From positions 1-64,000 of the forward strand of contig DATMML010000064.1 in NCBI GenBank assembly GCA_035570235.1: a stretch of DNA of 64,000 nt, given 5' to 3'. Origin of the DNA: Vicinamibacteria bacterium. GTDB lineage: Bacteria > Acidobacteriota > Vicinamibacteria > Fen-336. The notes beneath the pieces are model-generated. The model did no database searches. It worked only from the letters and a program-made list of their open reading frames with translations, and had not been told where the DNA came from. Below, one piece after another: positions 1 through 64,000 of the stretch (position 1 is the first letter of the stretch; each line of letters begins with the position of its first letter). The translations under genes were made by a program, and so were the position numbers.

Positions 1-28
1 CGACGCAAGCTTCGAGGGGTGCCATTCT

Positions 29-1078
29 ATGGTTGAGTTCAGTCACCTCATCTCGGCCATCGACACACACACCGCAGGGGAGCCCACCCGGATCGTCCTG
101 AGGGGCCTCCCCCAGCTCATCGGCCGCACGATGGCAGAGAAGCGGAACGACATGCGCGAGCGCCTGGATCGCTTCCGCACCCTCCTGATGCAGGAGCCGC
201 GTGGGCACCGTGACATGTTTGGTGCGGTACTCACCACGCCCGTGACAGAGGAAGCTCAGTGCGGCCTCATCTTCATGGACCACGATGGCTACCTCGACAT
301 GTGCGGCCACGGCACGATCGGCGCCGCCACTGCTCTGATCGAGACCGGTTGGGTCCCACCGATCGAGCCGGAAACGAGGATCGCCTTCGACACGCCGAGC
401 GGGCTCGTAGAGACGCGCGCCCGAATCCAAGACGGGCGCGTGGTCGAGGTGTCGCTGTTCAACGTCTCTTCGTTCGCTCACTCCAGGGACGTCGCGCTGG
501 ACGTTCCCGGTCTCGGGCGCATCGTCGTAGACGTGTCCTTCGGCGGAAACTTCGTCGCCATGGTTCCCGCCAGCGCCGTCGGTACGTCGGTCCGCCCCGA
601 GAACCTCCACAAGCTCGTGCAGATCGGCATTCTCATCAAGCGCGCGGTCAACGAGCAGGTATCTGTCCGGCATCCCCTACAGCAGCACATCGCTCGTGTC
701 GAGCTCACCGAGATTTACGAGAGGCCCGATCCTTCTAAGCCGTACTCCAAAGGTGTCGCCATCTTCGGTGAAGGGCAGGTGGACCGCTCGCCCTGCGGCA
801 CGGGTACGGCAGCTACGATGGCGACACTCTACAGCCGAGGCGAACTGTCTTTGGGGCAGGAGTTCACGAGCGAGAGCATCATCGGGAGCCGCTTCAAGGG
901 GAAGCTCCTCCGGGAAACCCGGGTCGGCGATTTCGTCGCGGTCGAACCCGTCATTTCAGGACAGGCGTTCCTGATCGGAATCCAGCAATTCGTTCTCAAT
1001 CCTCGCGACCCGCTGGGCTGGGGGCTGCGGGTCGCCAAACCAGCTGAACAACACGTCTCGTCCCTGTCACGCGCATAG
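29..1078 (+). CDS. Proline racemase / 4-hydroxyproline 2-epimerase family enzyme
   Basis: The 349-aa protein is a full-length member of the proline racemase superfamily. It carries both catalytic cysteines, C92 in MCGHGTIG and C256 in DRSPCGTGT. Two cysteines are typical of racemases and epimerases that invert the alpha-carbon of proline or hydroxyproline; trans-3-hydroxyproline dehydratases have Thr at the second site. The enzyme should be cytosolic, as there is no signal peptide. The ATG is preceded by a GAGGGG-like ribosome site. It lies 118 bp upstream of a TonB receptor and two peptide-hydrolase-like genes, which fits use of proline/hydroxyproline-rich peptides, but the downstream genes have their own promoter. 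Family assignment is firm; racemase versus hydroxyproline epimerase cannot be settled by reading. Confidence 0.9.
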   Translation: MVEFSHLISAIDTHTAGEPTRIVLRGLPQLIGRTMAEKRNDMRERLDRFRTLLMQEPRGHRDMFGAVLTTPVTEEAQCGLIFMDHDGYLDMCGHGTIGAATALIETGWVPPIEPETRIAFDTPSGLVETRARIQDGRVVEVSLFNVSSFAHSRDVALDVPGLGRIVVDVSFGGNFVAMVPASAVGTSVRPENLHKLVQIGILIKRAVNEQVSVRHPLQQHIARVELTEIYERPDPSKPYSKGVAIFGEGQVDRSPCGTGTAATMATLYSRGELSLGQEFTSESIIGSRFKGKLLRETRVGDFVAVEPVISGQAFLIGIQQFVLNPRDPLGWGLRVAKPAEQHVSSLSRA

Positions 1079-1130
1079 TAGTTAGAGTCCCTCGCTTGCT
1101 AACTAGCGTTGAACAGGACTAAAAAAGCAG

Positions 1131-1158
1131 TTGACACCCGTTGCCTTCTAGATATACT
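1131..1158 (+). promoter_or_regulatory. Sigma-70-type promoter for the TonB receptor operon
   Basis: A perfect -35 box TTGACA (1131-1136) is followed after 16 bases by TATACT (1153-1158), a good -10 box. The ATG of the receptor follows 38 bases later with GGAGG just upstream. The surrounding DNA is locally A/T-rich compared with the genes. Confidence 0.75.
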
Positions 1159-1196
1159 TCATATCAAATATCAGCCGCATTACCCGGAGGCTTCCC

Positions 1197-3938
1197 ATGA
1201 AGAAGCAGAGTGGCGGTGGCATCGTTGGCCGCGTCCTTGTGGGAGCCTGCCTGGTTCTCGCTCTTGCCGTCCCGGGGTTGGCCCAGGGCACGGCGGCCAT
1301 AGAAGGAACGGTAAAGGATGAGAGCGGCGCCGTGATCAAGGGGGCCACGGTGCGATCGACGAACGTGGCTACCGGCTGGGCGACTGAGGCGACCACGAGC
1401 CCCGTGGGTACCTACAGGCTCGACGCCCTCCCGCCCGGGGTGTACCGAATCACGGTGGACGCTTCAGGCTTCCCCCGCCTCACCCGTGACGGCATCACCG
1501 TCCACGTGGGTCAGGCGGTGGCGATCAACCACGTGCTGAAGGTGGGACAATTCCAGGAGGCTCTCAGCGTCACCGGGGAAGCACCCCTAGTCAACGCCAC
1601 GAAGTCGGAAATCGGCCAGATTGTCGAGTCTGAGAGGATCCAGGAGCTGCCTCTCAATGGACGAGACTTCCTCGAGCTGGCTGAATTGGCGCCCGGAGTT
1701 GCTCCGTCCACGGGTTTCGGCGGAGGCTTGACCAGCATCAACGGCCTCTCCTTCCGAAACGTGACCATTCATTTCGATGGCCTGGAGGTAACGGACGTCG
1801 TGGACCGAGGGGCCTACGGCTACTACACTTCGGAGCCGGTGCAGGAGTTCCAGGTCATCACCAACCGCTTCACCGCCGAGTATGGCCGGTCGATGAGCGG
1901 CGTGATCAACGTGGTGACGAAGTCTGGGACCAACGACTTCCACGGAACTGCGTACATCTACGGGCGGGATCAGAGGCTGAACGCGCGGCAGTGGGTCTTC
2001 AACTCCGACACGCTCGGCTTGGACAAGGAGAAGGACAAGAGCCCGTTCAGCCAGAAGCAGTATGGAGCCAGCCTCGGAGGTCCCATCGTCAAGGACAAGA
2101 CTCACTTCTTTGTCAACTACGAGCGCGACAACTACCACACGACGACGATTGTCAGCGCGGACCCGGCCTGGTCAATCCCCGCGCTCGACATCTCGAAGGA
2201 AGTGGGCAACTTCCCCCAGAACAACGACGGCGACCATTTCTTCGCCAAGCTCGACCATCAGCTCTCGACCAAGCACTCTCTAGAAGCGTCGTTCACGCGC
2301 AAGACGGAGACCGACACCAACGTCTACGTGGGCGGCTTCTCGACCCAGGCTTTCGGGGCCCAGACCGTGTACGACGAAAAACTCTTCATGCTGAGCGACA
2401 GGCTGGCCCTGTCGAACCGGACCCTGAACGAGTTCCGCTTCCAGGTCGGGACGCGGCAGAACGATTGGAATCCCAATTCCCGCCATCCGTCCGTTTATGA
2501 GTACACGGACTTCGGCGTCATCACGTGCTGTGGCAGCCATCCCAGCGTTGATCAGACCAACCATACCCGCCGCCTGGAGTTCAAAGACGACCTCACTCTC
2601 CACCTGAGCCAACACAGCCTGAAGTTCGGGGGCGACTTCCAGGTCCTGAGAGGCGATTCCGACACCCGCTACACCGCCACCGGCTATTACGTCGTGTATT
2701 ACGGGTCCCCGCTGTACTTGCGCCAGGCGTTCGGTCCGACCCACTTCGTCTTCGATGAGAACGTCGACGGGGTCTATGCGCAGGACGACTGGCGTGTTCG
2801 CGACAACCTGATGCTCAACCTTGGACTCCGCTACGAGTACAACCAGTTCGCTCCCTCAGACCATGGCGACATTGCGCCACGGGTGGGCTTCGCCTACGAC
2901 CCCTGGAAGGACGGCAAGACCAGCGTCCGGGGCGGCACCGGGTTGTTCTACGACATGGCGTTCACACAGCTCTTGCAAGTGTCGGCCTGGGGCGGCCCCA
3001 ACGGCGCGTACACCCTGACTTTCCGTCCTTCCGACCCTTTGTATCCGAGCAACTTCGCCAGCATTCCCTCGCTTCCGGCGGGACGTCCGATCCCGGCGCG
3101 CGATATCTACGAGCTCGACCCCAATATGAAGACCGCCCGTAGCTGGCAGAGCTCGATCGGGATTCAACGCGAGATCGCCAGGGACCTCGCCATTAGCGTC
3201 GATGCGGTCTACGTGAGGGGTCACAACCTGTTCCGCATTCGTGATCTGAACGCCCCGCCCTTTGAAGGTCCCTATCCCAAGGGCCAGGAAACCACGTTCG
3301 CCAACGCACTGCGGCCGACACCTCCCGTCCCCAACGGCTTTCGCCGGGTCGACCAGCTTGAGTCCTCGGGCAGCAGCGAGTACGAAGGGCTTTATTTCAA
3401 CATCACTCGCCGTGTGCGCGGCGGGCACACGTTCCAGCTGTCCTACACCCTCGCCAAGTCGAGGGACAATCTTGGCTTCGGCGGCGACTACGTCAGCCGG
3501 CCCAATGACAGCACCAACATGGCGGCCGAATGGGGCCCTTCCCTGAACGACCTCCGCCACACCGTTGCCGCCAACGGCACGGTTCAGCTGCCCTGGGGCT
3601 TTTCGGCTGGAGGAATCTTCCTCGCCTATTCTGGCCGGCCCTACACCGCCCAGCTCGGCTATGACTACAACGGCGACGGCGTCACTAACGACCGCCCACC
3701 GGGCGTGGGCAAGGACACCCTGACGGGAGACTGGTTCCGGGAGCTCGACCTTTTCCTCAACAAGGCCTTTAAGTTCAAGGACCGCTACCAACTTATCGTG
3801 CGGCTCGAAGCCTTCAACGTCTTCGACACGCTCAACAAGAATACCTATGGCAACATCGTTGGCACCAACACATACCAGATCGCGACGGGGGCGTTCCCGC
3901 CGCGCCAGCTGCAGGTGTCTGCGAGATTCGCGTTCTGA
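1197..3938 (+). CDS. TonB-dependent receptor with carboxypeptidase-regulatory-like N-terminal domain (Oar-like)
   Basis: A 913-aa outer-membrane receptor. Residues 1-29 are a signal peptide ending near GLAQG. A carboxypeptidase-regulatory-like fold follows at about 30-110 (IEGTVKDESGAVIKGATV), then a plug domain at about 115-240 (LPLNGRDFLELAELAPGV, VITNRFTAEYGRS, GVINVVTKSGTN) and a long beta barrel ending in the aromatic C-terminus ARFAF. This is the Oar-like/SusC-like architecture abundant in Acidobacteriota, generally used to import peptides or oligosaccharides with energy from TonB. GGAGG lies just upstream of the ATG. The next two genes follow after 37 and 16 bp and encode a dipeptidase-like and a serine hydrolase, so a peptide substrate is a reasonable inference. 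Confidence 0.9.
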   Translation: MKKQSGGGIVGRVLVGACLVLALAVPGLAQGTAAIEGTVKDESGAVIKGATVRSTNVATGWATEATTSPVGTYRLDALPPGVYRITVDASGFPRLTRDGITVHVGQAVAINHVLKVGQFQEALSVTGEAPLVNATKSEIGQIVESERIQELPLNGRDFLELAELAPGVAPSTGFGGGLTSINGLSFRNVTIHFDGLEVTDVVDRGAYGYYTSEPVQEFQVITNRFTAEYGRSMSGVINVVTKSGTNDFHGTAYIYGRDQRLNARQWVFNSDTLGLDKEKDKSPFSQKQYGASLGGPIVKDKTHFFVNYERDNYHTTTIVSADPAWSIPALDISKEVGNFPQNNDGDHFFAKLDHQLSTKHSLEASFTRKTETDTNVYVGGFSTQAFGAQTVYDEKLFMLSDRLALSNRTLNEFRFQVGTRQNDWNPNSRHPSVYEYTDFGVITCCGSHPSVDQTNHTRRLEFKDDLTLHLSQHSLKFGGDFQVLRGDSDTRYTATGYYVVYYGSPLYLRQAFGPTHFVFDENVDGVYAQDDWRVRDNLMLNLGLRYEYNQFAPSDHGDIAPRVGFAYDPWKDGKTSVRGGTGLFYDMAFTQLLQVSAWGGPNGAYTLTFRPSDPLYPSNFASIPSLPAGRPIPARDIYELDPNMKTARSWQSSIGIQREIARDLAISVDAVYVRGHNLFRIRDLNAPPFEGPYPKGQETTFANALRPTPPVPNGFRRVDQLESSGSSEYEGLYFNITRRVRGGHTFQLSYTLAKSRDNLGFGGDYVSRPNDSTNMAAEWGPSLNDLRHTVAANGTVQLPWGFSAGGIFLAYSGRPYTAQLGYDYNGDGVTNDRPPGVGKDTLTGDWFRELDLFLNKAFKFKDRYQLIVRLEAFNVFDTLNKNTYGNIVGTNTYQIATGAFPPRQLQVSARFAF

Positions 3939-3975
3939 AGCCTCGTCCTCGACCGCAGAAGCGAAGGAGGCAACC

Positions 3976-5082
3976 ATGAGCAGTGGCCCCCAGCCAGGGC
4001 GGCGCGGTTTTCTCAAATCCCTAGCCGCAGCACCGATGCTTCTCGCAGCCCCGGCCGCGGCGCTGCGCCCCTCCCCTGCGGCTGCGCAGCCCACTCCCGT
4101 CGGGGGCGATCTCCATTCGTCCGCCATCGTCATCGACCACGCATGCCCGCTCCTGACCCCGGAAGCGGACGAATACATTGCGAAGACACGCGCGGGGGGG
4201 GAGACCGTGGCCATGGCGACCGTGGCCAGCAACCATGACTTCCGTGCGGCGATCGACCAGATCACGGGCTGGCTCGAGCGCTTCGACCGCGACCCGTCGC
4301 TCATCCACGTGACGACGGTCGAGGACATCTATCGGGCGAAGCGCGAGGGAAAGCTCGGCGTGGGCTTCCACTTCCAGAACTCGCGGCCCGTCGAGTATGA
4401 CCTGCGCCTGCTCCGCGTTTTCCACCGACTGGGCGTACGGGTCATCCAGCTCACGTACAACGAAAAGAACCCCGTCGGCGATGGCTCGACGGAGCGCACC
4501 GACTCCGGGTTGTCCAAGTACGGTCGCAAGATGGTCGAGGAGATGAACCGCCTGGGGATCGTCGTGGATTGCAGCCACGTGGGCTACCGGACCACGATGG
4601 AGGCGATGGAAGTCTCCAAGCTGCCCGTCATGTTCAGCCATTCCAACGCGTACGGCGTCTACCCCAGCAAGCGCAACATCAAGGACGACCAGATCAAGGC
4701 GCTGGCAAAGAGCGGTGGCGTCATCGGGATGAACGGCTTTCCCGGGTTCGTGAGCAAGGACAGCTTCGTCGACAAGAACCGCGGGCCATCGCTCGAGCAA
4801 CTGCTCGATCACGTCGACTACATCGCCAAGCTCGTCGGTACCGACTATATCGGGCTCGGGCTCGACTATTCGCAGTCGAATCCTGAGGACTACAAGCGGT
4901 GGGGGTACGAGCCCGACACCTACCCGATGCCCCCTTGGCACTACCCGACGGGCATCGACGAAGTCTCGAAGCTTGCGAGCTTCACCAAGGGCCTAAAGGC
5001 ACGAGGCTACTCCGATGCGGACGTACGGAAGATCCTCGGTGAGAACTTCATTCGAGTCTTCAAGGCGGTTTGGAAGGCTTGA
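3976..5082 (+). CDS. Tat-exported membrane dipeptidase-like protein (peptidase family M19)
   Basis: The 368-aa protein starts at 3976, where AAGGAGG precedes the ATG; an upstream in-frame ATG lies inside the receptor gene. The N-terminus has a twin-arginine signal (RRGFLKSLAA, then an Ala-rich stretch), implying folded export. The body matches renal-dipeptidase/M19 enzymes: GVRVIQLTYNEKNP, DCSHVGYRTTMEAMEVSKLPVMFSHSN, NIKDDQIKALAKSGGVIGMN, and YIGLGLDYS. M19 enzymes are zinc hydrolases of dipeptides. Oddities: the N-terminal H-x-D metal motif reads IDHACPLL and the usual bridging Glu region reads FHFQN, so the metal site may differ. It sits between the receptor and a beta-lactamase-like hydrolase, probably in one transcript. 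Confidence 0.85.
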   Translation: MSSGPQPGRRGFLKSLAAAPMLLAAPAAALRPSPAAAQPTPVGGDLHSSAIVIDHACPLLTPEADEYIAKTRAGGETVAMATVASNHDFRAAIDQITGWLERFDRDPSLIHVTTVEDIYRAKREGKLGVGFHFQNSRPVEYDLRLLRVFHRLGVRVIQLTYNEKNPVGDGSTERTDSGLSKYGRKMVEEMNRLGIVVDCSHVGYRTTMEAMEVSKLPVMFSHSNAYGVYPSKRNIKDDQIKALAKSGGVIGMNGFPGFVSKDSFVDKNRGPSLEQLLDHVDYIAKLVGTDYIGLGLDYSQSNPEDYKRWGYEPDTYPMPPWHYPTGIDEVSKLASFTKGLKARGYSDADVRKILGENFIRVFKAVWKA

Positions 5083-5098
5083 GCCCCGTCTGCCCGCG

Positions 5099-6718
5099 AT
5101 GTCCAGGTCGAGTCTCTTCTCGCTCCTAGCCCTCGTTCTGTCGGCGGCGACGGTCGGCGCGCAGCCGACCGCGCAAAAGGACCCGCGCTGGCTAAGGCTC
5201 GATGCGGCGGTGCGGCGGGGCATGGCGGAATGGGAGGTCCCCGGACTAGCCATCGCGGTGGTCGAGGGCGATCGGGTCGCCTTCATTCGCGCGTACGGTG
5301 TCAAGGAGCTGGGGAAACCGGAGCCGGTCGACCTTGACACAGTCATGGCGATCGGCTCTACCACCAAGGCCATGACGGCCACTCTGGTCGCCATGCTGGT
5401 CGACGAAGGTAAGCTCGCCTGGGATGATCGGGTCACTAAGCACCTCCCATGGTTCCAGCTCTTCGACCCCTGGGTCACTCGTGAAGTGACGCTGCGGGAC
5501 CTCCTGACCCATCGCGTCGGGGTTGGGGGGGCTCTGCTTCCGGCTGCCACAACGCTCGACCGCCGGGAGGTGCTCCGGCGGCTGCGCTTCATCGAGCCTT
5601 ACGCGCCCTTCCGCGCCCATTACGACTACAGCAACCTGATGTACACGACCGCCGGAGAGATCGTGGCCGAGGTCTCTGGTAAGCGCTGGGAGGACGTGCT
5701 CCAGTCGCGGCTGCTGGCTCCGCTCGGAATTACCGGCGCCCACCTCACTCTCGACTCGCTCTGGTCGCCCGAGAGTGTGGCGCCCTGCTTCTGTTGTGAC
5801 CTGGTCGGACGCTCCGTCGGAATCGGGGACGCGCGAGCCGGGACCAACCTCACCATGCCCCATCTCAAGAAGAACGGACGCATGCAAGTCATTCCCTGGC
5901 GGCGTTACGCCAACATCGGCCCCGCGGGCGGAGAGCTGTCCATGAGCGTCAGGGACATGGCGCGTTGGGTCAGGTTCCTGGTAGGCAAGGGGGTGTTCGA
6001 GGGCAAGCGTTTGCTGAGCGAGAAGCAGTTCGCGGAGATGCATGAGCCACAGATTCCGATCCCCCGCGAGAACTGGTCGCCGTTTCTCCGGGAAGAGCCG
6101 GCCGTACACTTCATGGCCTACGGCCTCGGGTGGCGTCTCAACGACTACCGAGGCCGGCGCATGTCCTCGCACACCGGCAACGTCTATGGCTTCCACTCCA
6201 CCGTCGGTCTGCTCCCCGACGATGGCATCGGCGTCGTGGTGATCGCGAACGCCGATCGCACGGGCCTGGCGCCGGCCCTGGTCCTTACGGCCTTCGATCT
6301 CCATCTGGGCGCACCGGAGGTTGACTGGAGTCACCGCGTCCTGACCGGGTACGAGGCGCAGGAGCGCGAGACCCAAGAAGCTGAGAAGCGCCTTAGGGAT
6401 GGGCGGCGCGTCGGCACCAGCCCGCAGCTTCCCCTCTCGGCGTTTGCCGGAACCTACTTCGATCCCGCCTACGGTGAGGTACACGTCACCGAGCAGCCAG
6501 GCGGGCTACTTCTCGGCTTCCCGGGCGCTCAGGAGGCCGATCTCACACACTGGCACTACGACTTGTTCCGCATGAGCTTACGCGGTCCAATGGCTTACCC
6601 GCGGTTCGCGAGGTTTGTGATCGGTCCAGATGGGAAAGTGGGACGTCTCAGCGTCGAGGGAGTCGCGGACTTCGTCAGACGGTCGTCAGAGACCGCCGTG
6701 TCCGCGACAGGTCGCTGA
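5099..6718 (+). CDS. Secreted class C beta-lactamase-like serine hydrolase
   Basis: Starting at ATG 5099, 16 bp after the dipeptidase gene, the 539-aa protein opens with a signal peptide ending near VGAQ (residues 19-22). It contains the S-x-x-K motif S87-T-T-K90, the Y-S-N motif at 177-179 and an H-T-G triad-like motif in SSHTGNVYG, so the catalytic set of the beta-lactamase/D-Ala-D-Ala peptidase family is complete. The last 130 residues resemble the DUF3471-type extension common in these proteins. Family members act as esterases, D-aminopeptidases or carboxypeptidases more often than as beta-lactamases; operon context favours a peptidase role. Confidence 0.88.
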   Translation: MSRSSLFSLLALVLSAATVGAQPTAQKDPRWLRLDAAVRRGMAEWEVPGLAIAVVEGDRVAFIRAYGVKELGKPEPVDLDTVMAIGSTTKAMTATLVAMLVDEGKLAWDDRVTKHLPWFQLFDPWVTREVTLRDLLTHRVGVGGALLPAATTLDRREVLRRLRFIEPYAPFRAHYDYSNLMYTTAGEIVAEVSGKRWEDVLQSRLLAPLGITGAHLTLDSLWSPESVAPCFCCDLVGRSVGIGDARAGTNLTMPHLKKNGRMQVIPWRRYANIGPAGGELSMSVRDMARWVRFLVGKGVFEGKRLLSEKQFAEMHEPQIPIPRENWSPFLREEPAVHFMAYGLGWRLNDYRGRRMSSHTGNVYGFHSTVGLLPDDGIGVVVIANADRTGLAPALVLTAFDLHLGAPEVDWSHRVLTGYEAQERETQEAEKRLRDGRRVGTSPQLPLSAFAGTYFDPAYGEVHVTEQPGGLLLGFPGAQEADLTHWHYDLFRMSLRGPMAYPRFARFVIGPDGKVGRLSVEGVADFVRRSSETAVSATGR

Positions 6719-6777
6719 GCATCTTCCTTCGTCTATCGGACACTCCCAAGGCCTTGTCCTTAAAGGCCCGTAGTAGG

Positions 6778-6793
6778 GACCCGGACGCGGGTC
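6778..6793. terminator. Short GC hairpin between convergent genes
   Basis: GACCCG and CGGGTC form a perfect 6-bp stem with a GACG loop, placed in the 83-bp gap between two converging genes (stops at 6718 and 6802). There is no T-run on either side, so it is only a possible bidirectional terminator. Confidence 0.3.
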
Positions 6794-6801
6794 ACGACCC
6801 A

Positions 6802-8433
6802 CTAACTCTCGGCTTCGACATGAATGAGATGCCGCACCTTCGGCTCACTACGCGTGTAGCTGTGTAGTCGATCCTCCAAATCCCGATCCTCGCGTGTCGA
6901 GCGCTCATGTTGGCGCAGATGCTCCGCCCAGGAGCTCACCAAGAAAGTCTCGACGTACAGATCAGCGTGTTCGACGTCCCGGAAGACTCCCCAACGAGAT
7001 GCACCGTCTCGTCGCCTGACGCGCCCATACCTGTGTAGCGTCTGCAGGAACTGCTTTGCGTTCTGCGCATCAACAACGTACTCGACAGTCACGAGCACGG
7101 GACCCCGCTCAAGACTCGGCGCGACGTCTTTCACGATCGCCGGCATGCGCCAGTGGTTCCAGGGGCTTACGTCGGCGGCCATGGCCGGCAGTCTCGCCAT
7201 CAGTCCCAGCGCTGTCGTCGCGACCGTGCCCACGCCCGCCCACAGGAGTGCTGTTTCGACGCTCGCGTGCGCACTAACGCTTCCCCACACCGCACTCCCC
7301 GCGGCCATCCCTCCTTGAGAGATCAGCATGAAGACCGCGAGCACGCGAGCTCGGACCCAGTCAGGAGCGGAAGTCTGCACAAGCGCACTCACGAGGGAGA
7401 TGAAGAGGATCCAACCGGCACCGCTCACGAGCATGATGAAGATGAGACCGCCGAGGCTGTGGACCAGGCCGGTCGCGACAATCATCGCGCCGAGCAACGC
7501 GACGGCCATCGAGGCGATGCCTTCCGTCGACCAACGGGCGCGGGCGGGCTGCATCAGCAGCGCACCTCCGACTGCACCGGCTCCGAAGCACCCTAGAAGA
7601 ATCCCGTACCCAATCGCGTTGTTACTGATGTTGTGCGCCACCGTCGGCAAAAGTGCGAACGACGCGCTGGCAAAGAACATCACCACGCCGGACCGCAGCA
7701 TAAGCGCACGGATCGCGGGAGCGTGTCGAACGTAGCGGATGGCGGCTATCGTCGCTCCACCGACCGTTTCCGGCGGCGACGTTCGTTTATGAACTGGACG
7801 CTTCCAACGCGCAACCACGAGAATGACGCCGGCGAACGACGCCACGTTTAGAAGGAAGGCGGCGCCGACGCCAGCCGTCGCGATCAGTACGCCGGCGAGC
7901 GCCGGGCCTACTGCCCGTGCGATGTTGAATTCAATGCCGTTGAGCGCCGAGGCCGCGGGCAGATCGTCCTTCGGCACAAGCTCCGGAAGTACCGCCCGCC
8001 AAGTGGGCGTTTCGAACGCATCTCCCGCAGACAGCGCGAACGTCAGCGCAAGCAGGATCCACGGGGTGATGACACCCGTCAGGGTCACCACTGCGAGCGT
8101 GAACGCGGCACAGACCATCCATGCTTCTGTATAGAGAATCAGCCTGCGACGGTCGACAATGTCCCCTATCGCTCCGGCGGGCAGCGCGAGGATGAAGAAC
8201 GGCAGCGCGGAGGCCGTCTGGGTCAGCGCTACGTACATGGGGCCGGCGCCGAGCGAGACCATGAGCCATGCCGCGCCGACGCCCTGCATGAATGTACCGA
8301 CGTCAGACACCACGTCGGCGACTAGCAGCTGGCGGAAGATTGGCGTGCGCAACGGTCGCCACAGACTCGGCGCTTCGTGCTTCGCTGGTATCTCCATCGG
8401 AGTGTTGAAGAGGATACCGCGTTCCGTGGACAA
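6802..8433 (-). CDS. MFS transporter of the enterobactin-exporter-like (MFS_3) family
   Basis: A 543-aa protein with about 12 hydrophobic segments through residue 410. The N-terminal pattern (FRQLLVADVVSDVGTFMQGV, ADVVSDVG, LPAGAIGDIVDRRR loop with the MFS G-x-x-x-D-R-x-R motif) and a roughly 100-aa soluble C-terminal tail (LVTVEYVVDAQNAKQFLQ..., HLRQHERST) are characteristic of the PF05977/DUF894 group, usually annotated as exporters of siderophores or other small molecules. The start could also be the internal Met at 8397, which trims 12 residues before KHEAPSLW. It is transcribed towards the preceding operon. No substrate can be read from context. Confidence 0.85.
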   Translation of the reverse strand: MSTERGILFNTPMEIPAKHEAPSLWRPLRTPIFRQLLVADVVSDVGTFMQGVGAAWLMVSLGAGPMYVALTQTASALPFFILALPAGAIGDIVDRRRLILYTEAWMVCAAFTLAVVTLTGVITPWILLALTFALSAGDAFETPTWRAVLPELVPKDDLPAASALNGIEFNIARAVGPALAGVLIATAGVGAAFLLNVASFAGVILVVARWKRPVHKRTSPPETVGGATIAAIRYVRHAPAIRALMLRSGVVMFFASASFALLPTVAHNISNNAIGYGILLGCFGAGAVGGALLMQPARARWSTEGIASMAVALLGAMIVATGLVHSLGGLIFIMLVSGAGWILFISLVSALVQTSAPDWVRARVLAVFMLISQGGMAAGSAVWGSVSAHASVETALLWAGVGTVATTALGLMARLPAMAADVSPWNHWRMPAIVKDVAPSLERGPVLVTVEYVVDAQNAKQFLQTLHRYGRVRRRDGASRWGVFRDVEHADLYVETFLVSSWAEHLRQHERSTREDRDLEDRLHSYTRSEPKVRHLIHVEAES

Positions 8434-8804
8434 GGAGCGATCAGCCAGGACCGACTCGCCGGCCGGATGGTCAGCCTAAGTCTAATGCCGCGCGCCGGCG
8501 ACCGACCCAGAGGACGGGACGTATCGGCTTGGAACCTCCTGGCACCTCGCGAGACATACTGAACAGAAACTGATTCGCAGTCAGTGGTCAGTGAGCCGCG
8601 TATCCAGCGTACGCGCAACCACTTGCAGCGGCGAGCAGACTCTTAGATCGGTGAATAGCGTGGCGGTCCCCATTTTTCCAGGACGGTGCCCTTGCCTTCT
8701 GGCAACGCGAGATCGCCCGTCGCCACGTCGTTCGAAGCTGGGAAAACCTATGATTTTCCTAGACTATTCGTGGCCTCACAGCCTTACCTTCTGCTTGTGG
8801 AAGG
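8434..8804. other. Intergenic stretch upstream of repeat copy 1
   Basis: No reading frame here has recognizable protein similarity. The A/T-richer part near 8740-8775 could hold a promoter for the small downstream frame, but no convincing box pair is visible. Confidence 0.4.
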
Positions 8805-9197
8805 ATGCATAGCATGAAGGTTCTGAGCTTCCTCGGTGAGCGGCCCGACGACGCCACGACTGCGCTCGATTTGGGGAGCCCCGACCGACCTCACCCCGAC
8901 CTTTCATGTCTCAGTGGAGTGTTGCGTCCCCGTAGTGTCCGCTGCGGAGAGGCGATCATCGCCGCCAGCCAGCCGGCGCGCTTGTCATGGCGGAAGCACG
9001 ACGGCGTCCTAGCCATTGTTCTTGAAGGAATAGCGGGTCATTTCGACATCACACTCTACCGCTTGGGGCATAAGACATGCCGGCCGATCGTCGAGGACTC
9101 AATCGAGGGCTCCTTGGCAAACGCCCGACAGGAGGCAGACGGCCTCGTTCGAGACCTACTCGAGCACCAGTGCGGCGCGTGTTCTGGCTGGGTCTGA
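8805..9197 (+). CDS. Small protein of the dispersed 79-aa family, copy 1 (start altered)
   Basis: The last 80 codons match the small protein encoded at 16246-16485 (shared LSWRKHDGVLAIVLEG, FDITLYRLGH, EDSIEGSLANARQEADGLV, and a C-terminal H-x-C...C-x-GW). The family start codon is ATC here (8958-8960), so translation would have to begin upstream, for example at the ATGs at 8805 or 8814, giving up to 130 residues with an unrelated N-terminus. The frame is open to the same stop position as copy 2, and many differences are at third codon positions. It may be a diverged gene or a recently inactivated copy. Confidence 0.4.
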   Translation: MHSMKVLSFLGERPDDATTALDLGSPDRPHPDLSCLSGVLRPRSVRCGEAIIAASQPARLSWRKHDGVLAIVLEGIAGHFDITLYRLGHKTCRPIVEDSIEGSLANARQEADGLVRDLLEHQCGACSGWV

Positions 9198-9200
9198 GGA
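8921..9200 (+). repeat. Dispersed gene-bearing repeat, copy 1
   Basis: From GTTGCGTCCCCGTAGTGTCC to the GGGTCTGAGG end, this 280-bp block aligns with 16209-16490 and 27332-27604. The conserved block includes about 37 bases upstream of the start-codon position, including the GGAGAGG/GGGGAGG ribosome-site region. No terminal inverted repeats or target duplications are evident. Its right edge falls directly against a broken PIN-domain gene. Confidence 0.85.
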
Positions 9201-9207
9201 GCCTCAC

Positions 9208-9420
9208 TCACCGGCGTGGGTTCCCAGATGCCCCACGCCAGATAATGCAACCGGTTGACGGTCCGCTCCGTCTCACGCGTTCGCGCTCCCGCCTGAGCTC
9301 GGAGAGCTGGACTGCGGAGTATCGGATCACGAAGGTCTTCCGGATCTCCGCCAAGGTGTCCTCGTAGAGGCCACGCTCCCAGTGTCCAATGTAGACGCTC
9401 GCGTCCATGACGGCCCCCAC
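9208..9420 (-). pseudogene. PIN-domain (VapC-like) toxin remnant, frameshifted and truncated
   Basis: The minus-strand frame from 9420 reads MGAVMDASVYIGHWERG... AEIRKTFVIRYSAVQLSELRR, the start of a type II toxin PIN ribonuclease with the first acidic residue (MDAS) and the conserved LSEL glutamate. After ELR the protein continues in another frame as RGARTRETERTVNRLHYLAWGI followed by WEPTP, so one base has been lost. Homology then stops where repeat copy 1 begins. The remaining acidic residues of a PIN domain are missing. No antitoxin is recognizable upstream on the same strand (9421-9641). Confidence 0.65.
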
Positions 9421-9641
9421 GTCAAGGCACCTCGATGCTGCCCGGCTTGAGGCTTCCGCGGGTTCCCATAAGCGTCGACGAAAAAGGACTTGCGCCTGTA
9501 CCGTACGGGTTTCATGCAGGTCTTGCTCACAGGCACATGCGAGCCTTCGGACACGTATGCGTCAAGACTTGAGCCGTCGAAATCCTCTCGAGGTATCGGC
9601 TCGTGTCCACTTCGGCCTCCCCGCCCCGAGTGGCGCTCTTT

Positions 9642-11714
9642 TCACCGCTTGAGGAGGGCGGCGCGGCGGCGGTACTCCCCCTCCAGGACTCGGATGACCA
9701 CAGGGTCGAACTGTGAGAAAGCAGCCGTCTGTAGCTCGGCGAGAACATCTTCCGGCGCACGCCCCGGACTCTTGACGGTCATGGCGTCGAAGGCGTCGGC
9801 CACGGCCACGACTCGGGCCCCAAAGGGGATCTCGTTGCCCTTGAGGCCCTTGGGGTAGCCGCTTCCGTCCCAGCGTTCGTGGTGAGCTTCGATGATGCGG
9901 GGCAGCTCCTTCCAGGGGCTTATGGGTGAGACGAGCTGGACGCCGAGGCCCACGTGCTGCTGGATCTGCCGGCGCTGGTCCTCGTTTAGCTCGCCCTCCG
10001 TGCGCAGCAGGGCTGGGTCGAGGCCCAGCTTCCCGATGTCGTGAAGGAGAGCGGCGAAGTGGATCTGCAGCTGCTCTTCCGCTGGCCGGCCAAGGCCTGC
10101 CGTGATCATGTCCGCACCGGCGGCGACCGACCGGGCGTGCATTGGGTAGCTGGGGTCCGCCTTTTCCAGGAACGAGACGAGGAGCTCGGCGGTGTGGGTG
10201 AAGGAGTCGAGGACGCGTTCCCGGGCCTGGGCGTTCTCGAGGACGACGGCACCAAAGCGCATTAGGCGGACAAGGTCAGCTTCCTCGCCCGGGCCGAAAC
10301 CTCCTTCCCGGCCCGCGAGCAAGAGCCCACCCCGCAGATTTCCGGAGACAAGAGGCAGAACGAGGAAGCCGGGCTTTGACGCTGCCAGCTCATCCACCTT
10401 AGGGGAGTAGCCCTCCTCTTTTGAGAGGTTGTTCGAGCGCAGGGCCTTCCCGCGCACCGCCGCCCTGAGGAGCAGGCTCTCCCCGGGCGCAAGGTGTGTG
10501 CCCCGAAGCGCTTCCGAGCCGTCGCCGGCAACGGCTTCGACGAGTGCTCCCCCTGCTGGCTCGACATCGAGCAGCGCCAGCCGACCGGCCTCTGCGGAGC
10601 CGATGGCCTGAGCGGCGTTCAGGATCACCTCCAGGAGCCGCAGGAGGCCAGGGCTCTCCTGAAGGAGGGTCGTGATTTTGTCGAATGCCGTGGCGAGCCG
10701 CGGCTGGCCCGCTGCTGCCTCCGCTGTCTTCGGGGCCGGGGGGGCAGGTGGCGGAACGGCAGGGACGGGGACGGCAAGGCCTGGGGAAGGAAGAAAAAAC
10801 GCGGCCTGCGCCTGCCCTCGGGCCTGTTGGAGCGCCTCTGTGAACGCCCTCGCCGAGGAGTGTCGGGAGGCGGGGACCTTGTCGAGCGCGGTCCTCAGCA
10901 CAGGAATCAAAGATGCCGGGATGACGGCCGCGGCCGAACCGTCGAGGGGCGGCGGCTCATGGACCTGCTTGTAAAGCGTCGCCATCGAGTTCGCCCCCCG
11001 GAAGGGGACTTGTCCTGTGAAGATCTCAAAGACGACGATGCCCAGGGCGTAGACATCGCTTGCGAAGCCGACCCGGTCGCCCCGCGCCTGCTCGGGGCTC
11101 ATATATTCGGGAGTTCCGATGATGATTCCGGTACCGGTCACGCTGCTTCCCGACTCCTTCGAGATGCCAAAATCCATGATCCGCACCACGGCCCTCGAGT
11201 CCAGCATGATGTTCGATGCCTTGAGGTCGCGGTGGACGATTCCAACCTCGTGGATGGCCTGCAGCCCAGCCGCGATCTCCAGGGCCACGTCGAACGCCCC
11301 GTCCGGCATCAAGCCCCCCTGAGCCTGCACCACCTTGCTCAGGTCTGTGCCCGAAATGAACTCCATGGAGATGAAGTGGATGTCCCCGTCCTGCCCATAG
11401 TCGTACATCCGGCAGACGTTGCGGTGGGTGACCTTGCGCGCGAGTCGGACCTCGGCCTGGAACCGCCAGGCGACTTCCGCGTCGCGGGCAATCTCCGGTC
11501 GGAGCACCTTGAGGGCGATCGTCTCCTCAAGGACGCGATCGTAGGCCTTGTAGACCGTTCCCATGCCCCCCGTCCCCAGTGCATGCCGGATCTCGTACCG
11601 TGAAGCAACGAGGGTCCCACCGGGTAGGGTGGGCTCGAGAGGACGACCGCAGCTACGACACTGCCGCGCGCCTTCCCCGTTCGCGGTCTGACAGGAGGGG
11701 CAGGTAATCTTCAC
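9642..11714 (-). CDS. Ser/Thr protein kinase fused to GAF and HD-GYP domains
   Basis: A 690-aa multidomain signalling protein with GTG start. Residues 5-22 form a zinc ribbon (C5-x2-C8, C19-x2-C22). The kinase domain spans about 40-300 with glycine loop GTGGMG (47-52), K69, HRDLKASN (D163) and DFG (181-183), so it should be active. A GAF-like region follows at about 345-490. The C-terminal 160 residues are an HD-GYP domain: LLHDIGKLGLDP, then HHERWDGSGYPKGL and VVAVADAFDAMT, the signature of cyclic-di-GMP phosphodiesterases. No transmembrane segment is seen, so it is cytosolic. The fusion links phosphorylation to cyclic-dinucleotide turnover. It is monocistronic, divergent from the reductase gene at 11914. 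Confidence 0.92.
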   Translation of the reverse strand: MKITCPSCQTANGEGARQCRSCGRPLEPTLPGGTLVASRYEIRHALGTGGMGTVYKAYDRVLEETIALKVLRPEIARDAEVAWRFQAEVRLARKVTHRNVCRMYDYGQDGDIHFISMEFISGTDLSKVVQAQGGLMPDGAFDVALEIAAGLQAIHEVGIVHRDLKASNIMLDSRAVVRIMDFGISKESGSSVTGTGIIIGTPEYMSPEQARGDRVGFASDVYALGIVVFEIFTGQVPFRGANSMATLYKQVHEPPPLDGSAAAVIPASLIPVLRTALDKVPASRHSSARAFTEALQQARGQAQAAFFLPSPGLAVPVPAVPPPAPPAPKTAEAAAGQPRLATAFDKITTLLQESPGLLRLLEVILNAAQAIGSAEAGRLALLDVEPAGGALVEAVAGDGSEALRGTHLAPGESLLLRAAVRGKALRSNNLSKEEGYSPKVDELAASKPGFLVLPLVSGNLRGGLLLAGREGGFGPGEEADLVRLMRFGAVVLENAQARERVLDSFTHTAELLVSFLEKADPSYPMHARSVAAGADMITAGLGRPAEEQLQIHFAALLHDIGKLGLDPALLRTEGELNEDQRRQIQQHVGLGVQLVSPISPWKELPRIIEAHHERWDGSGYPKGLKGNEIPFGARVVAVADAFDAMTVKSPGRAPEDVLAELQTAAFSQFDPVVIRVLEGEYRRRAALLKR

Positions 11715-11913
11715 CGAGGGCGATGCTGAGCATACTATGTGGGGGGCACCCTAGGGACATGGCAGGTGCCAGGCACCGTCGGGCTCCGAGGATCCCCATC
11801 CAGCCCGCGTAGCAGCACCCGCACCCCCTAATTGGTGTTGCAAAGCCCGCCGGTTGGAGTTGCAATGGCGCTCGCGCAACATGCCGGAGTGCTTTTCCCC
11901 GGGAGGGGGGCCA

Positions 11914-12648
11914 ATGGCCAATCGAGTCGTGGTCGTGACCGGGGGCGCCAAGGGGATTGGGCGGGCGGTTGCTCTTCGTCTCGCAGAAGAGGGCTGGTCT
12001 GTCGCCTTCTGCTATCGGACGAGTTCCGAGGAGGCGCGCGCTGCCGCCGAGGTGATGCGCGGAAAGGGAGCGCCCGTGATCGAGGGTCGCTACGACGTCT
12101 CCGACCCCCGCGCCTGCGAAGCCTTCGTATCCCGCGTCCTATCCGAGTGGGGGCGAATAGACGCCCTCATCAATGGCGCGGGACCCTACCATCGCGCTCC
12201 CCTGCTGGAGACGAGCCCCGAGAGCTGGCACGAGATGTTCGACAATAACCTCGACCCTGTCTTCTACATGAGTCGACTGGTCGCCGGCCCCATGAAGGAG
12301 CGAAAGTGGGGACGGATCGTCAGCTTCAGCATGGCCAATGCCGACCAGATGATCGGCCAACCCCAGCTGACGGCCCACTACATCGCCAAGGTTGGCATCC
12401 TGGTCCTGACGCGCTCGCTCGCGCGCATCCTCGGCCCATTCAACATTACCGTCAACGCGATATCGCCCGGCTTCATCGCCTCGGGAAGCGCTCCCGACGA
12501 AGAGCTGCAGAAGATGGTGAAGAACATCCCCGCCGGATACGTGGGCGAATTGTCGGACGCCGTCTCGGCCGTCCTCTTCCTGCTCTCGGAGGAGGCGCGC
12601 TACGTGAACGGCGCCAACCTCCACCTGAGCGGCGGCTGGGGGATCTGA
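11914..12648 (+). CDS. Short-chain dehydrogenase/reductase (FabG-like)
   Basis: The ATG at 11914 follows GGGAGGGGGG, an unusually strong ribosome site, giving 244 aa. The NAD(P)-binding motif TGGAKGIG occupies 9-16, NGAG lies at 87-90, and the C-terminal half matches 3-oxoacyl-ACP reductase-like SDRs (LTRSLARILGPFNITVNAISPGF). The active-site serine is in VSFSMAN. The catalytic tyrosine motif reads H155-Y-I-A-K159, one residue shorter than the usual Y-x-x-x-K. Substrate unknown; the neighbouring MDR reductase and ICMT-type gene follow on the same strand after gaps of 122 and 48 bp. Confidence 0.88.
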   Translation: MANRVVVVTGGAKGIGRAVALRLAEEGWSVAFCYRTSSEEARAAAEVMRGKGAPVIEGRYDVSDPRACEAFVSRVLSEWGRIDALINGAGPYHRAPLLETSPESWHEMFDNNLDPVFYMSRLVAGPMKERKWGRIVSFSMANADQMIGQPQLTAHYIAKVGILVLTRSLARILGPFNITVNAISPGFIASGSAPDEELQKMVKNIPAGYVGELSDAVSAVLFLLSEEARYVNGANLHLSGGWGI

Positions 12649-12770
12649 TGACGGTCGGGCGACTAAATTGCCCTTGTCCGAGCGATTCACACCGGTCGTT
12701 TGCGGGCCGCGAGGAATTCCCACCGGCGCATGTTGTCGTCTCGATGTGACATCCAAAGGGGGTCTTGCTC

Positions 12771-13784
12771 ATGCGCCAGGTGTGGATCACAAAAGCGGGC
12801 CCTCCGGAAGTCCTAGAGGTCCGCGAGGCCCCCGACCCTGTGGCCGGTGCGGGCAAGGTACGAATCCGCGTCCGCGCCGCCGGAATCAACTTCTCGGACC
12901 TTCTGGCCCGAGTGGGCCTTTATCCCGACGCCCCCAAGCTCCCTTGCGTCGTCGGCTATGAAGTGGCGGGCGTCGTAGATCAGGTCGGCACCGGGGTGAC
13001 CGGCTTTCGGGAGGGGGACCGCGTCCTGGCGATGCCGCGCTTCGGCGGATACACCGACGTCCTGGTGATCTCAGCCCCCCAGGTCCTGCCCATGCCTCCG
13101 GCCATGACCTTTGAGGAAGGGGCTGCCCTGCCTGTCGTCTACCTCACTGCCCATCACATGATGTTCTACACCGGCGCGCTGCGTCCGGGTTCCCGCGTGC
13201 TGATCCACTCCGCGGCAGGCGGCGTGGGCCTTGCGGCCATCCAGCTGGCGAAGACCCGTCAGTGCATCATCCTTGGGACCGCCTCTCCGGCCAAGCATGA
13301 GTTCCTGCGGGCGCAAGGCTGTCGCTACCCGATCGATTCCGGGGGCGATTTCGTCCCCGGCGTGCGTGCCGCGGTGGGCAACGCGGGCCTCGACCTCATC
13401 CTGGATGCCGTAGGAGGGTCGTCCTGGACAAAGGGCTACGATCTCTTGGCCCCTTGCGGTCGACTGGTCGCGTTTGGCCTCTCCGCCGCTTCGAGCGGAA
13501 AGAGTCGCAACTTGCTGCACGCTCTAGGCCAGGTGCTGAGAATCAAGAAGTGGAGTCCCCTGACCCTCATGAACGACAACAAGACTCTCACGGGAGTGAA
13601 CCTGGGCCACCTTTTCGGCCATCCCGAAATTCTGGGCCCGCAGCTTCAGGCTCTCATAGCCTTCTATGAGGCTGGCCAGATCCGGCCACACGTGGACCGG
13701 AGCTTCCGGTTCGAGGAGGCGGCTGCGGCGCATCATTACATCCATGACCGTAAGGCGGTCGGTAAGGTCGTGCTGGTTCCCTAG
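12771..13784 (+). CDS. NADPH:quinone-oxidoreductase-like MDR enzyme (zinc-independent)
   Basis: A 337-aa medium-chain dehydrogenase/reductase. The GroES-like N-terminal domain (VRIRVRAAGINFSDLLARVG, VVGYEVAGVVDQVG, GDRVLAMPRFGGYTD) leads to a Rossmann domain with SAAGGVGLAAIQLA and VAFGLSAASSG. Zinc-binding cysteines of alcohol dehydrogenases are absent, which places it with quinone oxidoreductases and the VAT-1-like branch. The ATG at 12771 follows GGGGG; a TTG two codons earlier is less likely. It is followed after 48 bp by the methyltransferase gene, so the two may be cotranscribed. Confidence 0.88.
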   Translation: MRQVWITKAGPPEVLEVREAPDPVAGAGKVRIRVRAAGINFSDLLARVGLYPDAPKLPCVVGYEVAGVVDQVGTGVTGFREGDRVLAMPRFGGYTDVLVISAPQVLPMPPAMTFEEGAALPVVYLTAHHMMFYTGALRPGSRVLIHSAAGGVGLAAIQLAKTRQCIILGTASPAKHEFLRAQGCRYPIDSGGDFVPGVRAAVGNAGLDLILDAVGGSSWTKGYDLLAPCGRLVAFGLSAASSGKSRNLLHALGQVLRIKKWSPLTLMNDNKTLTGVNLGHLFGHPEILGPQLQALIAFYEAGQIRPHVDRSFRFEEAAAAHHYIHDRKAVGKVVLVP

Positions 13785-13832
13785 TTCCGAGCGAAGACCT
13801 GCTTGGCGACTAGTGGACCCAGAGGGGCGCCA

Positions 13833-14408
13833 ATGGACTTCGCATCCCAACGACAGTGGATCAACGCGCTGTGGATTTTATTCGGTTTGTACTGGAGCGT
13901 TTCCGCCTTCAAGTCAAAGAAGACGACCAAGCGCGAATCGTGGAGCGAGAGGTTCAGATACCTGCTAATGCTGGCGGTCGCCTCTGCCTTGCTGTCTCCG
14001 CCTGGTGCGCACTACCGATGGTTTGGCGCGCGCTTCGTCCCTGCCAGTAATACCACGGCGTGGATCGGTGTCTTGCTGACTGCCGCCGGCGTGGCCATCG
14101 CATTTTGGGCACGCTGGCATCTTGGCGCGAACTGGAGCGGTGTCGTCACTATCAAGGAAGGACATGAACTGATTCGCAGCGGCCCTTACCACAGCATTCG
14201 TCATCCGATTTATACAGGCATTCTTGTGGCAATCCTGGGCACCGCGGTCGCCATTGGCGAGGTGCGTGGTCTGCTCGCTGTGGCCATCGCCTGGCTCTCC
14301 TTTTATCTCAAGGCCCGTCGGGAAGAGTCGTTCCTCGGGCAGGAGTTCGGAGACCGCTTTGCTGAGCACCGCCGCCACACAGGGATGTTCCTGCCCCCCC
14401 TCTCTTAA
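13833..14408 (+). CDS. Isoprenylcysteine carboxyl methyltransferase-like membrane protein
   Basis: 191 aa, starting at ATG 13833 behind AGAGGGG. There are four to five membrane spans (about 10-25, 45-63, 73-95, 135-165). The signature of the ICMT/phospholipid methyltransferase fold is present: GPYHSIRHPIYTG, and REESFLGQEFGDRFAEHRR near the C-terminus with the conserved Glu/Arg residues that bind S-adenosylmethionine. Bacterial members methylate diverse small molecules or lipids; no substrate is implied here. Confidence 0.85.
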   Translation: MDFASQRQWINALWILFGLYWSVSAFKSKKTTKRESWSERFRYLLMLAVASALLSPPGAHYRWFGARFVPASNTTAWIGVLLTAAGVAIAFWARWHLGANWSGVVTIKEGHELIRSGPYHSIRHPIYTGILVAILGTAVAIGEVRGLLAVAIAWLSFYLKARREESFLGQEFGDRFAEHRRHTGMFLPPLS

Positions 14409-14784
14409 GGCTTTCTTCAGACCGGAGGTATCCCTACAGCGCCAGGTTCTCAAGGCCTGCCTGCACGTCAACTTCAGCTGTTGCCCTTGGCAATCACCGC
14501 GAGGCCAATGAGCGTTCCCGGACTCTCTTCGAGGGCTTCGGCCTGGCGGAAGTCGCACCTGGGCTTGGGGCACTTGTTCGAATCCCCCTCATCCAAGACG
14601 CACGACCTCAAGGTACTACGAAGAGGCTCCCTAGCGGTGTTGAGAGGAGCGAAGAAGAATCGGTTGGACAGCGCTGCTCCCGGTGTTAGACTCGATCACC
14701 CAGAAAGAGCAGCCGCGGCCGCAGGTTCTTCACGAGCGTTGGCGCCAATGCCTCGGTGGTGACGCGACTCAGCTCCAGGGCAGC
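14409..14784. other. Intergenic stretch before the phosphoesterase gene
   Basis: No protein-like frame is evident. A GTTCGAATCC string at about 14576 resembles a tRNA T-loop, but flanking bases do not pair, so no tRNA is called. Confidence 0.4.
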
Positions 14785-15903
14785 ATGCCGACGAAAAGAC
14801 AGACTGCAAAGAGCAAGCGCCCCACCAAGGGGAGAACGAAGCGTAAGCGGCCTGGCGCGTCCACTGCTAAGCCGTCCAGACGAAAGCCCGGTCTACCCCC
14901 AAGACCACAGCCAGCGCCTGGCCCACTGGGGCAGCCCAAGCCGGTCGAGGGGCCGATCGAGCATGTGGTGATCATCGTCAAGGAGAATCACTGCTTCGAC
15001 AACTATTTCGGTACGTTCCCGGGGGCGAACGGGGCCCGGCTTCCCCGGTCCCCCAATCCCCCACCCCACGATCCGAACCATGAGCACGCAGCTTGGCTCA
15101 CGCGGAAGACGACAGCGGTTCGCGCCCAGTTCGTCGAACAGGACATCCCGGCATACTTCGCGTACGCACGCCAGTACACGCTGTGCGACAACTACTTCAC
15201 CGACGTGACGGGGCCATCGTCACCGAACCACTTGATGCTCATCGCGGGTGACTCTCCGGTCATTGTGAACCCCCACAACTATCGCCTTGGTCCCGGCATG
15301 CAGCCCTTCAATATTCCGTCCCTGCCGGAGAACTTAGAGGCGAACGGTCTCACCTGGGGAAACTACGGGGGTTACGCGTTCGACTTCATCGCGGCCCTCA
15401 GGGGACGAAACAAGTTTCCCAGCCGGCAGTTCGTGACGGACGCAAACGGGGGAAGGATTCCAACCGTGTCCTGGGTGTACGCGCCGCACAATGAGAGCGA
15501 GCATCCCCTCGACAACGTCACGCTGGGCATGCAGTGGACGGTCGCTCAGGTCAACGCCGTCGTACAGAGCGGCCTGTGGCCAAAGACCGCCATCTTCATC
15601 ACCTGGGATGATTGGGGAGGCTGGCTCGATCACGTGGCCCCCGAGAACGTAGAGCAGTGGACCGACGGCACCCAGTTTCGGTACGGCTCACGCGTGGGCT
15701 GCTTGGTTCTGAGCCCTTTTGCCCGGAGCGGATACATCTCCAAAGTGAGACACTCGCACGTGAGCCTGCTAAAGTTCTGCGTGCAGCAGTTCGGGGTGGC
15801 TGCGCCTCACAAGCGCGTGGCGGCGGCCGATAGCATGTCGGACTGCTTCGATTTCAAGCGTCAGCCGGCTGCGCCTCCGAAGGCAGACCCGACCCTAGAG
15901 TAG
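14785..15903 (+). CDS. Phospholipase C / acid phosphatase-like phosphoesterase, first copy
   Basis: 372 aa from ATG 14785. Residues 1-50 are very basic and proline-rich (many Lys/Arg) and lack a classical signal peptide. The rest is the PF04185 phosphoesterase fold: IEHVVIIVKENHCFDNYFG, GPSSPNHLMLIAGDSP, TWDDWGGWLDHV and VLSPFARSGYIS. These metal-dependent enzymes cleave phospholipid headgroups or phosphomonoesters. The first motif has Cys where ENRSFD normally has Ser. A second homologue lies at 58385. The gene stands alone between an ICMT-like gene and repeat DNA. Confidence 0.85.
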   Translation: MPTKRQTAKSKRPTKGRTKRKRPGASTAKPSRRKPGLPPRPQPAPGPLGQPKPVEGPIEHVVIIVKENHCFDNYFGTFPGANGARLPRSPNPPPHDPNHEHAAWLTRKTTAVRAQFVEQDIPAYFAYARQYTLCDNYFTDVTGPSSPNHLMLIAGDSPVIVNPHNYRLGPGMQPFNIPSLPENLEANGLTWGNYGGYAFDFIAALRGRNKFPSRQFVTDANGGRIPTVSWVYAPHNESEHPLDNVTLGMQWTVAQVNAVVQSGLWPKTAIFITWDDWGGWLDHVAPENVEQWTDGTQFRYGSRVGCLVLSPFARSGYISKVRHSHVSLLKFCVQQFGVAAPHKRVAAADSMSDCFDFKRQPAAPPKADPTLE

Positions 15904-15945
15904 CGCTTCCGTCTTGTACGGTTTTCCGCCCCGCCTGGCCGTAGG

Positions 15946-16038
15946 GCCCGTCATTTGGGCGAGTCAGCATGGCGCGGTACCACGAACCGACACCGAGTCA
16001 GGTCCAATCGCATTGGGCAGCCTCTGCTCGGTCGCAAC
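15946..16038 (+). repeat. 93-bp dispersed repeat, copy A
   Basis: This block matches the reverse complement of 30964-31055 with about 13 differences (about 86% identity by eye). Shared cores are GGGCGAGTCAG, CGGTACCACGAACC and TTGGGCAGCCTCTGCT. It starts 42 bp after the phosphoesterase stop. No coding similarity is apparent in the pair, so an RNA or mobile element remnant is more likely than a gene. Confidence 0.75.
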
Positions 16039-16208
16039 CGGCTGCCGGGGGTCGCGTTTGGTCAAGCGCTCCAATGTCAGTGACTTAACTCATTTAAGGA
16101 GCGCCACTTATGGGGACGCCACCGGCCGACATTCTCGAAAGCCAAGTGTCGCCATCCGGCACCATGCGAGGGGACCGGACCCTTGTGACATAGGCCACGC
16201 CCAGGGGG

Positions 16209-16490
16209 GTTGCGTCTCCGTAGTGTCCGCTGCGGGGAGGCGATCATGGCCGCAAATCTGTCGGCGCTCTTGTCATGGCGGAAGCACGATGGCGTCTTAG
16301 CCATTGTTCTCGAAGGAACAGCGGGCTATTTCGACATCACGCTCTACCGCTTGGGGCATAGGACATGTCGGCCGATCGCCGAGGACTCAATCGAGGGCTC
16401 CCTAGCAAACGCCCGACAGGAGGCGGACGGCCTCGTTCGAGAGCTACTCGAGCACCAGTGCAGCACGTGTTCAGGCTGGGTGTGAGGGCC
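16209..16490 (+). repeat. Dispersed gene-bearing repeat, copy 2 (best preserved)
   Basis: Aligns with 8921-9200 and 27332-27604. Similarity to copy 3 continues leftwards to about 16168 (GAGGGGA..GGACC.TTGTGACA.AGGCC), so the unit may be about 320 bp. It contains the intact small gene at 16246-16485. Confidence 0.85.
16246..16485 (+). CDS. Small 79-aa protein carried by the dispersed repeat (intact copy)
   Basis: The ATG follows GGGGAGG at a spacing of six bases, an excellent ribosome site that is conserved in copy 3. The product has a WRKHDG motif near residue 11, a predicted beta-rich middle (VLAIVLEGTAGYFDITLYRL), a helical EAD-containing segment and a C-terminal H-x-C-x-x-C-x-GW ending that could bind a metal. 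No function is recognized. Differences between copies fall often at third positions, suggesting past selection on the protein. It is flanked by repeat DNA and a pseudogene, not by an operon. Confidence 0.6.
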   Translation: MAANLSALLSWRKHDGVLAIVLEGTAGYFDITLYRLGHRTCRPIAEDSIEGSLANARQEADGLVRELLEHQCSTCSGWV

Positions 16491-16783
16491 GTCACTCATC
16501 GGAGAAGACCCGGCTCGGTTGACTTGGGAAACCAAGGTCTTCCAGGCTTGGTCTCGTTGACCTTACAAGCACTGCGTCAGATCACAGCGGATCGAACCCC
16601 GACCTCGGCGCAGCGCCAACTCCTCCGACCCTTCAGGAGCCGTCAAATCCGCCTGATCTGAGCGCACGGCGCCCCAGAGGACCGAGAGGAAGGCTGCGTT
16701 AAATCCTTCGCTAGGCAGGGACGGTTCACACCCTCGGGGTGATAGGCCGTCTAAGGCGATGGAAGACGCTGGTAGAAGCTACC

Positions 16784-17712
16784 CTACGAGGAATTCGAGG
16801 ACCAGCGAAGGAATAGCTCGGGTGCGGTGTTGATTGCCGTGTGCTGCTGTCCGGGTATGACCTCGATGCGATTGTTAGGCAGGGATGCGTGGACGGCTTC
16901 GATGGCCCTCTTGAAGAACATCGGGCTGTCACCGCCGAGCAAGAGGAGCGTGGGGGATCGCATCCTGGCCAACCGCGCTGGATCCAGGCGGTAGAGGTCG
17001 TCGAGGCGAATCTCACGGACGATCGTGTGGGCTGCGGCAACGCGCGCGGGCCAGGCTGGCACCGAGCGCATGATGTCGACCTCGCTTTGCGGCATGCGTA
17101 CGACCTCTCTGAAGAACGTAGTCACGACGCCCGCGCGATCGCCGGCATCGAGCAACGCTTGTCGGCGCTCTAGGATCCCTGCCGGATAAATCGTCCCATC
17201 CGTGATGGCTCGTACAGAATGAGCTTGCTAACGTTCGACGTGCGCAAGGTGGCCTCGAGCGAGCAGATGGCCCCGTGAGAGTGCCCGAGCAGGAACACTG
17301 CCTCGCCGATTGCATCGACGACCGCTGCGATGTCCTCGGACTCGCGCTCCAGCGCGTAGTTGGGCGCATCGCCGCTGCCGCCGCGCCCACGACCGTCGAC
17401 GACATATACGGTGAAACGCTTCTCGAGCGCGGGCAAGATCGGCGCCCAACGCTGGTGATCGGCGGTCGTGCCATGGACGAGCACCAGTGCTGAACCGCGG
17501 CCGCTCTGCCAGTAGGCAATAGAGGTTCCGTCTTTGGATTGAACGTGGCTCCTAGTGGGGACTCTTCCGCTGAGATTTTGTGCCGTGGAGCTGGCGATCA
17601 CAACAAGTGCCAGATGTACGGTCGTGCGGGGTTCGAGTTGCTGAAGCCTCGCGTCTTCCCGTCGAGCCTTTCGCAGCGCTCTGAGGAGCACACGGAAGTG
17701 CGGAAGAGCCAC
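16784..17712 (-). pseudogene. Alpha/beta hydrolase, frameshifted
   Basis: The N-terminal part (frame from 17712 to 17170) has LVLVHGTTADHQRW, YVVDGRGRGGSGD and nucleophile elbow GHSHG, then ends at ILYEP-SRMGRFIRQGS. In the next frame the protein continues naturally from near 17210 as ITDGTIYPAGILERRQALL and goes on to 16784, supplying the acid residue (LLLGGDSP) and catalytic histidine (GQQHTAINTAPELF). One base is lost (or two gained) near 17208-17215. The whole would be an active-looking hydrolase if repaired, so a sequencing error is possible. The true start is unclear; the first 50 residues look poorly conserved. Confidence 0.75.
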
Positions 17713-17719
17713 AAAATGC

Positions 17720-17748
17720 TTGACGGAGCTGCGCGAAAGGCGTATGAG
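17720..17748 (+). promoter_or_regulatory. Possible promoter for the lipoprotein genes
   Basis: TTGACG (17720-17725), a 17-base spacer and TATGAG (17743-17748) lie 62 bp before the small lipoprotein start. The -10 box is weak. Confidence 0.35.
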
Positions 17749-17809
17749 ATATTGTCATTCTTCCCCTCCGCGACAGTAGGCCGCTCCGCCTACAAATGGA
17801 GCCTGAGGC

Positions 17810-17965
17810 ATGCGCACGGTCTTGGCCAGCGTAGTCGCGGGATTCCCGCTTGCCTGTCTCCTCTCGGGCTGCGATGGGGGGTCAGTCCCGCATGGGCCCT
17901 CTCCTTCTCCAACTCCACTGCCAACACCGCGGCCAACTCGCGAACGTGCCTCTTCCACTGAGTAA
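17810..17965 (+). CDS. Tiny lipoprotein with Ser/Pro/Thr-rich tail
   Basis: An ATG preceded by GGAG (about 8 bases upstream) opens a 51-codon frame. It encodes a signal peptide with lipobox L-S-G-C (Cys19) followed by Asp, then a linker rich in Pro, Ser and Thr (HGPSPSPTPLPTPRPT) and a stop. Aspartate after the Cys would favour inner-membrane retention by the rule known in enterobacteria. It ends 10 bp before the papain-like lipoprotein, whose own linker has the same composition. It could be a genuine small lipoprotein or the surviving 5' end of a longer gene. Confidence 0.55.
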   Translation: MRTVLASVVAGFPLACLLSGCDGGSVPHGPSPSPTPLPTPRPTRERASSTE

Positions 17966-17975
17966 CCGAGGCCGC

Positions 17976-18731
17976 GTGGGGCTCTACTCCCAAAGAATCG
18001 CGCTTCTAGCTGCCGTGGTAACGTTTCTACCAGCTTGTCCCACTCCGACTCCTAGTCCAACCCCCAGCCCCATCAACCCCGTCGGACCCGGTCCGGTGCC
18101 GACTTCCAGCCTTGTAATTCTGCCAATCCAGCCCACCATCCAAGAGACGCCCGTCTGGTGCTGGGCCGCCGCGGGCGAGATGGTGCTGAGATACTACGGG
18201 TTGCCCAATGTCAATCCGGGCGGTGACTACCAGTGTGGAATCGTTGCTTCGTGGTTTGTCAGCGCCTACCCGGAATGCTCTTACAACTGTGCCCTGTGCC
18301 AATTTACTATTGGCCCGATGTCGAATGAATATCAAGTGATCACGCTGTACGGCGTCTTCCTACGGAGTCTGGGAGTACCGTCGCGTGTCCTCTCGGCGTC
18401 CTTGGTCTTCCGGGCGCTGAGCGCTGACGAGATCAAGGCCGAAGTAGACGCCCGGCGCCCCATCGTCGTCGGGATCGCCCCGGGAGGCGGGTTTGCTCTA
18501 CCAAACGCTTCACAGCACATAGCCGTGCTGGTCGGTTACGACTTGAGCGCATCCGGCCAATATGTCGTGGTGAACGACCCCTTCCCATTCGAGATCTACC
18601 CCTACAACCAATACCCGCATCCGTACCTCTCGCGTGGAGGTCGGCAGTTGCAAGTCGGACAGTTCCGGATCCCACTGAATACGCTTACGACACAACTTCT
18701 CTGGGCGAATAGCATCTATCACATTCAATAG
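17976..18731 (+). CDS. Papain-like cysteine protease lipoprotein (C39/C70-type)
   Basis: From the GTG at 17976 the 251-aa protein has a short signal sequence with lipobox L-P-A-C21, a linker alternating Pro with Thr/Ser (22-45), then a papain-like domain. The active cysteine is C62 in TPVWCWAAAGEM, the histidine is in QHIAVLVGYD, and VVNDPFP carries the third position. These motifs match bacterial C39-like/AvrRpt2-like peptidases. Several extra cysteines (CGIV, CSYNCALC) may form disulfides. Starting at the upstream ATG at 17850 would bury the signal peptide. The next gene is the large membrane protein at 19041. A second papain-like protease in this window lies at 51639. Confidence 0.7.
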   Translation: MGLYSQRIALLAAVVTFLPACPTPTPSPTPSPINPVGPGPVPTSSLVILPIQPTIQETPVWCWAAAGEMVLRYYGLPNVNPGGDYQCGIVASWFVSAYPECSYNCALCQFTIGPMSNEYQVITLYGVFLRSLGVPSRVLSASLVFRALSADEIKAEVDARRPIVVGIAPGGGFALPNASQHIAVLVGYDLSASGQYVVVNDPFPFEIYPYNQYPHPYLSRGGRQLQVGQFRIPLNTLTTQLLWANSIYHIQ

Positions 18732-18822
18732 AACGTAAGAGGCAGCGCTTGATGGTGGCCGGGCGACCTTCCCTCCCCGACCCGGCCGATGCCCAGCAGT
18801 TTCGCCATAACTCTAACGAAGA

Positions 18823-18854
18823 TTTCCCCGCCGAGGAGTATCCAGGCGGGGAAA
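18823..18854. terminator. Strong 10-bp inverted repeat
   Basis: TTTCCCCGCC and GGCGGGGAAA pair perfectly around a 12-base loop, 91 bp after the papain-like gene. There is an A-run after the right arm on the plus strand, so a T-run follows on the minus strand. It could end transcription or act as a regulatory hairpin ahead of the large membrane-protein gene. The rest of 18732-19040 shows nothing else. Confidence 0.5.
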
Positions 18855-19040
18855 AGCGAAGGGCCGTTCGACAAGACACTTGACAGCAAGCCTGACCGTT
18901 TCGCTGCGCAAGGAGAAGGTGCATGAGGCCACGGGGACGACTCTACGGATTGCGGGCCATCCACACGGAAGGACCTCGGAGGGAGGGGACCGGACGCGCC
19001 TTTGCCTTCTGGCGTGATGCCTACCGCGAGGAGCAGAGCT

Positions 19041-22000
19041 GTGATTGACCGAAACGTCGGTGCCACGCTGGGCCTTGGCGCAATAGTGCTTGCGTTCTAT
19101 TCGCTGATTCCGCAGTCTGCTTCCGTCCCCCCGCCAACAATCCCAACCGCGTCCAACCCTAAGGCGGAGGATTCTTACTTGGCCCCCTTGTTCGTGCTGG
19201 ATGATTTCCTCGGACAGGATGCTAACGGTAAGGCGCGGACGGTCGATAGCGTCGAGGCGGGGCCGTACAAAGTCCAATTCGTCGTTGCAACCCTGCCGGA
19301 TCCGGTCGACTCACACTTCGCGAGCTTGTTCGACCGCGGTCTTGAGGCAATGGTCTCGGCGATGGTCGACAGCGGGTACGACCTCGACAGGTGGTCGCTG
19401 CCGTGGCGCATACCTGCACCTACTGAGGTAGAGGCCGTTTGGGCCACCAACTCCTCTGGGAAGCCAACACTGAATGCCCGGCCACCGATGCTGGATGCAC
19501 ACCGCAGTCACCCCGGAGCTGTACTCTTTCGAAAGAAACGAGAGCTGGTCGTGCTCTTCCTCATCGGCGAAACACCGACGCACGGCCTTCAGAAGGACGC
19601 GTTTGTCCAGTCATTGAACGCAATCAGCGAATTTGAAAAAGCTAATGCAGCTTCTTTGCTCGACGCAGGGTTGCCCCTTCCGATCCTGGCTCCCTATTTC
19701 TCGGGAAGCTCCGAGTCCCTCCACATCGTCCTGAACTCACAGGTACTGCTTAGGGGAGTCCACGTCATGTCCGGCTCAGCAACGGCAGACACCAACAGCA
19801 GCACTCTCAGTCTTAAGGGCAAGAGTTGGTACGAGACGGTCACCCACACAGATGGTGCGATGCTTCAGGCCCTCCACAGGTATTTCAAGAGCATCGGCGT
19901 CTATCCCGCAGCCCACGTCGCACTGTTGGTGGAGGACGGAACAGCATTCGGCCAGGATTTCGCAAGGAAGTTTGCCTCCCCTGTCGCCTCTCCTAACAGT
20001 CAGGGGTCGGCCCTGCCTGACCTAAAACTCATCATGCGGTTCCCGCTCCAGATCTCTCAGATTCGGAGCGCGTACGAGAAGCGCGAATCGTCACGGCGGG
20101 CGACCTTGGCGGGTCCACCAGTGCAGCGGGCGCTGGAGATCTCTCTTGAGGGACCCGAGAGGCCAAAGGATGCGCTTTCGCCTTTTGAGCCACGGATGAC
20201 CGCAAACGCCGCGGACCTCGTGCTTGCTAACGTCTTCGACACGGTTCGGCGCCAGCGGATCCGGTATCTTGGCCTCGTCGCATCCGACACTCGCGATGTG
20301 CTCTTCCTGGCCCGCAAGGCACGTGAATACGGCACCGACGCCCAGCTTTTCACGTTCGGCGCGGACGTGTTGTATCAGCATCCTGAGCTTCAGCCGTCCC
20401 TCGACGGCCTTCTCGTAGTCACCACCTACCCCCTCCTTGCCGCAGACCAGGCGTGGCATGCTACCGGGAGCCATCGACGCACTTTTCCGGGCTCAAGTGA
20501 GGAGGGCATTTACAACGCGCTGCTGTTCCTGATGCGCCAGGGCAACAGGGCGGTGGACTATGCACCGATCGAGGTCGCGGGCCCCACCCAGTCACACCTT
20601 CCTCCGATTTGGATTGTGGTAAACGGCCGTCATGGTTTTTGGCCGGTGTGGCTATTGCCCGCATCAGCGGTAAATGGCGGGACGCCTCTGCTGCCAGACG
20701 CAGGCGTTCCAGACGCTAGTGACATTCATTCGTTGCCTCGCCTTCCCATTCCCGCTGCGGTACTCGTCTTGTTCACGGCCTGGTCCATTGCGGCCTTTGT
20801 CTTCGCCTTCGGGTACCACCACTACCGCCCTGCAGCGTCAAACGGCGACCAGAGTTCCGCCTCAAGCGGACAGTCGCGGGGCGCTGGCATGGCCCGCGAC
20901 AGGCTGCGAGTGTTCTTTTGCAGGTGTCACGATGAATCGCATGTGTTCATGAACCACGCAGCAATGGCTGGCCTTGCCTTTGTCCTCGCAGTCATCCAGG
21001 GCTTCCTCGCGACGCAGCTGGCGCTCTGGGAGCTCATCGCTCGGCGCGATGGGCCCATCCAAGTCCTTGCCGGCCTCATCCTTGCTTCGGCATTCGTCTT
21101 GACATTCTTCACGGCCCGTATCTCCCTCCTTGAGGTACACCAGCTATTTGGCGCTCGGCGCTTGATCAAGATAGGTACAGACACATCTTCCCCAGAGAGA
21201 TCGATCACACAAGTCGGGCGCGCGTTTGCCTTCAACCTAGCGATGCTTCTGCCATTCGCCGCTATCGGGATCGCCGTCGCCGCCGTTACCTTTTCCGCTG
21301 CAGACGCGGAAGCGGGGCAGAACTTCCTATTGCAGGAATTCTTATTCTTGAACCGTAGCTTCGCTCTCCTGAGCCGTTCCGGACCCCTGCTTCCACTCTG
21401 CCTCGGTAGCGTGGTTCTCGCGCTCTTTGCGGTGTGCCAGGTCCGACGGTCTCTCCTCTATGAAGAGCAGCGCATCCAGCCCCCGAAAGACGATCCGCCC
21501 CAGAGCCTTCTCGCCTTACTCGAACCCTACAGCACGTTTACTCTAATAATCCGCAATCCCTCCACGTCAATCCTCGCGTGCATCCTCCCCCTTGGCGGAT
21601 TGCTAATGTTCCAACTGCTCTTCGTACGTGACGGCTGGTACCGCTCGTTTGATGGCCGTTGTTGGGGTGTTCTCTTGAATCTACTCCTCCTCTTGTGCGG
21701 CTGGTGTGTCGCTTGGAGCGTACTGGAATTCCGTGCCATCTGGCTCCGCCTCTCCGCGTTACTGCGAATTCTCGCGTGGAGCCCGCTCGCCGACGCCTTC
21801 AACCGCATGCCCGACGGGCTTGCCAGGTCGCAATGGAGAATGTGGCGGACGGCCCCAACACTTACTTCTCTCCATGTGGCAGTCTCACACTTGAAAACAC
21901 TTGTCAACCTTGGTAAGAGAATCCAAGGGCTCGATGGGCAGCTCCTGCTTTCCAAGGAAGTGCAGACTGCACAGATGAACGCCGATGGGATGTTCACAGC

Positions 22001-22634
22001 GGTGCTTCGCGGCGCCCACGAAGGTTACGCCTCCACGCAACTTGACCGCAAGAGTCTCCGCACCGAGCTTGCCTTAGCCACCATGGGCGTCTGCCGCATG
22101 TTGGAAAGAGCCTGGATTCTCTGGCCATCCAGAGCTGAAATCGCGGACAAGTCAGACAAGGAGCAGGAAGCGCTAAATACCATAGTCTGGCTTCGACGGC
22201 AGGTGCCGTCGCCCCCCGACGTCTACATTCGGATCGCAGAGGAGTACGTCGCCGTGCGGTTTGTGTCGTTCATTCACTATGCCTTTTCACACATGCGGAA
22301 CGTGCTCACGTTCGCGCTAGCCGGCTTTGTCTTGCTAATGGCTCTAATCGGGTCCTATCCTTTTCAGCCACGGCACCCCGTCATCGGCCTCGCATGGATA
22401 GTAGGACTAATAGGCATCGCGGGTGTCGTCTGGACCTTTGTAGATATGGATCGTGACCTAATCCTGAGCTACATCGCTAAAACGAGCCCGGGGCGAATCA
22501 ACTTCAATCTTGAATTCGCAACGAACCTTCTAGTCTATGGCCTAGTGCCTCTGCTCACTCTGCTAGCGACGCAATTCCCCGAGCTCGGGGACTGGATTCT
22601 CTCCATGCTGAACCCCGCGATGAGAATACGATAG
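19041..22634 (+). CDS. Very large multipass membrane protein with binding-protein-like outer domain
   Basis: The GTG at 19041 follows GAGGAG at a spacing of seven bases, giving 1197 aa; in-frame TTG 19002 and ATG 19017 are alternatives with poorer sites. A first hydrophobic segment (about 8-24) anchors a soluble domain of some 530 residues. Parts of that domain resemble type 1 periplasmic-binding folds (HVALLVEDGTAFGQDFARKF, RIRYLGLVASDTRD, YGTDAQLFTFGADVL, LDGLLVVTTYPL). Then come at least ten membrane spans in two groups, separated by a helical, probably cytosolic stretch of about 200 residues (SHLKTLVNLGKRIQG). No catalytic motif is recognized and I cannot name a family. Some codons (TTA, CTA, ATA) are commoner than in neighbouring genes. 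Upstream lipoproteins may be partners. Confidence 0.8.
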   Translation: MIDRNVGATLGLGAIVLAFYSLIPQSASVPPPTIPTASNPKAEDSYLAPLFVLDDFLGQDANGKARTVDSVEAGPYKVQFVVATLPDPVDSHFASLFDRGLEAMVSAMVDSGYDLDRWSLPWRIPAPTEVEAVWATNSSGKPTLNARPPMLDAHRSHPGAVLFRKKRELVVLFLIGETPTHGLQKDAFVQSLNAISEFEKANAASLLDAGLPLPILAPYFSGSSESLHIVLNSQVLLRGVHVMSGSATADTNSSTLSLKGKSWYETVTHTDGAMLQALHRYFKSIGVYPAAHVALLVEDGTAFGQDFARKFASPVASPNSQGSALPDLKLIMRFPLQISQIRSAYEKRESSRRATLAGPPVQRALEISLEGPERPKDALSPFEPRMTANAADLVLANVFDTVRRQRIRYLGLVASDTRDVLFLARKAREYGTDAQLFTFGADVLYQHPELQPSLDGLLVVTTYPLLAADQAWHATGSHRRTFPGSSEEGIYNALLFLMRQGNRAVDYAPIEVAGPTQSHLPPIWIVVNGRHGFWPVWLLPASAVNGGTPLLPDAGVPDASDIHSLPRLPIPAAVLVLFTAWSIAAFVFAFGYHHYRPAASNGDQSSASSGQSRGAGMARDRLRVFFCRCHDESHVFMNHAAMAGLAFVLAVIQGFLATQLALWELIARRDGPIQVLAGLILASAFVLTFFTARISLLEVHQLFGARRLIKIGTDTSSPERSITQVGRAFAFNLAMLLPFAAIGIAVAAVTFSAADAEAGQNFLLQEFLFLNRSFALLSRSGPLLPLCLGSVVLALFAVCQVRRSLLYEEQRIQPPKDDPPQSLLALLEPYSTFTLIIRNPSTSILACILPLGGLLMFQLLFVRDGWYRSFDGRCWGVLLNLLLLLCGWCVAWSVLEFRAIWLRLSALLRILAWSPLADAFNRMPDGLARSQWRMWRTAPTLTSLHVAVSHLKTLVNLGKRIQGLDGQLLLSKEVQTAQMNADGMFTAVLRGAHEGYASTQLDRKSLRTELALATMGVCRMLERAWILWPSRAEIADKSDKEQEALNTIVWLRRQVPSPPDVYIRIAEEYVAVRFVSFIHYAFSHMRNVLTFALAGFVLLMALIGSYPFQPRHPVIGLAWIVGLIGIAGVVWTFVDMDRDLILSYIAKTSPGRINFNLEFATNLLVYGLVPLLTLLATQFPELGDWILSMLNPAMRIR

Positions 22635-22642
22635 AGACGCGT

Positions 22643-22657
22643 GACGTGGATCACGTC
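22643..22657. terminator. Small hairpin after the large membrane-protein gene
   Basis: GACGTG-GAT-CACGTC is a perfect 6-bp stem nine bases past the stop codon. No T-run follows. The remainder up to 22918 holds no recognizable gene. Confidence 0.3.
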
Positions 22658-22918
22658 GACAGCACGGTGCAGTCTCTTCAAGACAACGGCCTGCCAGGTG
22701 GGTCATTGACCAGCTGTTGGCCTCCCCTTGTGTGCCGGGTTCTTCCGTATTCTCGGTGTGGCTCCAGCAGCATCGCCTGACACCCCTTGGCGTGTCTCGG
22801 CGTTCGGGACTCGCGATTGCAGTACTCCTCCACGAGGGCACAGCGACTCTCGCCCTACTCACCCCTATCGCGAACGAATTCTTCCATGCGCTAGCGAGGG
22901 GCTCCAAAGGCATCACGA

Positions 22919-23194
22919 GTGCCTTCAGTAGTTCGAAAAGCCCTGGAGCTGCTGGCCCAAGACGAGGACCAGGTGGTCCTCGGGCCCGCTCGGGATGGAG
23001 GCGTCTATCTGGTCGCCGCGGCCCGGCCCATCGAGGACCTAGAATCCGTCAACTGGTGCGGCTGGGGAACGCGGCAGAGCCTGCGACGCGCCCTGCGCCG
23101 CGCGAAAAGACCGTTGGCACTACTGGCCCCCCTTGAGAACCTCGACCGCCCCTGCGATCTGGACCGCCGGCCCCGCCGCACATCTGGCGCTTGA
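22919..23194 (+). pseudogene. Fragment of a DUF2064 / GT-A-like transferase
   Basis: The frame reads ALELLAQDEDQVVLGPARDG, GVYLVAAARP, CGWGTRQSLRRALRRA and LENLDRPCDL. This order matches the C-terminal half of DUF2064 (rSAM-associated transferase) proteins, which have VLGPAxDGGYYLIGL, WSTPxVLxxTLxRA and DVDTPEDL. The N-terminal half, including the nucleotide-sugar-binding region, is missing and the frame runs into transposase debris on the opposite strand. It is a gene remnant. Confidence 0.55.
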
Positions 23195-23319
23195 TCGCCT
23201 TCAGGCGGTTGATCCTGGCCTTCGATCGGGCCGTTGCTCCACGGTGGCTCGATCACCAGCTTCACCGCGCGGTAGTCTCCGCGAGAGTCTCGCGCGTACG
23301 TCGCTAGGCTGGGCGCAGG
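23168..23319 (-). mobile_element. ISL3-type transposase remnant
   Basis: Reading the minus strand gives YARDSRGDYRAVKLVIEPPW, SNGPIEGQ and, after a single extra base, INRLKAIKRQMCGGAG. The PWSNGxxEGQINRLKxxKRQM motif is the C-terminal signature of ISL3-family (DDE_Tnp_ISL3) transposases. Only about 45 codons remain, with a frameshift and no visible terminal repeats, so the element is dead. It overlaps the end of the DUF2064 fragment. Confidence 0.65.
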
Positions 23320-23330
23320 TCGATCGGCTT

Positions 23331-23908
23331 CAACTCACAGGCGAGCGCTAGATGCTTTGAGGGCGATGATGCCGACAACGTGCCGCAACAGGGAGAATAC
23401 ATGGATTGTCGTGATCGTATTTCCGTCGGCTTCGTTCGGCGGGGATCAGGGAGGCAGTCTTCTGAGTGACTCTTTTACCCTTGCCCCGTTCACACCCCCC
23501 ACAGCCTTTGCCAAGATACCTTTCCCTAACGCTGTCGCTGCTTTGATCATAATCCCCCTGGTCTGGCCCTGGCGCTGGCTCTCGACGAAGGGTTAGGTCC
23601 AAATTCCGGCGCCCGTGGAACCTCGCTACCCACGGTCTGGGTCTGGGCGGAGCCCTATGCGAGGATCCGGGACGCTCTCGGTGGTAACAAATCCCCGGCG
23701 TTTCCCATGCACGGCTCCCTCTCTCTTTTCCGGCTGAAGGGACGCTTCTTACTAGGTAACGCGCGAATCGCGGCAAGAATCACTCACCTGACCTGTTGTC
23801 AACAGGCATGCCTGGCTATCCTGAACGACCAAGAAGGCGTACGGACAAGAAACAACGATCTTCCGAAATCAGTGGAAACCAGTCGGTTGCGGCTCGGACC
23901 TCAGGGCC
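23331..23908. other. Non-coding stretch after the transposase remnant
   Basis: Short frames occur on both strands, but none shows recognizable motifs or a good start site. Nothing assignable was seen. Confidence 0.4.
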
Positions 23909-24556
23909 CTACCGGTGGTGCTCGAGGGCGAGGCGGAGCCCGAACCCGACGAGAACTCCACCAGTGGTTCGGTCAAGAGTCGCCACGACACCGGGGCGCC
24001 CAAGCCAGCGGGCAAGCGGCCGGGTTGCACTCGTCAACACGGCAAACCATAGGATGCCTTGCGCCGCGTGAATCGACGCAAGGAACATGCTGAAGGCTGT
24101 CACGTTGACGCCGGCCGGGATGAACAGCGGCAGGAATGTAGCGTAGAACACCCCCACCTTGGGGTTGAGGATGTTCGTGAAAAATCCGCGAACAAACCAG
24201 CACCGAGCCGGAGCGTCGGACTGCACTCCGGGTCTCGCCTCGGACTCCCCGATTCCTGAGGCGGAAGAGCGTGGGCGCAGAAGAAGTTTGCTGCCCAGGA
24301 AGATCAGGTAGGACGCCCCGACGATGCGCAGAATGTCGTAGGCCAGCTCCGAAGCGGCCAGAAGGGCGCCCAGCCCCACCGAGGCTCCGAGTCCCCAAGC
24401 CAGGCAGCCGACACAGATCCCGGCTCCAGCCAGCATCGCACGGCGCGGGCCTTCGACAGCGGCCGTCCGGAGAACCAGCGCCGTGTCGAGCCCCGGGGTG
24501 ACCGTCAGCAGCCCCGCCGCGGCTGTAAACGACAACAGCGCCTGTCCGCTGCCCAT
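23909..24556 (-). CDS. LysE/RhtB-family amino-acid exporter
   Basis: 215 aa with six hydrophobic segments. The N-terminal TAAAGLLTVTPGLDTALVLR matches the conserved TPGPD motif of LysE/RhtB/ThrE-type efflux proteins (Leu replaces the second Pro), and RGFFTNILNPKVGVFYATF is the typical mid-protein signature. Family members export amino acids or related metabolites through the inner membrane. The gene has no obvious operon partner; the 266 bp upstream towards the Rieske gene hold no recognizable gene. Confidence 0.88.
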   Translation of the reverse strand: MGSGQALLSFTAAAGLLTVTPGLDTALVLRTAAVEGPRRAMLAGAGICVGCLAWGLGASVGLGALLAASELAYDILRIVGASYLIFLGSKLLLRPRSSASGIGESEARPGVQSDAPARCWFVRGFFTNILNPKVGVFYATFLPLFIPAGVNVTAFSMFLASIHAAQGILWFAVLTSATRPLARWLGRPGVVATLDRTTGGVLVGFGLRLALEHHR

Positions 24557-24822
24557 CGCTCACCTCCTTGGTCTACGCCGACTTCTCCGGAATGTTGTCC
24601 ATAGCAAATGCGCTGAGAAACGCGACCGGCCACCGTAGGGAGGGAGGATCTCGAAACCGGAGGATAGCTCCACTCCGAGCTATGGCCGCTGCTACGTCTC
24701 TGACGGCCAGGGCAACACCGCGGTGAACGCGGTTTTCACAGCCAGGCCGCTCAGTCCCAGATCTTGGTGAACACGGAAGGGCTCCGCAATGAAACGGGGG
24801 CGAGCACGAGCCGCAGCCCTTG

Positions 24823-25134
24823 TTAGCCGACCTCAACGACGATCGCGTCGCCCTCGAGGGTTACCTTATAGGCGTGCACCCCGTGGGGAGGAGGCGGCCC
24901 AAGGACTGCTCCTGTCGTTACATCGAACTTGCCGCCGTGCCAGGGGCAGGTGACGATCGTCCCGTTCAGCTCCCCTTCTCCCAAAGGGCCCCCACGGTGC
25001 GTGCAGGTCCCGTCGATTGCGTGGATCGTGCCATCGACATTGAAGACGGCAAGCGCTTTTCCCCCAGCATTCACCTGGCGGCCCGAGCCGGGCGGGAGCT
25101 CGCTTAGGTTCGCCACTTTCACTCGCTCACTCAT
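24823..25134 (-). CDS. Rieske [2Fe-2S] ferredoxin
   Basis: The 102-aa product starts at ATG 25134; an in-frame ATG 63 bp upstream is less plausible because conserved similarity begins at SERVKVANL. Ligands are C44-T-H46 and C63-P-W-H66, the pattern of Rieske ferredoxins that pass electrons to oxygenases. There is no membrane anchor or signal peptide. It follows an NTF2-like gene by 43 bp on the same strand and is probably cotranscribed with it. Confidence 0.9.
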   Translation of the reverse strand: MSERVKVANLSELPPGSGRQVNAGGKALAVFNVDGTIHAIDGTCTHRGGPLGEGELNGTIVTCPWHGGKFDVTTGAVLGPPPPHGVHAYKVTLEGDAIVVEVG

Positions 25135-25177
25135 CGCGGATCTCTCCTTCACATCAGTGTCCGATACATGGATCCTC

Positions 25178-25645
25178 TCATGACGACCCAGCTTCATATT
25201 CCTGAACGGGGCCGTCCATCCCCCATAACACTTGCCAGCCTCCGTCCGGTGTGCGTTCCGCGACCTCCAAATAGCGTAGCTCGGTTCGGGTCGGCGCTGC
25301 GCCGGTAGTGGGCGCCTGCGTCAGGAGAATCGTTCCCCGTACGAAGGCGAGGTCGCCTCTGACGAGAATGTCATCCGGTTGCACCCGGACGCGAAGGCCT
25401 GGACGACGCATGACCTGGGAGTAGTATTCTCGGCGCTCGGCCTTGTTCTGGACTGGGTGTCTCAGGTTCACATCGACATACGTCTCGCCGTAAAACCGCA
25501 TGATCCGGTCCACGTCACCATTGTTGAACCCTTCCTCAAATTCGTGCGCAATGTTGCGCAAGAAGGCCACGTCTTCCAAGTCCCAACTCCTTTCGGGCGT
25601 GCCCGTTATCACCGGGCGTCCGGCTCGCAAGTACACTAGGGCCAC
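25178..25645 (-). CDS. SnoaL/NTF2-like domain protein
   Basis: 155 aa, GTG start. The fold is suggested by an N-terminal helix (LRNIAHEFEEGFNNGDVDRI), then MRFYGETYVDVN and strands such as LAFVRGTILL and GGWQVLWGM, as in DUF4440/SnoaL-like proteins. These act as small-molecule isomerases, hydratases or ligand binders. The first 15 residues may not be translated. Pairing with a Rieske ferredoxin hints at an oxidative route but no oxygenase is adjacent. Confidence 0.75.
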   Translation of the reverse strand: MALVYLRAGRPVITGTPERSWDLEDVAFLRNIAHEFEEGFNNGDVDRIMRFYGETYVDVNLRHPVQNKAERREYYSQVMRRPGLRVRVQPDDILVRGDLAFVRGTILLTQAPTTGAAPTRTELRYLEVAERTPDGGWQVLWGMDGPVQEYEAGSS

Positions 25646-25779
25646 ACTATCGCTCGCCTACTGGCGTTAGGCGGCGTGATCTCCGGTGCAAGAGAGTACC
25701 AGTTGACCACCCGCTGGCAAACCCATGCCTCGACAACACTACCCCGAGCACCGAGTCTTGGAAGGAGCGCAAGAGTGCG

Positions 25780-25811
25780 CGGCCCGGGCTAAAGCTGACT
25801 AAACCGGGCCG
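25780..25811. terminator. Hairpin downstream of the OmpA-family gene
   Basis: CGGCCCGG and CCGGGCCG form a perfect 8-bp stem with a 16-base loop, 25 bp after the minus-strand stop at 25836. There is no T-run. Confidence 0.45.
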
Positions 25812-25835
25812 AGACTCAGAGGACGCGAAGACCGA

Positions 25836-26765
25836 TCATTGTTTCACCAGCTCCACCCGCCGGTTCTTGGCGCGGCCGGCTTCACCGTCATTCGACGCAA
25901 CCGGCGCAAGCGGGCCGTCTCCCTGAGCGTTGAGCCGTGCCTCGGCGATCCCATACTTCGTTGTCAACACCTGAGCCACGGCAATGGCGCGGCGGCGCGA
26001 AAGGTCCATGTTGCTTGCCAACGCCCCCACATTGTCCGTGTGACCCACCACGTAGAGACTGAGCTTGGGGTCCTGCTGCAGTAGCTTGGAGATTTCCTTG
26101 AGTGTGGCGTCGGATTCGGGCTTCACGTCCGCCTTGCCGGTGTCGAAGTAGATGCCATAGACCGAGACGTGGCCGGTGCGACTAATGTCCCGCGCCAGCG
26201 ACTCGGCATTTACACTGACCAGGCCTGCGTCCATGGGCTTCAACTCGATCATGTCCATTTGCGTCTGGGCCCGGGTGCTGGGGTTATCCTGCTCGATATG
26301 GACGCTCACGTAGACATCACCCTCCGGGCGGGGCAGCCTTGCCGACACGTGGCGCGGCGAGCAGCCCCCACACCAGCCGGCACTCCACTCCGCGAGCCCT
26401 TGTCCATTGCCGCATTGCCCTTCGCCGGAACAGGTAAACAGAGACGCGAAGCCGCCGCGCTGGAGCGCTCCCTGGTAGTTGCGAAACACCTCAAGGGAGG
26501 AGCGCCCTTCCGGGATCTCGTAGCGGATTCGCGTCACCTTGCCTTCAAGATGCTGGCTCTTCGCAAAATGACCGTCCTGCGGAATGCCGAGCGGCAGCGT
26601 GTACTCGCCGTACTGTATCTGGCTGTACTCGGTGATCTGCGATCCCGGGTACCGCGTGATCAGCGGGTGATCCTTGCTTCCCTCGACATCCGCGGCCCCG
26701 GCATCCAGCGTCACCAGCCCAGCGAACATGCAGATAACACATAGCGCACGATCAAGGTTCACCAT
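25836..26765 (-). CDS. DUF4892-OmpA envelope protein
   Basis: 309 aa. Residues 1-24 are a signal peptide (ends DAGAA). The middle (LITRYPGSQITEYSQIQYGE, YEIPEGRSSLEVFRNYQGAL, then a Cys-rich loop CSGEGQCGN...CGGC) resembles DUF4892. The last 110 residues are an OmpA peptidoglycan-binding domain: GIYFDTGKADVKPESD, YVVGHTDNVGALASN, LSRRRAIAVAQVL, and AKNRRVELVKQ. The protein should sit in the periplasm or outer membrane and bind peptidoglycan. A good SD is not obvious. Confidence 0.88.
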   Translation of the reverse strand: MVNLDRALCVICMFAGLVTLDAGAADVEGSKDHPLITRYPGSQITEYSQIQYGEYTLPLGIPQDGHFAKSQHLEGKVTRIRYEIPEGRSSLEVFRNYQGALQRGGFASLFTCSGEGQCGNGQGLAEWSAGWCGGCSPRHVSARLPRPEGDVYVSVHIEQDNPSTRAQTQMDMIELKPMDAGLVSVNAESLARDISRTGHVSVYGIYFDTGKADVKPESDATLKEISKLLQQDPKLSLYVVGHTDNVGALASNMDLSRRRAIAVAQVLTTKYGIAEARLNAQGDGPLAPVASNDGEAGRAKNRRVELVKQ

Positions 26766-27331
26766 TGACTCCTCCCCAAGGACCTGAGATCCTCCGGCAC
26801 CGTCTTGTATCGACTACAGGCGTTCTCGCTGAGCAAAGCAAAGGCCAAACCCTGCTTTCCAAGAGAGCTGCCCGAGGTAGCTGTTGGCAGAGACAGCTCC
26901 GCCTGCTCTCGCCGAACCTGGTTGAAGAGATTCGTTGCGACTCCAAGTTCGAGAAGCAGGATCCCGCTTTCATTCACCCCCGCCCGGTCAACGACAACAG
27001 CGCGATGGGCAGCCGCTGGTTCCCCCCGCTTCGATGCCTCTCAGCCCTTGTGGGGCTCGGACTCCATTTCGCAGCACCTTTAAGTCACCTCGGCCCAGAC
27101 TTTCACCTTCAGGTAAGCTTCCCCGAAAGTATGTGCGTGGAAACAGGAGGATTTAGCTCATAGAATCTCACCTTTGGACAAAGGCGAGGTCTACGGCAGC
27201 CCTTTCGTGAGGAGCTCCGCCTGCTGCTGATGACGCCAGCATGGACACCCCTCCTGTGGTGGCCGGTTTTGGCAACCATTCGGCGCCGGCGAGGGGATTG
27301 GACCTTGTGACAAAGGCCGCAACCCAGGGGA
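26766..27331. other. Intergenic stretch left of repeat copy 3
   Basis: No assignable gene. The rightmost 45 bases before 27332 (GAGGGGATTGGACCTTGTGA...) match sequence left of repeat copy 2, so the dispersed unit probably begins near 27287. Confidence 0.45.
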
Positions 27332-27604
27332 GTTGCGTCCCTAGTGTCCGCTGCGGGGAGGCGATTGTGGCCGCGAACCTGCCGGCGCGTTTGTCGTGGC
27401 GGAAGCACGATGGCGTCTTAGCCATTGTTCTCGAAGGAACAGCGGATTATTTCGACATCACGCTCTACCGCTTGGGGCATAGGACACGTCGGCCGATCGC
27501 CGAGGACTCAATCGACGGCTCCCTCGCAAACGCCCGATAGGAGGCCGACGGCTTCGTACGAGAGCTACTCGAGCACCAGTGCGCATGTTCGGGCTGGGTG
27601 CGAG
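27332..27604 (+). repeat. Dispersed gene-bearing repeat, copy 3
   Basis: About 92% identical by eye to copy 2 across the coding part. It ends 26 bp from the stop codon of the monooxygenase gene on the other strand. Confidence 0.85.
27367..27602 (+). pseudogene. Small 79-aa family protein, decayed copy 3
   Basis: A GTG start sits behind the conserved GGGGAGG. Codon 58, CAG in the other copies, is TAG (27538-27540). Further on, three bases are missing in the Cys-rich tail (HQC-ACSGWV) and the family stop TGA is CGA. These three lesions point to loss of function, while most of the frame remains similar to copy 2. Confidence 0.65.
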
Positions 27605-27630
27605 GGGCGCTCAGGTCCCGACTGCGGCAC

Positions 27631-29280
27631 CTACGGAGTCGAGGATGCACCCCGGAGACGGTCGATCAGGCCTGCAGGGTCTTGTGGCGGCTCATCGCCA
27701 CGCCAGGCCACGTGCTGATCTGGGCGGGAGAGGACCAGTCTACGTGGATAGAGCGAGGCGCTATCGTCCACGTCCACATCGAGCACAACGAGGGGTAGCC
27801 CACGCTGTGCAGCCGCCGCCTCAAGGCGGCCAGTTTCGACGGCAGGATCGAGACGCAGCAGAGTAAACTCCGGTCCCAGCGCGTCGTACAGTGATCTCCC
27901 GTCGCGTAACCACAGATGGGGCGTGCGGCATCCAGGAACAGTAGACTGGCGGAAGTCATACAGGTTGTATCTGGGTGCCTCCTCGCCGTCGTAGGCAATT
28001 GTTGGGGAGGCATCATAGAAATAGCCGAAGTTCAGGCCGCCGCAGCAGAACTGGCCAAGGTTGAGTTCGTAAGCCTCCCTGCCGACGCGTGCTCGTACCG
28101 CGTCGCCCTCAGGTCCGGGCTCCTCTAAGTTGTCGGGGAGCGCGTTTCCGTGTGATTCTCGTGCGAGTGACGTATCCATCGCGTAACGCGAAACCTGCTC
28201 GCTGACCGGTTGGCGCTCTAGCTCATAGGCGTCTAAGATTGCGGGCTCAGCCCAGCCGTTGATTACGCCCGCCAACTTCCATGAAAGGTTCACGGCATCG
28301 GCGATTCCCGCGTTCATCCCGTAGCCGGCAAACGGTACCCATATGTGTGCTGCGTCCCCGCACAAGAACACGCGGCGGTCGCGAAACCGATCGGCGATCA
28401 TGCGGCGGCCGGTCCAGTCCTCCTGTCCAAGAATCTCGAACTCGAAAGTGGATTCCACACCCAGGATTTCGCGGATGCACCGATGGCGGTCGAGTGTCGC
28501 CAAGTCCTCGCTCGGAGGACGCCAGTTGTGGACCAGCCATCGCTCTCGGCCGTCGATGGCAAATAGGTAGCCGCTGCAACGCGGGTTGATGGAAACGCTG
28601 AGCCACGCCGGTCTTGCCATCATGCCGAGCAGTCGCGACGTACGGATATACGTTGACTGCGTTTGCATCACCACGGCGTCGCCAGTGAATTTCGCGCCCA
28701 TGATTTGACGAACGATGGAGTGGGCGCCATCACAGCCGACTAGGTAGGTCGCAAAGATCTCACTGACGCCACCGCCGTCGAGGTTCTCGACGGTCGCCCG
28801 CACGCCGCCATCGCCCTGCACGAAGTCAACAACCCGCGTGCGGTTCAAGATGGAAAGTCGGGGCGTCGCTACAGCGTGTGCAAACAACACGGGTTCCAGG
28901 TAGATTTGGTTGATTCGATGCGGCGGCTCGGGGGTCGGCCACCACGTGTCGGGGCCGGCCTGGGCCGTGTAACGCTTGGCACGACACGGAATCAGGATGC
29001 GCGAGAGCTCCATCCCTATCGCGGTGGTTCGGAACGCAACGTCGTTGGGATATTCGGCCGGGAGGCCGGCGTCGCGCACGGCCCGGACTAGTCCGAGCCG
29101 ACGAAATGTCTCCATCGTCCGTGCCGCGACATGATTGCATTTCACACTGGGCAGCTCGCCCCCTGCGCGCGTCTCAGCGACCGTTACCTGGATGCCGCGC
29201 TGCGCAAGATCGATTGCCAGGGTCAGACCAACTGGTCCACCACCGACGATCAGCACGTGCGTATTGATTCGATTGCCCAT
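27631..29280 (-). CDS. FAD-dependent aromatic hydroxylase (class A flavin monooxygenase)
   Basis: 549 aa from ATG 29280, immediately before the dinucleotide-binding motif VLIVGGGPVG (G12-G14, G17). Other family motifs are DG in YLVGCDGAHSIVRQ and RVFLCGDAAHIWVPFAGYGM with NAGIADAVNLSWKL. The layout matches phenol-hydroxylase/MhpA-like enzymes that use NAD(P)H and O2 to hydroxylate aromatic rings, including a C-terminal thioredoxin-like extension (LLRLDPAVETGRLEAAA... LPLVVLDVDVDD). The gene is divergent from an aromatic-acid transporter gene, supporting an aromatic catabolic role. Substrate unknown. Confidence 0.9.
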   Translation of the reverse strand: MGNRINTHVLIVGGGPVGLTLAIDLAQRGIQVTVAETRAGGELPSVKCNHVAARTMETFRRLGLVRAVRDAGLPAEYPNDVAFRTTAIGMELSRILIPCRAKRYTAQAGPDTWWPTPEPPHRINQIYLEPVLFAHAVATPRLSILNRTRVVDFVQGDGGVRATVENLDGGGVSEIFATYLVGCDGAHSIVRQIMGAKFTGDAVVMQTQSTYIRTSRLLGMMARPAWLSVSINPRCSGYLFAIDGRERWLVHNWRPPSEDLATLDRHRCIREILGVESTFEFEILGQEDWTGRRMIADRFRDRRVFLCGDAAHIWVPFAGYGMNAGIADAVNLSWKLAGVINGWAEPAILDAYELERQPVSEQVSRYAMDTSLARESHGNALPDNLEEPGPEGDAVRARVGREAYELNLGQFCCGGLNFGYFYDASPTIAYDGEEAPRYNLYDFRQSTVPGCRTPHLWLRDGRSLYDALGPEFTLLRLDPAVETGRLEAAAAQRGLPLVVLDVDVDDSASLYPRRLVLSRPDQHVAWRGDEPPQDPAGLIDRLRGASSTP

Positions 29281-29425
29281 GGAGGGTGTGATTGGCGGCG
29301 ACGATTTTAGCCCATGAAACCGCTTCCCCAATGGCCCTTAACGCGAGACTCCTGGAGAACGTCTGCTTTCTGGGTAGGGCCGCATCATCGAAGTTGGGCT
29401 ACGGGACAAATTGCCCAGTCGAGAA

Positions 29426-30871
29426 ATGTGCTTGCAAGTGACAGGAGAAACGGTAGACAACGACCATACTGTGGCCGACGAACTCATAGACGTTCATGAG
29501 GAGCTGGCGAACGCGCGAATCACACGATTCCATTGGGGACTTGCTGCCACAATGGGGGCACTCACCCTGTTCGATGGCTACGACACGTTCAGTCCGGCCT
29601 ACGTCATCCACTACGTCATGCAGCCATGGAACCTCAAGGCGGGCCAAGCCGGACTCCTCGTCTCGAGCGGACTCGTCGGATTCTTGATCGGCGCGGCCGT
29701 GCACGGCTTGATAGCCGACCGCGTCGGCCGGCGCGTGACGTTGGTCGGTGGGCTTTGGATTGCCAGCGTCTTCAGTCTGGTCACTCCAATTCTCGGGACG
29801 TCCTTTTGGCCGTTCTGCACGATACGTTTCCTGACCGGTCTGGGTCTCGGTGTGCTTTTGCCCCTCGCGACCACCTACATCAATGAACTCACGCCGCGGC
29901 ACGCCGCGAATACCTACACGATTTGGGGAGTCGGCCTGGGGTGGGCCGCGGGCGGGAGCTTGGCCGGTGTGGTGGGTGTCTTGGTGACGCCGCACTATGG
30001 CTGGAAGAGCCTTTACTGGATCGGCTGTTTCTCATTTGGCCTGATTCCAATTCTCCATCTTACGTTGCCAGAGTCTGTGAAGTTCCTCGCTCTGGGTGGC
30101 CGGACAGAGGAGATCAAGGCGATTCTGTCGCGCTTGCGGCCTGAACACGCGGCCCGGTATCGTGACGCGCGGATACCGATGGATTGTCGGGCCACCACGG
30201 AAGGCGCGATCGTAACGCTGCTCTCTGAACGCTATCGCGGGACTACGCTTTTCATTTGGACCTCCGCATTCTTTTGCCTGTTTTGCATTTTCGGCCTCTC
30301 AGGTTGGATCCCGACTGTCATGCTCCAGCGGGGCGAAACGTTTGCGGCGAGTTTTGGCTTCGGCGCGCTCATGCAGATCGCGGGCTTCCTTGGGGGTCTT
30401 GCGTGCGGTTACATTTCCGATCGACACGGATCAAGGCGGGCCATAATTGTCCTCTGGTGGGTTCTAGGAGCCGGGTCGGTGTTTGCCCTCCTGTTTTCTA
30501 ACAATCACCTTACAAATCTCTCTTTCGTCTCAGCCGCGGGCTTCTTCATCATCGGGGGGCAGTTCGTTCTGAATAACTTCACTGCCAGCGCCTATGAAAC
30601 CAGGGTCAGAGCGACTGCGGTCGGGATGGAGCTTAGCGTTGGGCGCATTGGAGCAATCCTGGGGCCGTGGCTGACGGGACTCCTTCAAGAGCTGTATGCC
30701 GGCCCGACTGCCATGTTCCTGGCGATCACAGTCGCCGCTCTCATTGCGGCCGTGGCTATGGCTCAGGCCCAGGGCGAGAGTCAGCTAGTCCGCCATGAAG
30801 GTGGGGGGCGGGAGGCGACGCCGGCGACTGAGGGGCGTCGACTGATGGGAACATCGAAGAATCGCTCATGA
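29426..30871 (+). CDS. MFS transporter, aromatic acid:H+ symporter-like
   Basis: About 481 aa with 12 membrane spans. LTLFDGYDTFSPAYVI is the AAHS-family first-helix motif (FDGYD carries the proton-coupling Asp), followed by GLIADRVGRRVTLVGG and RFLTGLGLGVLLPLATTY with NEL. These are hallmarks of benzoate/4-hydroxybenzoate-type permeases. The start is uncertain: ATG 29426 is chosen, TTG 29411 is an alternative, and conserved sequence begins about 35 residues in. The 145-bp gap to the divergent monooxygenase gene should contain promoters for both. Confidence 0.85.
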   Translation: MCLQVTGETVDNDHTVADELIDVHEELANARITRFHWGLAATMGALTLFDGYDTFSPAYVIHYVMQPWNLKAGQAGLLVSSGLVGFLIGAAVHGLIADRVGRRVTLVGGLWIASVFSLVTPILGTSFWPFCTIRFLTGLGLGVLLPLATTYINELTPRHAANTYTIWGVGLGWAAGGSLAGVVGVLVTPHYGWKSLYWIGCFSFGLIPILHLTLPESVKFLALGGRTEEIKAILSRLRPEHAARYRDARIPMDCRATTEGAIVTLLSERYRGTTLFIWTSAFFCLFCIFGLSGWIPTVMLQRGETFAASFGFGALMQIAGFLGGLACGYISDRHGSRRAIIVLWWVLGAGSVFALLFSNNHLTNLSFVSAAGFFIIGGQFVLNNFTASAYETRVRATAVGMELSVGRIGAILGPWLTGLLQELYAGPTAMFLAITVAALIAAVAMAQAQGESQLVRHEGGGREATPATEGRRLMGTSKNRS

Positions 30872-31268
30872 GCTAGAAACAGACGCAAAGGCCACGCATC
30901 AAGAATAGTGCTCGCCCGGGACACTCGGCGAGAAAATCAGTTCCCCCTGGTGGGACGATCGACGTTGCGACCAGCAGAGGCTGCCCAAGGCTGTCGGACC
31001 TGCCTCGGCGTGGGTTCGTGGTACCGTGGCATCCTGACTCGCCCTCATGACGGGCGCTACGGCCAGGAGGGCCGGAAGTAAGGCACGTGGAGCGTCGAGA
31101 CCCCCGCCGACGCTAGGCGGACGCCGCGGGAAGCGTGAACGGCACATTCAGGACGCCGACTCCGATGTGTTGAGTGCGGATAGAGAGTGGCGGTAGGCTA
31201 ACGTCACAAAGAGGGGCGCGCCGCCGCTCATGCCGTACGCTAGGTGACCCCTTCATGCGGGGCTTGCC
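30872..31268. other. Intergenic stretch containing repeat copy B
   Basis: Apart from the 92-bp repeat at 30964-31055 nothing is recognizable; small frames here lack motifs. Confidence 0.4.
30964..31055 (-). repeat. 93-bp dispersed repeat, copy B (inverted)
   Basis: Reverse complement of copy A at 15946-16038 with about 13 differences and one single-base gap. Both copies lie shortly downstream of a protein gene (stop at 15903 and 30871). Confidence 0.75.
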
Positions 31269-32045
31269 ATGACCGAAGTGTGGGGGCAGATCCTCCTTAA
31301 AGCCCTATTGCTGTTCACCGTACGTCACGAAGAGTTTCTTCCAGCGGCCCCTCTGCAGTTAGGGACGGCCATCGTAGCCATTCGGACGGAGGATCTGCTG
31401 GTGGTGGCTGCGGACAGCAAGACTACGCGCCTCGATGCACCCGACGTATCCACCAACACCTGCAAGATCCAGGAGGCGGCAGGCGTGTTTTTCGCTGTCG
31501 CCGGGCTGCGTAGAAGCACGGACGGCGACTTTGACGTTCCGTCCCTGGCCGCCCGCGCTTGCCGGGCGTCGGGTAATCTAGACGATAAGGTTGCGAGCTT
31601 CGAGGAAGCCATGCAAGGGCCTCTCAAGGCAGCGCTTGTACAGATTCGTGATACCGCTCCTGACTACTACCGTGGTCGCGAGCGGAGACACGCAGCCTTC
31701 GTGGAGGTCGCCTTCTTCGCAAATGAAGCCGGTAAGCCGAGGTTCCTGGTAAGGGACTTCAAGGCGAGGGAATCGGAGCAGAAAGGACTATCGATCGAGG
31801 TTGGCGGCGCAGAACTCCCGAGCCCAGGATATGCCTTGATGGGCGAAGCTCGAGAGATGCGGAACTTTTTGGAGGCGAATCCGATAGTCGACCGGATGAA
31901 CCCCATCGAGGGCGCCCGGGCGGTGCTGGATCGAGCGGCTACCGCCCACCCGGAGACAGTCGGGCTCCCGATCGACATTGTTCAGCTGGACGGTCGGGCC
32001 GTCAGATGGGTCGATCGAAAGTCCGAGTGCAGTCACGAGCCTTAG
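31269..32045 (+). CDS. Proteasome-beta-like Ntn hydrolase
   Basis: 258 aa. LGTAIVAIRTEDLLVVAADS followed by TCKIQEAAGVFFAVAGL follows the proteasome beta-subunit pattern: nucleophile Thr after Gly (T33), Asp 16 residues later (D49, equivalent to D17), and Lys in CKI (K66, one residue beyond the K33 position). The 32 residues before T33 would be a propeptide; they include a hydrophobic stretch (LLKALLLF) that could be a signal. Bacterial relatives include HslV, Anbu and orphan 20S-like proteins. No HslU-like ATPase or Pup gene is nearby. Strands VEVAFFANEAGKPRFLVRDF support the fold. Confidence 0.7.
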   Translation: MTEVWGQILLKALLLFTVRHEEFLPAAPLQLGTAIVAIRTEDLLVVAADSKTTRLDAPDVSTNTCKIQEAAGVFFAVAGLRRSTDGDFDVPSLAARACRASGNLDDKVASFEEAMQGPLKAALVQIRDTAPDYYRGRERRHAAFVEVAFFANEAGKPRFLVRDFKARESEQKGLSIEVGGAELPSPGYALMGEAREMRNFLEANPIVDRMNPIEGARAVLDRAATAHPETVGLPIDIVQLDGRAVRWVDRKSECSHEP

Positions 32046-32426
32046 GCCGGACGAGCGTCGAATGCTTTCTCCCTGCGGGCAGTCAGCTCGCGTCTGCGAC
32101 TCGGGCGGAGCTCTGTCGAACAGGACTTCCACGAGTAAGAGGGGGTCCGAACGATGGGCTACGACCGAGTTGTATCGACAGGGCCAACATGGTTGTCGCT
32201 ATCGGTAACTCGATCCGAGCGTCTGTTCTAGAGATCCGACGTCCGGCTCACCGACGGTTACCCCGTTAGATGCAAGGAGCATACGATGCCGCACCCCTCA
32301 CGCCGTCGACATGCTGAGCGGCGGGGGCTTCGTCTCTCGAGGCACCACCCCTTGCCTGACGCCAAGCGCTCATTCTGTGACGCCTTCAGCGCTACGGATA
32401 GGCCGATTGACAGCCTTGCACCTGCA
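32046..32426. other. Intergenic stretch between convergent genes
   Basis: No gene-like frame and no clear terminator was seen. Confidence 0.4.
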
Positions 32427-34175
32427 TCACTTCTCGCCTGACGCGGAGATCGACGGGCAGAAACCAGCCGAGCATGGTATCCAGAAGGGCCCTGTCGCTG
32501 TCGGGGTGGCATGCGGGAGTTCTGCACAGAGTTGCCCTCCAGGCGGAGCGGCACTGGCCGGTGACGCAGATGAAACCTCGAGGACGCACGCGTCGTCCCA
32601 CCCGACGAGGCAGCAGCGGGGATCGGCTGCGCACACGGCCGCCACCTCGGGGCCACAATCGGCGCCTAGGGCGAAGCCCGGCACGCAAGGATCGTGCAGG
32701 CACTTGGAGGGGCCGCCGGCAGCCACGCTGGTAGCGGCGTTCCTGGAGCCTCGGCGCGCGCCTTCGGTCTGCGTGCAGGGCACGCTCGTGAGCCGCCGAG
32801 TGGAAGCCTCCAGCTTGAACCGCTGTAAGTCCCACGTCCGGACTTCGGACCGCCGGCCGATCTCCCAGGTCGTGAACGTGGTCTGAAACATCGGCGGTGT
32901 GGATTGGCAGGAGCCCGAATCCCCCTGGACATCGGTGCGCACCACGTTCTCGCCGGAGTACGTGCCACCACCTTTATAGATCTCAACCGCCGACACGAAT
33001 CCTGCGGGGTTGGGCCCGGCTACCGCCCGGTCCAGGTCGAGCAGGTTCGTCTCGAAGGGACCGTCGCCGTCGCCGTAGCGTTTCCCGACGATCCCGTTTG
33101 CGCCCTGGGCCACCTGGATCCAGAGCGCCTCGCGAAAGCCCGGCATGAATACGTTGTTCTTTGTCCACATCACTTGGCCGCCAACGAAAAATGCCTCGCG
33201 GGGCATCCCCACGATCAGCGAAGCTGCGGTGGTGAACTGCGCGGTGGTGTCCCATAGGACGACTCCGCTGGACAAGTTCAATGTGGCCTCGTCGAGCACC
33301 GCCGACAGCACCACCGCGTTCAATTGCGCAAGGCAGTTCGCAGTGATGCAGAACTTGAAGTTGCGAACCGTGCCCACGATTCGCGAATGACCGTCACCGA
33401 CGATCGTAGCGACGTCGGTGATCGCAGCCCAACCGTTCTGCCCGACGATTTGGTACGACTGGTAGCCCCCGGGCGTTCCATCCGGCTCGACCTGTGCCAC
33501 GAACAACTGTTGTACGCCCGCCGCTGGAATCGAGAACTCGCCGACGCCGATGACCCCTCCCTGCTGCGTGCGGACGACAGCCCGGATTGAGGCATTCGCG
33601 GTCGGCGGCAGGTTGTGATACGCGACCACCCACTGCTTGTTACCCTCCGCGCCAACCTTGCCCAGCCATGGCTCGTAGCCGATGAAGGGCTGGCTGTAGA
33701 ACGTCCCGCCGACGAGGAAACTGCCGTCCAACGGATCGACCGCGAGCGCTACTCCTTGCGCGTAGGTCCCGGGTGTCCCGTCAGCATTTGTAATCAGGAA
33801 CTCTTGCCCCCAACGGAATACCCCCTTGGCGTCCAGCTTGATGATCTTGGGAACAATCCGGCTAGGATCCGTGCTCATCGGCGAGTCACCGAAGAGGACG
33901 AATCCCCCATCGCGAGTCTGGCGCACCACGCGCCAGATATTGCGACCGTAAGAGTGCGCCCACAGCACCTTGCCGTTGGGAGCGAGCCTGGTGAGGATGG
34001 TGGTGGAGGTGGGCTGAAAGCCTGAGAATCCAAGCAAGGCGTAGCCGCCGTCCTCTGTCGGGCAGATCGAGATGGCGAAATCCCAGAGATCGACGGTATT
34101 GTAGATTCGATTGAACGGCTGGGCCGCAGCGTTTCCGATCGCAAGCAAAAGACAGGCGGCGAGCGTCTTGCGCAT
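32427..34175 (-). CDS. Secreted repeat (propeller-like) protein with Cys-rich C-terminal module
   Basis: 582 aa with a signal peptide (residues 1-19, ending NAAAQ). Residues 20-430 contain recurring segments such as PTEDGGYALLGFSG, QTRDGGFVLFGDSP and TQQGGVIGVGEFS, the spacing of a delta-60/beta-propeller-like repeat protein. Near residue 500 a Cys-rich module follows (CLHDPCVPGFALGADCGPEV, then CAADPRCCLVGWDDACVLEV). That module, with CAxDPxCC and WDxxC, recurs in surface proteins of soil bacteria such as myxobacteria and planctomycetes. Function unknown; probably an exported or surface protein. Confidence 0.75.
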   Translation of the reverse strand: MRKTLAACLLLAIGNAAAQPFNRIYNTVDLWDFAISICPTEDGGYALLGFSGFQPTSTTILTRLAPNGKVLWAHSYGRNIWRVVRQTRDGGFVLFGDSPMSTDPSRIVPKIIKLDAKGVFRWGQEFLITNADGTPGTYAQGVALAVDPLDGSFLVGGTFYSQPFIGYEPWLGKVGAEGNKQWVVAYHNLPPTANASIRAVVRTQQGGVIGVGEFSIPAAGVQQLFVAQVEPDGTPGGYQSYQIVGQNGWAAITDVATIVGDGHSRIVGTVRNFKFCITANCLAQLNAVVLSAVLDEATLNLSSGVVLWDTTAQFTTAASLIVGMPREAFFVGGQVMWTKNNVFMPGFREALWIQVAQGANGIVGKRYGDGDGPFETNLLDLDRAVAGPNPAGFVSAVEIYKGGGTYSGENVVRTDVQGDSGSCQSTPPMFQTTFTTWEIGRRSEVRTWDLQRFKLEASTRRLTSVPCTQTEGARRGSRNAATSVAAGGPSKCLHDPCVPGFALGADCGPEVAAVCAADPRCCLVGWDDACVLEVSSASPASAAPPGGQLCAELPHATPTATGPFWIPCSAGFCPSISASGEK

Positions 34176-34209
34176 GACAGCTCCCTCTCTTTATGCTCTC
34201 GTCACCCCA

Positions 34210-34986
34210 TCACTGGTTTGGCGCGAGTCGCTCCAGCGCGGCGGCAAATGCATCAAACGGCTGAGCCCCGCTGAGAACTGCGATGTTCGTGAGTTGATCG
34301 CCCTCAACCCGGCCCAGGAGGAAGTGTGGGGTGCCCGCGACGCCAGCCCTTTCCGCCACGGTCACGTCCTCCTTCAGGCGCGAGCTTGCTTCCGGCGACC
34401 CAATACACTCAAGGAGTGCGGCCGAATCGAGGCCCACGGATCTTGCGATTTCGCGGTACGCGTCTGCCGCAAGCTCAGTTTGGTGATCGAAAAGGGCGGA
34501 ATAAACCGGCCAGAACAGGTCCTTCCTCCAGGCGCACACTGCGACGAGTGCCGCCTGCCGCGCCTCGGGATGCACTCCCTCCAGGGGGAAGTTCCGGAAC
34601 CAATATCTGGCCTTTCCACTGTCGATGAAAGTGGTCTTGATGCGGGAAAACGTGTCGTTGTGGAACCGCTTGCAGTAGGGGCATTGAAAGTCCGCGAACT
34701 CAACGATGCCGAGTCTGGCTTCGGGCTTTCCCAGGACGGGCGCGTCCCCTAACGAAACTCGAGCGGGCGCTGGCGGCGCCGGGGGCGTGCGGAGGCTCCT
34801 GACATCAGCCCTAAGCGCCCTCAGCTCCTTGATGATCTCCTGGAGCTGTCGGACGATCTCGTCCGTAGCCACTGCTGGTGGCGTTGAACGCTCGGTCGCT
34901 TCCTGACCAACAACCGGCAGGGCCGGAAGGACAGTCAACAGCAAGCCGGTAGCTACTAAAAGGGACCGCGTAACTGACATCGCCAT
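34210..34986 (-). CDS. DsbA-like thioredoxin-fold oxidoreductase
   Basis: 258 aa with signal peptide (1-28, ending VVGQ), a helical spacer (EIVRQLQEIIKELRALRADV) and a thioredoxin domain. The active site is C102-P-Y-C105 in FADFQCPYCKRFHN; the cis-proline is in AGTPHFLLG. This matches periplasmic DsbA/BdbD-like or Com1-like proteins that form or shuffle disulfides. Two more cysteines (VCAW, ECIG) could form a second disulfide. It lies 34 bp upstream of the minus-strand start region of the Cys-rich secreted protein and may help it fold; order on the strand is DsbA first. Confidence 0.9.
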   Translation of the reverse strand: MAMSVTRSLLVATGLLLTVLPALPVVGQEATERSTPPAVATDEIVRQLQEIIKELRALRADVRSLRTPPAPPAPARVSLGDAPVLGKPEARLGIVEFADFQCPYCKRFHNDTFSRIKTTFIDSGKARYWFRNFPLEGVHPEARQAALVAVCAWRKDLFWPVYSALFDHQTELAADAYREIARSVGLDSAALLECIGSPEASSRLKEDVTVAERAGVAGTPHFLLGRVEGDQLTNIAVLSGAQPFDAFAAALERLAPNQ

Positions 34987-35172
34987 TTCCCCCTATCCTG
35001 TGGCGTTCGCCGAGAGCCTGGCCCCCGTTGGATCGGTACCATCGCTTCTGCAGAGATCCCGTTCCGATCGCCTTTCACGGAAGACGGTCGAGCCTGTCGG
35101 ATCAGTCGGACATAGCCGCTAGTCCCTGCCCTCTGAACCGGTCGACGCCAAGAGAGTCGGCCTCACGGGGCC

Positions 35173-37251
35173 TCAACTGCTCAGCTCGCGCACGAGTTGC
35201 TCGACCTTCGCGCGCTCTCTCGGGTCGATCTCGAGGCGAAGTGCCTCGCGGAAAGCGCGGAGAGCGTTGGGGCGGTCGTCGAGCTGAAAGAGGTAGACGG
35301 CACCGAGAGTCTTCCAGACATCGCCGCGAGCGGCGGAGAGGCGCAGGAGCACCTCGTACAGTTGCGCCGACTCGCGGTAACGGCCCAGCTGGTAGGCGGC
35401 TCGAGCGGCGTTCTCAAGAGGCAACGGGTCCGCAGGGTTGCGTCGTGCCGACTCGCGAAAGCTCGCCAGGCCATCCGCAACCCTGCCGCTCTCGGCGAGT
35501 GCCACGCCGCGTTCTAGCAGTACCGCTGGCGCGTGACAACCAGCCGCAAGCGCCTCATCCAGCACTTGCAGGGCCCCGGCGCGGTCGCCCCCGTCGCGCA
35601 GCAGGCGCGCCAGATTCGAGGCGGCCACCGGCTGCGTCGGATCGAGTGACAGAGCGCGGCGGTACTCCTGCATCGCCTCGTCCTTCCGCCCCAGCCTTAG
35701 CAGGGCGCCTGCGATGTTCGCCACCGGCACCGCGGACAACTGGTGCTCCTGCGCCGCGCGGCGAAAGGCGGCCAGTGCGGCCTCGTGCCGGCCGGCATCG
35801 CGCAAGCATTCGCCGGCGAGCGAAAGGGCAGGAAAATTGTGCGGGTCGCCTTGCACGATGGCTTCCAGCTGGGGCAATACCTCCGGACACTTACCCTCCT
35901 GCACCCGTTGAACCGCCCGGTGGAGCTCCTGTGCAACTGCCGTCATGGAGCGCGGGTCGGGTAGCTTCTCTCTGACCCGGCTGCCACCCCCAGCCTCCAA
36001 GTAACCGAGACTCGCGAGATGCTCGCGCTGCTCGGCAGAAAGCACCATATCTGGCCGCACGTCGGGCTCGAGGCTTTCGCCCATTCCGGCGAGCATAAGG
36101 TCCAGGCGCTGCTTCCACCGCGCTGCTTCCACCGGCAGTGCGTTTACGACATCAAACGCCTCGCCTGGATCCTCCGCGCGCCGGTACAGGCTGTCGTGTG
36201 GGCCACGAATGTAGAAGAAGCGACCGTCAGAGAGCGCCCGAAGCGGATACCATTTGTAAGCGAAGAAGGGCAGGAAACTCTCCGTGTAGCTCGGCCTATC
36301 GCACCCCGATCCTGCCGGCAGGGGTGACAACGTGGCACCGTCGAGGTCCGTGGGCAAAGCGAGACCGGCCCAGCTAAGGAGCGTCGGCGTGACGTCCGCT
36401 GTGCGAACCAGGCAGTCCACCACACGCCCGCTTGGCACATCCGGTCCGGCGAGGAGGAGGGGTACCTCGCGTGCGCCACGATATGGCAACAGTCCGTGGG
36501 TCAATTCGCCGTGCTCGCCGAGCATCTCGCCATGGTCGCCCACGACCGCCACATCGACGTCGCTCGAAAGCTTGCCCAGCAGAGCTCCAAGCTGCTCGTC
36601 AACATAAGCAATTTCACCGTCGTAGAGCCGATGCGGACCGCTGATCGAGTCGGCGAAGCGAGTAGGCGGGCGATACTCCTCGTGCGCGTCAAAGTAGTGC
36701 ACCCAGACGAAGAACGGAGGCCGTAGCTGGGCGAGCACAGCAAGCGCGGCCGCCGTGGTGGCCTCGGCCTGGCGTTCGCTCACGTCCGTAGATGCGGCGT
36801 AACCGGTGCCGAGGTCGTCGTCGTAGATGCGGAACCCACGGTCGAGACCGTGGCGACGGGCGAGGACTATCGCTGAGACAACTGCCGCGGTGTCGTAGCC
36901 CGCGGCGCGCAGCCGTGAGGCCACGGTCTCCACTCGGGCGGGCAGCGCAAACGTACCGTTGTCGCGCACACCATGGCGGGGCGGGTATAGACCCGTCAAG
37001 ATGGTAGCGTGGCTGGGTAGGGTTATCGGTGCCGCAGTGTCGCAATGCGAGAAGCGAACTCCGCGGCGGGCGAGTGCGTCGAGGTTGGGGGTGCGGGCGT
37101 ACGGCCAGCCGTAGCAGCCAAGGTGATCGGCGCGGGTCGTGTCGAGTGTGATCAACACCAGGCTGCGACCAGCCGCTGGCGACGGCATGGCCCACCCAGC
37201 GACTGCGGCCAGGAAAAGCAGGGCGGACAGCGGGCAATTCGCTCGTGACAT
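35173..37251 (-). CDS. Sulfatase-like hydrolase fused to tetratricopeptide repeats
   Basis: 692 aa from ATG 37251. A signal peptide (1-27) precedes an alkaline-phosphatase/sulfatase-superfamily domain: LVLITLDTTRADHLGCYG (metal Asp37), APITLPSHATILTG and VDVAVVGDHGEMLGEHGELT. The usual C/S-x-P-x-R formylglycine motif is absent; Thr77 in T-L-P-S-H occupies the nucleophile position, as in phosphatase-like or phosphoethanolamine-transferase-like members. From about residue 430, TPR motifs (AALAAFRRAAQEHQLSAVP, DEAMQEYRRALSLDPTQPV) fill the rest. Such fusions are common in Acidobacteriota; substrate unknown. Confidence 0.85.
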   Translation of the reverse strand: MSRANCPLSALLFLAAVAGWAMPSPAAGRSLVLITLDTTRADHLGCYGWPYARTPNLDALARRGVRFSHCDTAAPITLPSHATILTGLYPPRHGVRDNGTFALPARVETVASRLRAAGYDTAAVVSAIVLARRHGLDRGFRIYDDDLGTGYAASTDVSERQAEATTAAALAVLAQLRPPFFVWVHYFDAHEEYRPPTRFADSISGPHRLYDGEIAYVDEQLGALLGKLSSDVDVAVVGDHGEMLGEHGELTHGLLPYRGAREVPLLLAGPDVPSGRVVDCLVRTADVTPTLLSWAGLALPTDLDGATLSPLPAGSGCDRPSYTESFLPFFAYKWYPLRALSDGRFFYIRGPHDSLYRRAEDPGEAFDVVNALPVEAARWKQRLDLMLAGMGESLEPDVRPDMVLSAEQREHLASLGYLEAGGGSRVREKLPDPRSMTAVAQELHRAVQRVQEGKCPEVLPQLEAIVQGDPHNFPALSLAGECLRDAGRHEAALAAFRRAAQEHQLSAVPVANIAGALLRLGRKDEAMQEYRRALSLDPTQPVAASNLARLLRDGGDRAGALQVLDEALAAGCHAPAVLLERGVALAESGRVADGLASFRESARRNPADPLPLENAARAAYQLGRYRESAQLYEVLLRLSAARGDVWKTLGAVYLFQLDDRPNALRAFREALRLEIDPRERAKVEQLVRELSS

Positions 37252-37479
37252 CCTGGTGCGTGTGGGCAGTGCGGTATCCGCCCCCTTCACCATATGCTCT
37301 GAACCCGTCTCAATTCTGACCGTTTGTCAGTTGTCGATGCTAACCAACCTCCACTTCCTCTCGAGCGGAGACGTGGCAAGACCCTGTGACCAGAGCCGGC
37401 TCATGTTGCGCCAGCCAGGTAGTCCATCACTCCAGTCAGCGCCCCTTGATGCTTCCCTCTTTCCCCAGGTCAGCAGGGG

Positions 37480-40400
37480 CTAGTTCTGCACTGTCCCTAC
37501 GACAGCCTGGAGAGCGAGCAGAAACTCCCGGTGAGCCTTCTCGAGCCCTGGGATGGACGCCATATTGCGCTCGATCGCCTCCGCGGCCTTCAGCAACTGC
37601 CCACGGTCCTTGTCCAGGGACGCCGCGGTCTCCTTGAAGCAGCCTCCCAGCTCACGGAGCAGACCTAAGTAGCCATCTCCTTTGCGCTGGGCGTAACCGC
37701 TGATGAACTCGCGCGACGCCTGAACGACGCGGTCGGAGCACTTCAACCCGTGAAGCCCGGGACGGGTCCGGTACAGTGCTTCCTGCCAGCGGACCATCTG
37801 GAGGATGTCGCCGGGGTCGCCTTCACCCTTCTGAAGCATGGTCGAAAAGGAGTCCAGCCGCTGGAGCAGGATGGCATGCTCGGACAAGGCCTGTTCTGGC
37901 TGGTTCTTGGCGACAGCGTCGGAGAGATCCTTGAGCGTCTTCAAGGCGCCGAAGGCATCTCCCCCGCCCTTTGCCACGAACGGCTCGAGGATGGCGATGA
38001 TCGGCTTCACGTGCTGCTTCATGAAACCGACGTACTGGGCCGGTGAGATTTCCTTCTGATGCAAGAGCTTCTCGGCCACCTCGGCCTCGGTCTTTGCAGC
38101 GTTGGCACCGAAGGCCGCGGCCAGCCGGTTGAAGACCTGGACGTGGTTGCTCAGGACATCCTGGATGGCCACGCTGACGGAAACCGGCTGCGCCAAGATG
38201 GTGAAGGCGTTCATCGGATGCCCATGTTCCAGCTCGAGGAAGTGGATTGGGACCGCGTCGGCGGTTGATACCTGGTATTTGACGGCGATCCAGCGGTTTT
38301 CTCCGGGCTGCACGTTCTCGAGCGTAATTGTGCCGCCGGGCCGGAATTCCACTGTCTTGCCCCCCACGATCTCGATCTGCGCCCCCTGCAACTGGTCCTT
38401 CGCGGGCGAGTCATAGTTCAGAACGATGTTCCGTGGGAAGAAGGCGGCGTTGTGAAGGAGCGCGAAGTGGATGCCGGTGAAGTGCGCCACGTTGTGGCTG
38501 ACGTTCAGGTTCCGTTGCGCCTTGTTGTTGTCCAAGATAATGAGGGACTGCCCGTCCGAGGCGCCCGGGCTTTGCCCGTTCAGGCTCGGCGACTTGTAGG
38601 GGTCGTCGGGTGTCGAGATCTGGACCGCGATGCAGGCGTGGGTAGAGGCGGTGGCAGGCTGATTCCAGTAGGAACTCTGCACCAGGCTTTGGTCGGCCGC
38701 CGCGAAATTCAGCGTGGCCGTGCCCACCGACGCGAAGTTGCTGCCCGCGCCGAAAGGCGACACCAGGAACTCCGCGGTGACGGTTGCGGTCGATCCGGTT
38801 GCGTTGCGGCTGACGCGGACGAAGCCGTAGTTGTCACCCAACGTTCCGGCGCCCGCAAACATGTTGTCCGTGGGGTACCAGTCGTTCACTGGAGTGCCGG
38901 GGGTGTTGCTACCGCGGTTCCACACGTCACTGCTGTAAGCCCAGTTGGTGGTGTAGTTTGTGGATGGTTCTTGCCCGAGGTCGTGACTGAGGGCCGTGTC
39001 GGTCCAGTCCCGCACATAGAAGTCCTTGTCGCCGGGCAGCTGAGTGACGGCGGTGGCGCAGCCGCTCATGGGGCTCACGCAGGAATCGTTGGCCGTCGCC
39101 GCCTGGATGCGGTAGTAGTAGGTCGCCCCGTGGACCACCCCGTTGTCGGTATAGGTCAGCGTCGGCGCAGTCACGGTGGCGATTCTCGTGAAGCCCGCGC
39201 TGCAGCTCGTCTCGTTACGGAAGACGAAATAACGCGTGGCATTGAGGCCGCCCGTGGTCCAGTTCAACGTGACCTGCTGGTTGTTAGCGGCGGCCGTGAG
39301 GGTTGGAGTAGTCAGGGAGGGGCACGAGGTCTGGTTCTGGTTAGCGGGGTCACCAGCCAGACCGCACGCGATGCCGTGGCGGTTGAGGGCCGCGAAAATC
39401 GCTGCCGCGTGCGGTGTGCCGTTCGCCGGACCGTCACCGTCATCGTCGATCGCGCGCAGGACCGTGTACAGGCTGCCAGCGCCACATCCGTTGGAGGTCT
39501 TGGTCGTGGTACCCGTGCACGTGTACATATTCGTGGACTGGGGCATGCCAGTATAGAAAAGCCGGTCCTCGAGCTGCCATGCGCTGACGATGTCCAGGTT
39601 GGTTGGGGCGGCTACCAGGTCCCGGTTCACGAGGTCCCAGAGGGCTTGGGTGGGGATGCCCGATTCACAGTGGTCTTCCCAACCGCAGGGGCCGTTGTAC
39701 GGCCCAGGTGCGCAGGTATACCCGGGGTTCACTTGCCCGTTGTTCTGGGGTGTCCACGCCGTCGGATGGGTGTGCTGAGCCCAGTCGGCATCCCTGACGC
39801 CCGTGCAAGCTGTGCATGCATCTCCGTAGCCCCCGCAGTTGCTGCCCCCAAGGAAGCCGCTGCCAGTGCAAGACTGGTGGGTCTGCAAAATGGCCGTCCA
39901 GTCGGCGCGCGACTCAATGGGCTTGTTGTCTGTCCCCGCTCCGGAACCATCGTTCGAATCCATGCCGTGTCCCCACTCGTGCATCGAGACGCCCGGGAGT
40001 TCACCTGTGTTGTTGCAGCCACCAAAGGCCTGGTAGAAGTTGAGCTTGGTGCCATCCCAGAAGGCGTTGCACGTGCCGGTTAAGTTCACGACATCCGTAA
40101 GTTGGGCCTGAAGCCATGCGTTGGTCGGTAGGTAGCTGAAGCCCTTCATCTTGATCTGAGTGACGTTCCAGTCTTGAGTGCGCGCGGAGTGGGTGTTTCC
40201 AGCCCCGCCCACGCCGGGCGTCGTGCAGTCCGTCCCAACACCCGCCTGGTTGGCAAAATCAATGAGACCGATTGGGTTCCCCGCGCGCGAGATGGCTCCG
40301 CAGTTGTCGGTAATCTTCACGCCGCCAGCAACCCCAACCCCGGGGCAGCCGGTCATGGTGGACGTTCCGCCGACTCCGGGGAAATTGCCCGATGTGTCGG

Positions 40401-41406
40401 TGCAGATCGCTGCACCGTAGTCGGTGTCGGCGAAGGGCTCGGTGACCTCGGTCTGAGGCTTGTCGGTTTTGTAGACTCCTCCCTGAATGTGCCCGTACGC
40501 GTTGGTGTCGATGAAACGGACGAGGTCGCCCGTGTTCGCATTCACGAGCGCCTCCCAGCTTCCTAATACTCCCGGCCGCTGAAACGCGAACTTGTAGACG
40601 AGCATGTACCCGATCATCTTACCGAAGGGCACCTTGGGCGCGTCCGGGTCGAGCCCCGGGGGCGTAATGGGAATAATCCCTAGGGAACCTTGGTCGAGCC
40701 ATTTGTCCCTGTCCATGCCGCCGACATAGGACTCCAACCTCGCCTTCGCTCGATCGAGGGGAAGAGTGGGCTTTGGGTCCAGTTTGATGTCCCCAATGTT
40801 CGTCACTCCCACCTGAATGAGGTTGCCGTTGTTGATCGCGAGGAAGACCGACCCCCCTTCCACGGGCACCCCGCCGTGGGCCCACTGGAAGCGCACGAAG
40901 TAGACGGAGTTGCCGACCGGCACCGTACCTACAGGGTCCAGAACAAGCTCCTCCGGGTTCACCTGCAAAGCAACCCGATTGCGCACCAGGAACTCCCTGG
41001 CCAAGGATTCCATCTTGGCTCTAGGTATGCAGGAGGGACGATCGCAGTCCGCCCCGAAATCCTGCCACCGCAGCTTGTTCGCTGGGCCGGGGATGAACGG
41101 GATGGCACCGCCCTCGACGAGGTTCGCCCGACCGGTCCGCTCGTCAATCAGGAAGCGCCAAGACGAGCCGTACTCAGACTGGAAGCGCTTGATATCAGCG
41201 CGGTACGCGAGAGGCTCTTTGACCGCCTCCGCGTAGGTCAGCGTCCGCGAGACGCGCAGCTCCCGCTTTGCCATGACAAGCTTGTCCAGGGGTGAGGGGG
41301 CCTTTTTCACCACCTGCGCCAGTGCGGGCACAGCTAGGACGGCCAAGACCAGGCCCAGGACAACGCCCCGCGTGATTGGACCCTTGCGGCCGTTCATAGA
41401 GCTCAT
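37480..41406 (-). CDS. Large secreted metalloprotease, M36/thermolysin-like
   Basis: 1308 aa with signal peptide (1-30, ending PALAQ). Residues 30-300 resemble FTP/PepSY propeptides that inhibit the enzyme until cleaved. The zinc site is H476-E-W-G-H480 in VSMHEWGHGMD, with a downstream Glu in PIESRADWTAI, as in fungalysin-like (M36) proteases. The catalytic part is rich in cysteines. A fibronectin-III-like domain (TPTLTAAANNQQVTLNWTTG) follows at about 695-790, then a galactose-binding/beta-sandwich region, and about 220 helical residues at the end (QVFNRLAAAFGANAAKTEAE) whose role is unknown. It should degrade extracellular proteins. The upstream gap to 41658 contains no recognizable gene. 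Confidence 0.88.
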   Translation of the reverse strand: MSSMNGRKGPITRGVVLGLVLAVLAVPALAQVVKKAPSPLDKLVMAKRELRVSRTLTYAEAVKEPLAYRADIKRFQSEYGSSWRFLIDERTGRANLVEGGAIPFIPGPANKLRWQDFGADCDRPSCIPRAKMESLAREFLVRNRVALQVNPEELVLDPVGTVPVGNSVYFVRFQWAHGGVPVEGGSVFLAINNGNLIQVGVTNIGDIKLDPKPTLPLDRAKARLESYVGGMDRDKWLDQGSLGIIPITPPGLDPDAPKVPFGKMIGYMLVYKFAFQRPGVLGSWEALVNANTGDLVRFIDTNAYGHIQGGVYKTDKPQTEVTEPFADTDYGAAICTDTSGNFPGVGGTSTMTGCPGVGVAGGVKITDNCGAISRAGNPIGLIDFANQAGVGTDCTTPGVGGAGNTHSARTQDWNVTQIKMKGFSYLPTNAWLQAQLTDVVNLTGTCNAFWDGTKLNFYQAFGGCNNTGELPGVSMHEWGHGMDSNDGSGAGTDNKPIESRADWTAILQTHQSCTGSGFLGGSNCGGYGDACTACTGVRDADWAQHTHPTAWTPQNNGQVNPGYTCAPGPYNGPCGWEDHCESGIPTQALWDLVNRDLVAAPTNLDIVSAWQLEDRLFYTGMPQSTNMYTCTGTTTKTSNGCGAGSLYTVLRAIDDDGDGPANGTPHAAAIFAALNRHGIACGLAGDPANQNQTSCPSLTTPTLTAAANNQQVTLNWTTGGLNATRYFVFRNETSCSAGFTRIATVTAPTLTYTDNGVVHGATYYYRIQAATANDSCVSPMSGCATAVTQLPGDKDFYVRDWTDTALSHDLGQEPSTNYTTNWAYSSDVWNRGSNTPGTPVNDWYPTDNMFAGAGTLGDNYGFVRVSRNATGSTATVTAEFLVSPFGAGSNFASVGTATLNFAAADQSLVQSSYWNQPATASTHACIAVQISTPDDPYKSPSLNGQSPGASDGQSLIILDNNKAQRNLNVSHNVAHFTGIHFALLHNAAFFPRNIVLNYDSPAKDQLQGAQIEIVGGKTVEFRPGGTITLENVQPGENRWIAVKYQVSTADAVPIHFLELEHGHPMNAFTILAQPVSVSVAIQDVLSNHVQVFNRLAAAFGANAAKTEAEVAEKLLHQKEISPAQYVGFMKQHVKPIIAILEPFVAKGGGDAFGALKTLKDLSDAVAKNQPEQALSEHAILLQRLDSFSTMLQKGEGDPGDILQMVRWQEALYRTRPGLHGLKCSDRVVQASREFISGYAQRKGDGYLGLLRELGGCFKETAASLDKDRGQLLKAAEAIERNMASIPGLEKAHREFLLALQAVVGTVQN

Positions 41407-41657
41407 AAGTGAGCCTCCCCCTTCAATTCAGTACGCGTCTATTGGAACAACTGGGAGGGATCCGACGGCTACAAAGGGCCCGATGGGTCTACCGGATGAG
41501 CGGCTATTTATCACTTCCCGCGTACTCTGTCAACACAAAAAGCGTTTCCATTCCAATCGCGTCATCCCGAGCTGGTTTCCGTCCTCCAACCGGCCAAAGA
41601 CTCCATACCCTGAGCGCGCTCGTTGGCGGCGAGCGAGGCCGAAGAGTCCACTCCCGA

Positions 41658-43037
41658 TCAGGACCTCATCGCCTGTGGAACTGTGGGTTCTGCCGGCGGC
41701 GCAAGTCGAGGACCCGACGGTGCGCAAGTGTAATGGAGACGGCGCGGATGACTCGCAAGCATAGGCGCGGCGATCGCCAGACGATCTAGCAGCTCTGCGG
41801 CCTGGCTAGCGGCCGGGGAGTCTGCGAGTCCCAGGCTGTACCCCATCGCCAGCATTTCGCGGAGCCCAGCAAAGTCACGTTGGCTCGCCCTCCGGCGCAG
41901 GGCGATAGCGAGCAGGAGCCCCGCAATGGCGTTCCGCTCGGGGGTCGCGAGTCGATCAAATTCTTCCCGCCAATGCGTCCTGTGTCCATCAGCATCCAGA
42001 CACTGAAGGATTTTGGTGGTGCCATCCGCTGTGAGCTTACCGGGCGGGATTTCTACGGGCGGCGTTCTTCCGGGCTGCAGCGCGGCCGCGCACAGCAGAC
42101 CCATCACGTAGGCCGTGTGATACGCGGTCGCGAGCAGGTAGTCCGACCGCTCATCGCCCTTCAGCTCATCAAGGCGTTGCAACTTCGTGCTTTGCGAAGG
42201 CAAGAAGCCCGCCCGGTCCTCAACGCGAGCAAGCACGCGGAAACCAAAAGCTGCGGCGGCACTCCACGGTCCTCCGGTGAGGGGCCAAGCCAAAATGACC
42301 TCCCCGCCCAAGTCGTAGTCCTCCTCGTCCAGGCACCGGCCGAGCGCCGCTTCCGCTTCTGCAAGAATTGCCGAAATGGGGCGGGGCAACCTGCGCGGTA
42401 GGAGATTCAAGTCGGTCACGTACATCAAGGCGTGTGTGAAGGCGTAAACGTCGTCCCGGCTACCGCTAAGCAAATCCATGCGCCGGCCTAGAACCGAGTC
42501 TCGGGCCGCTGCCCGCTGCTCCACGCCAGAATTTGATCGTGAACCGCCCCACATCACTTCGAGCCACCGCTGTTCGAGAACGCGGTGAGGCAAACGTTCG
42601 CGCCCAGCGCGCACCTGGGATTCAAGACTCCGCCCCAGCACGGCGTCAAAGCCCGGATCCAGATAACCAAGCCTTGTCAGGCATATGTGCGCCTGCGCAT
42701 AGTCAATGGCCAAGGCGGGCTCCACGCATAATGCCAGGAGCATGCGCTCGCAGCGCGCAAGGGGGATGAGGCGCTGAGCGAGGCAGCGAATTCGTTCCTT
42801 CACTTCGGAATACTCGCCCGCCGCTGAGGCGCTCAGCAGGAGAAGGGCCGTCTCGGCTATCACTTTTTCGGGACGGAGGCTGTGTCCCGGCTCGCTGGGG
42901 TCGGTGTACCCCTTGGCCGCGAGCCGGTCCACCGCCTGCTTCGCTATGTCGAGAGCATGGCTGAGGCGCCTTGCCAAGTCCGCGGTGCTCCAGCTCGCGG
43001 TTGTTCCGGGCCGGGACTCCGTCGTGGGCCTCCCCAT
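41658..43037 (-). CDS. Uncharacterised 459-aa protein paired with a small peptide gene
   Basis: ATG 43037 has GGGGGAG seven bases upstream; a TTG at 43055 is a weaker alternative. The protein is soluble, largely alpha-helical and Ala/Leu/Arg-rich. Conserved-looking parts include YAFTHALMYVTDLNLLPRRL, YDLGGEVILAWPLTG and YLLATAYHTAYVMGLLCAA. The pattern of acidic and aromatic residues recalls DUF6895-type proteins seen near small peptide genes, but I cannot confirm that. No signal peptide or catalytic motif is visible. It lies 29 bp downstream of the 82-aa peptide gene on the same strand, and both are divergent from the sigma-factor/CHAT operon. Confidence 0.7.
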   Translation of the reverse strand: MGRPTTESRPGTTASWSTADLARRLSHALDIAKQAVDRLAAKGYTDPSEPGHSLRPEKVIAETALLLLSASAAGEYSEVKERIRCLAQRLIPLARCERMLLALCVEPALAIDYAQAHICLTRLGYLDPGFDAVLGRSLESQVRAGRERLPHRVLEQRWLEVMWGGSRSNSGVEQRAAARDSVLGRRMDLLSGSRDDVYAFTHALMYVTDLNLLPRRLPRPISAILAEAEAALGRCLDEEDYDLGGEVILAWPLTGGPWSAAAAFGFRVLARVEDRAGFLPSQSTKLQRLDELKGDERSDYLLATAYHTAYVMGLLCAAALQPGRTPPVEIPPGKLTADGTTKILQCLDADGHRTHWREEFDRLATPERNAIAGLLLAIALRRRASQRDFAGLREMLAMGYSLGLADSPAASQAAELLDRLAIAAPMLASHPRRLHYTCAPSGPRLAPPAEPTVPQAMRS

Positions 43038-43066
43038 CGCCACGCTCCCCCGCAATTGGCGGTCGG

Positions 43067-43315
43067 TTACGACTGTATTTCGCCAGTCGCAGCGCGAAGC
43101 GCCCCCAGGTTCTCGACCGGACCTCCGGTGTTACCGTGGACGATGAGGACATGGACAAAGTACCGCATGGTCCCGCAGAAGCCCTCCCAAGGCTCGTCGG
43201 CGAGCGACACTGAAGGTCCTAGCTCGGCAACCAGCTTTCCGATGGCCGCAAAGTCCACAGCTTTACTCTCTAGCGCTTTCTTTACGATCTCTTGGTGATT
43301 GATTCGGACACTCAC
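43067..43315 (-). CDS. Small 82-aa peptide gene upstream of the 459-aa protein
   Basis: The GTG start at 43315 follows GGGAGG with a five-base gap, one of the best ribosome sites in the window. The product begins with a helical, charged segment (NHQEIVKKALESKAVDFAA), has a Gly-Cys core (WEGFCGTMRYFVHVLIVHGN with one Cys) and ends GEIQS. The size, strong translation signal and position just ahead of a larger helical protein resemble modified-peptide precursor loci, but no leader motif, cyclase or radical-SAM enzyme is present. It could equally be a small regulatory or structural protein. Confidence 0.7.
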   Translation of the reverse strand: MSVRINHQEIVKKALESKAVDFAAIGKLVAELGPSVSLADEPWEGFCGTMRYFVHVLIVHGNTGGPVENLGALRAATGEIQS

Positions 43316-43520
43316 GTTCGCCTCCCTTTCGTCGAAATTTGAAATTTGAGCCGATCAAACAGAAGCAGCTTCACGCACGAGTTTGGTGGGGCTCGGGGCA
43401 CAAGCGTTTCACCGCAGAAAGGGGTAACGAACCAACGGGCAAGCTCACCAATGAGCGGGGGGGTGTAGCCGGGCCGGCGGCTGGGCTGCTCCCGGATATT
43501 GTGGCGGAACAACACGCTTT

Positions 43521-44171
43521 ATGGTTACAATCCGGTTCCGACCTAAGAGAGTGGCTTTGGCGCGGCAGGTCTTCGACGCCGTTTATCTCGAACGGCTGCG
43601 CGGCGGGGACCGCGAGACCGGCAGGCACTTCTACGCCTACTTCGCCGAGCTGATTCTTATCAAGGTAAGGGCGCGGCAACGCTCTTCCTCCTTCGCTGAG
43701 GACGTCCTTCAGGAGACGCTCGTTCGGGTGCTCCGGGTGGTGCGCTCTCAGGAGGGACTGCGGGATCCAGGGTCGCTCGGCGCCTTCGTCAGCTCCGTCT
43801 GCAACAACGTGCTGCTCGAGTTTGGCCGCGCCGAGGGCCGCCACCGACCGCCTCTCGTGGAACCAGCTCCCCTTCCGGACCCGACGCCCAATCAGGAGAT
43901 GCGGCTCATTACCGAGGAGAGAAAGCACGCGGTGCGACGCGTGATCGACGGGTTGCCACCCAAGGACCGTGAGCTGCTGCGCGCCGTGTTCTTGGCGGAG
44001 CACGAAAAGGACGTAGTCTGTCAGCAACTTGGTGTCAGCCGAGACTACCTCCGGGTCTTGATCCACCGGGCCAAGAACCAATTTCGGGCCCTCTACCTGC
44101 AGCAGGAACAGGGGCCCGCTTCGCACTCTGAAGCTGGTCGCCGGCCTTCCCGGCGATCCGTGGGGGGGTGA
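43521..44171 (+). CDS. ECF-type RNA polymerase sigma factor
   Basis: 216 aa. Region 2 is seen in FYAYFAELILIKVRARQRSS with FAEDVLQETLVRVLRVV (the D-x-x-Q-E-T motif), and region 4 in IDGLPPKDRELLRAVFLAEH followed by the helix-turn-helix QQLGVSRDYLRVLIHRAKNQ. A region 3 is absent, as in extracytoplasmic-function factors. It is the first gene of a six-gene operon whose second gene encodes a zinc-finger membrane protein of the anti-sigma type, so it is probably held inactive until a signal is received. The ATG has only a weak ribosome site. Confidence 0.88.
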   Translation: MVTIRFRPKRVALARQVFDAVYLERLRGGDRETGRHFYAYFAELILIKVRARQRSSSFAEDVLQETLVRVLRVVRSQEGLRDPGSLGAFVSSVCNNVLLEFGRAEGRHRPPLVEPAPLPDPTPNQEMRLITEERKHAVRRVIDGLPPKDRELLRAVFLAEHEKDVVCQQLGVSRDYLRVLIHRAKNQFRALYLQQEQGPASHSEAGRRPSRRSVGG

Positions 44172-44173
44172 TC

Positions 44174-44884
44174 ATGGATCACGAGGAAGCGACAAGCACC
44201 AGAGCTGCCGAAAGCTACGTCCTGGGGGAGATGACCCCTGAGGAGAGGGACCAGTACGAGGAACACTTCTTCAGCTGCCCGGAATGCGCGGAGGAGGTGC
44301 GAGCCGCGGCCATCTTCTTGGAAAACGCGAAGTCGGTCCTCGCGGTGAATCTGCAAGAGGGCAATGAGCCGAACCGTGGACCCTGGTGGACGGGAAAGCG
44401 TGCCCTGTTCTGGCCCCTTCCACTCGGAGCAGCCGCCGCTCTTCTCGTTCTCCTCGGCGTCGTGGGTTACCAGAGCCTGATCGTTCTGCCATCCTTGAAG
44501 GACAGACTCCGAGAGGGCACGGCCCTCCAGTCTGCCCCCTGGTACTTTCTCTCCATCTCCCGGAGCGAGCTGCCGATCGTCACCGTTTCTGGTCAGCAGC
44601 GAATGGTCGGGCTGACGCTAAGCAAGAGTTCCGACCGTTCATTCCCCTCGTACCTCTGCGAGGTCCGGAACGCCGCCGGCCAAATGGTTATATCGGCTGT
44701 ACTTCCCGCTCCGCCTGCTGGAGACGAGCTTCAAATCCTAGTCCCTACTGAACGCCTTCGGCCAGGGGCCTATGTTGTCGCGGTCGCTGGGCTCGATCCG
44801 TCGGCCGGCTCGGCTCCAGCATCCGCCTTTGCCCGTTACCACTTCACCTTCGATCGTCTAGAGAGAGGAGATACGAAAAGATGA
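44174..44884 (+). CDS. Anti-sigma factor-like membrane protein with zinc finger
   Basis: 236 aa from ATG 44174; a GTG at 44168 overlaps the sigma gene stop. The cytosolic N-terminus has H31-x3-C35-x2-C38, the zinc-binding anti-sigma domain, preceded by LGEMTPEERDQYEEH. One membrane span (about 73-95) follows, then an exported domain of about 130 residues with beta strands. The layout is that of zinc-finger anti-sigma factors that bind the cognate ECF factor and sense an outside signal. It is in the right position for the sigma gene before it. Confidence 0.85.
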   Translation: MDHEEATSTRAAESYVLGEMTPEERDQYEEHFFSCPECAEEVRAAAIFLENAKSVLAVNLQEGNEPNRGPWWTGKRALFWPLPLGAAAALLVLLGVVGYQSLIVLPSLKDRLREGTALQSAPWYFLSISRSELPIVTVSGQQRMVGLTLSKSSDRSFPSYLCEVRNAAGQMVISAVLPAPPAGDELQILVPTERLRPGAYVVAVAGLDPSAGSAPASAFARYHFTFDRLERGDTKR

Positions 44885-45639
44885 GCGCAAAGACTGGAGG
44901 TGCCCGGCGGTTCATTTATCGGGCGAACGCGCTAGCCTTCGCCGGCACGATCACCCGGCCGGACAGTGCGGTCCTCGAGGCCCAGGCCAGCATTTCGCTT
45001 CCATCCATCGGCGGGCGCGCCGCCGCGAGAGTAGACGGTTTCAGATACCCGAACCTGATGTCCTTCGGCGCCGCCTCCAGCGTTGTGATCGGGAGCGCCA
45101 ACGGCTCCATCCACAACACGGTCACCACCGTCATCGTCGACGACCTGAACATCCGCGGCGTGGTTACTGCAGACCGAGTCGTTGCCCAGCTCACGTCATC
45201 GCAGGACATCGACGGCACAAACGAGATCGGCATCCTGCCGCGCGGGAGCTACTTCGTAAACTTGCGCATTGAAGGTTTCCCGATCGAACTCAAGGCTGAA
45301 ACCCCCCTCCTGGAATGCGATACCTTCCTCCGGCTACAAAAGGAGTGGCAGAAGGTCGGCTCGCGGGACGGCGACAGCAAGGACCCTAACGCGACCGAGG
45401 GTCGCCCGCTCCTCTCATCGTTGTTCGCTACTCCGGATCTGAGTGGGACGACCCTACACGCCCATGGAAGCAGTGGATGTGCGATCAAGGTCCCAGGCTT
45501 CGGGGATGTCTTTCTGGGAGAATACCTGATCACTCCGTCGTCACGGCACCTCACAATGGTGCGCGTTCACATGGGATCGCCGGTCGGCGGCGTCATGGTC
45601 TGCGGCGACGTGGGGGGCAATGGCAGCGTCTACCCGTGA
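44881..45639 (+). CDS. Protein of unknown function in the CHAT operon
   Basis: 252 aa; its ATG overlaps the previous TGA by the ATGA pattern, so translation is coupled. No signal peptide or membrane span is seen. Beta-rich stretches dominate (RANALAFAGTITRPDS, AVLEAQASISLPSIGG, VVIGSANGSIHNTVTTVIVD, AHGSSGCAIKVPGFGDVFLG). The fold might be a beta-sandwich or choice-of-anchor-like domain, but this is only an impression; no family is recognized. The next gene starts inside its stop codon. Confidence 0.75.
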   Translation: MSAKTGGARRFIYRANALAFAGTITRPDSAVLEAQASISLPSIGGRAAARVDGFRYPNLMSFGAASSVVIGSANGSIHNTVTTVIVDDLNIRGVVTADRVVAQLTSSQDIDGTNEIGILPRGSYFVNLRIEGFPIELKAETPLLECDTFLRLQKEWQKVGSRDGDSKDPNATEGRPLLSSLFATPDLSGTTLHAHGSSGCAIKVPGFGDVFLGEYLITPSSRHLTMVRVHMGSPVGGVMVCGDVGGNGSVYP

Positions 45640-48143
45640 AGCGGTCGGTCGTTCTACTCCTCCTTGGCTTCGCAGCGTGTAGGAGCGAGGTTGAGCTAGA
45701 GGCACTCCAGCGGACTGGATACGAGGACCTCCAACATGGCGATCTTAAGGCCGCCCAGGGGCGTGCCGAGGAGGGATTGCGCCGGACTGGCCGCCCGCAG
45801 GACGCGGCATGGCAATGGCGGTTCCGGATCCTGAAAGCCGAGGTCCTGGTAAGCCAACGACGCAACGCCGAGGCCCTGTCTACTGTCGTGGCGGAGCCAC
45901 CAGCGGGCCTCACGTTCGAGTCAACTCACGTCCGGGCCTTGATGACGCGAGGCTACGCGCAGTGCCTGGCTGCGGAAAGAGCGGAGCAGCGTAGCCAAGC
46001 CGCAGCTGACCTCGCGGCCGCCGACCGCCTTGCCCGCCAGCTGGCCGCTGCTGAGCTCGTCGCCGATGTCCTCCTGCGAAGCGGCACTTGCGCCTCGCTT
46101 GGCCGCGACTACCCGGTCGCCGACCGTCTCTTCCGTGAGGCACTCGCCATCGCTCGCACCGAAAAGCGACCCTTCCTCGAGGCCATGGCCGCCGGGAGCC
46201 TCGGAAACCTTTGCCTAAGAAACGGCCGGTATGACGAGGGGGCGGACTGGCTGAAGAAGGCTTTGGAACTTGCCTCCGCTCTGAAGGCCGAGAACATTAC
46301 CCTCAAGACTTTGGTCAACCTCGGCTGGTGCCACTACAAACTGGGCGACTTCGAGCGAGCGCTTGACTTTCTTCGACGCGCGGACTCGCTCGCCCTTGCC
46401 CGCGGCTATACCGGAGACCGTTTGGCGGGCCTGACGGTGACGGGTAACGCCTACTATCGACTGGGGGACTTGACGAAAGCCGTTCAAGTGTATGACTCGG
46501 CGCTGCCGATTGCGCGCACGCTGGGTGACAGGGGCGAGACGTCCACGCTTCTCGCAAACCTTGGGATCCTCGCCCTCGAGCGAGGGCGCTACGACGAGGC
46601 GGAATCTCACGTGCGGGAGGCTCTTAGTATGGCGAGCGAGATCGGAGACGCCCTGGGAACCCTGCGCTCGATGCTCACGCAGGGCGAGATCCTTTTTGCA
46701 CGTGGCCACCGGTCCGAGGCCGAGGCGATCTACCGCCAGGTCATCGACGCTCCTCTGGACGACCCCGAGCTCCACTGGGAAGCTCGGGCGGCTCTGGCCC
46801 ACCTCCTGGCAGGAGCTCGGCGGCCCCTCGAGGCGGAAACCGAGTTTCGGAAAGCCTTCGCCATCATGGAGCAGTCCCGTTCCGAGCTGCGGAAGGCGGA
46901 AGACAAGATCTCGTTCTTCTCGGGCGTGAAGCACTTCTACGAAGGCTACGTGGACCTGCTGGTCCAAGCAGGACTCCCGTGGCAGGCTCTGCAGGTCGCA
47001 GACGAGGGCCGGGCACGCTTGATGCGCGAAAGGCTCGGGACCGACAATTCCGTCCTAAGGATCGAGGGAGAGCGCCTAAGAGAGCTGGCGCAAACCCTCG
47101 ACGCCGTGCTCTTGTGCTACTCGACGGCCTCGAAGCGCTCTTTCCTTTGGTTGGTGACGCCGAACCGGCAGGATTTCCACGTGCTTCCAGATGAGGAGAT
47201 CCTTCGTGAGCACGTAGCCAGCCACCAGCAGCGCATCCGGAGCTCGCGCGATCTAGTCGTCGAAGCGGCCCCCGAGGCACAATGGCTGTACCATGCGCTG
47301 TTCGGTCCTGTTCAGCCCCTGATCCCGCGTGGCTCGCGGGTGATCGTAATCCCCGACGGCCCGCTCCACTCGCTGAGCTTCGAGACGCTGGTTCGCCCGG
47401 ATCCAAAGCCTCATTACTTGATCGAGGACGTGACGCTCGGAGTGGCTCCTTCGCTCGGTCTGCTCGCCGCCGGCGCAACGCCCTCCCGCCGGCGCGTGGG
47501 CCGGAGGGCCGTCCTCATCATAGGTAACCCCCTCGCGCCAGACGAGGAGTTCCCGCCCCTCGCGTGGGCCGACCGCGAGGTCCGAGGCATCGCCGACCAG
47601 TTCGATCCCTTGGAGCGCGTCGTGTACTCCGGCGCACAGGCCAATCCGTTCGTCTACCGGAATGCGGACCCCGGGCACTTCTCGCTCATCCACTTTGCCG
47701 CCCACGCCAAGGCTAACCCCGACATCCCCCTCGACTCGGCGGTCATCCTCTCGAGGAAGGACGACGCCTACAAACTCTACGGTCGGGAGATCATGGAGAT
47801 CCCCCTCCGAGCCGAGTTGGTAACGCTATCCGCCTGCCGCAGCGCCGGCTCGCGCATCTATAGAGGGGAAGGGCTCGTGGGTCTGGCCTGGGCATTCCTT
47901 AGCGCCGGAGCGAGGAGTGTGATCGCCGGGCTTTGGAACGTCGAGGATGCCTCCACTTCGGAGCTGATGGTGGACCTCTACCGGGGAATCAGAAAGGGCG
48001 AGTCGCCCGCGGAGGCTTTGCGCGAGGCTAAACTCTGCCTGCTGCGCTCCGATGGCGCTTACCGCAAGCCCTTTTACTGGGCCCCCTTCGTGCTCTACAC
48101 ACGCAGTCCTGAGCGCTCTCCCGAAGTCTCCCGGGTTCCGTAA
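45636..48143 (+). CDS. TPR-CHAT lipoprotein (caspase-like peptidase domain)
   Basis: The GTG at 45636 overlaps the previous TGA (GTGA), giving 835 aa. Residues 1-14 plus C15 (GFAAC) form a lipoprotein signal. Several TPR units occupy about 30-450 (LGDFERALDFLRRADSLALA, LGDLTKAVQVYDSALPIART). The C-terminal CHAT domain has H686 and H690 in HFAAHAK and C734 in TLSACRSAG, the His-Cys dyad of caspase-like peptidases, with GEGLVGLAWAFLSAGARSV after it. CHAT proteases are known in bacterial defence (for example with TPR or Gasdermin partners) and in envelope proteolysis. Here it is anchored outside the cytosol and tied to a sigma/anti-sigma pair. Confidence 0.9.
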   Translation: MKRSVVLLLLGFAACRSEVELEALQRTGYEDLQHGDLKAAQGRAEEGLRRTGRPQDAAWQWRFRILKAEVLVSQRRNAEALSTVVAEPPAGLTFESTHVRALMTRGYAQCLAAERAEQRSQAAADLAAADRLARQLAAAELVADVLLRSGTCASLGRDYPVADRLFREALAIARTEKRPFLEAMAAGSLGNLCLRNGRYDEGADWLKKALELASALKAENITLKTLVNLGWCHYKLGDFERALDFLRRADSLALARGYTGDRLAGLTVTGNAYYRLGDLTKAVQVYDSALPIARTLGDRGETSTLLANLGILALERGRYDEAESHVREALSMASEIGDALGTLRSMLTQGEILFARGHRSEAEAIYRQVIDAPLDDPELHWEARAALAHLLAGARRPLEAETEFRKAFAIMEQSRSELRKAEDKISFFSGVKHFYEGYVDLLVQAGLPWQALQVADEGRARLMRERLGTDNSVLRIEGERLRELAQTLDAVLLCYSTASKRSFLWLVTPNRQDFHVLPDEEILREHVASHQQRIRSSRDLVVEAAPEAQWLYHALFGPVQPLIPRGSRVIVIPDGPLHSLSFETLVRPDPKPHYLIEDVTLGVAPSLGLLAAGATPSRRRVGRRAVLIIGNPLAPDEEFPPLAWADREVRGIADQFDPLERVVYSGAQANPFVYRNADPGHFSLIHFAAHAKANPDIPLDSAVILSRKDDAYKLYGREIMEIPLRAELVTLSACRSAGSRIYRGEGLVGLAWAFLSAGARSVIAGLWNVEDASTSELMVDLYRGIRKGESPAEALREAKLCLLRSDGAYRKPFYWAPFVLYTRSPERSPEVSRVP

Positions 48144-48308
48144 GTCGCGTCCTTCCCCGGTCGTTAGCTTCTGCAACGCTTCACTGCTGTGCTCTTCAGA
48201 TCTTGCGTCCATGGAACATCCCGAGGATGAGAGGGCCGCTTTCTGAAACGCTCCGAGGGATCCCCGCACCAAACAGGAAAGGGAAGGCCGGAGCGCAAGA
48301 ACCCGGCC

Positions 48309-48893
48309 GTGGAGGTGGCCGTGCCGGAATCACAAGGCAACGTTAGGCTCGCGGTGCTAGCCACCCTCATCAGCGCGGTCGGATCCGTCGTCGTGGCCTA
48401 CATTGGCATCCTTCCCCAGATCGAGAAGCCGTATCTCGCGCGGATCAAGGATCAAGAAAAGAACCTAAAGGACCTCAGAGACAAGTTCGGAGTCGAGCAT
48501 CGAACCTCGGAGGCGCACCTTCGTTGGACAATCAGCGGAAGAGTGAGGCGCGCCGGGGCGTCGGATGCCCCAGGCCAATACGAGGTGTACCTGGTAGCTG
48601 GCAACAGCAACGTGGCGAGCCCTGGCGACGACGGGAGGTTCACCTTCGACGGAGTCTTCCCGGGCTCGTACTCACTGATTGTCCGCGACATCGCATCGCC
48701 CTCTAACCAGACCGCGCGCGGACTCATCACGCCGTCCGATCGAACCGGTCGTCTTGAGTCCCACGGTGCGTTTGTTGAGTACGACGTGGTTCAGGAGCCA
48801 GATCGAGCAACAGAAGCTCGCACGGTGCAACCCACGGGACCAGTGGCGGCTCAGGCAGCTCTTGCCCACACCGACAACGGAGGACTCCAGTGA
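48309..48893 (+). CDS. Membrane-anchored carboxypeptidase-regulatory-like protein
   Basis: 194 aa with GTG start (other GTGs at 48315 and 48321). A transmembrane segment (about 14-34) is followed by a short coiled-coil-like stretch (ARIKDQEKNLKDLRDKFGVE) and a carboxypeptidase-regulatory/Cna-B-like beta-sandwich at about 70-150 (WTISGRVRRAGASDAPGQYE, FDGVFPGSYSLIVRD). The tail is low-complexity. It ends in a GTGA overlap with the next gene. The 165-bp gap from the CHAT gene contains no other feature, so it may still be in the same transcript. Confidence 0.75.
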   Translation: MEVAVPESQGNVRLAVLATLISAVGSVVVAYIGILPQIEKPYLARIKDQEKNLKDLRDKFGVEHRTSEAHLRWTISGRVRRAGASDAPGQYEVYLVAGNSNVASPGDDGRFTFDGVFPGSYSLIVRDIASPSNQTARGLITPSDRTGRLESHGAFVEYDVVQEPDRATEARTVQPTGPVAAQAALAHTDNGGLQ

Positions 48894-49216
48894 GACACGC
48901 TCTCCTCTCCGCCTGTGCCGTCGTTCTCCTGTTGGCCGGCCTCGCTCCCACCACCACGACAGGGCAAGATGCAGCATCCCGCGTCCGGGGGTCTGTCCTC
49001 ACGCCCTCGCGAAGGCCCGCCGCATCGCTATGGGTGGTCCTGGAGCAACAGGGCCACGAGAGCGGGCGGGCTCTGACTGCGGACGATGGGCGTTACTATC
49101 TCTCTCGCCTGCAGCCTGGACCCTACACGATCCTGGTGAAGCGGGGGCGGGCCACCCTTTACCGGGCCCAGATCCGCCTGCCCGAAAACGAGGTCTACGA
49201 CATCGTGCTGCCCTAG
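48890..49216 (+). CDS. Small secreted carboxypeptidase-regulatory-like protein
   Basis: 108 aa; the GTG start lies inside the preceding stop (GTGA). A signal peptide (1-26, ending TTGQ) is followed by a single beta-sandwich domain (RVRGSVLTPSRRPAASLWVV, LTADDGRYYLSRLQPGPYTI). It resembles the module in the preceding membrane protein and in the TonB receptor at 1197. It is the last gene of the coupled operon and is followed by a pair of hairpins. Confidence 0.78.
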   Translation: MRHALLSACAVVLLLAGLAPTTTTGQDAASRVRGSVLTPSRRPAASLWVVLEQQGHESGRALTADDGRYYLSRLQPGPYTILVKRGRATLYRAQIRLPENEVYDIVLP

Positions 49217-49217
49217 T

Positions 49218-49248
49218 CCCTTCCCAGAAGAAGGGCCTCACAGGGCCC
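49218..49248 (+). terminator. Hairpins at the end of the CHAT operon
   Basis: CCCTT pairs with AAGGG (49218-49235) and, overlapping it, GGGCC pairs with GGCCC (49233-49248). The two stems share bases and are mutually exclusive. No clear T-run follows. Confidence 0.4.
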
Positions 49249-49817
49249 GGCTATCCGGTAGCGAGTCCTGCACAAAGGAGTCTCAGTTGCAGGGCAACGA
49301 CGGCAAGGAGTTTGAGAGGCGCCGAGTGCGGTCCGACAGTCAGCCCCTGGGCGCCACCTTCTCGCGCGTTCACCGCTGCCCTCGCGTGCCGGGCCATCCA
49401 TCGTTCGGTGCTCCAAGGGCAGTGGGCGTGGTTCTTTCTCAAGACCGGGACCCCGGACCAAGAAGGGAGAGCGAAGGCCGGGCGCAAGAGGCCCCTATCC
49501 AGGGCATTGATCCGCCACCACTTGGCGCAGCCCTACCGAAGCTTACTGTGCCCTCCTACTTCTAGTTGGTGCGGGCCCCTGGTTCGTTTCGGCCCAAGGT
49601 TTACTGAAACGTTTGTACCTCCGGTCCCACCAAGCTTCTAGCAAGGCCAGTGTCCTGATTTGAGAGATTCCTTTCCAGAAGCGAACGACGGTTTCACGGC
49701 TCTGATCGGCCGCCTGGTCCCCGAATGCCTTGCGGTTGGCCAGGGTGAGCATCGATTGACGCCGTCAGCGAAGGGGCTCCCTGATCCTGGAGCCGCCCAG
49801 TACGGCAGGAGGACGCC
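49249..49817. other. Intergenic stretch before the propeller gene
   Basis: No convincing gene. A minus-strand frame at 49543-49752 lacks recognizable motifs and a good start. No promoter box pair was found. Confidence 0.4.
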
Positions 49818-51626
49818 ATGACCCTATGCGGAGAGACATCCCCAGCGATTCACAAAAAAGCGTGGAGTGTCCTGACGGCGCTCTTCCTCAGCCTGCTGTG
49901 TCAAACGACATATGCCTTCACCACCATTGCCACCGGGCTCAACGCCGCCATTGGCGTGTCGGCTGATCCATCGGGCAACGCCGTCTACTTCACGGAGTGG
50001 AACACCGGCGCGCTCAAACGCATCACTCTCACCCCGGGTTGCGACGCCACCACGCCGTGTCCGGTGACTACGGTCGCGGGCGGCTTCAGCCACCCCGAAG
50101 ATGTGGCGCTCGACACCGATCACGGCGTCGCATATGTCACCACGCGCGATGACCCGGGTACCACCGGCGCCTTATGGCGCGTGGATCTCACCACCGGCAT
50201 TCGAACGCTCATCACTTTCAATCTGGGTGCGCCACACCAGATTGTTCTCGATATTGCCACGGATACCGCATACGTCATTGGCTTCGACGCCGGTCGTCTG
50301 TGGAAGATAGAGCTCGCGACGGGCTCCAAGACCACCATCATGTCGGGCCTCGGCCATCCTGTCGGTCTCGCCCTCACCGCCGATCGAACGCGCGCCTACG
50401 TGACGGAGCAGACACCCGCGCGCCTCGCGGAGATCGACGTCGCGCTGCGCGCCCGTATTCGCAACGTCGTCACCGGACTGACCGGTCCTTTCTACCTGAG
50501 TTGGACCGACCCCGCCCAGATCGCGCTCTTTCTGGTCCAACGCGCGCCCGCCAACAACGTGCTCCGTGTTGACCTCCCCACATCGATCAGCGCGGTGGCT
50601 ATCAGCGGACTTCCGGCGCAAGCCTCGGGCATCTCACTCAACGCCATCGGCGGCGCAGCGTACGTCACCAGCAACTCGAGCGTCGTGCGCGCCGATCTCG
50701 GCACGCTGCCGATGGGCGAGCCTGTATTCCTTTCCGTCGGCAATGTTCCGTCGACCAGCATTGTCGATGGTTACGCTACGACGCCCCCCGGATACTTCAT
50801 GCAGGTCAAGGACTCGCCCTTCGGTGGAACGCTGAACATCTTTGGGAACTTCACGAACTTCAAAGGCCTGGGAGCTACCCACTATCGCGTCAACGTGTCA
50901 AAGGACGGTTCCCCTCCCACACCGCTCATGCAGACCTGGAACGCGTCCCGATGGAATCCCGTCACGAGCCTGTACGAAACAGCAGCGATTGCACCGGACG
51001 GGTCGGGCCGGTACGAGATCCCGGTCGAGTATCCCGCTCATCCTGAGCGCTGGGTACCGCCGTTCCTCATGATGCGCTGGCCGAGCGGTGTGAATGGGAT
51101 GTACACGTTCACAGTCGAGATCTTCACGTTCGTCCCGCCCTCGACATGGACTCCGCTCACCCCGCTGCTCCCGCCCGCTAAGAACCAGTTGACGGTGAAG
51201 ATCGACAATGACCCGCCCAATGTCGATCTGGTGAATATCTTCCTACACGGAGCAGTCACTCCACTCGGTGTCTGCGCACTGGTGAGCTCACCCTCGGGAA
51301 CGGCGTACGACGTCGAGATTACGGCCAATGATCCGAATGGCGCGCTTCTCAGCTACGGAGTCACGGCTTACTTCGGCCACAACGCCGCATCAACAGTGAT
51401 TGCGACCGAAAGCTACGCGAGCCACGTGAACGCGGATGGCCCGCACCTCTGGCACGGCGTCAACCATTTCAGAGGTCCGGCCGCCGGATGGACGCCGACA
51501 TGTAATTGCGCGCACACGTTCTTCGTAGACGTATGGAAGCGGACGATCGACGGCTACGGATACCTAATCTACAAAAACGCGCATCAGTCGATCACCATCA
51601 TGACCGCCCCATCGACTTGTCCATAG
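49818..51626 (+). CDS. Secreted beta-propeller-like protein
   Basis: 602 aa with a signal peptide at about residues 15-33 (ALFLSLLCQTTYAF). Up to about residue 310 there are NHL/SMP-30-like repeats (IGVSADPSGNAVYFTEWNTG, PEDVALDTDHGVAYVTTRDD, LDIATDTAYVIGFDAGRLWK, VGLALTADRTRAYVTE), the blades of a beta-propeller. The last 290 residues are a separate beta-rich region with unknown fold (RYEIPVEYPAHPERW, CNCAHTFFVDVW). Its role could be binding of a ligand or protein. The protease gene follows after 12 bp, so the two are likely cotranscribed. Confidence 0.8.
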   Translation: MTLCGETSPAIHKKAWSVLTALFLSLLCQTTYAFTTIATGLNAAIGVSADPSGNAVYFTEWNTGALKRITLTPGCDATTPCPVTTVAGGFSHPEDVALDTDHGVAYVTTRDDPGTTGALWRVDLTTGIRTLITFNLGAPHQIVLDIATDTAYVIGFDAGRLWKIELATGSKTTIMSGLGHPVGLALTADRTRAYVTEQTPARLAEIDVALRARIRNVVTGLTGPFYLSWTDPAQIALFLVQRAPANNVLRVDLPTSISAVAISGLPAQASGISLNAIGGAAYVTSNSSVVRADLGTLPMGEPVFLSVGNVPSTSIVDGYATTPPGYFMQVKDSPFGGTLNIFGNFTNFKGLGATHYRVNVSKDGSPPTPLMQTWNASRWNPVTSLYETAAIAPDGSGRYEIPVEYPAHPERWVPPFLMMRWPSGVNGMYTFTVEIFTFVPPSTWTPLTPLLPPAKNQLTVKIDNDPPNVDLVNIFLHGAVTPLGVCALVSSPSGTAYDVEITANDPNGALLSYGVTAYFGHNAASTVIATESYASHVNADGPHLWHGVNHFRGPAAGWTPTCNCAHTFFVDVWKRTIDGYGYLIYKNAHQSITIMTAPSTCP

Positions 51627-51638
51627 GTGGAGGAACCT

Positions 51639-52778
51639 ATGAGAACACGACTTCAGTCCATGCCCTTCGTCTTCGTCCTATTACTGGCGGCGGCGGTGCC
51701 CGCGACGGCCCAAACCAGTGTGTTTGTCACGGTACCCGATCACGGCGAGGAGGCTTTGACTTGGTGCGGCGCGGCCACGGGCCAGATGGTGGTCGGCGGT
51801 TATCCGGCCGGGGCCTGCACGCTCCTACAAGCAGATGTGTGGGACGGGATTCAGGCCCACAAAGTCGAAGGGAGCTGGGATACGGATCCCGCCGGTCTCA
51901 AAGATGCGATGATGACCCTCTGTCCGCCAGCGGGAGGCCATTGGGTCGTATTCTCCAATGCGAACGCACCGAGTCTGATGCATTCGGTGGCGTTCTGGAT
52001 GAATACGAACCACTATCCGGTGGCGGCGTTGCTCAACACGAACACACACAATGCAATTGCCACGCACCATGAGCACTGGATAGCGATCAAGGGCATTGTC
52101 ACGGATCTCGATCCGCGCACGAACCCGTCCGTGACGCTGCAGTACGTGCTGATTGTCGATCAGCCGCTGGTCTTTGGCGATCCCCCAGTCGAACGGTTTC
52201 TTTCGGGCTCGCAGTGGTATGCCGAATTCGGGGCCGTCGCGAAGAGTGGAAGTGCGTACAACGGAAACTTCGTGGCGGTCATCGAGCCTCCGAAGATCAA
52301 AGGCGTCGCGATCGCCAAGCTGCTGCCGGTCGTCGGCCCGTTGATTCCCATCGACCGTGTGACGGCCTTGGCAGAGCGTGCAGTGCAGACAGATCTCTCG
52401 AAGGTCCCCTCGTTTCCTGACCTCAGGAACCTGAAACCGCAGAGGCCCCTGCTCGTCAATCCGCAGCGCGGTGGCTACTACATCGTCCCGTTCGCGCGCG
52501 GAGAGGCCCCGGCGGAGCTGGCCGTGCTCATCAACGCGTACAGCGGCGGCTTCATGGAGGCCGCGCGCTTCAAGGCACGGCCGGTGCTGTCTGACAAGGA
52601 CGCCATCGCCCGGGCGCTCCACTTTCTCGGGCGTGATACAGCGAAGCAGTCCGCCGCGGTCCTCGCGTACCGTGAGGGCTCGTCTCCCTATCTGCCCTTC
52701 TGGCGCGTGACGATTGACGGCCAGGATCTGCTCGTCGACGCCGAGGGACGCGTGCATCAGGTGGGCCGTGAGAAGTAG
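51639..52778 (+). CDS. Secreted papain-like cysteine protease
   Basis: 379 aa; the ATG at 51639 follows GGAGGAA closely, 12 bp after the propeller gene. A signal peptide (1-25, ending PATAQ) precedes the catalytic region. Candidate catalytic residues are Cys in LTWCGAATGQM, His in HHEHWIAIKGIV and Asp in YVLIVDQP, the papain/C39-like order. The C-terminal 170 residues (from about IEPPKIKGVA) have no recognized fold. It resembles the lipoprotein protease at 17976 in logic (WC-x-AA motif) but is otherwise different. Confidence 0.75.
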   Translation: MRTRLQSMPFVFVLLLAAAVPATAQTSVFVTVPDHGEEALTWCGAATGQMVVGGYPAGACTLLQADVWDGIQAHKVEGSWDTDPAGLKDAMMTLCPPAGGHWVVFSNANAPSLMHSVAFWMNTNHYPVAALLNTNTHNAIATHHEHWIAIKGIVTDLDPRTNPSVTLQYVLIVDQPLVFGDPPVERFLSGSQWYAEFGAVAKSGSAYNGNFVAVIEPPKIKGVAIAKLLPVVGPLIPIDRVTALAERAVQTDLSKVPSFPDLRNLKPQRPLLVNPQRGGYYIVPFARGEAPAELAVLINAYSGGFMEAARFKARPVLSDKDAIARALHFLGRDTAKQSAAVLAYREGSSPYLPFWRVTIDGQDLLVDAEGRVHQVGREK

Positions 52779-53510
52779 TTGTGAGGTGGTTGGGGGCTTG
52801 CTTTGGGGTGACGCTGTGAAATGCCGAATGGAACTCGCCTGCCGCGCCCGCCTTCCTTACATCTCGGGATGCAAGTCGACGTGTCGAAGAGACCGGCCTC
52901 CTGCACAGTCGGCAGGGAGAAGCGGGAAGACGATCATCATGCACTCGTCCGAAGCGGGCGTCCTCATTGTCGCAACTCGTCTACTCACGCGGCAAGGGTT
53001 CGATAGGGCGCGAAGAGTTCTGATCACGCAATGTTCTTGGAGCGGGCGGGAAGCCTGAGGCGCCAAGACTGACGGAGCTGTCGAGCGTAAGTGGCGCAGA
53101 ACCCAAGCCCTTTCGTGCTTCGGGGTTGCTCTTGTGCAATCACACGACGATCGAGGTGGGGGTTGTAGTAACGACTGACATCAATACGTTTTCTAATCTT
53201 GGATGCAACAATCGCGGCTCTTCCATTACGGTTCACGTGCATCGTTGCTTCTGAACGGTCGCTTTTGGTGAAATATCTTGACATTCACTGCGCTCAAGTG
53301 TAGGTTCCGCGCTAACCCGCACCCGCCGGTCCCTCCAGCGGGCCCAGAGCGTGCGCAAGCGCTGCCAATCAAACGCTGTCTCTTCGGTAGGACTCGCCGG
53401 ACTGGTTCATCTATACGTAGGGGCGGACCCGCTGCTGTGGGGAAACGACCATGCCAGTTCCTGTGCGGGCAGTCGCCGCTCGCGCTAAGGGGATAGTGGA
53501 GGCTTGAACC
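52779..53510. other. Long intergenic stretch before the sedolisin gene
   Basis: No gene-like frame on either strand. A possible promoter at 53278-53306 is listed separately. Confidence 0.4.
53278..53306 (+). promoter_or_regulatory. Possible sigma-70-type promoter upstream of sedolisin
   Basis: A perfect TTGACA (53278-53283), 17-base spacer and TAGGTT (53301-53306). The -35 box is ideal but the -10 box matches only half of the consensus. It would give a leader of about 200 bases. Confidence 0.4.
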
Positions 53511-55202
53511 ATGGCCCAAAAGAAGGATCGGACTGGTAACGCCGGTTCCAAGTCTCGGGTGCCGCTCCCCGGCAGCGAGCGTAGCCCCCTGCGGAGTGCG
53601 AAAGTCGTTGGCAGCGTCGACCCCGATCTGAGAGTTGAGATCACCCTCCAGCTGCGGCGGCGCACCGGAAGCCAGCTGGAGCAGAGGGTGAGCCAAATGG
53701 CGACCCAGCGGCTCGACGAACGAACCTACCTGACGCGCGAGGAGCTCGGACGGCTTGGGGGTGCGGAACAAGCCGACATTTCGGCCATTGACGCCTTTGC
53801 TCACGATCACAACCTAAGTGTCTCGGAAGTCAGTATCGCTAGGCGAACCGTAAAGCTCGTGGGAAGGGTGGCGGACTTGAGCACCGCCTTTGGCGTAACC
53901 CTGAAACGCTACCGGGCGGGCGCCGTCAGTTATCGAGGCCGCCGGGGTCCCATCTACCTGCCAAAGGAGCTTGCCGGCGTGGTCGAACGGGTTCTCGGGC
54001 TGGACGACCGGCCGGCGGTCACGCCTCACTATCGAGTCCTGCGCAGTGTCAAGGGTCGACAGAAGGGAGGGCAAAGGAAGGACTCGGCGCACGGCTCCCT
54101 GCGCAGCTTCTCGCCGCTTGAGGTCGCAAAGCTCTACAACTTTCCCGCTGGTCTCGACGGGACCGGTCAAACAATCGGGCTCATCGAGCTGAACGACGTC
54201 AACAACAAGGGCAGCGCGACGGGTGCTGGTTACAGCAAGACGGACCTTGATTCCTACTTTGCAGGACTGGGCCTCGCAACGCCCAACGTCAACGCGGTAG
54301 GGGTGGACGGGGGTGCCAACGTTCCCGGGCCAGACCTGAACGCGGACAGTGAGGTCACGCTCGACATTGAAGTCGCGGGTGCAGTGGCACCGAAAGCAAA
54401 CATCGTCGTGTATTTCGGCACCAACACGACGGACGGTTTCATCCAGGCACTCACTTCGGCCATCCATGACGATGTTCGAAAGCCCTCGCTCATCTCAATC
54501 AGCTGGGGTGGGCCGGAGGAGTCTTCCACGCAACAGTTGCTCACCGGGCTCGATCAGGCGCTACAGGAGGCAGCGGCTGTCGGTGTGACGGTGTGCGCTG
54601 CCGCGGGCGACAACGGCTCGGCAGACATGGACAAAAGCGAGTGGGATGGGGTGACACACGCGGACTTCCCTGCCTCCAGCCCCTGGGCTCTTGGGTGTGG
54701 GGGGACGACCCTGCAGGCGACCGGCTCGGGGAGCAGCGAAACCGTTTGGAACGGGGGCCCTCAGGGCGGCGCCACCGGTGGCGGCGTAAGCAACGTTTTT
54801 GCCAGACCGGCGTACCAACTGAAAGTCAACGTTCCCCAACAGAGCAAGGGAGGCAGGGGACTTCCCGACGTCTCGGGAAATGCCGATCCGGCATCGGGAT
54901 ATCAGGTGCTCATTCAGGGCGCTTCGAAGGTGCTTGGGGGAACCAGTGCCGTAGCGCCCCTTTGGGCTGGCCTTCTGGCCCTCATTAGTCAGCAGCGCGC
55001 TGGTAAAGGCAAGGGGCCGCTGGGCTTCCTAAACCCAATCCTCTACGGGCTGCCCAGTTCGGCAAACGCCTTTCAAGATGTTGTGAATGGAAACAACGAC
55101 ATCTTTGGGACCCTTCGAGGCAAGTACCCGGCCGGCCCGGGGTGGGATCCGTGTACCGGGCTCGGCACTCCAAACGGCACGAACCTGTCGGCCGCCTTGT
55201 AG
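53511..55202 (+). CDS. Sedolisin/kumamolisin-type serine-carboxyl peptidase (S53)
   Basis: 563 aa. Residues 30-190 form a pro-kumamolisin-like propeptide (LDERTYLTREELGRLG, VKLVGRVADLSTAFGVTLKR). The catalytic domain has E281 and D285 in SEVTLDIEVAG and the nucleophile S479 in GGTSAVAPLWAG, so the Glu-Asp-Ser set is complete; GNNDIFG and GWDPCTGLGTPNG form the calcium site. Sedolisins are acid-active endopeptidases. No signal peptide is present, which is unusual for an exported protease but is also seen in other members. The gene stands alone. Confidence 0.92.
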   Translation: MAQKKDRTGNAGSKSRVPLPGSERSPLRSAKVVGSVDPDLRVEITLQLRRRTGSQLEQRVSQMATQRLDERTYLTREELGRLGGAEQADISAIDAFAHDHNLSVSEVSIARRTVKLVGRVADLSTAFGVTLKRYRAGAVSYRGRRGPIYLPKELAGVVERVLGLDDRPAVTPHYRVLRSVKGRQKGGQRKDSAHGSLRSFSPLEVAKLYNFPAGLDGTGQTIGLIELNDVNNKGSATGAGYSKTDLDSYFAGLGLATPNVNAVGVDGGANVPGPDLNADSEVTLDIEVAGAVAPKANIVVYFGTNTTDGFIQALTSAIHDDVRKPSLISISWGGPEESSTQQLLTGLDQALQEAAAVGVTVCAAAGDNGSADMDKSEWDGVTHADFPASSPWALGCGGTTLQATGSGSSETVWNGGPQGGATGGGVSNVFARPAYQLKVNVPQQSKGGRGLPDVSGNADPASGYQVLIQGASKVLGGTSAVAPLWAGLLALISQQRAGKGKGPLGFLNPILYGLPSSANAFQDVVNGNNDIFGTLRGKYPAGPGWDPCTGLGTPNGTNLSAAL

Positions 55203-55351
55203 CGTCTCAATTTGGCTTGGCTGCGGTCCCCGGGGTTGGGACTCATTTAGGAGTCATGGGTCTACACAATCGATGTTCAGTGACTGACGAGCCCGAGAGA
55301 CCGGGCGCGTGGTACAGGCGCGTGTCGCCTCGATCGGCCGCACCGCCACGC

Positions 55352-56581
55352 ATGGCGCAGCTCCTTGGAGCATTGGGCTTCGCGCTTGCCCTGCTCCCTA
55401 CCGCTGGCGCCCAGGAGATCGTGACCGCCGTCACCATCAACAACGACGGTGCATCTGCGCAGGCTGCCCGGGCGCTGGCTGCCGGGAGCCTTCCCGACAC
55501 TAGGGGTACTCCTTCTAGTTCGCCCCCATGTCCCCTCGAAGAACCTCGGGTCCTCCCGCCCCAGCCCGTGTCTCACCCCAACCCCAACGTGCTGGAACGC
55601 TCGACCTTGTTTTTCGGCGGGCACGGACTGGTCGTCGAAGCCCAGATCGCTCCCCACCTCTTCTTCTATGACACGGTGAAGAAGATCTATGACCTCAAGT
55701 GCGGCCATAGCACTCGCGTCTCCGCGATCTCATTCACTCCAATGATTCGCCTTCGCAATCGGAGTGACACTTCCGACCCCATCAAGACGCTCTCCTGGAT
55801 GCCAAAGTTCGATGCCCAGGTCGTCTGGGCGAAGAGAGTCGATCCTTTCCACAGTCGCATGTTCACGCTGCACGGCACCATTGGGCACCATTCGAATGGC
55901 CAAGACGAGTGCATCTATTCACCTGGGATTTTGGACCGCGCGGATTTGTGCCGAGTACCAAGCCGAATTCAAGACGTGAGGATCAATTATCCGAACGGGA
56001 GCTTTTCTACAAACTACTTTCGCCTGGGCTTGGTCTCGAAACGGTACTACTTGAGCCAGACCCCCGACCCGGACCAGCCAACCGTCGACCCGGTGAAGCA
56101 CACGTTTGCCGTAGGAGCCTATGGAGAATTTCATCCCGGTTGGTTTCACCCCTTCGGCATCTCCGCCCTCGACCCAGTGCTTCGGCCGCTGTACGGAGAC
56201 AATCGGGTGTCCGGCGTCGTCGAATACGAAAGCAGAATCCTCGATGGTCACAAAATCGTGTCCGGCTCCGCCAGGCTGACCGGATTGATTTCTTACATCG
56301 ACAAGATTGCCTCTGGTCCGCCCGCTACGTTTGTGTCGCAGCCCAACGCCCCGCTCAATGCTCTCTACTCGCCTGGCAACGGATCCTCACGTCTGGCCAT
56401 CTTCCTCGAGGCGGCTTGGAACCCCGATTGGCTCCGCGGGTGGGGGCTCGATGTCCGATACTACCGAGGACAGGACTACTACAACCTATTGTTCATTCAG
56501 GACATCCACTGGTTTCAAGCCGGCATCGTCTTCGATGCCGCGGAATTCGAGCCCTTCAAGAAGCTGGGTTTCGGCAAGTGA
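55352..56581 (+). CDS. Outer-membrane phospholipase A-like barrel protein
   Basis: 409 aa from ATG 55352, directly before a signal peptide (ends TAGAQ); an in-frame ATG at 55256 follows AGGAG too closely. The mature protein has alternating hydrophobic strands ending in a beta barrel. H179-H-S181-N-G in IGHHSNGQDE resembles the H-x-S-N-G motif of outer-membrane phospholipase A, followed by a second polar strand (NGSFSTNYFRLGLVSKRYYL). The similarity is limited to this motif region, so lipase activity is an inference. It is followed by a lipoprotein of the metallo-beta-lactamase fold and a phospholipase-C-like gene. Confidence 0.6.
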   Translation: MAQLLGALGFALALLPTAGAQEIVTAVTINNDGASAQAARALAAGSLPDTRGTPSSSPPCPLEEPRVLPPQPVSHPNPNVLERSTLFFGGHGLVVEAQIAPHLFFYDTVKKIYDLKCGHSTRVSAISFTPMIRLRNRSDTSDPIKTLSWMPKFDAQVVWAKRVDPFHSRMFTLHGTIGHHSNGQDECIYSPGILDRADLCRVPSRIQDVRINYPNGSFSTNYFRLGLVSKRYYLSQTPDPDQPTVDPVKHTFAVGAYGEFHPGWFHPFGISALDPVLRPLYGDNRVSGVVEYESRILDGHKIVSGSARLTGLISYIDKIASGPPATFVSQPNAPLNALYSPGNGSSRLAIFLEAAWNPDWLRGWGLDVRYYRGQDYYNLLFIQDIHWFQAGIVFDAAEFEPFKKLGFGK

Positions 56582-56673
56582 GACTGCGCAACGCCCCTTT
56601 CCCGCGAGCGCCCAACCATTCGAGCGATGCTTCTTTGCCTCAAGCTGGGCAGCCGACTGGCGGGGTCCCATCA

Positions 56674-57852
56674 ATGTGGGCGCTTGAGGCGGCACCGCCA
56701 GGGGCGGGGCCGCCGGACCCCCGTGGGCCCACTCAGACTCACGTCGCGGCCGGGCATCTTACAGAGAGGCAAAGAGGCACGATTCGCAGGCATCTCCTGG
56801 GCGTGGTGACCACGCTCGCTTCCCTAACGCTTGGCTGTTTGCCGCATGCCCTCGAGAAGAACGACGAGACTCCCGATCCCAACAGGGTCCAGGTGCGCTT
56901 CCTCGGAGTGGGTGGATTTCTAATCAGGAGAGGCACTGACGTTCTTATGTTTGGCCCCCTTTACTCGAGCCCCGACCCGATAAGCCTCACCGGGAAGATC
57001 ACTCCGCGGACGCCCACGCTGGATCACTTCTATGCCGCTCACCACATCAACGATGCCGCCACGGACCTGCGGGCTATCCTGGTAGGCCACGCTCACTATG
57101 ACCACCTCATGGACGTTCCTTATTTCATGGCGAAGGCTCCGCAGGCCTACGTCATCGGCAGTGTCACGACCAGGCGCCTGCTCGCCGGCTACCCGGGGCT
57201 TGGGCCGCGCGTTGTAGCGCTCAATGAGGCAGGCCACAACTACGTCGACTTCACCAACTGCGCCAGCGAACCGGTGCTCCCCGGGTGTGTCACTTGGCCG
57301 GGCGATCGTGGCGGTCCGTATGACATCCCGGGTACCCAGGGGCGCATCCGCGTGCGTGCGTACTGCTCCAAGCACCCACCCCAAGTGCTGCACGCCATTC
57401 ATTTCTGGCCCGGGTGCCTGCCCGCGGACCTGGTGTCCCCGCCCTTGAGAGCTGAGGACTACTTGGAGGGGGAGGTGCTCGCCTACCTCATCGACTTCAT
57501 GCAGTCGGGCCAACCGGCCTTCCGGATCTACTACCAAGATGCTCCGGTCGGAGGCCAGATGGCCCAGATGCCGGGGGCGGTCATTGCTGAGCGGGCCGTC
57601 GACCTAGCTCTCCTCTGCACGGGAAACTATGACGCTGTCGACCGACCCGAAGGGATCGTCTCCAGCCTTCAAGCCCGTGAAGTCATCCTTCATCATTGGG
57701 AAGACTTCTTCGACCCCACGCACCTCACACTCACTACGATCCCGGGACTGAATGTGGACAGGTACCAGAGTCGGGTTGCTACTCAGCTTGCTGGCCACCC
57801 GGAGCGCGTCCACGTCCTGACGCCTGGGCTACTCCGGAACTTCCCACGCTAG
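56674..57852 (+). CDS. Metallo-beta-lactamase-fold lipoprotein
   Basis: 392 aa if ATG 56674 is used; about 48 residues then precede a lipobox region (TLASLTLGC), so a start nearer the signal peptide may be correct, but no good codon is visible. The zinc motif H-x-H-x-D-H (VGHAHYDHLMDVPY) is clear, with further His residues downstream (GHNYVDFTN, ILHHWEDFFDPTH). Predicted hydrolase held at the outer side of a membrane; substrate unknown. It follows the outer-membrane phospholipase-like gene on the same strand. Confidence 0.75.
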   Translation: MWALEAAPPGAGPPDPRGPTQTHVAAGHLTERQRGTIRRHLLGVVTTLASLTLGCLPHALEKNDETPDPNRVQVRFLGVGGFLIRRGTDVLMFGPLYSSPDPISLTGKITPRTPTLDHFYAAHHINDAATDLRAILVGHAHYDHLMDVPYFMAKAPQAYVIGSVTTRRLLAGYPGLGPRVVALNEAGHNYVDFTNCASEPVLPGCVTWPGDRGGPYDIPGTQGRIRVRAYCSKHPPQVLHAIHFWPGCLPADLVSPPLRAEDYLEGEVLAYLIDFMQSGQPAFRIYYQDAPVGGQMAQMPGAVIAERAVDLALLCTGNYDAVDRPEGIVSSLQAREVILHHWEDFFDPTHLTLTTIPGLNVDRYQSRVATQLAGHPERVHVLTPGLLRNFPR

Positions 57853-58384
57853 CGATCGATCGTGGCGATACCGAATCCACGAACGGCATGACTGATGGTC
57901 CCCACGGCCCCAAAGCACTTCTTCACACCTAGCCGGGGGGCTAGCCTCTTGCCTCTCGCGCTAGCCGCTATCGCGATCGGACGCGGCGATCCGCAGCCGG
58001 TCCATTCTGCCGCGCTGGGCCTGCGGCGCCCCTCGCGTGCCGCCGGCCTAGAAGGCCGACGGCGGCGAAAGGCGGACGACCGGGCAGGTTCCTTCCCCGC
58101 TCGCCGCGGCCGGCCGGATCCAAGCAGCCCGCACCGACACCACCGTCAAGCTGCGCGTTTCACGCTGGCCTCACACGTCCAGGGTCTCCCAGACGGCGGT
58201 CACGGCTGTTCCAGGTCAGCCTGCGGCGAGCCAGGATATCCCGCTCCGAATAAGCCGGGCGAGCGAACGGCTGAGGTTGGCGCGCGATCGGCCATCACAC
58301 ATTCGGACCCTCGCATCATCGTCGGCCAGGTCTCAACAGACCGCTCAGAAGACCTCGTGCCAGAGCTCTAGCAAGGAGGTAACA
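57853..58384. other. Intergenic stretch before the second phosphoesterase gene
   Basis: Frames on the plus strand run through it but lack motifs and a ribosome site. Nothing assignable. Confidence 0.4.
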
Positions 58385-59698
58385 ATGCCGGCCTTCGATT
58401 TCAGCAACCTGGATCGGGTGATTGTGCTCATGCTCGAGAACCGCTCGTTCGATCATGTCCTTGGGTCGTTGCGCCTTGAGGGCAAGAACGTCGACGGCAT
58501 CGACCCTTTCTTCTCTAATCTCGACTCCAAGGGTGTGAGGCATGCCGTCCGTCCAATCAGTGAGACGACGCGGGCAAGCTCGTTTGCGCCCGACGTTCCG
58601 CATGACGCCGACTCGGTCGCCATCCAGATGGACAAGATGGGGGGCTTCATTCAGGCCTATGAGCGTGTCGCCCCGGCGCCGACCTCACCTCAGGACGTCC
58701 TAGCCTATTACACCCGGAAGGAGCTGCCGATAACCTACTTCCTGGCTGACGAGTTCACGGTGTGCGACCGCTGGTTTTCCGCGATTCCAACCGACACGAT
58801 TCCCAACCGCCTCTACAGTGTCTGCGGGCACTCCAACGGCCTGCGGGGTGGGCCAAAGGATCACTTCCTAGACATGACATCCATCTTCGACTTTCTGGAT
58901 GGCGATTGGGCCGTCTACGCCGGTGCGCTGCCCCTCATCCTCTTGATCGGCAATCTTACAAAACACATCGGAAACGCTTTTCACATCCGAAAACTCCAGG
59001 ACTTCGTGCGAGACGCACAGCGAGGCGACCTACCAAGAGTGACCTGGATCGAACCCGTTTACGACTATGCAGCACACATCCCAACGCGGCCCTTTGGCGA
59101 ACCAAACGACGATCATCCGCCCGACAGGATCGAGCTTGGGCAGAAGCTCATTGCCGAGGTCTACGGCGCCCTAATCTCCAATCCGGATGTGTGGAACAAG
59201 AGCGTGCTGATCGTGACCTACGATGAGCACGGAGGGTTCTTCGATCACGTCCAACCCCCGGATCTCGCCCCCGAGGAGGTCCAAGCCGACCGGTTCACGA
59301 CCTACGGCCTGCGAGTCCCGGCGATCATCGTTTCTCCATTCGCCGAGCGGGGAGCTGTCGTGTCAGCTCGGTTCGACCACTGTTCCATCCTGAAGTTCAT
59401 CTTGGAATGGTTCAAATTGCCGATGTTCGGGTCCAGGATCGCCTCCGCGAACATCAGCAGTGTCGCTGCCGCCCTGAGCGCCACGGCACGCAGCGATCGA
59501 CCCAGTGCCCCGCCGCCTCCGGTTCTTCAACCTGCTAGGGCTCGAGCCTTGACGGCGGAGCCGTCGGCCCCCCCCAGCGACTTCGCGCTGCACTTGGACG
59601 CCCTCCGACTCGCGCTGCAAGACAAGGACCCAGCGGGCTTTACTGCTGGGTTTCCGGAACTAGTGAATACCCCTCCGATCGCACCGAAGGAGCAGTGA
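58385..59698 (+). CDS. Phospholipase C / phosphoesterase-like protein, second copy
   Basis: 437 aa; ATG 58385 follows AAGGAGG at a good distance. PF04185 motifs are complete: VIVLMLENRSFDHVLGSL, AIPTDTIPNRLYSVCGHSNG, TYDEHGGFFDHVQPP and IIVSPFAERGAVVS. No signal peptide is evident. The C-terminus carries a proline/alanine-rich linker and a short helical tail. This copy keeps ENRSFD, unlike the first copy at 14785 with ENHCFD; conversely it has TDTIPNR where the first has PSSPNH. Metal-dependent phosphoester or phospholipid hydrolysis is expected. Confidence 0.88.
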   Translation: MPAFDFSNLDRVIVLMLENRSFDHVLGSLRLEGKNVDGIDPFFSNLDSKGVRHAVRPISETTRASSFAPDVPHDADSVAIQMDKMGGFIQAYERVAPAPTSPQDVLAYYTRKELPITYFLADEFTVCDRWFSAIPTDTIPNRLYSVCGHSNGLRGGPKDHFLDMTSIFDFLDGDWAVYAGALPLILLIGNLTKHIGNAFHIRKLQDFVRDAQRGDLPRVTWIEPVYDYAAHIPTRPFGEPNDDHPPDRIELGQKLIAEVYGALISNPDVWNKSVLIVTYDEHGGFFDHVQPPDLAPEEVQADRFTTYGLRVPAIIVSPFAERGAVVSARFDHCSILKFILEWFKLPMFGSRIASANISSVAAALSATARSDRPSAPPPPVLQPARARALTAEPSAPPSDFALHLDALRLALQDKDPAGFTAGFPELVNTPPIAPKEQ

Positions 59699-59797
59699 GT
59701 TGCCCAGGATACGGAAGGGTGAAGCGGCCGGACGTGCCTCCGGACGTCGACGGGCAACGGTCTTGAGCCCAACCCGTGTGCATACTCCGCTACGACT

Positions 59798-59818
59798 CCG
59801 AGGAGCGACACTCCTCGG
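59798..59818. terminator. Perfect 8-bp hairpin after the phosphoesterase gene
   Basis: CCGAGGAG and CTCCTCGG pair around a CGACA loop, 100 bp after the stop. No T-run. The rest of 59699-59990 is featureless. Confidence 0.45.
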
Positions 59819-59990
59819 GCCGCTGGCCGCCTCAAGCTATGGTCCAAAGTGATCCCCGCGGACCACCAGAGCCGAATGTCGGAGGCAATCCGGCTTTGGT
59901 ACTTCGTCAGGGTCCTGGCACTGGGCTACCCCTTAGCGCATTCGTCTGACCATGCGGGCCCTGAGTCACGTGGTCCAAGGAGAAGAGTGA

Positions 59991-60308
59991 ATGAAAACCC
60001 TGGCTAAGTGGGCTTTCCTCGGAGGGTTGGTTCTGGCCGTGATCGTGGCTTTGTTGATCCAGGGGAACATCGTCCCCTGGTTCGTGGCGGGTCTCGGTTT
60101 GGTCGTGGGCTTCCTGAAGGTCGGGCTGAGCGACGTTCAGAGCTTCCTTGTGGCTGGCACCGGCCTGACGGTGGCGTTGATCGCCATTCAGGCCCAGCCC
60201 TACAACCCGGGATGGCTTACCGCGATCGTGCTCTACGAGAAGGTCTTCGTCACTCACGCTTTGCTCGTGGTTTCGCTTTTGGCCTTCTTCAGGACGGCCA
60301 CGCGCTGA
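59991..60308 (+). CDS. Small membrane protein of unknown function
   Basis: 105 aa with three to four hydrophobic segments (about 5-23, 28-46, 50-67, 80-100). AAGGAG lies about nine bases before the ATG. The sequence GNIVPWFVAGLGLVVGFLKV with AIVLYEKVFVTHALLVV looks like a conserved small integral membrane protein, but no family is recognized. It stands alone between intergenic stretches. Confidence 0.7.
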   Translation: MKTLAKWAFLGGLVLAVIVALLIQGNIVPWFVAGLGLVVGFLKVGLSDVQSFLVAGTGLTVALIAIQAQPYNPGWLTAIVLYEKVFVTHALLVVSLLAFFRTATR

Positions 60309-60913
60309 TTGACAGTGGAGTCGGCTTCCACCAATGCAAATACTGGAAGTTTCTAGACACGGGGAGGGCTCGCCGCCGGTGCTTAACCTCGGGCTGATGG
60401 CGATTCCGGAGACGGTCGAGTTGCCCGACCGGGAAAAGGGAGTTTTCGGGCAACCGGCCGAGGACCATCGGCTAGGGCTCTCAGGGGAGCTTGCCGAGCC
60501 AAGGGGCCGCGACGCGGCCGCTCCAACTCTCAAGACACCCGCTGGCCCAGCCGCCTCCGAATTCGTCAAACCAGGCCCGAGTTTGCTGGATATCCAAGAT
60601 TCGTTTCCCCTTGACACGCATTGTAAGATGCCGCCGGGTTCCCTCCGAAAAAAGACCGATTTCACCTCGTTGAAGGGGATTAGTCCGCTGGACCCCTCTT
60701 CACCATTTCACCTACGCGTAGGTATGCCGATCTTTGGGCGAAGTTGGCACCTGTGCCCGAACCGCAAGCAGGCCCGCCAGCCTGCGCCCGTCGATCCAAA
60801 GCCTGGATCACTCTCCGTTAGACGACGGTGTGGGACACCGAAAGAGAATGTGTCGCGGCTCGCCCGGTTGCCCCAAGTCCACCCGCGGATCAGGAGTCGC
60901 GAGGAGCACGACT
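60309..60913. other. Intergenic stretch before the cytochrome gene
   Basis: No gene-like frame with a start site was recognized. Confidence 0.4.
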
Positions 60914-63442
60914 ATGGGTATGAACGGCGGCGGTAGAGCCCGGTCACTGGCCGCGCTACTGCTGATTGCTCTGGCAAACTTTGTTGGCTGCAACCGCGCG
61001 CCCGAGCCTGGCCAGGTGCTCGACGAAGCGCGCCTGGCGAACCGTCCAGCGGAATCGTTCCCGGCCGCCGATGAGGACTACTTCCGCCACATGGACGGCG
61101 ATGTGGTGCTAACCTCGGATGAGATCAAGGGGCGCAACACCTGGCTCGTCTGGACCGGGGGCAACGACCGCTTCTGGGACGCGATCTCAAAGAAGAGCGT
61201 GGGAACGCTCGACTTCCTCAAGACGGTCTCCTCCCACCCCAAGCTCAAGTTCAGCCGTGATAACCGGTGGAACTATCTCGGCCTAGTGAACGAGCCCTGC
61301 TTCGAGAAGGCGAAGGGCCCCGACCCCCAGCGCTTCGGGCTGTGGCTCGACAAGCGTAGCGACCCTTGCCCAGCTGATCCGTTCGAGAACGAGAAGAAAT
61401 ACCCGGGCGTAGCGCTTGGCGCGCGTGGCAAGAACCTGCCCGTTGGCTCGTACTACGGCTACGGCACGGGCATCGTCGGACTGCGCCTCTTCCCAAACCC
61501 CGCCTTCGACCAGGCCGCCGCTCAGAAGTGGGATCCCGTCCGCTACTACGAGGACCCCAGCTACTACCTGTCGAAGAATCTCGTGAAGCCGTACCGCGTG
61601 GGCATGGCCTGCGCTTTTTGCCACGTGGGTCCGAACCCGGTGCACCCCCCGCGCAACCCCGAGAGCCCGGAGTGGGCGGACCTCAGCTCGAACGTCGGCG
61701 CCCAGTACTTCTGGATCGACCGCATCTTCTCCTGGGAAGCCGATCCGTCCAGCTTCCCCTACCAGCTGTTCCACACCTCGAGGCCGGGTGCCCTCGACAC
61801 CTCGCTGGTATCCACCGACTACATCAATAACCCCCGCACCATGAACGCCGTCTACTCATTGAAGGCACGCCTCGAGCACTCCAAACGCTGGGGCAAGGAG
61901 ACGCTCGCGGGTGGCGGCCTGCACAACGCGCAGTTCAACGACTACGTCAAGACCGGACCCCTCACGGAGTTCTTCCAGAGACCCGACACCGTCTGGACGC
62001 CGCGCGTGCTCAAGGATGGCAGCGATTCTGTCGGCGCGCTCGGGGCACTTAACCGTGTGTACCTCAACATCGGTCTGTTCAGCGAAGAGTGGCTGCTGCA
62101 CTTCAACGCCCTAGTGGGCGGCAAGCCTACCACGCGGATCGAAATCGCGGTGGCGCGCAAGAACTCGGCCTACTGGCTCGCTACCGAGGCCCAAACCCCG
62201 AACCTGGCCCTCTTCTTCCTGAATAGCACGGAGCCCCACAGGCTGAAGGATGGCCTGCGATTCCTGCAGAGCAATGCACCCGAACAACTCAAGCAGATCC
62301 CTGGCGGGCTCGACTACCTTCCTACTGAAATGCCAAGATTCGCCCGCGGCAAGCAGGTTTTCGCCGAGCGCTGCGCGCGCTGTCACTCGAGCAAGCTGCC
62401 CTCGCCCGCCATAGGCCTCGACCCCGACGGCTGCAACGGCGCGCAGTACCTGGGCTGCTGGAACCGGTACTGGGACTGGACCAAGACCGACGACTTCAAG
62501 CGGCAGATGGGGCAGATCGTCCAGGCTAAGGACTTCCTCGAGAACAACTTCCTCTCGAGCGAGTTCCGCGTGCCGGTCACACTACTGCAGACCAACGCTT
62601 GCAGCACCCTGGCCACGAACGCCATTGCTGGCAGCATTTGGGACAACTTCTCCTCGCAGTCCTACAAGGAACTGCCATCGGTCGGTGAGATCACAGTGCA
62701 CCACCCATATACCGGAGAGCCGTGGACCTACAAGATGCCGGCGGGGGGCCGGGGTTACACGCGTCCGGCCTCGCTTGTCAGCCTCTGGTCCACCGCACCC
62801 TTCCTCCTCAACAACAGCGTGGGTCTCTTTGACCCCAGCCCGTCCGTCGATGCCCGCCTGCGCTCTTTCCAGGACTCAATCGAGAAGATGCTGTGGCCCG
62901 AGAAAAGGGACAAGGACGACCTGCTCGGGGACAAGGTACCGGGCCGGATCGACCGCACCACGGCCACCAGCTACCTGCGCGTCCCGGCCGGCTTCCTGCC
63001 CAGCGCTCTACAGCCTCTGCTCGGTTGGGGAAGCCGCTGGTTGCCGGCAGTCTTCGGGGAGAGCGGCATCGAGATCGGGCCGATTCCCAAGGGCACGCCA
63101 GTGAACTTGCTCGCCAACCTAGAGCTAGTGTCGGCTTCGGACGATGCCGGCACGAGCTTGGTGCACGGCAAACAGGTGGTTGATCTTCTGGGCAAGGTCA
63201 AGCACGACCTAGAGGCACTGCCCGCGAACGCGACTGACGAACAAGCCAGGCAGGTCTTCGCCAACCTGGTCGGGAAGCTCAAAGACGGCCAGCCTGAGCC
63301 GGGGACGCTGCTCGCCCTCAGCAAATGCCCCGACTTCGTCGTGAACCGCGGCCACTACTTCGGCACCGACCGCTTCGCGGAGGAGCCCGGCCTCCGGGAC
63401 GACGACAAACGCGCTCTGATCGAGTTCCTGAAGACCTTCTGA
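60914..63442 (+). CDS. Diheme c-type cytochrome lipoprotein
   Basis: 842 aa; ATG 60914 follows GAGGAG. The N-terminus has a lipoprotein-like signal (ALLLIALANFVGC). Two heme-binding motifs are present: C233-A-F-C-H237 and C487-A-R-C-H491. Length and spacing resemble large diheme cytochromes such as rubber-oxygenase-like (RoxA) or peroxidase/MauG-related proteins, but no detailed match is claimed. The following gene (12 bp away) encodes a GMC oxidoreductase, which suggests that the cytochrome accepts electrons from it or takes part in the same oxidation. It is expected to be periplasmic or membrane anchored. Confidence 0.82.
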   Translation: MGMNGGGRARSLAALLLIALANFVGCNRAPEPGQVLDEARLANRPAESFPAADEDYFRHMDGDVVLTSDEIKGRNTWLVWTGGNDRFWDAISKKSVGTLDFLKTVSSHPKLKFSRDNRWNYLGLVNEPCFEKAKGPDPQRFGLWLDKRSDPCPADPFENEKKYPGVALGARGKNLPVGSYYGYGTGIVGLRLFPNPAFDQAAAQKWDPVRYYEDPSYYLSKNLVKPYRVGMACAFCHVGPNPVHPPRNPESPEWADLSSNVGAQYFWIDRIFSWEADPSSFPYQLFHTSRPGALDTSLVSTDYINNPRTMNAVYSLKARLEHSKRWGKETLAGGGLHNAQFNDYVKTGPLTEFFQRPDTVWTPRVLKDGSDSVGALGALNRVYLNIGLFSEEWLLHFNALVGGKPTTRIEIAVARKNSAYWLATEAQTPNLALFFLNSTEPHRLKDGLRFLQSNAPEQLKQIPGGLDYLPTEMPRFARGKQVFAERCARCHSSKLPSPAIGLDPDGCNGAQYLGCWNRYWDWTKTDDFKRQMGQIVQAKDFLENNFLSSEFRVPVTLLQTNACSTLATNAIAGSIWDNFSSQSYKELPSVGEITVHHPYTGEPWTYKMPAGGRGYTRPASLVSLWSTAPFLLNNSVGLFDPSPSVDARLRSFQDSIEKMLWPEKRDKDDLLGDKVPGRIDRTTATSYLRVPAGFLPSALQPLLGWGSRWLPAVFGESGIEIGPIPKGTPVNLLANLELVSASDDAGTSLVHGKQVVDLLGKVKHDLEALPANATDEQARQVFANLVGKLKDGQPEPGTLLALSKCPDFVVNRGHYFGTDRFAEEPGLRDDDKRALIEFLKTF

Positions 63443-63454
63443 GGAGGGCGAGCC

Positions 63455-64000
63455 ATGGCTGATCGGCAGGCCGACTGCGAGTACATCGTGGTCGGCTCGG
63501 GCGCAGGTGGCGGCACGCTCGCCGCCAGGCTGGCCGAAGCGGGCCGCACGGTCGTGCTCCTCGAGGCCGGGGGCGACCCTCGCCAGCTGCAAGGTGGCGA
63601 CCCCCATGTCCCCGACGGGCACCGCTTGCCCGACGACTACGACGTGCCTGTATTCCACGCCTTCGCCTCGGAGAACGAGGCCATCGGGTGGGCCTTTTTC
63701 GTGCGTCACTACGGCGACCTCGCCCGGCAGCGGCGGGACCCGAAGTTCGTGCCCGAGAGCGACGGCGTCTTCTACCCGCGTGCCGGCGCGCTGGGGGGCT
63801 GCACGGCGCACAACGCGATGATCACGGTCTACCCGCACAATGCCGATTGGAACGAGCTCGCCCGGGTGGCGAACGATGCATCGTGGGGCGCGGACCGCAT
63901 GCGCACCTACTTCGAGCGGCTTGAGAACTGCCACCATCGCCCCGTCGACCGCTTCCTCCGCTTTTTGGGCCTGAACCCCTCGCGGCACGGCTGGACGGGC
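63455..64000 (+). CDS. GMC-family oxidoreductase, 3' end outside the window
   Basis: The ATG at 63455 has GAGGAGGG upstream and begins 12 bp after the cytochrome stop; 182 codons are visible. The FAD-binding motif is YIVVGSGAGGGTLAARLAEA, with LLEAGG following, and the GMC signature GALGGCTAHNAMI (GGxSxxN-type, Cys-Thr instead of the usual Ser-Ser) is present. Such enzymes oxidise alcohols or sugars; partners of the cytochrome-linked type pass electrons to c-type cytochromes. The protein is incomplete here, so catalytic histidines cannot be seen. Confidence 0.88.
   Translation, partial: MADRQADCEYIVVGSGAGGGTLAARLAEAGRTVVLLEAGGDPRQLQGGDPHVPDGHRLPDDYDVPVFHAFASENEAIGWAFFVRHYGDLARQRRDPKFVPESDGVFYPRAGALGGCTAHNAMITVYPHNADWNELARVANDASWGADRMRTYFERLENCHHRPVDRFLRFLGLNPSRHGWTG

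Follow-up and report, generated by a model that had tools for sequence, protein, structure and literature searches.

The locus and its genes

The region under study is found on contig DATMML010000064.1 of a Vicinamibacteria bacterium (GCA_035570235.1), at positions 43521-49216 of a 64,000-nt stretch (hereinafter the window). It contains six plus-strand open reading frames, which code for a sigma factor, an anti-sigma factor, a 252-aa protein (hereinafter CAP), a TPR-CHAT protein and two CarboxypepD_reg proteins (Table 1). An earlier note on this DNA had described them as a six-gene operon with three stop/start overlaps (ATGA at 44881, GTGA at 45636 and GTGA at 48890). All six frames and all three overlaps are indeed present, but the conserved unit comprises only the first four genes. 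Gene five begins 165 bp past the stop of the CHAT gene and has no close relative among 119 related genomes, and neither gene five nor gene six is a recurrent neighbour of the cassette across 80 homologous loci. The six-gene unit was rejected on these grounds, and the “two beta-sandwich partners” proposed for the protease, i.e., the two CarboxypepD_reg proteins (PF13620; gene five below and gene six above the gathering cut-off), lie outside the conserved unit.

The starts of the first two genes also call for revision. Since the conserved homology of the sigma factor begins at F18, and since a start at ATG 43521 would overlap the TACAAT of a -10-like element at 43526-43531 (see below), the real start is probably GTG 43551 or TTG 43557. 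Likewise, the anti-sigma factor probably starts at ATG 44174 rather than at 44168, a MxH start being retained in its homologues.

Table 1. Features of the sigma-CHAT locus in window coordinates
Feature	Position	Strand	Evidence
Putative promoter, -10-like TACAAT with TG upstream	43523..43531	+	EM motif search, -10 alignment, shuffle and non-coding tests
ECF-type sigma factor	43521..44171	+	TIGR02937 over cut-off; homology from F18
Anti-sigma factor: zf-HC2, one TM helix, periplasmic Ig/cupredoxin-like domain	44174..44884	+	PF13490, AlphaFold, PDB fold search
CAP, choice-of-anchor P-type beta protein without signal peptide	44881..45639	+	NF040603; 66-member alignment; AlphaFold
Exported TPR-CHAT lipoprotein, caspase-like, H690/C734	45636..48143	+	PF12770, E 1.7e-59; family-wide dyad and export signals
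CarboxypepD_reg-like membrane-anchored protein, outside the conserved unit	48309..48893	+	PF13620 below cut-off
Secreted CarboxypepD_reg protein, outside the conserved unit	48890..49216	+	PF13620 over cut-off

Domain architectures and structural models

The sigma factor is recovered by TIGR02937 (59.5 bits vs. a cut-off of 42.9); Pfam regions 2 and 4 are both present, each just under the gathering threshold, and region 3 is absent, as expected of the ECF type. Only distant paralogues of it are encoded in the rest of the genome. The anti-sigma factor combines a zf-HC2 domain (PF13490, 27.7 bits vs. a cut-off of 22.2) with a single transmembrane (TM) helix and a further stretch of about 127 residues. 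The HxxxCxxC-type motif is found in 68 of 71 homologues and the TM segment in 64, and H31, C35 and C38 (numbered from 44174) are invariant in a 61-sequence alignment. The AlphaFold model (mean pLDDT 88.7) includes the zinc-finger helices and the TM helix, and a fold search of the PDB matched its periplasmic part to cupredoxin/Ig-like sandwiches. A juxtamembrane arginine in a loop of the periplasmic domain (Arg130, numbered from 44174) is conserved in 53 of the 61 sequences; it is a candidate cleavage site only and, with tryptophan in 5/61, need not be one.

CAP had been listed as unknown. While it shows no Pfam match, it is recognized by the NCBIfam choice-of-anchor P model NF040603 (39.9 bits, cut-off 27), as are 37 of 66 CAP homologues at E <= 0.01. 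The match is confined to the N-terminal half, and the conserved C-terminal half extends beyond the matched part of the model; by profile comparison, CAP is thus a distant relative of choice-of-anchor P. Full-profile members of that family, which score up to 108 bits, carry signal peptides in those that are readable and, over the short stretches covered, have neither a sigma factor nor a CHAT gene beside them. CAP, in contrast, gives a partial and weaker match, is linked to both and lacks a signal peptide in every homologue that we read by eye, with its first strand starting at the N-terminus; it is accordingly predicted to stay in the cytoplasm. AlphaFold models it with confidence (pLDDT 88.6, pTM 0.85) as a structure of long beta strands plus a single helix, in which the strongly conserved C-terminal NG tail forms an ordered hairpin. 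A Foldseek search of the PDB with this model returned no match at E <= 0.001 (TM <= 0.26 for all of the best 50), and neither Foldseek against viral models nor a PDB sequence search found any. The absence of a gasdermin fold match in the PDB led us to reject an identification of CAP as a bacterial gasdermin.

The fourth protein unites TPRs with a CHAT domain (PF12770, 202 bits vs. a cut-off of 24), the only one above the cut-off in this genome. Its N-terminus is lipobox-like, and inspection by eye showed those of its homologues to be generally lipobox- or signal-peptide-like. The H690/C734 dyad, reported as intact from the window alone, proved invariant in 81 of 81 sequences, with homologues only 33–49% identical to the window protein; such invariance would be unlikely without catalysis. 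Loss of the dyad in close relatives, named in the earlier note as grounds for refutation, was not seen.

Conservation and phyletic spread of the four-gene cassette

When CAP and CHAT were searched separately in related genomes, both led to the same genomes and to adjacent coordinates, and gene calling at these loci recovered the sigma factor, anti-sigma factor, CAP and CHAT genes in a single order. A scan of the genome collection with the single 252-aa sequence had given no match, the family being too divergent for it, and a scan with the CHAT alignment yielded the set of 80 loci. Almost all of these are titled Acidobacteriota (Acidobacteriaceae, Bryobacterales, Solibacteraceae, Vicinamibacterales and others), with the addition of Luteimonas panaciterrae; one locus labelled Acidimicrobiia (L137) is a contig of a genome from the same class as the window. 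The cultivable species Granulicella mallensis is one of the carriers.

We scored with family models the 68 loci with 3 kb or more of sequence upstream of CHAT. All four genes occur in the same order in 59 of them, and five have anti-sigma factor, CAP and CHAT without a recognizable local sigma factor. The remaining four include two with CHAT alone, one lacking the anti-sigma factor and one (L137) with only CAP and CHAT. To counter the bias of retrieval through CHAT, loci were also retrieved through CAP. Of 20 loci fetched in this way, 13 show the complete order, including one in a second genome of the Luteimonas family; the other seven either stop at the end of a contig or are orphan, degenerate or rearranged copies. 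The neighbourhood check suggested in the earlier note, in which scattered homologues would have spoken against a unit, hence came out in favour of a conserved gene order, and with it of the proposed linkage between a sigma/anti-sigma pair and an intact exported CHAT protein. Beyond these four genes, no neighbour is shared by more than 6 of the 80 loci.

The CAP profile matches about 6% of the sampled Acidobacteriota genomes (25/396), usually as a single copy per genome, and within one genus the cassette is found in 22 of 62 genomes, indicating an accessory module. Such patchiness within one genus would also fit a role in conflict or as an effector. The Luteimonas CHAT is 48% identical to that of the window, and this copy, together with the further genome of that family, points to the entire cassette having been transferred horizontally; a search for carriage of the cassette on plasmids gave no match. 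Pairwise distances of the four proteins correlate across 62 loci (r 0.79–0.89), which is partly due to shared species ancestry.

The association of CHAT with sigma factors is broader than this cassette. For TPR-CHAT genes of the class outside the cassette, an ECF sigma factor is encoded within 3 kb in 31 of 50 loci, a non-random set of the better CHAT matches; of 20 control regions, drawn from genomes of the same class, 1 has a nearby ECF sigma gene (Fisher p 9e-6). Inspection of every gene in ten outgroup TPR-CHAT loci revealed no recognizable CAP. Thus, the CAP cassette can be seen as one strongly conserved subtype of a wider sigma-CHAT association.

A putative promoter of the primary-sigma type

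ECF sigma factors commonly transcribe their own operons, although an autoregulatory promoter is not obligatory. The earlier note had proposed that a signal relieves the anti-sigma factor and induces the caspase-like protease. However, the consensus tested for an ECF-type promoter was found in none of 60 regions upstream of the sigma gene. An EM motif search of the DNA preceding this gene instead recovered a -10-like element (log-likelihood 130 vs. 27–45 in shuffles), and alignment on it showed a TG ahead of the element, as in extended -10 promoters. The conserved form in the homologues is TGnTAnAcT; in the window copy the TG stands one base farther from TACAAT than in the canonical extended -10, making it a weaker fit than those of the homologues. 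The extended -10 is present in 30 of 60 loci, compared with a mean of 0.2 in shuffled sequences, while the -10-like element is surely non-coding in only 10 of 44 loci and could elsewhere fall inside the sigma coding frame. A first dyad scan, itself uninformative, gave no ECF autoregulatory dyad. Together, the conserved extended -10 and the lack of an ECF-type promoter suggest that transcription of the operon would depend on the primary sigma factor, with CHAT and CAP being made ahead of the signal. Induction of the operon by its own sigma factor is therefore not supported, and CHAT looks to be a component of the signalling apparatus itself, not an output that it induces.

Relationship to known systems

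The best studied of the TPR-CHAT proteins is presumably Csx29. In the type III-E CRISPR craspase, which consists of Cas7-11, Csx29, Csx30 and CASP-sigma, the TPR-CHAT protein Csx29 cleaves Csx30, an inhibitor that binds the ECF-like CASP-sigma; the cleavage is thought to free the sigma factor (PMC10028731). The cassette likewise encodes a TPR-CHAT protein together with an ECF-like sigma factor and a putative inhibitor of it, but its CHAT protein is exported whereas Csx29 is cytosolic, and the putative inhibitor is a membrane-bound zf-HC2 anti-sigma factor rather than Csx30. Membership in type III-E craspase was rejected: no Cas genes were seen among the recurrent neighbours of the 80 loci, no direct repeats of 22 or more bases, as would mark a CRISPR array, occur in window positions 38000–55000, and the Csx29 model NF041237 scores only 17.4 bits against a cut-off of 300.

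With systems of the RseA-DegS-RseP and RsiW type, the cassette shares an ECF sigma factor and a single-pass anti-sigma factor with a cytosolic zinc finger and a periplasmic domain. It differs from them in that the linked protease is of the CHAT cysteine type, not DegS or PrsW, and in having CAP as an extra conserved component. A TPR-CHAT protein acting on the anti-sigma factor would be formally comparable to both DegS/RseA and Csx29/Csx30/CASP-sigma, the latter without CRISPR. The pairing of a caspase-like protease with a neighbouring beta-rich protein of 250–290 aa is also reminiscent of the caspase-like/gasdermin defence pairs; however, CAP lacks a PDB match, the protease is exported and a sigma/anti-sigma pair is present. 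A known anti-phage system was likewise rejected, as PADLOC returned only TPR and weak CHAT-region matches. No paper listed by our full-text literature search seemed to describe an ECF sigma-CHAT cassette other than craspase, although the main re-classification of ECF sigma factors lay outside that search and may mention one; the four-gene set of these soil bacteria of the Acidobacteriota is apparently undescribed.

A putative envelope-signalling module

The reading that we prefer, at a probability of roughly 0.4, is that of a self-contained envelope-signalling module, in which a pre-made CHAT protein acts on the anti-sigma factor and frees the sigma factor, with CAP as an accessory. The exported CHAT protein would share a compartment with the periplasmic domain of the anti-sigma factor, its dyad is constrained and Csx29 offers a precedent, all of which point to the anti-sigma factor as the protein acted upon. 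The five loci that keep anti-sigma factor, CAP and CHAT without a local sigma factor also count in its favour. From this combination we infer the protease activity, its substrate, the role of CAP, the signal and the regulon as follows. The primary sigma factor would transcribe the operon, such that all four proteins are in place ahead of the signal, with the zinc-finger domain of the anti-sigma factor tethering the ECF sigma factor to the cytoplasmic side of the membrane. The periplasmic TPR-CHAT lipoprotein would sense a ligand or damage via its TPR array and cut the anti-sigma factor, or otherwise act on it, at its Ig-like domain in the periplasm. Regulated proteolysis would follow, and the freed sigma factor would direct transcription at other sites in the genome. 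Cytoplasmic CAP may be an accessory part of the switch, e.g., a modulator of the sigma/anti-sigma complex. More tentatively, the periplasmic TPR-CHAT protein might be the site-1 protease for the anti-sigma factor and cytosolic CAP a dedicated third component, which would make the cassette a CRISPR-free, trans-envelope counterpart of craspase-sigma signalling within a broader Acidobacteriota family of sigma-linked TPR-CHAT systems.

The earlier note had favoured an output role, with the sigma factor inducing its own operon and CHAT (and CAP) being the induced effectors, the former as an envelope protease acting on other proteins. The general habit of autoregulation among ECF sigma factors, the position of CHAT and CAP downstream in the same operon and the patchy distribution would all suit such a role, but it is weakened by the promoter evidence, i.e., the primary-sigma-like extended -10 element in place of an ECF-type promoter in the 60 loci, and it sits poorly with the five loci that lack a local sigma factor. 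We consequently regard it as somewhat unlikely.

Other assignments of the protease and its partner appear less probable still. CAP could be the substrate of CHAT in the manner of gasdermin or Csx30, perhaps clipped at the C-terminal hairpin, and serve as effector or messenger. Its place directly upstream of CHAT in a nearly invariant order, the correlation of CHAT and CAP distances (r 0.87) and the strong conservation of the NG tail would be expected of such a pair. Yet the two are predicted to reside in different compartments, CAP having no signal peptide and CHAT being exported, and this, which a simple protease-substrate relationship leaves unexplained, is what chiefly makes it improbable. 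Moreover, the tail is predicted to be an ordered hairpin rather than an exposed linker, neither a gasdermin nor any other fold in the PDB matches CAP, and the ten outgroup TPR-CHAT loci have no recognized CAP. Even less probable, in our estimation, is a role without proteolysis, in which the TPR-CHAT protein would be a periplasmic sensor or scaffold binding the anti-sigma factor, and CAP a protein with a structural or surface function that leaves the cytoplasm by some unrecognized pathway. Peptide binding is the usual function of TPR domains, and the profile relationship of CAP to a family of surface-protein domains agrees with this proposal, but the conservation of both dyad residues throughout so divergent a family argues against it.

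Implications

To our knowledge, few TPR-CHAT proteases beyond CRISPR have a known partner. By placing a candidate substrate in the same operon, the cassette makes the function of a bacterial caspase-like protein directly testable. It also provides a defined context and a confident model for CAP, a protein of no known structure, and presents a candidate for a further class of protease in the control of ECF anti-sigma factors. The signalling module that we favour suggests that, in the Acidobacteriota, a caspase-like protease could transmit a signal through the cell envelope.

Atypical copies and surroundings of the cassette

In five loci that retain the anti-sigma, CAP (choice-of-anchor P-type beta protein) and CHAT genes (L105, L111, L131, L138 and L146), no sigma gene is recognisable upstream. 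The copy in G052, a genome of the window's own class (L137/L041), lacks both the sigma and anti-sigma genes and encodes a CAP truncated at its C-terminus; in its CHAT, a stop together with a repeat-like insert disrupts the N-terminus. This copy is apparently decaying.

The DUF6895 gene of the window is oriented divergently to the cassette, and in homologues it does not belong to the cassette. Pfam searches gave no match for either secreted protein encoded 3' of the cassette, nor, at E 0.01, for the large one on the minus strand. The cassette at the homologous locus L106 is bordered by small DUF1843-like proteins and a pair of radical-SAM-like ones, recognised by eye, an arrangement that hints at a peptide-modification locus.

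Genes flanking the cassette in the window
Protein	Position	Strand	Basis
Secreted, 1308 aa; HExxH-like metalloprotease-type segment	37480-41406	-	By eye
DUF6895, 465 aa	41658-43055	-	Strong profile match, E 1.2e-50
Secreted, NHL/ScyD-like	49818-51626	+	Model score below cut-off
Secreted, resembling C39-type papain-like fold	51627-52778	+	By eye

TPR-CHAT genes outside the cassette

ECF sigma genes also adjoin many Vicinamibacteria TPR-CHAT genes outside the cassette (L045-L054, L209-L248), the neighbouring pairs occurring in several orientations. The ECF sigma/TPR-CHAT pairing is wider than the cassette and, it appears, hitherto undescribed.
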